From a virus, in IMG/VR virus record IMGVR_UViG_3300032093_010015, positions 1 through 30,361 of that record: a stretch of DNA of 30,361 nucleotides. One strand, given 5' to 3'. The position numbers and the translations under genes are program-made. Below are positions 1-30,361 of this stretch, piece after piece. The notes beneath the pieces are model-generated. The model worked only from the letters and a program-made list of their open reading frames with translations. It was not told where the DNA came from and did not search any database. Position 1 is the stretch's first letter, and each line of letters opens with the position of its first letter.

Positions 1-1971
1 CTTGCGACCATTAATAAATGCGCCTTGGTTTTTCTGGAATGTATCTTTACGGCGTGGTTTTTGATTGCCATAGTAATTTTCGTCAGTGATTTCATGCATT
101 TTGTAAGTTGCACGTTTTGCTACAGGATTGTTTCGTCTTGATTGCGCTAATTCAGAACGTCTAATTCGAGCAATTTCTTGATTTAGAGAACGGTCAAGAC
201 CAATACCACCTGTGCGATTAAGTTTACTTCTGTTTGGCTTGGGTCTTGTAACAATTCTTTTAACACCAGTAAAATCAATAACATCAGGAAACAAATTTCC
301 AGAACCAACTATATTTTTATCTTTAATTGAATTAAGAAGTATTCTGTTTAACATTTGAGGTGTTTGATTTTGCGATTTCCAATCATTATAACTTCGAAAG
401 TCTTTATAACCACCAGCAATTGACGCATTTCTCTCTTTTAAATTACCAAGTTGTCTTTGTGTATATGAATTCATATAACCTTTGGGAGGTTTCGACGCAA
501 TAGTAAATCTATTCGGCGATGTTGATGATTTTGATTCAATTTTTGGCACAACCGTAGTGCGCAAAATGCCTGAAATCTCAGCATCAGAATATGATGGTTT
601 GGCATTTATTGTAGTGCGAATTTTTCCAGATGTTGTTTTATCTGGAAATGTAGAACGAAGTGCACGTGATGTAGTTGGGTCAAATGGAATCATACGAGTC
701 ACTAAACGAGGTGAAACTCCCATTCTTGTTACAAGTCTGGCTTTTTGAAGTTTTCCCATTCCCATGCTTCCGCCCATCCCCATAGCACGCATTTGTGGCG
801 CATGAGGTTTATCTACTTCATAAATTTTACTCATATTTCGACCTTTTTGAAAGTATCGACCTTTAACGCCGTCTGCACCTGTCAACTCTTTACCCATTCT
901 TCCAGTTTTACCACCCATCATTTTGTTGACATATTTTTTGGGCGAAGGAACACTGTCATCGGTAAGTGTACGTGTGTACGGTACTGATACTGATTTCATA
1001 GATTTATTCATTGTTGTACCCCTCCATTTTTTGGGATTTGAAGAAATTACTTCATAAGATTTTTGAGGAACACGTTGTGCTGATAATAGTGTATCACGTT
1101 TGCTTTTTTGAGGCGCATCAAGAATTCGACGTGCATTTTGTTTTGCTTGAGATTTAAATTCATTTATTTTTTGTTGCGCTCGGCGAGATGTGTTGTCTGC
1201 AAATTGAATAGCGTCGTTTAATTTATTTTGTGCTTTTTCTTTTACATCTCTTGCCAAATTAGACATTTCTTCCTTTTTTTGATTTACCTTTTCGCCAATT
1301 TGCGATGAGTTCCATAATGACGATGCTTGCCATATCGCCGCGCCGTAAATTATTTTTTTAGCATTTTCTCGTTGTGAACCATATTTGCCAATCCAAGGAT
1401 TTCTATCTCCATTTTGTAAATCTAAAGTCAATTCTTTTTTTTGTTTTTCTAGTGCGGCTTCATACCCTTGACGAGATGCAATTTTAGCTTCTCTAGACGC
1501 CGTAGGTAGCGCATCTTCTTTTAGTTGCCGAACTACTGATTCAAGTCCTGGAAATATTCGATATAATCTGTTTTTTGGTTTTTTTCCAAACGATGAAACT
1601 TCTAAAATTTCAGGATTTTCATCAATTTTTCGTTTTAATTCTATTTTGGCAAGGCGTGTTAAATGCTTGTCTTGCAAATCAGCAGGTACAACTGTTCCGT
1701 CTTGCAAATAGTGTTTTTTACTTTTGGGTTCTCTCCAAGATTGATTTCCGTCTTTTGCTGCTTGAACTTCAATTGCCACTCGCATTTGTGCAGCAGTTTT
1801 TGGCTCTAAAATCCGCTTGTCTTCTAACAAATTTACAGCTCTTCGGACAACCGCATTAATTTGCTTGTTGACAATGCGAGGTGCTCCCCTCGCAAACCTC
1901 AATGCGTTTTTGGCGTTGCGTATTATTTCTGATTTTGCAGGTCTAACTCTTGCCTTTTTTATATAAGACAT
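1..1971 (-). CDS. Large basic low-complexity protein, C-terminus beyond window (partial)
   Basis: An uninterrupted frame of 657 codons runs from an ATG at 1971 to the left edge with no stop, so the C-terminus lies outside. The start is supported by AAGGA nine bases upstream of the ATG. It begins 17 bases after the stop of the upstream 1201-aa gene, so the two are probably co-transcribed. The protein is rich in Lys/Arg, Asn, Gln and Ser. Residues 1-200 look helical and charged. A single hydrophobic stretch sits near residues 204-222 (key residues IIYGAAIWQ), followed by a charged, coiled-coil-like helix to about 290. A Met/Gly-rich patch lies near 391-416. I recognise no family. Shared traits with the next three genes (basic, disordered, a lone hydrophobic helix in two of those) suggest one functional set, possibly virion components; this is inference. 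Confidence 0.85.
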   Translation of the reverse strand, partial: MSYIKKARVRPAKSEIIRNAKNALRFARGAPRIVNKQINAVVRRAVNLLEDKRILEPKTAAQMRVAIEVQAAKDGNQSWREPKSKKHYLQDGTVVPADLQDKHLTRLAKIELKRKIDENPEILEVSSFGKKPKNRLYRIFPGLESVVRQLKEDALPTASREAKIASRQGYEAALEKQKKELTLDLQNGDRNPWIGKYGSQRENAKKIIYGAAIWQASSLWNSSQIGEKVNQKKEEMSNLARDVKEKAQNKLNDAIQFADNTSRRAQQKINEFKSQAKQNARRILDAPQKSKRDTLLSAQRVPQKSYEVISSNPKKWRGTTMNKSMKSVSVPYTRTLTDDSVPSPKKYVNKMMGGKTGRMGKELTGADGVKGRYFQKGRNMSKIYEVDKPHAPQMRAMGMGGSMGMGKLQKARLVTRMGVSPRLVTRMIPFDPTTSRALRSTFPDKTTSGKIRTTINAKPSYSDAEISGILRTTVVPKIESKSSTSPNRFTIASKPPKGYMNSYTQRQLGNLKERNASIAGGYKDFRSYNDWKSQNQTPQMLNRILLNSIKDKNIVGSGNLFPDVIDFTGVKRIVTRPKPNRSKLNRTGGIGLDRSLNQEIARIRRSELAQSRRNNPVAKRATYKMHEITDENYYGNQKPRRKDTFQKNQGAFINGRK
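1009..1025 (-). promoter_or_regulatory. Possible internal ribosome binding site and in-frame ATG
   Basis: Within the left-most gene, GGAGGGG (1019-1025) lies seven bases upstream of an in-frame ATG (1009-1011). This would start a product at residue 321 beginning MNKSMKSVS. The SD is stronger than the one at the gene's main start. It may give a shorter C-terminal isoform, or it may be a chance effect of Trp-Arg-Gly codons. Confidence 0.3.
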
Positions 1972-1988
1972 AACAACACATCCTTAAA

Positions 1989-4900
1989 TTAAAAATACTT
2001 GTTGCTGATTTTTACACCATTTGATGTGTAGTGCTCAATTTGATTTTGATTAACTTTTTTTGAAGCATGTGGCGTAGTCATACTTTTTTTAATTTTTTTA
2101 TTTGTTTTCATCATGGTATTTGAGTATGCACTTTTTGCAACACGCTTTTTACTTCGTTTACCAAAATCATTAAACGCACCAGATACATTGTCATATTCTT
2201 TATTTTTTGCACTGCTTGACGTGTCGTTAGAATCTTTTTTTCTTGGCAACAAACCCGCTGCCATGTCAAATAGTTTTACGCCTCCCAACGTCAGTGCACC
2301 AAGAGTTGCAATTTTTCCTGCTCGTGACATTCGGTTAAATCGTCTTACAGGCCATGTTACAGCACGAACAATAGGAGTGCGCATAGCGGTATCTGCTGTT
2401 TCTTTTACACCTTCAGCAGTTGCAAGCACCGCATTTGCTTTTCCTTGTCTGGGATTTTTCATACTTCGCAATGGTCCAAGTACACGGTCTTTCCATGTGC
2501 GCTTAACATCTGCCACATTAGTAAATGCGCCTGAAGTGGGTCGAATTTCAACAAAATCATCTGGAGCTGATGCAAGTATATCTTTAACTTTTTTGCCTTT
2601 TAACTCTTCAATAGATTGTTTACTTTCTTCAGGTAGTTCATACATGCCTGAAGGTTTTATGGCGTTCAATCGACGTTGCTGCTGTTTTGTTTGATTGTAT
2701 TTTGGAACACGTCTCATTGTTCTTTGCGTTTTTGCGCTTGCAGAACTAGGTGCTGAAGGTGATGGTGCTCGCACCTCCATAACTTCGCTTACTACTTTTT
2801 TGGGAGTAGAAGGTGTTTCAGGCGTTATCGTAGTGCGAATTCTTGATGTTTGTGTTGGTTTTTTTGTTTCTGTTTGACGAGTATTTTGTTTTCCTCTAGG
2901 ATTAAATTTTCCACCACCATACATTTCTTGAAATTCTTGAGGTGTGCGAAATAACAAACTTTCCAACATTAATTGTTGCTGTAAATTTTTTCTTTTTTGT
3001 GCTTGTTGCAGTACCGCATCGTAATCAGTTGCGTTTCCTTGATTAATCAGTGCATTAAATCTTCTTATTGCTTCTGATTTTGGAAGCTTGCTTCCAGAAC
3101 GTAAATATCTCGGGTCTAAATCATCAAAACTTTCACGTTTGCCAGATGTGCTTTTTGAACGCAAATACGAAGGGTCAAACTCGTTAAAATCTGTTGTCAT
3201 AGGTGCTTCCATTCTGTATTTATTAGTTTCAGGAGATGATACTGATATTGTAGGCGATTTTTTTGTTTCAGGTTTTGAAACTTCAACAACTTTTGCACCA
3301 CTAGGAACAGTTAATGGTGCAGAAGGATTTAATATTGGACTTAATCGAGTAAGTTCGTCGTTAATTTCTGCAATACGCATTGCAGTAGATTCTCGATAAT
3401 TTCTGTTAAGCCTTCTGCGCTGAATATCTTTTTCTCTTAGCAATCGGTCTCTATATTCCGCTGGAGTCATAGATGCTGGAATGTCTGACCGCGGCGATGA
3501 ACGTGACGAGAATGATGGAGAGCTTACCGTTGACGACACTTGTTTTCGTGGTCGTACAGAAGAAGGAGGAGTTGCTGTTGTTGAAAGAACACGTGTTACA
3601 GGGGTGTATGCACCAGAAACAATGGCACGCATTCTATTTTGTCGTGTTCCTTGTGGTAGAGACTGAATTTCCGATTCAAATTGTGATACAAGATGCGGGT
3701 TTTTATCAAAAAACACACTACGCAATTCAGGTCTTAGGTATAACATACCTAATTCTCGATTATTTAAATAACTAGCACTTCGATATGATTTTGTTTTTAA
3801 ATTACGTTCAACTTCAGTTGATGAAGGTCTTTTTCTTGTATTACTTGCAGTTGCTGAAGAAGGTTTGCTTGCACGACCACTTGAACTTGAACCTGTCGTT
3901 GATGAAGAAGTAGATGGTTGGGTTTTGAGCCAATTTTCAAAATCTCTGTCTAAGTCACTTAACGAACCAGAAGCACTAGCTCTTCGTGCTGCATTTATTT
4001 CACCTTGTACAATTGACGGAATTTGACGACTTGAAGGTGCATTAACTCTTGAAGGTGAACGCACCTGCGCTGTTGGTTGAGTGTTTTGCGCAGGTTGTGC
4101 AGATTGTGTTGGTCTTGCTCCAGACGGTACAATAGGAGTGTTTGCACGTCTTGTTGGCGTGCCTACAGGTTTGACGTTTACTGGTTTTTCAGTAACCGCT
4201 TCAATTTGCCTACGCAACTTGCTGTCTGCAATAAGGTCTTTGTTTTTGCGAATTTCGTCAATTGTGTGCAAACTTGCATTTAATCTACCTCTTGACAAAT
4301 CACGTTCATAAAGTAAGTCTGAAACCTTTTTGTCAACATCAGGAGAATCTTGTTCAAGTAGCTTATCAATTTCATCTTCAATTGATTTAATTTGACTTTT
4401 GTGTGTGTTATATTGTTGTAACGCTTCCGAAACATATTTTTTGTTGACAACAATTGGTTTGGCACTGGAACTGGGCGGTTTTTCTTGAATATCTTGACGT
4501 GGAGGCTCTTGCAATCCTTGCTCTCTAGGAGACCGATACACTCGTGCGTATGGCTGACTTTCTACTGTCAGTGTTCTCCCTTTGCCAGTGCCTAAGGTTT
4601 GTGCATACCACGGATTTGATTCTGCATCTTTAATTCTTCTTTGTACGGTATTTATTTTCCCCCGCATTGCATCAATGCGGTCTGACAATCGCTCAGCTTC
4701 ACTAAATGGGTCGTCGTCAATATCCATAGAAGCAAAATCGGTAGAACGAAATTTTTCCGCTTCGTCTTGCATGGTTTTTAATTGTTGTTCTAATTTTGTT
4801 TTTTCAGCACGCATTTCCTCAATAGATGGCAAGTATGCTTTTTCAGAAGGAACTGAACTGCCACTACTCACTGGTTTTACAGTTGCAAAAGAAAATGAAG

Positions 4901-5594
4901 AAACACCTGCTATATCAGTACCTCTTGCGTCTTGTCCACTTCTTTGTGCCTGAAGCATTCGACGCGGCGCAATAAATCGTGCAACCTCGCTTCTTTTTGG
5001 ATAAGTGCTTGCTGAGTATTCACGTGATGGGTTTTGTACTACTTTATATTTTTGAGAAGGCGCAAAGTCATCGCTACTTGCAGATAGTATATTTTCAATT
5101 TGTTCTATTCTTTTTTCTGCTTTTTTTCGTTCTGAATACGACTGCGTAGGCTTTATTGAATCCGCAAGCCTAGCTTGCTCCTCCATTAATTGTTGAATAT
5201 TATTGAATTCTTGTTCCGTATTAGGACGAAAGACACTGGTGCTCAGTTGTCGATTCATTCTGTTTCCGAGCACGTCTCTTCGTTCTGATGCTTGTCCTGT
5301 TCGCACCATACGCCCTGAAGACATTTGTGGTAAATACGTCAATCCTTCAATTGGGAGGTCTTTTGCTCGACGTTCATTCATTTCTCGCCATAAACGGTCA
5401 TTGGTCTCTTTTGCGACTTTAGGGTCGTAATTTTCGTCAAAAACAGGAGTTGCCGATTCTGGAACTACGTTTGCGCTTTGAGTTTTTGATTTTGATTTGG
5501 ACTGCGCTTTTTGCAATAGCGAACTTACTGCCTTGCGAGGTGTGGTAGTGTCTTTGAAGTATTTAGGAACAATAGGTGTTGAGTATTTGGACAT
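1989..5594 (-). CDS. 1201-aa basic, Ser/Arg-rich, largely disordered protein
   Basis: ATG at 5594 is preceded by GAGGTGA about four bases upstream. The gene follows the stop of the 1179-aa gene by 11 bases, so it sits in the same operon. The product is dominated by Ser, Arg, Pro, Thr and Lys in low-complexity stretches. Charged coiled-coil-like segments lie near residues 257-325, 395-440 and 700-735. A short tandem duplication around 800-835 repeats the pattern DP.YLRS. One hydrophobic segment near 1090-1115 (GALTLGGVKLFDMAAGLL) is flanked by Arg/Lys clusters, and the last 80 residues are very Lys-rich. No enzyme motif, signal peptide or known domain is evident. The hydrophobic helix inside a basic tail could contact membrane or a capsid surface, but nothing here proves that. 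Confidence 0.9.
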   Translation of the reverse strand: MSKYSTPIVPKYFKDTTTPRKAVSSLLQKAQSKSKSKTQSANVVPESATPVFDENYDPKVAKETNDRLWREMNERRAKDLPIEGLTYLPQMSSGRMVRTGQASERRDVLGNRMNRQLSTSVFRPNTEQEFNNIQQLMEEQARLADSIKPTQSYSERKKAEKRIEQIENILSASSDDFAPSQKYKVVQNPSREYSASTYPKRSEVARFIAPRRMLQAQRSGQDARGTDIAGVSSFSFATVKPVSSGSSVPSEKAYLPSIEEMRAEKTKLEQQLKTMQDEAEKFRSTDFASMDIDDDPFSEAERLSDRIDAMRGKINTVQRRIKDAESNPWYAQTLGTGKGRTLTVESQPYARVYRSPREQGLQEPPRQDIQEKPPSSSAKPIVVNKKYVSEALQQYNTHKSQIKSIEDEIDKLLEQDSPDVDKKVSDLLYERDLSRGRLNASLHTIDEIRKNKDLIADSKLRRQIEAVTEKPVNVKPVGTPTRRANTPIVPSGARPTQSAQPAQNTQPTAQVRSPSRVNAPSSRQIPSIVQGEINAARRASASGSLSDLDRDFENWLKTQPSTSSSTTGSSSSGRASKPSSATASNTRKRPSSTEVERNLKTKSYRSASYLNNRELGMLYLRPELRSVFFDKNPHLVSQFESEIQSLPQGTRQNRMRAIVSGAYTPVTRVLSTTATPPSSVRPRKQVSSTVSSPSFSSRSSPRSDIPASMTPAEYRDRLLREKDIQRRRLNRNYRESTAMRIAEINDELTRLSPILNPSAPLTVPSGAKVVEVSKPETKKSPTISVSSPETNKYRMEAPMTTDFNEFDPSYLRSKSTSGKRESFDDLDPRYLRSGSKLPKSEAIRRFNALINQGNATDYDAVLQQAQKRKNLQQQLMLESLLFRTPQEFQEMYGGGKFNPRGKQNTRQTETKKPTQTSRIRTTITPETPSTPKKVVSEVMEVRAPSPSAPSSASAKTQRTMRRVPKYNQTKQQQRRLNAIKPSGMYELPEESKQSIEELKGKKVKDILASAPDDFVEIRPTSGAFTNVADVKRTWKDRVLGPLRSMKNPRQGKANAVLATAEGVKETADTAMRTPIVRAVTWPVRRFNRMSRAGKIATLGALTLGGVKLFDMAAGLLPRKKDSNDTSSSAKNKEYDNVSGAFNDFGKRSKKRVAKSAYSNTMMKTNKKIKKSMTTPHASKKVNQNQIEHYTSNGVKISNKYF

Positions 5595-5605
5595 TACTCA
5601 CCTCA

Positions 5606-9145
<3,540 letters not shown>

Positions 9146-9164
9146 ATCTGCCTCTACATGCAAC

Positions 9165-9204
9165 AAAACGTGGGGAAGAAATGACGCATCATTCCCCACG
9201 TTTT
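9165..9204 (-). terminator. Intrinsic terminator-like hairpin between two giant genes
   Basis: Perfect 12-bp arms AAAACGTGGGGA / TCCCCACGTTTT enclose a 16-base loop. The A-tract on one side and T-tract on the other make it plausible in either direction. It starts 13 bases after the stop of the 1140-aa gene and ends about seven bases before the SD of the 1179-aa gene. It would therefore end or attenuate transcription between them. Confidence 0.75.
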
Positions 9205-9217
9205 AAAATACTAATTA

Positions 9218-12200
9218 TTATTGGTACTTTGCTCGAAAATTACGAGTTGCCAATGTGGGAGTTGCCGATTTAAACAATTTTGAACCACCACGATAACCGC
9301 CAACCAAATGTCGTGTTCCAGCACTTCTCATGCTTGATACTGACTTCATCATTGACTTACCTATCATTGGAGGCTTGCCTGGTTGTGGTTTTCGTATAGG
9401 ACGAGGTATGTTTGGTAGTGGCATTATGCCAATCGGCGGTGTGTTTGGTCGTGGTTTTCGTATAGGACGAGGTATGTTTGGTAGTGGCATTATGCCAATT
9501 GGAGGTGTGTCTGGTTGTGGTTTTCGTATACCACCGCCACCAATCGGTGGTGGTGTTTGCATTTGACCTCCAAACGCTTTCATCATTGACTTCATCATGG
9601 CTCGACCACCCATTGATGGTTTGTTAGCTTTTATCCATGCTTGTTGGTTAGCACGAGGATTTGTCCCTGCCAAAATTTTACCCCAACCAGAAGCGTCTTG
9701 TGACTTCATCATGGCTCGACCACCACGATAACCGCCAACCAAATGTCGTGTTCCAGCACTTCTCATGCTTGATACTGACTTCATCATGCCACTTGTTCCA
9801 CCTGTACCGCTTTTATAAGACTTTTGACCTTGCATCGCACCTTGCATTGAACCATTTGCACTACGATTTTGTTTAGGAAATGAATATGTAGATGGTTTTG
9901 CTGGTTGTGTTGGTTGGCGTGTTGCTTGTTGCATATTGTTGTAACGAGAATCATTATAGTCAACACGTGGCTTTGGGTTGTATTGATTATATGATTGAAG
10001 CATTGATAATAGTTTTGATTGTGCTGGTGTTTCAAAATGTAATGGTTGTGGTGATGGTTGTGGTGTCTGTGATGACGATGTTGGTTGCGGTGGTGCTTGT
10101 GTTGCAAAAGTTTCCATCCGTTGTATTTGTTTTGGAGACATTGTTCTTCTTGGCTCTTGAAAGTTCATAGATGGATACAGTGGATTTTGTGGTTGACCAC
10201 GCATTGCACCTGCTTGCGCAGCTTGCATCGCACCATTTGGTCCAATGATTAAATTGGCTGTGGGCATAGCGTATTGACCTGCTGTAGATAGACCTGGTGT
10301 GGGTGTTGGCATTTGATTATTTTTTGTTATTCTTCGTGTGCGCTTAGACATAGATGACTTTGCCATTTTCTTTCCACCACGATAACCGCCAAGCAAATGC
10401 TCAATTCCTGCACTGCGCATGCGTGATACTGATTTACGCATTGATTTGCCTATTGGTTTAAAGAAACCATTACTTCCCAAGTTTATCTCACCAGGTGCTT
10501 GATGAACACCACCACTAATCGGAGGTGTGACTGGTTGTGGTTTTCGTATAGGACGAGGTATGTTTGGTAGTGGCATTATGCCAATTGGAGGTGTGCCTGG
10601 TTGTGGTTTTCGTATAGGACGAGGTGTGCCTGGTTGTGGTTTTCGTATACCACCGCCACCAATCGGTGGTGGTGTTTGCATTTGACCAAACGCTTTCATC
10701 ATTGACTTCATCATGGCTCGACCGCCCATTGATGCGTGACCATACAAATCACGTCGTGAAGGTTTGGGCATTGATTTACCTTTTGTCATGTTTTTACCTT
10801 TCTTAATTGACTTTGCATCAGAATATTGTTCAAAGTCGGTAATATCATTACTATCTTTTTGTCTTGTTGATACGTATCGTTTTAATTGTGGGTCATACAC
10901 CATTTTGTCTTTTACTTGTTTTTGCGGTTTCCATGTACTCGTTGGTTTCATGGTGCCAGTTTCCCAAATTTGCATATCGTTTTTGCGTGATGCAATAGGA
11001 ATTCCTTGCGCAACTTGGTCTTCACGCATTTGTTTACGAGGACCTTTAGGCATATCGGCGTATATTGAAACCCACTCACCTTTTTTATTTGGCGCAGTAC
11101 GGTACATATATGTGTCTTTTAAACCGCCAGTTAATTTTGGCTTGGGCGTAGGCACAATGCTTTCACCCCAATCACGTACAAATTGCAATGCTCGTTCAAT
11201 TGCATTTGACTCATCGTAACGACCAGTACGCTTACGCTCGCCTACAGTTTTTGCTCGAGTTGCCAAATCTTTCATAGATGGAACATTGGTGGTTTGCGAA
11301 AACGCTGGAGTATACTCTGTTGCAGGAATGGAAATAGATATTTTCTTAGAACGATTGCCAATTCCCTTTTTGCTTTCTTGAGAAACCAAATCAACAAGTT
11401 GCTTTCCGTAATCCAATATTTCTCCATACGTTTTACGATTTTCACGAGCAGCAATTTGTCCGTATTTTTTAGCACTTGACATGACACCAGGTGCATACTC
11501 TTTGGTTTTTCTTGATGTGCCATGTATTAAATTGGTGTTAGGTGTAATGTATTGATTCATTACATCAATAATGTCATCAACGACATTGTTTTTTGTATTA
11601 GAAGATTTTTTAATCATGCGTTTTTGAGTTGAAACTCCTCGAATAAAAGTCGGCAACTGTTTTGAGTTACTAGTATTAGACTTTTGTTTTCTTCGTGATA
11701 AAAAATCTTTAATTTCTTGTTCTTTTCGAGATTGTTTTCTTTGCATAAAATCATCATAAAACGCAGAATTCATTTTGCGAGGTATTTCATTACCAAATGC
11801 ATTTGTTGATGAAGATGAAGTTTTATCTTTTGACTCGGATTTTGAATTTGATAAATATTTTTTTCCTGCTTCAACTGCTTGATTGTACCAATCATTTGAA
11901 GATTTTGGTTTTTCATCTTCAACGTCAAAAAGTTGCCACGGTTTGAGAGAAGCCACGCCTAATGCAATAGCGGCATTTCGAAGGTTTTTTCGATTTCTAA
12001 TAACAAAATTAGTTGCATCTTGAGCTTTTACGTTTCCTGCTTCAATTTCCGTACTTTTTCTTGCTGCATAATTGTCTTTTGCTTTTCCAGATTGGTCTAT
12101 TTGGTCTTTTAATGTTTTAATTTTTTTCTCGTTTTGCTCAATTAATGCTTGTTCTCGCTCAACAAGTCTTTCATACTCTCTTGCTTGCCTGTCTTCTTTT

Positions 12201-12640
12201 CTTCGCCATACTTTTCCAGCTTTTGAGCCCAAGTATTGCCACAATGGAGATACAGGTTCGGGTACATATGCAGCGGCAATTGGGTCAACAGGTTTTACTG
12301 GCTCAAATGGCGGTGCGCCAGGCGGAACTGGAGAACTTACAGACATCACCTCTGGTTCTGCTGGTGTTGGTGTTGGTGTTGGTTCTTGTTCTTTTAATTT
12401 AGTTTTTCTATTGTTTAAATTTTCGCTACGTTCACTTTTCTTACCACCTACAATTCGCCTTGTGACTGTAGTTGTTTCTTCAACTACATCACCTACGTTT
12501 GGCACTCTTGCTATTCTTGCTTTTCTAATATTCCCTTTTGCAAAAGGTTTATTTGATGCATACTGCGTCATGCCAGCCGACGCACTGCTTACGCCTGAAT
12601 TACCAGGCATTTTTTTAATTTCAGAAAATATTTTGCTCAT
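9218..12640 (-). CDS. 1140-aa basic protein with Pro/Gly/Met-rich C-terminal repeats
   Basis: ATG at 12640; only a weak AGAAAGA precedes it. It is the first giant gene after the 73-aa gene and is followed by a terminator hairpin. The N-terminus is low complexity with a PTPTPTP linker near 85-95. A charged coiled coil lies at about 142-190, and a hydrophobic segment AAIALGVASLKPWQLF near 220-237 is preceded by Arg/Asn/Lys. The C-terminal 500 residues are built from repeats. MRSAG..HL.GGYRGG occurs three times. A block with MMKSMMKAFG plus a TPPPIGGGGIRKPQP-type sequence occurs twice, and IGIMPLPNIPRPIRKP occurs three times. An IIGPNGAMQAAQAGA motif near 795-813 matches the neighbouring 1179-aa protein. 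No known family. The Arg/Gly- and Pro-rich repeats suggest multivalent binding to nucleic acid or protein. Confidence 0.88.
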   Translation of the reverse strand: MSKIFSEIKKMPGNSGVSSASAGMTQYASNKPFAKGNIRKARIARVPNVGDVVEETTTVTRRIVGGKKSERSENLNNRKTKLKEQEPTPTPTPAEPEVMSVSSPVPPGAPPFEPVKPVDPIAAAYVPEPVSPLWQYLGSKAGKVWRRKEDRQAREYERLVEREQALIEQNEKKIKTLKDQIDQSGKAKDNYAARKSTEIEAGNVKAQDATNFVIRNRKNLRNAAIALGVASLKPWQLFDVEDEKPKSSNDWYNQAVEAGKKYLSNSKSESKDKTSSSSTNAFGNEIPRKMNSAFYDDFMQRKQSRKEQEIKDFLSRRKQKSNTSNSKQLPTFIRGVSTQKRMIKKSSNTKNNVVDDIIDVMNQYITPNTNLIHGTSRKTKEYAPGVMSSAKKYGQIAARENRKTYGEILDYGKQLVDLVSQESKKGIGNRSKKISISIPATEYTPAFSQTTNVPSMKDLATRAKTVGERKRTGRYDESNAIERALQFVRDWGESIVPTPKPKLTGGLKDTYMYRTAPNKKGEWVSIYADMPKGPRKQMREDQVAQGIPIASRKNDMQIWETGTMKPTSTWKPQKQVKDKMVYDPQLKRYVSTRQKDSNDITDFEQYSDAKSIKKGKNMTKGKSMPKPSRRDLYGHASMGGRAMMKSMMKAFGQMQTPPPIGGGGIRKPQPGTPRPIRKPQPGTPPIGIMPLPNIPRPIRKPQPVTPPISGGVHQAPGEINLGSNGFFKPIGKSMRKSVSRMRSAGIEHLLGGYRGGKKMAKSSMSKRTRRITKNNQMPTPTPGLSTAGQYAMPTANLIIGPNGAMQAAQAGAMRGQPQNPLYPSMNFQEPRRTMSPKQIQRMETFATQAPPQPTSSSQTPQPSPQPLHFETPAQSKLLSMLQSYNQYNPKPRVDYNDSRYNNMQQATRQPTQPAKPSTYSFPKQNRSANGSMQGAMQGQKSYKSGTGGTSGMMKSVSSMRSAGTRHLVGGYRGGRAMMKSQDASGWGKILAGTNPRANQQAWIKANKPSMGGRAMMKSMMKAFGGQMQTPPPIGGGGIRKPQPDTPPIGIMPLPNIPRPIRKPRPNTPPIGIMPLPNIPRPIRKPQPGKPPMIGKSMMKSVSSMRSAGTRHLVGGYRGGSKLFKSATPTLATRNFRAKYQ
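9285..9790 (-). repeat. Repeat block A at the 3' end of the 1140-aa gene
   Basis: Two copies of a roughly 68-bp sequence encoding MRSAGTRHLVGGYRGG lie at 9285-9352 and 9719-9786. Between them are two tandem copies (about 9380-9515) of a roughly 66-bp unit encoding PIGIMPLPNIPRPIRKP. Long stretches look identical at DNA level, so duplication or gene conversion is recent. Confidence 0.9.
10374..10740 (-). repeat. Repeat block B, diverged copy of block A
   Basis: A diverged copy of the YRGG unit (10374-10440) is followed by the PLPNIPRPIRKP unit (about 10530-10590). Next come the TPPPIGGGG unit (about 10655-10682) and MMKSMMKAFG with GGRAMM. The order matches block A. Confidence 0.85.
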
Positions 12641-12748
12641 AATTTATCTTTCTGCATGAGCACATATTGACTATCGCACATTTTTTAATAGTAATAAGTG
12701 TAAGAAAAGAGGGGATACAAAGAGGAAATAAAAAAGTGCGTGCCAATT

Positions 12749-12772
12749 AACAAGTATTACATACTACTTGTT
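12749..12772 (-). terminator. Weak hairpin at the end of the 73-aa gene
   Basis: Eight-bp arms AACAAGTA / TACTTGTT with an 8-base loop overlap the stop codon of the 73-aa gene. A run of six T on the minus strand lies 13 bases further on. The gap to the T-run makes it a poor terminator; it may be a partial one or none. The remaining sequence between 12641 and 12748 shows no promoter I would defend. Confidence 0.3.
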
Positions 12773-12985
12773 TGTGCCAGGAATGTAATAATCTCCTCTG
12801 GTTTTTGGCAACGCATCAACCGAACGATACCCCTGACGTGGCGGACCAAACGTATTGGTGTCAGTGCCACGCTTAATGCCTGTTTTTGGTGTTTGGTCTT
12901 TGGCGTTTGTCCCTGGCTTGTAATAACCAACTTCGCATGGGTCACAACTTACGCTACGGGCAGTGATGTTGTCAATCTGTGACAT
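12764..12985 (-). CDS. 73-aa protein with duplicated YY(K/I)PGTN motif
   Basis: The start is supported by a near-perfect SD (AGGAGG, six bases before the ATG) and a well-spaced promoter upstream. Two overlapping alternative frames lack these signals. The product has one CxxC pair (C14, C17), the motif YYKPGTN at 21-27 and a second YYIPGTN at 66-72 that forms the C-terminus. Between them lie Gly/Pro/Thr-rich turns with a GPPRQGYRS stretch. I recognise no family. The single CxxC could pair across a dimer for metal binding or form a disulfide. It is the first gene of the leftward giant-protein cluster. Its strong translation signals suggest an abundant product, possibly a small structural or accessory protein; function is unknown. 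Confidence 0.75.
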   Translation of the reverse strand: MSQIDNITARSVSCDPCEVGYYKPGTNAKDQTPKTGIKRGTDTNTFGPPRQGYRSVDALPKTRGDYYIPGTNK

Positions 12986-13019
12986 AGTGTCCTCCTAAAA
13001 TAAATACGCAACTATCTGT

Positions 13020-13048
13020 ATAATATAAGAAATAAGAAAATTGTGCAA
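13020..13048 (-). promoter_or_regulatory. Sigma70-type promoter for the leftward 73-aa/giant-gene unit
   Basis: On the minus strand TTGCAC (13043-13048) is followed after exactly 17 bases by TATTAT (13020-13025). Transcription would begin about 25-30 bases before the ATG at 12985. Spacing is ideal, with five of six matches at -10. An overlapping plus-strand TATAAT (13019-13024) lacks a good -35. Confidence 0.6.
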
Positions 13049-13073
13049 TACCACACAAAAGGAGACGTATTGT

Positions 13074-13682
13074 ATGAATAAATCACGCACATCACCAGTT
13101 GTTATTGATAAGCGAGAACGTGCAGTGCAAGCACTTGAATTGCGCAAAGCGGGTATATCATACGATTTAATTGCACAACGATTAAACTATTCAAATCGCA
13201 CTGCCGCATATCGTGCTGTAAGTAGACTTTTGTCTGCAACTGAAAAAGAGGCATCGAACGATTTGCGAGAAGTGGAATTGCGACGTTTAGACGACTTGTT
13301 TTTGTCAGTATACCAAAAAGCAAGAAACGCCGCTGACCCATTGCAATTGCAAGCAGTTGACCGATGTTTACGCATTATGGAACGTCGTGCCAAAATTGCT
13401 GGTATTGATGCACCCGAAAAAACACAAACCGATGTGCGTCAAGTTATCAAAGTGGTATACGAAGATGTTCAGTACGCCGATGATTTTGATGATGAGCCAA
13501 GTCAGGCACAACAAATGCAACATGCAGGGTTACTTGCTATGGGTGCCAATACAGAGGTGTCTGATGAGGAGTGGGAGGAATATGAGGATGACGATGAAGA
13601 GTGGGGTGATGATGATACGGCACAAAATACAGACGAATTATCGCCTATTGACAGCACCGTCTCTGTCAATCATACCAAGTAA
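13074..13682 (+). CDS. Helix-turn-helix protein, terminase small subunit-like
   Basis: The start at 13074 (MNKSRTS...) is chosen because AAAGGAG precedes it by about nine bases; a TTG start at 13041 has no SD. The 202-aa product has a basic helix-turn-helix at about residues 25-50 (AGISYDLIAQRLNYSN). A helical region with a repeated ELRRLD / DRCLRIMERRAKIAG pattern follows to about 113. The tail (134-190) is very acidic, with Glu/Asp/Trp runs. This arrangement, including the RRAKIxGxDAP sequence, is typical of phage small terminase/HTH proteins that recognise pac or cos DNA before packaging. The family call rests on pattern recognition. No large terminase lies next to it in the window, so a regulatory DNA-binding role remains possible. 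It opens the rightward four-gene block. Confidence 0.7.
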   Translation: MNKSRTSPVVIDKRERAVQALELRKAGISYDLIAQRLNYSNRTAAYRAVSRLLSATEKEASNDLREVELRRLDDLFLSVYQKARNAADPLQLQAVDRCLRIMERRAKIAGIDAPEKTQTDVRQVIKVVYEDVQYADDFDDEPSQAQQMQHAGLLAMGANTEVSDEEWEEYEDDDEEWGDDDTAQNTDELSPIDSTVSVNHTK

Positions 13683-13714
13683 CCCTAATAATCATTATAC
13701 AACAAAGAGATTTT

Positions 13715-14392
13715 ATGTTTAACCTTATTTCAAATCGTGTTAGTTCTTTCGTAAGTGGAATGTCTAATGCTATCGCACAAAAATCACAAAAAATTATTCG
13801 TGGCGTAACCTCTTGGAGTTCGGTTACGCCATCTGCTTTTTTTTCTAAATTAACATCAATGATTAGCAGTCGAGTGTCAGACATTCGTGGTTCAAATCCT
13901 AGTGCGGTTACAAAAAATTACGCACCATCAAGAAAGCCCAGTCGTTCATCATCAGATATTGCAGGTGAGGGTTTTTACGAGTTTGCTGATGTGTGCGATG
14001 GTTTAGCAGAAAGCATTCCGTCAATTATTTCCGCCGAGGCAACATTAAGTGCAGAGCAAATGCGCACACGATTAATGCAATATCCACCCGCTCCAGCTGG
14101 CAGTACATACAATCGTACGTTTGCTTTACAACAAGGATGGAAAACTGCAACAATTTCATTTGATGTTGATGTTACTTATTCAATTGATTCAGTTCCATCC
14201 ATAACAAATCCTGATGCGTCAGTAAACTTGGCAAACACAGTTCCATATGCTAAATGGGTGCAACGTCGTGCAACGCAAGCATCAATTCATCGTGGAAGAT
14301 GGAATACAGTTGAAGATGTGTCCGAACAAGAATTACCAGATTTTGTTAACCGCATACAAGATTTTTTAAATCAATTATTTAATAAACTGTAA
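13715..14392 (+). CDS. Putative minor virion (neck/tail-completion) protein
   Basis: ATG at 13715 has AAAGAG five bases upstream and starts 32 bases after the previous gene, so co-transcription is likely. Residues 1-85 are a Ser-rich extension. The rest contains YPPAP...TYNRT...LQQGW at about 123-142 and a later YA.WVQ.....SIHRGRWNTVEDV pattern near 178-202. In my knowledge of phage proteins, Y.RT..L..GW followed by YA..VQ...H.GRW marks a small minor virion protein resembling the HK97 gp10/tail-completion group. The position beside the terminase-like gene fits. The Ser-rich N-terminal extension is unusual. The exact role (neck versus tail) is uncertain. Confidence 0.55.
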   Translation: MFNLISNRVSSFVSGMSNAIAQKSQKIIRGVTSWSSVTPSAFFSKLTSMISSRVSDIRGSNPSAVTKNYAPSRKPSRSSSDIAGEGFYEFADVCDGLAESIPSIISAEATLSAEQMRTRLMQYPPAPAGSTYNRTFALQQGWKTATISFDVDVTYSIDSVPSITNPDASVNLANTVPYAKWVQRRATQASIHRGRWNTVEDVSEQELPDFVNRIQDFLNQLFNKL

Positions 14393-14398
14393 TTTTCT

Positions 14399-14427
14399 TT
14401 GACAATATGTATATTTAATGATAATAT
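14399..14427 (+). promoter_or_regulatory. Promoter for the 35-aa gene (family member 1)
   Basis: Perfect TTGACA (14399-14404), 17-base spacer, then TAATAT (14422-14427). The spacer resembles those of the three minus-strand promoters at 15671, 16438 and 17081 (ATATnTATATTTAATGA). It lies just after the stop of the 225-aa gene. Confidence 0.8.
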
Positions 14428-14433
14428 ACATAT
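14405..14433. promoter_or_regulatory. Inverted repeat overlapping the promoter: candidate operator
   Basis: ATATGTATAT (14405-14414) and ATATACATAT (14424-14433) are perfect 10-bp inverted repeats separated by nine bases. They cover the spacer and -10 region. A repressor site is one reading; a hairpin or simple AT-richness is another. Confidence 0.4.
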
Positions 14434-14454
14434 GCGCTCTTAGAAAGGAACTAC

Positions 14455-14562
14455 ATGAAAGAAAACATCTTGGATGTTATCGCAATGGTGTGCTTAGGTT
14501 TTGCAATCATTCATGCAATTGAATCGTTAGGCGAATTTATTCTAAGGCTATTGGGGAAGTAA
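14455..14562 (+). CDS. 35-aa single-pass membrane peptide
   Basis: ATG at 14455 has AAAGGAAC seven to ten bases upstream (the same SD used by four neighbouring genes) and its own promoter at 14399-14427. It ends in TAA at 14562. The 35-residue product begins with MKEN, then has a hydrophobic segment at about 5-22 (ILDVIAMVCLGFAIIHAI). A short amphipathic tail with EFILRLLGK follows. It has no recognisable homologue. A very small membrane protein with a dedicated promoter in a phage could be a holin-like, exclusion or host-membrane-modifying peptide, but the sequence alone does not say which. Confidence 0.65.
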   Translation: MKENILDVIAMVCLGFAIIHAIESLGEFILRLLGK

Positions 14563-14577
14563 TGTAATTAGAGCGCA

Positions 14578-14623
14578 AAAAACACGCCGCGTTGTCATAT
14601 ATAATGAAACGTGGCGTGTTTTT
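14578..14623 (+). terminator. Intrinsic terminator-like hairpin just upstream of the VRR-NUC gene
   Basis: Sixteen-base arms (AAAAACACGCCGCGTT / AACGTGGCGTGTTTTT) pair with one G-U, around a 14-base loop and followed by a T-tract. The SD of the nuclease gene begins only about four bases after it. It can terminate the 35-aa transcript, and no separate promoter is visible between it and the nuclease gene. Confidence 0.75.
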
Positions 14624-14640
14624 GTTGAAAGGAACGACAT

Positions 14641-15093
14641 ATGGCTAAACAAAACGAATTGATTGAGCAAAAGACATTGTTTGAATTCTTGGCGATGATT
14701 GAATCGCAAGAACCAATGTTACAGTATTTGTTTCACGTGCCAAATGGTGGTCATCGTCACCCTGTGGTAGCGGCGCAAATGAAGTCTGCTGGTGTCAAAC
14801 GAGGCGTGCCTGATTTGTTATTTCCAATTGGGTTTGGTCAGTATCATGGTCTTGCTATCGAAATGAAAGCAGGGGTTAATCGAACTACCAAAGAACAACT
14901 TGTGTGGCTTGATGTACTACAAGCACAAGGATGGAAAACAGATGTGTGTTATGGATGGGTGCGTGCGGCAATTACTATTGTTGAGTACATTGGTCGTGAC
15001 CCCAAAAAATACAATCTTGATATGGCACTTGATGCATATGACAGACAACATGCTAAAATAAAAGTGCCTCGCAAAAATTCCAAAAACGGTTAA
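14641..15093 (+). CDS. VRR-NUC domain nuclease
   Basis: The 150-aa product fits a stand-alone phage VRR-NUC domain, a PD-(D/E)xK fold. HVPNGG lies at 32-37, and RGVPD at 54-58 gives the catalytic Asp58. LAIEMK at 71-76 gives Glu74 and Lys76 of the ExK motif, with Gln86 and Trp90 following in the TxxQxxWL helix. Such enzymes cut branched or structured DNA and are common in phages, where they may act in replication, recombination or packaging. The SD GAAAGGAAC lies about six bases before ATG 14641. A strong hairpin directly precedes the SD, so expression probably depends on read-through. The C-terminus is Lys-rich. The gene ends at a convergent terminator. Confidence 0.9.
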   Translation: MAKQNELIEQKTLFEFLAMIESQEPMLQYLFHVPNGGHRHPVVAAQMKSAGVKRGVPDLLFPIGFGQYHGLAIEMKAGVNRTTKEQLVWLDVLQAQGWKTDVCYGWVRAAITIVEYIGRDPKKYNLDMALDAYDRQHAKIKVPRKNSKNG

Positions 15094-15107
15094 CCTAAAA
15101 GCACACA

Positions 15108-15154
15108 AAAAAGCACGTTTCTCATCTGATTACCAGACAAGAAACGTGCTTTTT
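15108..15154. terminator. Bidirectional terminator between convergent genes
   Basis: Perfect 15-bp arms AAAAAGCACGTTTCT / AGAAACGTGCTTTTT lie between the VRR-NUC stop (15093) and the minus-strand stop (15156). A second small stem TCTG/CAGA with a 5-base loop sits inside. A and T tracts on both sides suit both directions. Confidence 0.9.
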
Positions 15155-15155
15155 G

Positions 15156-15632
15156 TTAGTCGATGCGTGAGTTCATACGGGCACTTTCAATCCCGTTATC
15201 ACGCAAGACTTGTGCAAACGCACGGGCATATGCCTCATTGCGTTCTAGCGACTGAGTGCCAATGAATACGGAGATTTGCCATCCACCGTAATATCCTATC
15301 CCTCCAATGTCGTTTTTCTTCAACCACTGCACAAACTTTCCTCGTGCAGGGCGAATTTCAATCCACGCAAATCCGCACACCCCACCTTCGACATAATACA
15401 TTGTTTTTGATGTATCAATATCGTTACCAAATGGAGTTGTTGGCGTACCAACAATCATTGGTGTGGGCTTGCACTTTTTTGACGCTTGGATTCCAGCGTG
15501 GCGAGCCTTGTTGTAAATGCTCTTACACGCACGGTCGGTCAACTTCTTTTTCTTGACCTTGACCTCAACTTCGACTTTGGGAGTGCTAACGTCAACGTTG
15601 ACAATCGTTGACTTTTGTTCTTCTGTAGTCAT
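15156..15632 (-). CDS. Conserved phage protein of unknown function (158 aa)
   Basis: SD AGAAAGGAAC lies four bases upstream of ATG 15632, with its own promoter at 15671-15698. The N-terminal 30 residues are Val/Lys-rich and charged. The conserved part begins near 78, with MYYVEGGVCGFAW, IEIRPARGKFVQWLKK and YYGGWQISV, and ends AYARAFAQVLRDNG....SRID. I know this pattern (CGFAW...YYGG...AYA.A.A.VL...G....SR.D) from uncharacterised proteins of many tailed phages, including actinophages. No catalytic role is established to my knowledge. It forms a single-gene unit between a convergent terminator and its promoter. A DNA-metabolism or host-interaction role is possible but unsupported. Confidence 0.8.
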   Translation of the reverse strand: MTTEEQKSTIVNVDVSTPKVEVEVKVKKKKLTDRACKSIYNKARHAGIQASKKCKPTPMIVGTPTTPFGNDIDTSKTMYYVEGGVCGFAWIEIRPARGKFVQWLKKNDIGGIGYYGGWQISVFIGTQSLERNEAYARAFAQVLRDNGIESARMNSRID

Positions 15633-15670
15633 TTGTGTTCCTTTCTACACATATGTGAACTACAGATATT

Positions 15671-15698
15671 ATTATATATTAAATATATATTTTGTCAA
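15671..15698 (-). promoter_or_regulatory. Promoter for the 158-aa gene (family member 2)
   Basis: TTGACA (15693-15698), 16-base AT-rich spacer, perfect TATAAT (15671-15676), both on the minus strand. The predicted leader is about 30 bases and contains the palindrome CACATATGTG (15648-15657). Confidence 0.85.
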
Positions 15699-15700
15699 AT

Positions 15701-15744
15701 AAAAAACCGTCAAATCGTTGTTTTTAACAATTTGACGGTTTTTT
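15701..15744 (-). terminator. Intrinsic terminator of the 218-aa gene
   Basis: Nineteen-base arms (AAAAAACCGTCAAATCGTT / AACAATTTGACGGTTTTTT) pair with one G-U around a 6-base loop, five bases after the 218-aa stop. It ends two bases before the -35 of the next promoter. Confidence 0.9.
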
Positions 15745-15749
15745 TGTTA

Positions 15750-16406
15750 TTACTCTTGGTCGTATGGTTTGCGACGACCATCGTCTTCTACGTACTTATC
15801 ATAGCACGTGCCACACACGTTTGAGAGTGTGCCTCCATAATGTAAGGGAAGTAAATCATCTTCCCATACAAGTGAATCGCACTTTTCGCACTCAACCTTC
15901 TTCCCTTTCAGGTTTTCCAGTTCTGCGAAAACTGTTTTTAATGCTTTGAGCATCACATCAATGTGAGGCTCTTCCAAGCGAGCGTATTGAAACGCTCCTG
16001 TTGGAACCCCTGAGATAGCTGAAAGCAGGTCAACAACCTCGTTGACCTTTGGCATAAATACTTCTTGGCGGTACACCTCCTTTTGAACAACGATGCGTTG
16101 CTGTTCCTTACTTGCCTCAACTTGCTTGTCGAGGCGAGTGCGATACTCATCCCAACGCATAAACAAGTGCTTAATGTACACAAATTCTTGGCGGTTTTGT
16201 CCCACCAAGTCCACCTTGATATACATGCCACGGTTGTCCTTGTCGGCTGGGAGATACTTAGTTTCCCAGCGATACTTGTGCTTGTAGTGCGGTTGCACAT
16301 CCAGCACAACCACACAGTCCGCACTCCATGGCACGTCTGCTAAGCCTTGATAGCTTGCAGAAAGTGCCCATTTTTGCCCTACTTCCAGTTGGCTGAATTT
16401 AGCCAT
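15750..16406 (-). CDS. Phage protein with C-terminal zinc ribbon (218 aa), paralogue of the 174-aa gene
   Basis: SD AGAAAGGAAC and a dedicated promoter (16438-16466) support ATG 16406. Residues 1-95 match the 174-aa neighbour. Shared positions include MAKF..LEVGQ.WALS, DVPW, LDV.PH, RG.Y.KV and HLFMRWDEY..RL. A helical middle follows. Unlike the paralogue, it carries a C-terminal putative zinc ribbon: Cys173-x2-Cys176 and Cys198-x2-Cys201. The shared N-domain is small and mixed alpha/beta. I recall similar uncharacterised proteins in tailed phages but no function. A nucleic-acid or protein-binding role through the zinc ribbon is inferred. The two genes look like a tandem duplication in which one copy gained or lost the ribbon. 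Confidence 0.85.
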   Translation of the reverse strand: MAKFSQLEVGQKWALSASYQGLADVPWSADCVVVLDVQPHYKHKYRWETKYLPADKDNRGMYIKVDLVGQNRQEFVYIKHLFMRWDEYRTRLDKQVEASKEQQRIVVQKEVYRQEVFMPKVNEVVDLLSAISGVPTGAFQYARLEEPHIDVMLKALKTVFAELENLKGKKVECEKCDSLVWEDDLLPLHYGGTLSNVCGTCYDKYVEDDGRRKPYDQE

Positions 16407-16437
16407 GTTTAGTTCCTTTCTATTGAACTACATGAAT

Positions 16438-16466
16438 AATATATCATTTTATATATATATTGTCAA
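16438..16466 (-). promoter_or_regulatory. Promoter for the 218-aa gene (family member 3)
   Basis: TTGACA (16461-16466), 17-base spacer (ATATATATATAAAATGA), TATATT (16438-16443) on the minus strand. The -35 lies two bases from the preceding terminator hairpin. Confidence 0.85.
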
Positions 16467-16468
16467 AT

Positions 16469-16515
16469 AAAAAAGACCATGTAATTACGTTTAGTGTAAC
16501 TACATGGTCTTTTTT
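16469..16515 (-). terminator. Intrinsic terminator of the 174-aa gene
   Basis: Twenty-base arms (starting AAAAAAGACCATGTA and ending TACATGGTCTTTTTT) pair with one G-U around a 7-base loop. The hairpin begins one base after the stop codon. Confidence 0.9.
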
Positions 16516-16516
16516 C

Positions 16517-17041
16517 TTACTTGTTGTCGGCTTGTATTAACGCCTCTGATTCGGCGTGTTGCAACAAACTCAACAACAAGTCGATTGCTGGCTCGTACTC
16601 TTTAACAAGTAACCCCTTGAGTGGGTACGAACTAATCACCTTTTCACCGTGAAGATAATTCACGATTTTGGCAATTTGGTCTAGTTTTGGTTGCATTACA
16701 GTTTGACTGTAAGCAAGCCGTTCAGAAACCGCTTGATTATTTCGGTCACGCAGTTCCGTTTGTGCCTTAAGTCGTTGAGAATATTCATCCCAACGCATGA
16801 ACAAGTGCGGTACATACGCAAACCGCTCTTCTTGAAGCGTTTCGCTAAACCGATGCTCAACCTTGACGTACAACCCCCGCTCGTTTGCACGAACAGGAAT
16901 GTACTTATACCCACGTTGCTTGTGTGGTGTAACGTCAAGAATCTTGACGTGACGAGCGTTCCATGGCACATCAAGTGCATATGCACGCTCTCCACTTAAC
17001 GCCCACTCTTGACCTACTTCAAGGTCTTTAAACTTAGCCAT
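16517..17041 (-). CDS. Phage protein of unknown function (174 aa), paralogue of the 218-aa gene
   Basis: SD GTAGAAAGGAAC precedes ATG 17041 by about ten bases, and the promoter at 17081-17109 serves this gene alone. The N-terminal 95 residues align with the 218-aa protein, including a shared HLFMRWDEY near 85-93. The C-terminal half is a separate helical region with no Cys pairs, so the zinc ribbon is absent. Both paralogues keep the same promoter type, SD and terminator design. This points to duplication of a whole transcription unit rather than of the coding part alone. Function is unknown; early or accessory expression is inferred from the strong promoter. Confidence 0.85.
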   Translation of the reverse strand: MAKFKDLEVGQEWALSGERAYALDVPWNARHVKILDVTPHKQRGYKYIPVRANERGLYVKVEHRFSETLQEERFAYVPHLFMRWDEYSQRLKAQTELRDRNNQAVSERLAYSQTVMQPKLDQIAKIVNYLHGEKVISSYPLKGLLVKEYEPAIDLLLSLLQHAESEALIQADNK

Positions 17042-17080
17042 AGTTTTATTCGTTCCTTTCTACGATTAAACTACGTACTA

Positions 17081-17109
17081 AATATACCATTTAATATATA
17101 TATTGTCAA
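17081..17109 (-). promoter_or_regulatory. Promoter for the 174-aa gene (family member 4)
   Basis: TTGACA (17104-17109), 17-base spacer (ATATATATATTAAATGG), TATATT (17081-17086) on the minus strand. The -35 overlaps the stop codon of the tail chaperone gene. No terminator separates the tail operon from this promoter, so tail transcripts may read through. Confidence 0.85.
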
Positions 17110-17519
17110 ATATTTTCTGGTGTAACTTCTGGTGTAACTTCTGGTGTAACTTCTGGTGTAACTTCTGGTGTAACTTCTGGTAATATATCAAGAATTAACG
17201 TTGGCCATGCAGGTGCAGTCCATTCGTCAATGTTGATTAATTGCGGATAATCTCGCAGTGCTTGACGATATTCACGGTATCGTTGACGGGTCAAGTCGTC
17301 AATATCAACATCAGGCATTTGCGTCCAATCAGTTGCAATCAATAGTTCATTTCGACGCAATCGAACCATTCGCATAGCTTCTTCTTTTGAATATGGCTCG
17401 TCAATCAATGAACTATCTTCAGGAATACTGCACTTTTTTCCATAATAATCAATGTGCACAATATGAACAGGTTGAGTTAAGTAAACACGTTGCACCCTAA
17501 ATAAAAATATACTACTCAT
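17106..17519 (-). CDS. Phage tail assembly chaperone (PF16778-like) with PEVT tail
   Basis: AAGGAG lies six bases before ATG 17519, nine bases after the preceding stop. The 137-aa product carries the family hallmark: RRNELLIATDWTQMPD at 55-70 followed by YREYRQALRDYP at 81-92. This is the RN.LL..TDWTQ.PD...YRQALRD signature of phage tail assembly chaperone PF16778. These proteins are usually encoded beside tail tip or fibre genes, as here. After residue 113 the protein ends in five and a half tandem PEVT units, which is unusual for the family. It is the last gene of the coupled tail operon. Confidence 0.85.
   Translation of the reverse strand: MSSIFLFRVQRVYLTQPVHIVHIDYYGKKCSIPEDSSLIDEPYSKEEAMRMVRLRRNELLIATDWTQMPDVDIDDLTRQRYREYRQALRDYPQLINIDEWTAPAWPTLILDILPEVTPEVTPEVTPEVTPEVTPENI
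17115..17180 (-). repeat. 12-bp tandem repeat, 5.5 copies, encoding (PEVT)n
   Basis: The unit TTCTGGTGTAAC (plus strand) is repeated five times without change, then half a copy. Because 12 is a multiple of three, copy-number changes stay in frame and alter only the length of the chaperone's C-terminal tail. Confidence 0.95.
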
Positions 17520-17528
17520 GTTTGCTCC

Positions 17529-18062
17529 TTATACTATTTTGACTAAATTTAAAATAGGAGAACCTGCAAATGACAAATCAGATGGAATGTTTATTATTTG
17601 CGTGTATTCATCACTGCTAAATGCAAATTGTACAATATCTCCTTCATCAACAAAAAACGTAAATGAAAAACTATTTGAACCATTTGAATTTACAGTGCCA
17701 CCTAACTGTTGCACCGTTTGAACTATGACATCGTTAACATACAACCTCATAATAGATTTAGTAATATCCTTGTCAAAAGACAATGTTATATTTGCATTGT
17801 AAAATCCTTGACGATTTACAAAAATAAACGGCGTTCCGTCTTGCCATGAAATGGGAATTTCAATACCGTTATCACGGTCTGAATTAATTAATGAATATCC
17901 CCATGATAAAAAAAGCCACGAATTTCCAAACACTTCTTGATTTTCTGAATAAGTAAGTGTGGTATACGATAGTTCGTTTGTAAACGATAGTGCTTGCGCC
18001 GATTGAATTCTATTAACACTGCGGGTTAACGCTAAAAGTTGACGTGCAGATTGGTCAATCAT
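17529..18062 (-). CDS. Tail-associated protein with C1q/TNF-like jelly-roll appearance
   Basis: The ATG overlaps the upstream TGA in an ATGA (18059-18062), so translation is coupled to the Gp37-like gene. Residues 1-25 are probably a helical attachment region. Residues about 75-155 show an all-beta pattern: a GFYNANITLSF strand at 86-96, MRLYVNDVIVQTV near 105-117, then a Ser-rich turn. SFSFTFFVDEGDIVQFAFSS follows at 131-150. This G.Y.....L.F...L.VN......SFSF...V..GD.VQF.. pattern resembles C1q/TNF-like jelly-roll domains found on phage tail accessory and receptor-binding proteins. The homology call is by pattern only. Position between tail tip and chaperone genes supports a tail-fibre or tip role. 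Confidence 0.5.
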   Translation of the reverse strand: MIDQSARQLLALTRSVNRIQSAQALSFTNELSYTTLTYSENQEVFGNSWLFLSWGYSLINSDRDNGIEIPISWQDGTPFIFVNRQGFYNANITLSFDKDITKSIMRLYVNDVIVQTVQQLGGTVNSNGSNSFSFTFFVDEGDIVQFAFSSDEYTQIINIPSDLSFAGSPILNLVKIV

Positions 18063-19273
18063 TGCGTATATGCCTCCGACACTCGCATTTGAGTAACTAT
18101 TTGTTCAGCCTTATTTGTAATAGTAATAGATATACCATTAATGCGCACATCAACAATAGAGCCAAATGCGTTGATTGTTACAAAATCTCCATATCCCCAG
18201 TCAACACCAAACAAAAAACCTGGTGAGTCTTGCACGGTGGCATATACAGAGTACACAGGATAATTAATAGGCTCTTTCAAATATTTAGTTGCTTCTCCAA
18301 TTAAATCAGATGTTTTCGATTGCAATAATACTTCTCGATATGCAAACGGAGAATTGGCAATGCGTGTTTTATCAATCACAGGAGCACTTGCTGAAATAGT
18401 TGGAGTTGTACCAGAAAGCCCTTGATACACAGAAATAACTGATGTTTTTTCTTCTTGCCAATCAATTATCAAACGAATATCCTGCAATTGACTAGACGTA
18501 TCACTTAATAATACTGCTTTATTGTTTGCGTTTACAAAACGCCTGTCTAATCCTCTTTGATTAGCAAATTGCGTAAATACATATTGATTTGTACTTGTAG
18601 CAATAGTATCAAAATAGACAGGATACAATGTTTCATTAACATCTACAGGAAACTGTGTCATTTGAGATAATTCTTGTAACGCAGTTAAAAGATTTGCATA
18701 TGCAAATGCAATGCCTTTACTGCTGTAATGAGTAATTAAATAACCGTAATTACTTAATTGTTTGCCTTCGCTAAAATTTGGTAAACGACGAATGCTAGAA
18801 TTTGAACCTATGTTATTTTGCACTAAATCGTACATAATTGCAGAGTTTGTAACATTTTTATATGCAGTTTGTGGACTGTTGCCAAATTGCGCACTAGTAA
18901 TTCTACTTGCAAGCAAATAGTTTGTGTCATATGCGGTCATTTTAACAACAAACGAACCAGTTGATTCACGAAATTGTTCAATAGACCGAACAAACCATAT
19001 TGTGTCTAGCAATAGTGTGCGTTGATTGCCTATAGTGCGATAAATAGCAAGAATGGTGTCTTTTTTTAACATTCCGTATCGTGACATAAATGTTAAAACC
19101 GCCGCACTATTTGAGCCACCGCTTAATCGAATGTAACATGCACCAATTTCGCCAACAGCACGAGTAATAGACAACTCAATAAATAAATTAAAATCCACAA
19201 TATTAAACGGTGCAATAATATTTCCTGAACTATCACACACAAAAATTTCATATTTTGCATTTGGAAATATCAT
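18059..19273 (-). CDS. Siphovirus ReqiPepy6 Gp37-like tail protein
   Basis: The 404-aa product overlaps the upstream giant gene by an ATGA (19270-19273). It starts with Y.I.V.DSSGNI.AP.N..DF near 8-30, then L.I.RAVGEIGACYIRL. A central region follows with TLLLDTIWFVRSIEQ (about 86-100) and MTAYDTNYLLASR (about 112-124). The C-terminus has INYPVYSVYATVQDSPGFLFGVDWGYGDFV and ends ...QIVTQMRVSE. This layout (beta-rich hub entry, D.NYLL..R, then G.DW..GD.V) matches the Siphovirus Gp37-like family (PF14594), which behaves as a tail-tip/baseplate hub protein. It directly follows the Dit-like gene, as expected. Confidence 0.75.
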   Translation of the reverse strand: MIFPNAKYEIFVCDSSGNIIAPFNIVDFNLFIELSITRAVGEIGACYIRLSGGSNSAAVLTFMSRYGMLKKDTILAIYRTIGNQRTLLLDTIWFVRSIEQFRESTGSFVVKMTAYDTNYLLASRITSAQFGNSPQTAYKNVTNSAIMYDLVQNNIGSNSSIRRLPNFSEGKQLSNYGYLITHYSSKGIAFAYANLLTALQELSQMTQFPVDVNETLYPVYFDTIATSTNQYVFTQFANQRGLDRRFVNANNKAVLLSDTSSQLQDIRLIIDWQEEKTSVISVYQGLSGTTPTISASAPVIDKTRIANSPFAYREVLLQSKTSDLIGEATKYLKEPINYPVYSVYATVQDSPGFLFGVDWGYGDFVTINAFGSIVDVRINGISITITNKAEQIVTQMRVSEAYTQ

Positions 19274-22200
19274 AATCCTGCCTTTGTCGTACCAAAAAAC
19301 ATGTTATTAGCGTCAAACGACCAAAACCGTGGATTGTAGTTGATAGTAATATTCATTCCTGCTTGCGCATGTATTCCAATAATGTTAATGCGATAATCGT
19401 CATACGATTGCGTATATTTTCCTGCAGAATTGTTTGCACCAAGCAATATCCAATCTACAAAATTTGATGTTGGGCTAATGAAAGAAATCATATTTCCTCG
19501 AATATTTGATGTAATAGAACGTTGCCCTGGCAATAAATTAATGATAATTTCCTCATATGCTAAAACTAACAACCCAGAATTGTCAAAACGAACTCGTGCG
19601 CCTGTTTCTGTTTGATACAATTCGTAAATAGTTTTATTTGATGCGCCATTTCTAATGCGAATAATTGGGTAAACCGATGCGTTTCCTCGTATACGTAGTG
19701 AAAAATATTGCATCTTGCTGGAAATTGTATTTACATTTACTGCATTGTTTAAAAACCCATGATGAACAATAGCAATATTCGAACCTGAAATTCCGTCCAA
19801 TACATTTGTAATTGGATTAACCGCATATTTACGCATGCGATTTGTAGACGCAATTGCAGTTGTCTGAGAGCGAATAATGTTTGAACTATTACGATTAACT
19901 GGAAAAATAACATCTGCATTTACGATAGTTTGAAGATTTCCTGATATGGTTGAACCTTCCGCATATGCTAAACTGTGTGTGACAGATTCATTATTTAGTG
20001 TTCCAGTAAAAACACCGCCAATCAACAATTTATCACCACTGCCCACATATCCATTAATAGGATTAATGTCAGTAATATCTCGCACCAAATTAACTGTGTT
20101 GTTAAATCCATTGTTTGCATACGATGTGCCGACAATGGGTGAAGCATACGAATCAAATACTTTTCCGTTTGCTATTAATGGCGTCACTCTAGCAACACGT
20201 CCAACGTTTCGTTTTACAGAATCATACGATGTTGTAGTTCCAACATATGATGCGTCAACCCAATGAGTAAAATTACCACTAATAATAAGAGTTCCATTTT
20301 GCGTAGTAGTTATATCGTAAATTGGTCCATCAGTTAACCCCATAGGTTGCCAATCGGTGTTCACAAATGATGGTAAACCTGTATCAAGCAGTGGGTATTC
20401 ATCATACACGTATTCAATGTTAAAATATCTTCCGTTTTTTAAACCGTTTGTATATGGGCTTCCATCAATACTTGCCAATTGCATAATTGCATTAGAAAAT
20501 GTGTCAATTACTCGGTATTGACCATCAACAATTGTATTGCCATTTATATCAATACTAAAAACAGTAATGACACAACCTGAGTATAATTGTTCAGCAAACT
20601 TTGTGGCAGTGCCAAAAGGTCGAACAATTCCTGTTTCTGTAATAGTAATTTGACCAATGCCTGGCATTGAACGTATGCAATATCCACCAACAAATGATTC
20701 GTTAGAAAAATCTGAAATTGTAGTTGCCGATAATGTTACAACCATTGTTGTACTATCAACAATATTATTAATTGTGCCAATTTTAGACCAAGAACCATCA
20801 GTATCATTTTGCACGTAAAAACCCGTACCATTCATGTTATTTCTATTTAAATAGTCATACACTAGATAGTCAAATCGGGTTCCTGAGCCACTAATAAACG
20901 CTTGCGTTCCACCTATTCCTCCAATGGTTACCTTTTGTACAATGCGACCTTCCATTCTTCCAATGAATTCCGAAAATACGTGTTTACGGTGTACACGAAC
21001 TTTTTGCGTAGTTAGTGTTCTGTCAATTGGCAAAACCGTGTACATTCTTGAAATGGTAAAATTCATTTCTACAATTTGACCAATAATATCGTTGTTTTCA
21101 ATGTTGAATGCGTTATTGTCTGAAGCATCTCGAGAACGCATTACATCACCAGGTATAATGTGGTATCTTAAAACGTTTTCAGTATATGCATATATTGTTG
21201 GATAAGAACGCCCTTGTGCGTTACTTACACCCAATAGGCTTCCAATTAAGTTAGGAGATGTAGCAACTCCAACTGCACCGCTAGAAGAGTTAATAGTAAT
21301 TTGAAGATTTGTATTATTTACAAGTGAAATGTTACGCCCTTCATTGTTTGCAGGTGTGTTTGCCCCATTAAATACGTACAAATTAGGATTAGGAGCATAA
21401 AAATATGATGACAACGATGTGCGTTGCGCTGGTTGCACAAGAGTAAATGTTTTTGTTGTTGTGTTTACTGTTGCAATTTTTCCAATTAACGAACTATTTA
21501 CGTTATAAACAGAATTTCCAACATTAATTAAATTATCACCAGCGTATGAACCAGCAACTTCTCCTTCGTTTATATATAATTCGTTATTTATACCAGAACC
21601 ATATGACAACATGTGAACCATATCTACGTTAGATACATTTGATGCATCTGCCCATATAAAATAACTGTCTACATTGTTTGTGTTGGCATATGGCATATTG
21701 GAAAAGTTTAATTGCGTATTGTTAATAGCACTTCCCAAAATGCCCATATATGCTCCATTAGTTCGCCACAACGCAGTGGTATTTGCAAACTGCGATACTG
21801 GCGCATTTGTCATTGTTACTAACGGGGAAATAGAATCTGATGAAATGTATTGATATGTTCCTGAGTAAGTAACAGTAGAATTTGATGCTAATACAGCTTG
21901 TATAGGAGAATTAGCACTATTAACCACACCAATACTTGTTACGCCATCAGATTGAAATAATGTTTTTCCCACAAGTGTATACGCATCAGGTTGACCGTTA
22001 ACAGATACTAAATTACTTCCGTTTGTTACCGATATACGATTAAACAAATCTGTTGATTGCCTGTTTGAAGTACGTAATTGCATAGCAATTGTTGATGGTG
22101 CGTATATAATAACTTCGCCTAATGGGTCGTTAATATTTATTGTGGCGTTTGATGCAAGAATTAATTGATTTGTTCCCACGTCTACTACTGTGCCAATGTA

Positions 22201-25200
22201 AACGTAATTCCAATCAGTGCCTGATGTCGGTGTTCCCAACGTAAATATTGCTTGACCAATAAACGTGTTTAAACTTATGCCAGTACCAATAGTTGTGACA
22301 ATGTTTGATGACGTACTTGTATTGGTAATAGCAACAGTGGAAAATGTGTAACTATATGTAGATGCGCTCATTGCAGTGACTGCGCCAGACTCAAGCGTAG
22401 CAGATGTTGCACTTGATGCACTTTGTACTACGCCAATGTACGCACCTGCAATTGTGTATAGTGCACTGCCAACCAAATCAGTTGCAGTAGGCGTTCCTGC
22501 AACCGTGACTGAGCGAGAGCCCAATGCAACAGTAATCGTATTGCCAGCCGTTGTATTTGCACCAGTTTGTGTTGTATTGGCATAAATATATGTTGATGCA
22601 GTTGTGTTAATAAATCGTGGGTGCCGACTAAAATTTGCTTGAACATTACCTCGTCGTATTCCCATAAACTCACCTGTGTTGCGAAAAATGGCAACATTGG
22701 CTGGTGTGTTTGTTCCTGCTAATGTAAAAGATGGAGTTGACGCATGTCGGTAAAGTGCGTTTGTAGTGGTTGTGGCAGCCCCTTCTTCGAACGTTCCTGC
22801 TGTTGCGCTTGATGCACTTCGCACAATACCAATAAACAAACCTCCTACATTTGTATACAACGCACTTCCCACCAGTGATGTGGCTGTGGGCGTACCTGCA
22901 ACTGTGAATGCTGTATTACCTGCAACTGTAGAAATAATATTACCAGTAGTTGTTAGCGTGGCATTGTTTACAATAGTGTTACCAGTTCCAGAAAAAGGCA
23001 TGTGAATAAACGGCTCATTTGTGACATTACCTCGTGAGTTTGCTGTCAATGTAGCAGTATTAGTGGTTGCATTTTGTGTAACACTCGTTACATTTCCAAA
23101 AAACAAATCAAATGGATTATTGATATTGGTTGCGGCAAAGTACCTAAACAGTGACCGATTTAATAACGAGAATTGCGTAACTGATGTTGCACTGCCATAT
23201 GAATATCCTCCACCTACTACCGTTACTGATGTACTTGATGTACTTGTAGTAATTGTATTGAGCTTGGACGCATTTGCATACGCAAACGTGCCATTTGATA
23301 CGGTTGCTAATGCATTTGCAGTAAGTCGAATGCCATTAGTTGAGTACGTGTAGTTGACAATACCAATAAATGCGCCATCAGATGCACGGAATAACGCTTT
23401 ACCGTCTAACACCGATAATGCAATGCCTCCATTTTGCGTGTATGTTCCAATGTCGCTAGACGTGCTATTAAATGTAATAGTTCCAAGACTTGAATAATCC
23501 ATGTATGCAAATGATGAAGCAGTGTTTGCATTGTTAGACGTACCAAACAACAACGTTCCTGTTGTTCCAGCAGTTGTTGATGACCCCATGTATCGACCGT
23601 CTGGTCGAAATAATGATTTATTTTGAATGGTATTTGGAGAACCACTCAATGTGTACGAAAATCCAGCAGTCACTGCACTGGTGTTTGATAGTGAACGAAC
23701 CACTTGATTAAATGTAAGTGTATTTGTATTAGCTGTAGCAGTTACCGTTGCGTCATAGATTGGCTCTACTTGATGAATGCTCGGTATTGTACTGTCAAAA
23801 TCATCTGCTGCTTGGTCCCACGAAATTCGTGCTGTTTGCTCAACATTATATGGATTAGGCGAAACAGTGCGCACAACACCAATCACATCAGCAAAATAGT
23901 TGGCATCTTGCGATGCTTTAAGCGACTTTGATGCCTTGAGTATGGTTGCCGACCCACTTGTGTTTTGAACAACATTTCCATTGGAATCTGCGGTCAAGCC
24001 AGACAAGTACACATTACTTGAATCAATTATATTGTTGGGGGTTGCCCAATATGGCATGTATGAAACTTCAACATTAGAGCTGTTTACGGGAAATACTTGC
24101 TGTATTGTCCCAAGATATTGCAACACAGGATTTGATGCACTTGCATACGTGTACAATTCGTCATTTTTTTGATACGACGATGGTACATTTGTTTGAATAG
24201 TTACCGCTCGAACAATACTTAACGGAGTACCTCTATTGTCTAAATTTGGAAAATTATACATGTAATAAAACGTACCAGCGTATGTTGATGGGGCGTTGTT
24301 TAAAAATTGCACTACAGTATTGCTTAATGCTTTTTCCACGACACCAATAAATACGCCATTAGAGCGATATATGCGACGACCTATTAATTGATAGGCATTT
24401 ACCGTGCTGGTACTTGATAGCGTACCTCGATTTAAACTACTAGCCAACACGGTAATATTTGTGGTTGCGCCACTAAACGCAGAAATTGTAATAGTATTTG
24501 CGGTTGTACTGCTAATTGTTCCTATCCACGTCCACTGACCAGTGACATTCGGTTGAATGTTGTTAATGCTTGGTGGAGTATTCATTAAGTATGCATACAG
24601 TTCATATACATTTGCTCTTAACCCGACAGGTACAGGATTATTTATCACATTAATAATTGCATTTGCGCCACTGATAGTTGGTTGTGTTGACGACGTTTCC
24701 ATACCAAACGCAGTATTGGAAAGATATTCGTAACCAAGTTGACCGCCTAATGGAAACGCAAATTGATATGGATACCACGTTACATTGTTGTCGGTTGAAA
24801 CTGGTGAACCGCCACTGAGCCAATAATCAATATTACCCATCCAACTATATTGTTGTGCTGTAGTAGTGACAAGTGTTGTGTTTGTAAATCCATTGATAAC
24901 GCAGATAAATATCCATTTATTATTTTGAAATGTGTAGACGCTTCTTCCTACATCATATTGCGAAAATAATGTACCTGTTCCATTAACCAAGTTTGAGCCT
25001 GATTTGATTGTTCCTATACCTTTAACAAGTTTGGTTGAATTTGCATCGGGAAGTGTGTTTGTGGTATCAGGTAACGACCACCATTGACGTGAGGCATTGA
25101 TTACATCACCATAATAGTTTGTGCCAAGAGTATTTGTCCCTGTAGTTTTTCCAAAATATACAATTCTATCATTAACTCGTGCATAAAAATGCCTATTTGA

Positions 25201-28200
25201 AACAACAGTTATTCCTGATGAAATGGTTGTTCCTGACACAGAAAAACTATTAGTTGCTCCATCATTATCAAATATTGGCGCAATAGTACCAAAAGAATAC
25301 GACGCAAATACGTTACCGAACCCTGTAACAGCATCTGAACTAATAGTTGGGTCGTATGCAGTGGCTTTGACGCTAGAAGATGCGTCAAATTTGCGACGAA
25401 CAATAGAATTAAGAATTAAATTAGACCCCAATGAGTCAAAATTGACAATTGCTGCATCTGATGCTTTTGATGTGTATAGTGTATACGCATTATAGTTAGT
25501 GCCTAAATATTGAGTGGTACTTGTTGTGTATGATGATGGCGTTCTTAATTTTGCAACTCCCGATGGAAGCACTGTCGAATCTTCCACAACAGTTCGTAAC
25601 TGTCCACCTCTTAATAAATACCCATCGCCATCAGTGAATATTTTGTTTGTTATAACATTGAAATTTTCGTATATTTGATTGGTAGGCCACACAATCCAAT
25701 TGGTAACTGGTGTACGATTAACAGTTTTATTAATGTCAACTTTTGATTTACTATTTGTTGTTAACGTTATTGACCCGTTACCAGTAGTAGATACAGATGC
25801 AATTTGTTCACATTCCGCTGTTGTTTGACTACTTGGATAATACAGGTAAAAATAACTTCCTGCAGTGACTTCTGGTATGGAAAAATTAACTCTTTGCCCA
25901 CTTGTAGGTGAGCCATTAATGGTACTTAACGGATTCCCTCTGTTGTTTGTAGCAACAGAAACTAGTCCTTTAAATTTTGACAAAAAATCATTGGTAATCA
26001 CTTGACCAACATCAACAAACGCATTTCGTGTAAGCGTTAATTGTGTTGCATTATTTACTACTTTTACTTGTCCAATGTAAGAGCCATCACTTGTTGTTAG
26101 ATAATTACCCACCATATTAACTGTAAAATTAGTTTTATCACCCTTTACCACATCACTTGAAATGGAACATTGAATCTTACCTTGATTGTTTGTCCCTAAC
26201 GCAGTGGCAAATGTACTACCAACCAATGCTACTGATGTTGACCCATCAACAAATGACATTTTGCCAACGTTTTTGGCATTTGGAACATATGCATACAAAG
26301 AAGCACGGTATTCAATGTTTTCACCTGATGAATCAATTACTGCAAACACGTTTGCGCCGTTTGCTTTTTTGTCCGTGGTTAACGATTTAATATCGCCTAA
26401 TACACTAAATCCAACTTCAGTAAATTGAACTTGCGCAGGGGATGCAAGCAACGCTACAGTTGATGATGTTGCACCACCAGCAATAGAAGCAATTTGTCCT
26501 ACATAAATACCAACATCAGTAAAAATTAATTTTCCAATATCTGCTGTGGTAAATGGTGTGCCATCAAATAAAACACCACTACTATTAAATGCATTTCCAA
26601 CAGTTACCAAATGACTTCCTACATTAGTAGTAAGTGTGCCAAATCGACTAACGCCTAATTGATACCCCACAAAACCAGCGTACTCTAACGAGTTAATATT
26701 GTTCTGCGTAACAATATTGGGATTGATAGTGTACACATTTGATTGAGATGATGTACGAGCAAACGCAGACGGACCTCGATATGCAGGATATGGCGCAAAT
26801 GTGTTGGTTAACGTGTCGTCAAGTGGAATAATACTTGTGTTTACATCACCACCAACAAATGTGTATCCAGATGGTGATTGTGTAATTGCATTAAGTCCTT
26901 GGTTGTTAATTTGATTAAAGAGTAGTGAACGATAGGTATTTGATACTGAATCATATTCAAACTGACTATCAACAGGGTATGCTACGATGCGACCATTGTC
27001 GTTCATAACAAAACGTGCAATACGAAAATATGGATACTGCGTTGATATATTATTGCTACCAAATCGAACAGTTGTATTGACTTTTCCGTCATTTACAAAA
27101 ACATCGGATGTATTAAGATTGGTGTTTGGTGTGCGGTCGCCAAAATCAATAACTTGATAGAAGTCTCCGACAACCAAAATACTGTTAGCACTTTCTTGAT
27201 AGATTGCATTTACCGATGCGTTGCCTACCGCACTGCCACCTGTAAGTTGAAATAATTGTTTTCCATATACTTGTGTGGGATTTGTGTTTATATCAACGGT
27301 AGACAACGTTACTTTTTGATACGGTTGCGATGCATAAGTGGTAACTGCGTTTTCTGTTAAAGTGCATTGCGTTGACGATTGAACGCTTGCAATTTTTCCT
27401 AAATAATCACCGCCAACAAACAAAAACTTTCCAACATCTGAATTTTGTATTGCTTCAAAGTCAGAAAAAGTAACAATGGCACTGACAGTGTTTGATGTCA
27501 ATGTTCCCAAACCCGTATTAAAACTAATTTTGCTTGCAGGTGATTTTGTATCAGGTGTAAATCCTGATACATAGAAAAATGCAATAGTTGAAAACGGATA
27601 CGCAAAATTACCACCCACCACTAATGTTGACACATTACCACTTGGCGACTGCAACCATCCAATAGCTTTTGGAATTGATGGAGCAAACTGCAAATCCCAA
27701 AATGCATTTTGAGATTGTAATTGAGGCGTGCTTTCGCCATTTACAATCAACTCGTCAGCAGTTAATGTCATTTCGTTTTTGTGAAAGTTTAACGGAGTCC
27801 ATTCAGATGCATTCCCTAATTTGTAGTACACGCTTGCAGACTCGTTTAACGTTGATGACGGGCTAACATTTTGCGTAAACGGTACTTCTGTATAAAAATA
27901 TGGGTCAGCACTTAAAAAACGCAAACCAAGAACTTCAGTAAAACTTTGTGTTTGCACGCCACTAAACTCTAATCCGCCGATATATGTAATGCGAGTTACC
28001 ACAGGCGTGTCTGCGCCTGTGTATCGCAACATTCTTTCGCCTTGTTGCGCAAGTTGGTCGAACTTAAGCAAGTTAATTAATGAACGACGATTTGCGTGCA
28101 ATCCAACCCATGATTTGGCGGATATTGTGACATTGAACTGCATGTTTCGCATTCGTGCAACTTGTCGTTGCACAAATCCACCGTCAGTGATGCCATATTC

Positions 28201-30361
28201 CAATGCAGTTGTTGCTATTTCAGGCATACCCGTACCAGAAATTGTCGGCTCTACCACAACATTGATGTTATCGGTGTCTAATGAAGCCCAAAATCCAGTG
28301 GTAAATGTTTGTGTCAACAATGAACTTTGTGATAAACCTGGTACTGATACGCCATATACAGGTTTGGCTTCGTTTCGCCATTGATACTGTTGCCGAAACC
28401 GAGGCGTTCCCATACCATGACCAGATTGAGATGAATCATATTCATCAAAGTTTGCATGCCACGCACCGTCATTTGTAAAATACGGAAACGTGTTGCTGTA
28501 TGTGCCACTTTGCGTAGGCATGGTGTCTGCCCATATTGCGCCAGGAATGTCACCGTCTACATACGAAAAATCGACATCATCCCAATTCCAGTCACTAAAT
28601 TGCGGAGGATTGACATACGTGTTTAATGAGTTACCGTAATAATCGTATGACCGCCAAATCATCCCTGAATCAACAAATTGTATGCCATCAATATACAAGT
28701 CTGCATCACTTGTTGTGCCTGTATATTGAAATCGCAATTGCATGCGTGATGTGTCACCCGACGGTGGCGTTACCAAAAACTTTGTGCGCAATCCCATGCG
28801 TTTTGCGTTTAATTGTGTTGCGTTGCTGGCATCTAATGTACCTAACGATGTACCTGCATTAAATGCAAGTTTTCGGAACGCACTTGCAGTAAGAGAAATA
28901 AATGCCAAGTTATAAAATGTTATAGAGTTTCCATTGATTGTTTTAATTTCTCCTACAAACTCATAATTTGTAGTGTAAATACAATCACCTTGCGCAAAGC
29001 CAGAAGCGTTTGATATAGTTGCCGATGCATTACCTCGCTGAGTGGTAATAGTCAACCCTACTGGCTGTATTGCATCTGATGTAATGTTGACCAGCATCAC
29101 TTTCCATCTTGCACCAGTGTCAGTGTATGTGGCATTTGGATTGATAAGATTAGGTGATGACAAATACCAATCAAGATACAAATGATGCTTATATGTGTTA
29201 TTTGCAAATGTGTTATTGGTAATACCGAAATATGGCGCACTACAATTAATTCCCATTGACGCTGGTAAGAAATTTGTATTTGATGAGGGATTACAACTAA
29301 ATGCACTAATTGCACCTATTGGATTGTCTGGATATGATTGCACATTAGTAGATACCATACGATAAAAATCAAATCCAATTGGCGTTGTAGTGGCTTTTTG
29401 TTGAATGCGTATTTCTGTTTGTGTTGCGACAGAGTATTGATAACTTTCATTTGTTACAGCAATAAGAGCGTTACTTGCTAACGTTGCAGTTGTATTGTTT
29501 GATGAATTTACAACAGTACCAATTTCTTCACCTTTCATAGTAAACAACTTTCTACCCACCAAAAATGGCGCAGTAGGAAATCCACTTACTGTGATTGATG
29601 TGCTATTGATATTTGTAGTAATTTTATTGTCACCATCATACAAATACGCAACATTGTTTACGGTTACAGTTGAATTGTTAACAAGAGTTGCTGATGTTGC
29701 GCTTGAGGCACTTAGAACCTTGCCTATAAATTGTTTATTGGTTGTGTATAAATTTTTTCCTACCAATGCAGTTGCAGTTGGCACGCCACTAATTGTGATT
29801 GACGTACTTCCTGATGTTGCAGTAATGCGACCAGTTCCGCTATTTGCAGCATTATCAGCAATACCTTGGTCTGCAACTCTTCCCAAAAATTGCTTTTCAC
29901 CATTTGGCTGGTTAATGTCGGTAAGAACATACAAATCTGTACCTGCTGGACATTCAGTCAAAAACGATGTGTTAACACCTTTGACAATGTATTCACCATC
30001 GACCGCAAACGGATACATGTAAATTTTACCCGTGCACAATGTTGGAGTTAATACAGTATCAACATTTACTTGATTAATTACTTTGTGAATAAACACTGTT
30101 GTGCTTGTTCCAGAGTTAGCAGATGCAGGAACAATTGATGCAAGGACGTACCGTTTAACAGACGTGGTGTCCATACTGTACCACACAGCCCACCCACGAA
30201 TAGTTGCATTTGCAGTTGCGTCTTGACCTCCGCCAATAACCACCTTTATGGATTTACTAGGATTACTTGTGATACCTGGAAGGCTAGAAAAATACGGTGT
30301 GGTATGACCTCTTTTAGCATCCATTGTCGGATAGGCGACAATGTCTTGGCTATTAGTGTTG
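19270..30361 (-). CDS. Giant Dit-like tail protein with nested insertions (partial, start beyond window)
   Basis: The frame stays open through the right edge, reading ...SQDIVAYPT before the Met at 30324. That Met has no SD, so the gene starts outside. Numbering is from it (3684 aa). Residues 160-300: two beta-repeats. About 370-560: a carbohydrate-binding-like region ending DADLYIDGIQF, itself interrupted by a repeat. About 685-820: Dit N-terminal (Sipho_tail) signature with SLINLLK...LRYTG, ...GLRFLSADPYFYTE. Propeller-like blades (the clearest ending ..LVVGGNF or similar) near 886, 1034, 1142, 1309, 1553, 3334 and 3411. Repeats fill most of 1180-3330. About 3538-3684: Dit C-terminal galectin-like signature with PIIRIRNG and FVDWILLGANN. 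It likely forms the tail-tip ring and adhesin. The Dit call is by motif; blade assignment is tentative. Confidence 0.8.
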   Translation of the reverse strand, partial: NTNSQDIVAYPTMDAKRGHTTPYFSSLPGITSNPSKSIKVVIGGGQDATANATIRGWAVWYSMDTTSVKRYVLASIVPASANSGTSTTVFIHKVINQVNVDTVLTPTLCTGKIYMYPFAVDGEYIVKGVNTSFLTECPAGTDLYVLTDINQPNGEKQFLGRVADQGIADNAANSGTGRITATSGSTSITISGVPTATALVGKNLYTTNKQFIGKVLSASSATSATLVNNSTVTVNNVAYLYDGDNKITTNINSTSITVSGFPTAPFLVGRKLFTMKGEEIGTVVNSSNNTTATLASNALIAVTNESYQYSVATQTEIRIQQKATTTPIGFDFYRMVSTNVQSYPDNPIGAISAFSCNPSSNTNFLPASMGINCSAPYFGITNNTFANNTYKHHLYLDWYLSSPNLINPNATYTDTGARWKVMLVNITSDAIQPVGLTITTQRGNASATISNASGFAQGDCIYTTNYEFVGEIKTINGNSITFYNLAFISLTASAFRKLAFNAGTSLGTLDASNATQLNAKRMGLRTKFLVTPPSGDTSRMQLRFQYTGTTSDADLYIDGIQFVDSGMIWRSYDYYGNSLNTYVNPPQFSDWNWDDVDFSYVDGDIPGAIWADTMPTQSGTYSNTFPYFTNDGAWHANFDEYDSSQSGHGMGTPRFRQQYQWRNEAKPVYGVSVPGLSQSSLLTQTFTTGFWASLDTDNINVVVEPTISGTGMPEIATTALEYGITDGGFVQRQVARMRNMQFNVTISAKSWVGLHANRRSLINLLKFDQLAQQGERMLRYTGADTPVVTRITYIGGLEFSGVQTQSFTEVLGLRFLSADPYFYTEVPFTQNVSPSSTLNESASVYYKLGNASEWTPLNFHKNEMTLTADELIVNGESTPQLQSQNAFWDLQFAPSIPKAIGWLQSPSGNVSTLVVGGNFAYPFSTIAFFYVSGFTPDTKSPASKISFNTGLGTLTSNTVSAIVTFSDFEAIQNSDVGKFLFVGGDYLGKIASVQSSTQCTLTENAVTTYASQPYQKVTLSTVDINTNPTQVYGKQLFQLTGGSAVGNASVNAIYQESANSILVVGDFYQVIDFGDRTPNTNLNTSDVFVNDGKVNTTVRFGSNNISTQYPYFRIARFVMNDNGRIVAYPVDSQFEYDSVSNTYRSLLFNQINNQGLNAITQSPSGYTFVGGDVNTSIIPLDDTLTNTFAPYPAYRGPSAFARTSSQSNVYTINPNIVTQNNINSLEYAGFVGYQLGVSRFGTLTTNVGSHLVTVGNAFNSSGVLFDGTPFTTADIGKLIFTDVGIYVGQIASIAGGATSSTVALLASPAQVQFTEVGFSVLGDIKSLTTDKKANGANVFAVIDSSGENIEYRASLYAYVPNAKNVGKMSFVDGSTSVALVGSTFATALGTNNQGKIQCSISSDVVKGDKTNFTVNMVGNYLTTSDGSYIGQVKVVNNATQLTLTRNAFVDVGQVITNDFLSKFKGLVSVATNNRGNPLSTINGSPTSGQRVNFSIPEVTAGSYFYLYYPSSQTTAECEQIASVSTTGNGSITLTTNSKSKVDINKTVNRTPVTNWIVWPTNQIYENFNVITNKIFTDGDGYLLRGGQLRTVVEDSTVLPSGVAKLRTPSSYTTSTTQYLGTNYNAYTLYTSKASDAAIVNFDSLGSNLILNSIVRRKFDASSSVKATAYDPTISSDAVTGFGNVFASYSFGTIAPIFDNDGATNSFSVSGTTISSGITVVSNRHFYARVNDRIVYFGKTTGTNTLGTNYYGDVINASRQWWSLPDTTNTLPDANSTKLVKGIGTIKSGSNLVNGTGTLFSQYDVGRSVYTFQNNKWIFICVINGFTNTTLVTTTAQQYSWMGNIDYWLSGGSPVSTDNNVTWYPYQFAFPLGGQLGYEYLSNTAFGMETSSTQPTISGANAIINVINNPVPVGLRANVYELYAYLMNTPPSINNIQPNVTGQWTWIGTISSTTANTITISAFSGATTNITVLASSLNRGTLSSTSTVNAYQLIGRRIYRSNGVFIGVVEKALSNTVVQFLNNAPSTYAGTFYYMYNFPNLDNRGTPLSIVRAVTIQTNVPSSYQKNDELYTYASASNPVLQYLGTIQQVFPVNSSNVEVSYMPYWATPNNIIDSSNVYLSGLTADSNGNVVQNTSGSATILKASKSLKASQDANYFADVIGVVRTVSPNPYNVEQTARISWDQAADDFDSTIPSIHQVEPIYDATVTATANTNTLTFNQVVRSLSNTSAVTAGFSYTLSGSPNTIQNKSLFRPDGRYMGSSTTAGTTGTLLFGTSNNANTASSFAYMDYSSLGTITFNSTSSDIGTYTQNGGIALSVLDGKALFRASDGAFIGIVNYTYSTNGIRLTANALATVSNGTFAYANASKLNTITTSTSSTSVTVVGGGYSYGSATSVTQFSLLNRSLFRYFAATNINNPFDLFFGNVTSVTQNATTNTATLTANSRGNVTNEPFIHMPFSGTGNTIVNNATLTTTGNIISTVAGNTAFTVAGTPTATSLVGSALYTNVGGLFIGIVRSASSATAGTFEEGAATTTTNALYRHASTPSFTLAGTNTPANVAIFRNTGEFMGIRRGNVQANFSRHPRFINTTASTYIYANTTQTGANTTAGNTITVALGSRSVTVAGTPTATDLVGSALYTIAGAYIGVVQSASSATSATLESGAVTAMSASTYSYTFSTVAITNTSTSSNIVTTIGTGISLNTFIGQAIFTLGTPTSGTDWNYVYIGTVVDVGTNQLILASNATININDPLGEVIIYAPSTIAMQLRTSNRQSTDLFNRISVTNGSNLVSVNGQPDAYTLVGKTLFQSDGVTSIGVVNSANSPIQAVLASNSTVTYSGTYQYISSDSISPLVTMTNAPVSQFANTTALWRTNGAYMGILGSAINNTQLNFSNMPYANTNNVDSYFIWADASNVSNVDMVHMLSYGSGINNELYINEGEVAGSYAGDNLINVGNSVYNVNSSLIGKIATVNTTTKTFTLVQPAQRTSLSSYFYAPNPNLYVFNGANTPANNEGRNISLVNNTNLQITINSSSGAVGVATSPNLIGSLLGVSNAQGRSYPTIYAYTENVLRYHIIPGDVMRSRDASDNNAFNIENNDIIGQIVEMNFTISRMYTVLPIDRTLTTQKVRVHRKHVFSEFIGRMEGRIVQKVTIGGIGGTQAFISGSGTRFDYLVYDYLNRNNMNGTGFYVQNDTDGSWSKIGTINNIVDSTTMVVTLSATTISDFSNESFVGGYCIRSMPGIGQITITETGIVRPFGTATKFAEQLYSGCVITVFSIDINGNTIVDGQYRVIDTFSNAIMQLASIDGSPYTNGLKNGRYFNIEYVYDEYPLLDTGLPSFVNTDWQPMGLTDGPIYDITTTQNGTLIISGNFTHWVDASYVGTTTSYDSVKRNVGRVARVTPLIANGKVFDSYASPIVGTSYANNGFNNTVNLVRDITDINPINGYVGSGDKLLIGGVFTGTLNNESVTHSLAYAEGSTISGNLQTIVNADVIFPVNRNSSNIIRSQTTAIASTNRMRKYAVNPITNVLDGISGSNIAIVHHGFLNNAVNVNTISSKMQYFSLRIRGNASVYPIIRIRNGASNKTIYELYQTETGARVRFDNSGLLVLAYEEIIINLLPGQRSITSNIRGNMISFISPTSNFVDWILLGANNSAGKYTQSYDDYRINIIGIHAQAGMNITINYNPRFWSFDANNMFFGTTKAGL
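21840..23760 (-). repeat. Best-conserved part of the beta-repeat array in the giant tail gene
   Basis: Consecutive 60-90-residue units share TVAGTPTA..LVG.ALYT...G..IGVV.SASSATSATLESGA or close variants. The clearest copies are encoded at about 22360-22590 and 22740-22990, with more diverged ones from 21840-22330 and 23000-23710. Units extend in weaker form from about 20600 to 26600. Confidence 0.85.
29430..29845 (-). repeat. Two beta-repeats near the N-terminus of the giant tail gene
   Basis: Tandem units (29630-29845 and about 29430-29629) encode GSTSITISGVPTATALVG..LYT and NSTSITVSGFPTAPFLVG..LFT. Both are followed by IG.V and a Ser/Thr-rich ATL strand. The first resembles the distant copies near 22400-22900 more than its own neighbour. 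Confidence 0.8.

What the first reader, a model, noticed from the sequence alone, without database searches (positions are those of the whole stretch)
1..12640. Four adjacent giant basic, largely disordered proteins of unknown function
About 12.6 kb, a large investment for a phage, encodes proteins of at least 657, 1201, 1179 and 1140 aa. They have long low-complexity stretches, Thr-Pro linkers, Arg/Gly or Pro repeats and no known enzyme motif. Three of them carry a single hydrophobic helix next to basic residues. The lack of recognisable families makes this the best candidate for an undescribed system. Options include internal virion or ejected proteins, a capsid-surface coat, or condensate-forming scaffolds.
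Basis: inference. Interest (0 to 1): 0.75.

Follow-up and report, generated by a model that had tools for sequence, protein, structure and literature searches.

The report
Probable giant phage head-interior proteins
An uncultured tailed phage and its relatives carry a long run of very large, mostly unstructured and mostly basic proteins that share a tag at their ends and carry signals resembling those of the capsid protein, so they are probably packed inside the virus head and trimmed there; the patterns are seen in sequence, while the role is inferred and untested.

Summary
The four giant ORFs are real, under purifying selection, and match no family in Pfam, PHROGs or NCBIfam. They are only the part of a longer block that fits in the window: relative G005 has 11 consecutive such genes (22.8 kb, 7,424 aa). 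One protein (P3) is only mildly basic, and the 'hydrophobic helices' fall below a transmembrane cut-off.

Three patterns bear on function. (i) 10 of 11 G005 block proteins end in a [KR]Y tag, often NKYF (0.26 expected). (ii) Met-x-Lys sites are enriched; they resemble hydrophobic-x-Lys-[Ser/Thr/Ala] sites conserved in relatives' capsid protein and protease/scaffold (HK97 also cuts at Lys/Ser). (iii) In distant relative G008, a block protein ends in DLQAPAKNTYP, nearly the capsid protein's N-arm (DLQAPAKNLYP); P3 carries a much weaker resemblance.

Best explanation (0.6): internal head proteins, brought into the prohead by a C-terminal tag and/or capsid mimicry and cut by the prohead protease, as T4 internal proteins are through an N-terminal signal. 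Entry, cutting and final role are inferred. Motif patterns were chosen after inspection, and the window phage's own head genes were not found. Virion proteomics would decide.

The parts
9218..12640 (-). P4, 1140 aa, pI 10.4; internal repeats GGRAMMKS and MRSAGxxHLxGGYRGG; first gene of the block
   Evidence: dN/dS 0.35
9221..9232 (-). C-terminal tag AKYQ of P4
5606..9145 (-). P3, 1179 aa, Thr-Pro-rich, pI 9.2
   Evidence: AlphaFold mean pLDDT 33; dN/dS 0.44
5720..6040 (-). P3 residues 1036-1142: strongly conserved stretch without predicted secondary structure
   Evidence: dN 0.082, dS 1.52
5936..6013 (-). P3 residues 1045-1070, KLKKDISVGTGLTAHATQPVKESPMP: weak resemblance to the capsid protein's maturation site and N-arm
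   Evidence: HMM E about 0.2, 1 of 2000 shuffles as good, hhalign P 0.004 but probability 8.5%
5609..5623 (-). C-terminal tag DKYKK of P3
1989..5594 (-). P2, 1201 aa, pI 10.1; coiled-coil-like stretch and one weak hydrophobic segment (residues 1098-1116)
   Evidence: dN/dS 0.42
1992..2003 (-). C-terminal tag NKYF of P2
1..1971 (-). P1, at least 657 aa, pI 10.5; the relative's copy ends three residues further, in LKY
   Evidence: AlphaFold mean pLDDT 41; dN/dS 0.26
544..999 (-). P1 residues 325-476: highly conserved stretch without predicted secondary structure
   Evidence: dN 0.043, dS 0.555; no helix or strand in the model
1..39 (-). P1 C-terminus TFQKNQGAFINGRK; QGA[FY]I[ND]G after h-x-K also occurs in two block proteins of G008
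13041..13682 (+). Neighbour: small-terminase-like protein (phrog_645), divergent from the block; 51% identical to the gene divergent from the block in G008
18059..19273 (-). Neighbour: minor tail protein (Sipho_Gp37), used to find relatives

Best explanation
The block encodes a set of internal head (capsid-interior) proteins. Shown: 10 of 11 block proteins of G005 share a C-terminal [KR]Y tag; Met-x-Lys sites are over-represented in the blocks of the window, G002 and G008; and one block protein of G008 ends in a near-exact copy of the capsid protein's N-arm, with a much weaker resemblance in P3. Inferred: the tag and/or the capsid-like segment brings each protein into the prohead core; the prohead protease then cuts at hydrophobic-x-Lys|[Ser/Thr/Ala/Gly], as it is inferred to cut the capsid protein and the scaffold, removing the tag and perhaps splitting the proteins into smaller, mostly basic pieces; the products stay with the packaged DNA or are ejected with it. 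Which of these last roles applies is open.
For: Tag: [KR]Y within the last six residues in 10 of 11 proteins, 0.26 expected, at most 4 in 20,000 draws. Sites: Met-x-Lys observed against shuffles: window 24 vs 11.8, G002 14 vs 4.6, G008 26 vs 8.5, none of 1000 shuffles as high; G005 weaker, 27 vs 17.9, 19 of 1000; tail and tape-measure controls 11 vs 7.4, not enriched. Capsid side: all 32 capsid proteins examined have K-[STA]-I, with Ile or Leu two residues before the Lys where read, ahead of DLQAPAKN; the protease/scaffold of four relatives keeps two h-x-K-[STA]-[LI] sites in a variable region; HK97 cleaves at K103/S104 (PMC10275583). In G005, h-x-K-[ST] lies in the last 60 residues of 6 of 11 proteins, 1.6 expected, P 0.0006 uncorrected. 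Mimicry: the 1133-aa G008 block protein ends RDLQAPAKNTYPPAGKKK; among 1657 ORFs the arm profile finds four capsid proteins, then this protein, then the three P3 orthologues; 0 of 2000 shuffles reach the G008 score. In both G008 and the window the block is divergent from a small-terminase-like gene, 51% identical between them.
Against: No protein-level data. The window phage's own capsid protein and protease were not found; they are inferred from G009 (tape measure 58%, minor tail 67% identical to the window group). The P3 resemblance alone is marginal (HMM E about 0.2, hhalign probability 8.5%), and the next ORF in that ranking, the G009 protease/scaffold, scores almost the same (E 0.27). The cleavage consensus is read from conservation, not measured. 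Motif patterns were chosen after looking at the sequences and several variants were tried; two of six C-terminal site tests were null, and broader site patterns are not enriched. Sites in P4 lie in internal repeats and are not independent. The KY tag is absent from the G008 block. Named phages with this capsid type that were checked lack such a block. Basic disordered proteins also suit nucleic-acid binding outside the virion.
Confidence: 0.6

Rival explanations
1. They are pilot proteins ejected ahead of the DNA, which line the tail path and cross the cell envelope, the weak hydrophobic segments inserting in the membrane. This is a special case of internal virion proteins.
For: P2 has one segment of mean hydropathy 1.44 and the G002 P4 one of 1.39; large internal proteins of other phages are ejected (established for T4, P22, T7, as stated in PMC10052503).
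Against: No segment reaches 1.6 and most proteins have none near it; no lytic or channel domain was found.
Confidence: 0.15
2. They are non-virion proteins that bind nucleic acid or form condensates in the infected cell, for example to organise phage DNA or disturb the host.
For: Basic, disordered, low-complexity composition; short Cys-x(1-2)-Cys...Cys-x-Cys knuckles in four proteins of G005 and G008.
Against: Does not explain the capsid-arm copy in G008 or the enriched protease-like sites.
Confidence: 0.15
3. They decorate the outside of the capsid or tail, like a flexible coat.
For: Thr-Pro-rich and Gly-rich linkers.
Against: The arm copied by the G008 protein follows the predicted maturation site of the capsid protein, a region that in HK97 lies on the shell's N-terminal side and is flexible; no Ig-like or other display domain found.
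Confidence: 0.07
4. The ORFs are chance or decaying reading frames.
For: Fast divergence of the central parts and repeat expansions.
Against: dN/dS 0.26-0.44 for all four, and 0.05-0.08 in two conserved stretches; intact in three phages, with P2 incomplete in G002 only because its contig ends.
Confidence: 0.02

Closest known systems
Phage T4 internal head proteins (IPI-III, Alt) with capsid targeting sequence (PMC5694885)
   Same: A set of proteins that share a short terminal signal and, by inference here, are cut by the prohead protease
   Different: T4 propeptides are N-terminal, 10-20 residues; here the shared tag is C-terminal, the proteins reach 1200 aa, and the inferred site has Lys before the cut (T4 has Glu; own knowledge)
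Ejection / inner-body proteins of jumbo phages SPN3US and phiKZ (PMC10052503, PMC5694885)
   Same: Large mass of internal head protein; several cuts per propeptide are known there
   Different: Those are myoviruses with N-terminal propeptides; no sequence relation was found, and here everything is inferred from sequence
Phage P1 DarB (PMC9024508)
   Same: A very large protein brought into the capsid by a terminal signal
   Different: N-terminal signal; anti-restriction function; no sequence relation found
HK97-type capsid maturation (PMC10275583)
   Same: Cut between Lys and Ser ahead of the N-arm (K103/S104), the same kind of site as conserved in these capsid proteins
   Different: In HK97 the substrate is the capsid protein; a set of giant extra substrates is not part of that system (own knowledge)

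Membership tests
T4-like internal head proteins with CTS | Shared N-terminal targeting peptide of 10-20 residues | tested here: not met
   N-termini of the block proteins differ; the shared element is at the C-terminus
T4-like internal head proteins with CTS | Cut by the prohead protease | not testable with these tools
   Only candidate sites can be named
T4-like internal head proteins with CTS | Present inside the virion | not testable with these tools
   No proteomics available
Known phage protein families (PHROGs, Pfam, NCBIfam) | Profile match above cut-off | tested here: not met
   P1-P4: no family above cut-off; five further block proteins of G005 and one of G008 show only coiled-coil or sub-threshold noise
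HK97-type capsid protease substrates | h-x-K-[STA]-[IL] site as in the capsid protein and scaffold of these phages | tested here: inconclusive
   Met-x-Lys enriched in three of four blocks beyond 1000 shuffles, weaker in G005; broader patterns not enriched
Capsid-arm mimics | Copy of the capsid N-arm DLQAPAKNLYP | tested here: inconclusive
   Met in the G008 1133-aa protein (10 of 11 residues); only a weak resemblance in P3 and none in P1, P2, P4

The most novel reading that the evidence does not exclude
A siphovirus lineage spends over 20 kb on giant, disordered internal head proteins that enter the prohead through a removable C-terminal tag and by imitating the capsid protein's own N-arm, and that the prohead protease then cuts into basic pieces that help to condense the genome. 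Targeting by a C-terminal tag together with capsid mimicry would be new as far as I know.
Probability: 0.3. Interest if true: 0.8.

Novelty: new variant of a known kind. Interest (0 to 1): 0.6.

Why it matters
If right, a large block of phage genes without known relatives gains a place (the head interior) and a testable code: a C-terminal tag, a protease site and a capsid-arm copy. Internal head proteins, best known from T4 and jumbo myoviruses, would turn out to be a major part of a siphovirus lineage, and the tag would be a candidate C-terminal peptide for loading cargo into phage heads.

Tried and rejected
Profile searches of the four proteins and of solved structures gave nothing beyond coiled-coil noise. 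Named phages searched with P4 and with two G008 block proteins: no match. One-genome-per-species scans with a conserved P1 piece and with the small-terminase-like protein found no relative, so the host stays unknown.

Motif work, in order: six Lys-Ser patterns, a residue profile around Lys (140 cells per group) and four broader patterns, three C-terminal site patterns at two lengths, Met-x-Lys with controls. Plain 'KS' counts are close to shuffles. Broad patterns such as [MIV]xK[SAGTD] are not enriched in the window, G005 or G002 sets. Of the six C-terminal tests four gave P 0.0002-0.015 and two gave 0.40 and 0.58. None of these P values is corrected for the number of tries.

Basic ORFs near capsid genes in high-GC relatives look like shadow frames and were not used. 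The membrane-helix reading fell below cut-off. Four named phages with this capsid type were checked for a similar block and none was seen (for Sonali and Polewnik only a selection of genes; Strzyga was fetched but not examined). I first noted the G008 arrangement as the same gene order as the window; it is not (see report).

Full report
WHAT IS THERE. The window is a 30,361-base linear virus record. Positions 1-12640 of the minus strand hold four long ORFs, here P4 (9218-12640), P3 (5606-9145), P2 (1989-5594) and P1 (1-1971, cut by the window end) in order of transcription. They have no usable match in Pfam, PHROGs or NCBIfam, and P4 has none in named phages. P1, P2 and P4 are strongly basic (pI 10.1-10.5); P3 is mildly basic (pI 9.2). 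The rest of the window is a siphovirus tail module (Sipho_Gp37 minor tail protein, tail assembly chaperone, a 3684-aa tail protein) and three plus-strand genes, among them a small-terminase-like and a VRR-NUC nuclease gene.

RELATIVES. IMG/VR holds a contig of the same phage (G001, 100% identical over P4) and two related ones, G002 (28,766 b) and G005 (40,488 b). In G005 the block does not stop at four genes: it runs 7723-30523 with proteins of 973, 1122, 1156, 640, 100, 1043, 446, 783, 402, 508 and 251 aa (7,424 aa), ten of eleven with pI above 9. P1-P4 evolve under purifying selection against G005 (dN/dS 0.26-0.44). Two stretches are far more constrained than their surroundings: P1 325-476 (dN 0.043, dS 0.555) and P3 1036-1142 (dN 0.082, dS 1.52). 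AlphaFold places no helix or strand in either (only 2-3 sequences in the alignments). Conserved but unfolded stretches suggest short binding motifs; that is inference.

A COMMON C-TERMINAL TAG. Ten of the eleven G005 proteins have [KR]Y within the last six residues (ends such as AKYE, TKYF, LKY, NKYFK, NKYL, NKYFN, NKYM, NKYF, SRYK). Random six-residue pieces of the same proteins give 0.26 on average and never more than 4 in 20,000 draws. The complete window proteins agree (AKYQ, DKYKK, NKYF), though as orthologues they are not independent. A few pairs share longer modules, for example KRQAGPKPNKY.

FINDING THE HEAD GENES. The minor tail protein led to G006, which holds a protease/scaffold ORF (head maturation protease, phrog_9427, E 9e-26) and a capsid protein (phrog_13692). 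That capsid protein found 480 relatives. Among them are G009, whose tape measure and minor tail proteins are 58% and 67-69% identical to those of the window group, and G008, an 87,876-base contig. All 32 capsid proteins examined have K-[STA]-I ahead of DLQAPAKN, with Ile or Leu two residues before the Lys wherever I read it. The protease/scaffold ORFs of four relatives keep two sites of the same form, [IV]xKSL and VxK[STA][LI], within a stretch that otherwise varies. HK97 cuts its capsid protein between K103 and S104 (PMC10275583). I infer, without measurement, that the protease of these phages cuts at h-x-K|[STA].

THE BLOCK CARRIES CAPSID-LIKE SIGNALS. G008 has four very basic ORFs (1133, 379, 218 and 316 aa) together, divergent from a small-terminase-like gene that is 51% identical to the window's; in the window P4 is divergent from that gene too. 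The wider order differs: in G008 the tail module lies beyond the far end of the block, in the window on the terminase side. The 1133-aa Thr-Pro-rich protein of G008 ends ...AGMKKDITSAFVPSIGVKQGKKRDLQAPAKNTYPPAGKKK, with ten of eleven residues of the arm DLQAPAKNLYP. A profile of 32 capsid N-arms, run against 1,657 ORFs, finds four capsid proteins, then this protein (E 0.001), then the three P3 orthologues (E 0.21-0.23), then the G009 protease/scaffold (E 0.27). Shuffled sequences reach the G008 score in 0 of 2000 and the P3 scores in 0-1 of 2000. The P3 segment GKLKKDISVGTGLTAHATQPVKESPMP aligns in register with the Lys|Ser site, with a profile-profile P of 0.004 but a probability of only 8.5%. 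The three P3 copies are orthologues and count as one observation. G008 and the window group also share QGA[FY]I[ND]G after an h-x-K, and short Cys knuckles. Met two residues before Lys is over-represented in the blocks of the window (24, 11.8 expected), G002 (14, 4.6) and G008 (26, 8.5), more weakly in G005 (27, 17.9), and not in tail or tape-measure controls (11, 7.4). In G005, h-x-K-[ST] falls in the last 60 residues of 6 of 11 proteins against 1.6 expected.

HOW STRONG THE STATISTICS ARE. The tag and the site patterns were defined after looking at these sequences, and more than a dozen pattern variants were counted on the way (listed under tried and rejected). The P values are uncorrected. 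Shuffles ignore the internal repeats of P4, which hold 11 of the hydrophobic-x-Lys-[Ser/Thr] sites counted in the window, so the window count overstates independent evidence. I rest the case on two things that survive this: the C-terminal tag, where the excess is very large, and the near-exact arm copy in G008. The enriched sites, their clustering near the C-terminus and the P3 resemblance are supporting and could each fail on new data.

MECHANISM. Best reading (0.6): the proteins are brought into the prohead core by the tag or the arm copy, cut by the prohead protease, and kept with the packaged DNA or ejected with it. The patterns are shown; entry, cutting and final role are inferred. T4 targets its internal proteins by an N-terminal, cleaved signal (PMC5694885), P1 targets DarB by its N-terminus (PMC9024508), and SPN3US cuts propeptides at several sites (PMC10052503). 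The present case may work like these, but is not filed as a member of their families: the shared signal is C-terminal and no sequence relation was found.

LIMITS. The head genes of the window phage itself were not found. The tag is missing in G008, so tag and arm copy may be alternative routes, or one of the two may have nothing to do with the capsid. Seven of the eleven block genes are known from a single contig. Named phages that share the capsid type show no such block in what was checked. The host is unknown.

Noticed in passing
window 19270-30324: A 3684-aa tail protein with many diverged repeats of about 60 aa (PTAxxLVGxxLYTxxGxxIGxVxSASSAT); no PHROG match.
   Followed up: no
window 17106-17519: Tail assembly chaperone-like protein (PF16778) ends in (PEVT)n; the copy number differs between relatives (compare L021:2759-3184).
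   Followed up: no
window 9165-9204: Between P4 and P3 lies a 13-bp perfect inverted repeat (AAAACGTGGGGAA ... TTCCCCACGTTTT), terminator- or attenuator-like, read; it could set the P4:P3 ratio.
   Followed up: no
window 15750-16406 and 16517-17041: Two adjacent paralogues (MAKFxxLEVGQxWALS) of unknown function next to the tail chaperone.
   Followed up: no
L121-L125 (G008): Many scattered paralogues starting MGRNRKKAGVGAVE; the contig's two ends seem to share sequence, so it may be complete.
   Followed up: no
L022:4494-6845 and L025:11267-13357: The 783-aa block protein of G005 has a long Gly run and a Ser run; P4 of G002 has a long Gly-Thr run, so block proteins seem to grow by simple repeats.
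   Followed up: no
L036:2-2905, L127:828-4358: In G006 and G009 the head maturation protease is part of one long ORF (967-1177 aa) with extra N-terminal sequence and a scaffold-like C-terminal part.
   Followed up: partly

Follow-up and report, generated by a model that had tools for sequence, protein, structure and literature searches.

The window analysed here, the whole of the 30,361-base virus contig IMGVR_UViG_3300032093_010015, ends in a giant minus-strand reading frame, and the question is whether this frame encodes a distal tail protein (Dit) whose two conserved domains are parted by a very large insert. A Dit is a small structural ring protein, normally of less than 300 residues and sometimes with one or two added modules. 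The frame and its main parts are:

19270..30360, minus strand: giant Dit-like open frame, 3,696 codons, 5′ end beyond the contig edge
28360..30360, minus strand: N-terminal extension, residues 1-667 of the window frame
27871..28254, minus strand: Dit-like N-terminal (belt) block, residues 703-830, ending ...FLSADPYFYTE
19711..27870, minus strand: insert between the two Dit-like domains, about 2,720-2,735 aa, hypervariable among relatives
19318..19698, minus strand: Dit-like C-terminal (galectin-like) block, residues 3555-3681, RGNASVYPIIRIRN...RSITSN...YNPRFWS

No interruption was found over all 3,696 codons up to the contig edge, past which the frame continues. Counted from the ATG at 30324 it comprises 3,684 aa; this ATG is probably internal. 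In an alignment the first codon of the window frame corresponds to about residue 162 of a complete relative (L007:3397-14760), and thus about 161 residues are missing at the 5′ end of the gene. The full-length protein is expected from this alignment to have about 3,860 aa (about 400 kDa). An earlier note on this DNA had placed both Dit signatures at opposite ends of one frame, which was confirmed: in its numbering FLSADPYFYTE lies at residue 803 and PIIRIRN...FVDWILLG at 3553-3629, a few residues off the positions it gave, with a spacing of 2,735 residues. It had also described an N-terminal extension of more than 680 residues. The extension is present and this figure is too short, since the gene is 5′-truncated and 757 aa precede the Dit block in the complete relative.

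Viral contigs were searched with Tal and with each of the two blocks, which yielded a small family of relatives; its complete or nearly complete proteins all occupy the same position among the tail genes, the Dit slot:

L007/G002: 3,787 aa, complete relative (L007:3397-14760)
G008: 3,771 aa, relative
L010/G001: at least 3,708 aa, relative
L015/G006: 2,892 aa, more distant relative
L048/G009: 1,776 aa, more distant and shortest relative

The L007 protein starts with MGLWDILVPSEPGVLHNLIANPSFEYD. Both terminal blocks are kept across the relatives, and the region between them is free to vary in both length and sequence; this insert measures 957 aa in L048, 1,944 in L015, about 2,720-2,735 in the window and up to about 2,765 in the family. 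L007 and L015 share 63-80% identity in the N block, mostly less than 30% in the middle of the protein and 77% over the last 60 residues. An assembly accident as origin of the frame was ruled out by the same uninterrupted frame in independent contigs (3,787, 3,771 and at least 3,708 aa), and it is also opposed by the uninterrupted frames of the two more distant relatives (2,892 and 1,776 aa). A fusion of two unrelated genes was considered and rejected as well. No relative was found among cultured phages when 50,697 phage records were searched by tblastn with the blocks, the 2,892-aa homolog and the Tal, nor as a prophage in one scan of bacterial and archaeal genomes, and a PDB sequence search with the block and Tal profiles gave nothing meaningful.

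Three genes follow the giant frame in the window:

18059..19273, minus strand: Tal / baseplate hub, Gp37-like (PF14594 E 5.8e-11, phrog_538 E 1.5e-13)
17529..18062, minus strand: 177-aa protein after Tal, no family match in Pfam and PHROGs scans
17106..17519, minus strand: tail (fibre) assembly chaperone (PF16778 E 1.1e-14, phrog_4912 E 2e-12)

In the window the start codon of the Tal gene overlaps the stop codon of the giant gene. The contig shows the Tal side of the giant gene only, and the placement between tape measure and Tal is seen in L007, L015 and L048. In L007 a tail assembly chaperone (PF10109, 1e-5) and then a tape measure (PF20155, 1.9e-23) precede the giant gene, which a Gp37-like Tal (PF14594) follows, and in L048 the 1,776-aa protein is located between a tape measure (PF20155, 2.2e-21) and a Gp37-like protein (PF14594, 1.5e-9). 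In L015 the 2,892-aa protein is preceded by the C-terminal part of a long protein, called a tape measure from its position and resemblance, and followed by Tal. In the relatives no second ORF of Dit size (about 300 aa) separates the tape measure gene from that of Tal. The Gp37 family has ReqiPepy6 as its type phage, whose genes follow the same order (tape measure gp35, gp36, Tal gp37), and the giant gene thus fills the Dit slot.

To compare the two ends with Dits, 19 proteins of ordinary size from actinophages and one Paenibacillus phage were aligned and the alignment was split into N and C halves. These Dits were picked by their slot after the tape measure or by likeness to such proteins, not by likeness to the giant; Paenibacillus phage Lily was left out because of its contractile tail. 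With window-type sequences hhalign scored 50.3 for the N block against the N half and 44.8 for the C block against the C half, while the crossed pairs reached 18.3 and 14.3. After addition of the 1,776-aa and G008 homologs the scores rose to 59.6 (N, probability 96.4) and 57.5 (C, probability 96.5), with 9.0 and 15.3 for the crossed pairs. The best of 150 shuffles gave 19.7 (N) and 21.3 (C), reversed controls were likewise far below, and the correct-half matches thus exceed every valid shuffle 2.7- to 3-fold; a single shuffled control scored 130.6, an artefact from aligning 2 columns only, and was not counted. Sliding windows over the whole giant protein peaked at 781-960 against the N half and at 3601-3780 against the C half, the runners-up being overlapping windows only. 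The giant alignment has little effective diversity (before addition of the two homologs Neff was about 1.3-1.5), and the profile matches therefore speak for homology, not for structure. AlphaFold2 runs on the separate blocks with 4-6 relatives reached pLDDT values of 29.4 and 36.5 and gave no usable model.

Searches against family profiles agree with this comparison when single blocks are used. A whole-protein hmmscan of the window giant against Pfam and PHROGs gave chance-level matches only, including a PRC-barrel match with E 0.029. PF05709, the Dit family that the earlier note had named, likewise had no match in the whole window record or protein, but is the top Pfam match of the isolated N block of L048 (E 5.4e-4, 20.6 bits). 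The same block matches phrog_33 (1.9e-5) and phrog_202, both labelled distal tail protein Dit. For the isolated C block of L048 PF22768 (SPP1_Dit) is the top Pfam match (E 4.3e-4, 20.9 bits), and the isolated C block of the window has a single Pfam match, again to PF22768 (E 0.0027, 18.3 bits). The N block is also matched by phrog_106 (L015 1e-6, L007 2.9e-4), to which Zucker gp19 belongs (7e-47); the C-terminus of Zucker gp19 matches PF22768 below the cut-off. No match in the giant family reached the curated Pfam cut-offs for PF05709 and PF22768 (24.2 and 25). Such a cut-off is a convenience threshold and not a definition, as the Dits of Tuck and ReqiPepy6 miss PF05709 too. The profile comparisons show homology of both ends of the giant protein to the respective halves of Dit proteins, in the right order and specifically, and the earlier proposal of a Dit split by a giant insertion is supported at this level. 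The C block aligns from the very start of the Dit C profile onwards, which places the insert between the two Dit domains.

Dits with added domains are known from other phages. Evolved Dits bind host saccharides via carbohydrate-binding modules (CBMs) (PMC7291167), and in siphophages of lactic acid bacteria they comprise 659 aa (OE33PA), 548 aa (BK5-T) and 512 aa (C41431) (PMC8540738; PMC9692632). In OE33PA, an Oenococcus phage, domains are inserted between the belt and the C-terminal domain (PMC8540738). Cryo-EM of gp58 of mycobacteriophage Corndog (583 aa) revealed an extra domain at 198-416 that separates Dit domain I from the C-terminal domain (PMC13252515). With the Dits of OE33PA, BK5-T and C41431 the giant would share the combination of belt, added domains and galectin domain in one Dit polypeptide, and with OE33PA and Corndog gp58 also the position of the insert between the two Dit domains. 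The insert of gp58 is, however, a single Rossmann-like domain of about 219 residues and not a giant arm. Compared to the evolved Dits of lactic acid bacteria phages, whose inserts have a few hundred residues, the giants carry inserts of about 957-2,765 aa, an N-terminal extension of 530-830 aa, repeats and propeller-like motifs, but no recognisable CBM family. Among ordinary proteins, Zucker gp19, Tuck gp18 and a Dit-like protein of phiScoe45 (280-291 aa) are profile-level homologs of the giant's ends in both halves, yet their halves are contiguous and their size is ordinary. ReqiPepy6 gp36 also has a PF22768 C-terminal domain (45 bits), but comprises 275 aa and has no insert.

Two further loci in cultured phages may hold related arrangements. 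ReqiDocB7 gp023 (L031:13207-15753), an enlarged protein of 848 aa that follows the tape measure as the giant does, carries a Rha78A-type Ig domain and may be a further enlarged Dit. The other locus comprises gp41 and gp42 of Microbacterium phage FuzzBuster (L021:10103-13596), where phrog_838 matches gp41 with its first 237 positions and the end of gp42 with positions 261-424. Here one tail-protein family is split over two adjoining genes and other domains lie in between, which may be a two-gene counterpart of a split Dit.

The N-terminal extension, 530-830 aa long across the family, opens with MGLWDILVP.EPGVLHN.IANPSFEYD in the complete relatives and ends with a D-A-x-LYIDG-Q strand and a Y-x-DGD-x-PGA-x-W motif. 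By eye these two closing motifs look CBM-like. No carbohydrate-binding family was recognised by Pfam in insert or extension, PF02018 (CBM_4_9) included. Within the extension of the window three copies of a 60-aa repeat are present. This repeat and a second type of motif mark the insert:

26862..27654, minus strand: propeller-like group 1, VVGGNF at 912, VVGDF at 1061, FVGGD at 1167 (sequence motifs)
21399..23466, minus strand: densest 60-aa repeat stretch, 8 copies, residues 2299-2988, consensus ITTSSSSNSVTVSGTPTAQSLVGKALYTSNGLFIGTIASASSTTQATLTANALITVTNAAY
20003..20321, minus strand: propeller-like group 2, IISGNF at 3357, LIGGVF at 3444 (sequence motifs)

An iterated HMM detected 17 copies of the repeat in the window protein (14 of them in the insert), 9 in L015 and 3 in L048, and gave no match on reversed or shuffled controls. 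The repeat core LVGxxLYTxxGxxIGxV resembles the PRC-barrel weakly (E 0.029), a likeness that serves as a lead only. The hhhGGxF motifs flank the insert in two groups, while L048 has five of them within 450 residues. The added length of the giants therefore lies mostly between the third and the fourth motif, and we infer that a propeller-like module may have been opened by the 60-aa repeat array. In the propeller-like region PF07494 matches one relative weakly (E 0.46).

Nucleotide comparison with L007 and L010 revealed blocks with sharp borders. The window gene is 100% identical to L007 over about residues 700-2300 (about 23460-28260), with abrupt borders, and about 74% identical to it in the Tal region. 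Towards L010 it is 100% identical outside about residues 700-2300 and 55-93% identical inside. This pattern suggests exchange of insert segments by recombination; part of it could reflect chimerism of the metagenome assembly in the window contig.

Taking these data together we conclude that the giant gene is with high probability the Dit of a siphophage whose conserved domains are parted by a very large insert, the insert and the extension being probable host-adhesion arms. Judged from sequence, it is an evolved Dit with interdomain insertion. The N-terminal belt and the C-terminal galectin-like domain would fold together, and six copies would form the ring that joins the tail tube to Tal. Insert and N-terminal extension would form six arms, each with about 3,000 residues, that project outward from this ring, and these arms, with their tandem 60-aa repeats and propeller-like strands, would most likely be the host-adhesion apparatus. 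Fold, hexamer, outward projection and adhesion are drawn by analogy; the adhesion role of six arms per virion would follow from the known evolved Dits and from the insert being the most variable part among the tail-tip genes examined. A bolder version, which we regard as tentative and rather doubtful, is that the whole adhesion device resides within the Dit. Six arms of 400 kDa (about 2.4 MDa) would then replace separate receptor-binding proteins, with a split propeller-like module opened by PRC-barrel-like repeats that expand, contract and recombine. Since a gene for a tail-fibre chaperone lies downstream of Tal, a separate fibre may exist as well, and the Dit as sole adhesin is put forward as a possibility only.

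That same chaperone gene, which may indicate a separate fibre, also fits the view that the protein is a Dit whose insert is mainly architectural, a sleeve of the tail tip or an enlarged baseplate scaffold that holds other receptor-binding proteins in place and does not itself bind the host. The 60-aa repeats could serve as spacers, and no binding module was recognised. We nevertheless consider this rather unlikely, since the insert is far more variable than the adjoining Tal and seems to be swapped among strains, as would be expected of parts in contact with the host. Much less probable is that the protein is no Dit but a giant tail fibre or a tape-measure-linked adhesin, its ends stemming from unrelated families. 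The sub-threshold Pfam scores and the failed structure prediction could be read in this way, but each block matches the correct Dit half only, at 2.7- to 3-fold over every valid shuffle, and in gene order the giant takes the Dit slot, with no further ORF of some 300 aa lying there.

We likewise see only a slight chance that the polypeptide is cut after synthesis, by a protease or by intein-like removal, so that in the virion a small Dit would be accompanied by a large second protein. FuzzBuster with its phrog_838 halves in two adjoining genes may be taken as a precedent. Against cutting, no intein or protease domain was recognised, and the middle varies in content and length unlike an intein, a reading that was considered and rejected. 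An artefactual frame or mosaic middle, to which the abrupt blocks of 100% identity between contigs of different samples might point, is scarcely credible, because several independent contigs, including those of the divergent 1,776- and 2,892-aa proteins, all keep the frame open.

Interdomain insertion in a Dit is already known, and the giant is several-fold larger than the largest example that we found described in the open-access literature (659 aa). To judge from the open-access literature searched, what is new is the giant size, together with the repeat array and a natural series of sizes. A ring protein whose length ranges from 1,776 to about 3,800 aa while its core is kept and its insert swapped would imply that the junction of belt and galectin domain tolerates inserts several times larger than those that we found described, and the family offers a natural size series for testing how host-recognition modules join tail tips. 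Giant Dits escape family searches because neither half passes the Pfam cut-offs in so long a protein.

Further genes of the contig were noted. At 1-12640 (minus strand) four large ORFs of at least 657, 1201, 1197 and 1140 aa have no convincing Pfam match, and the 1140-aa one has no PHROGs match either. Their order is kept in L011, the identity is very uneven along each of them, and the N-terminal parts are rich in Thr and Pro. The products of 15750-16406 and 16517-17041 (minus strand) are adjoining paralogs, 38.6% identical over 171 aa. On the opposite strand a cassette at 13041-13682 and 14641-15093 (plus strand) encodes two proteins, of which one matches phrog_645 (RNase E by its label, 1.2e-26) and the other phrog_824 and Holliday-junction-resolvase families.
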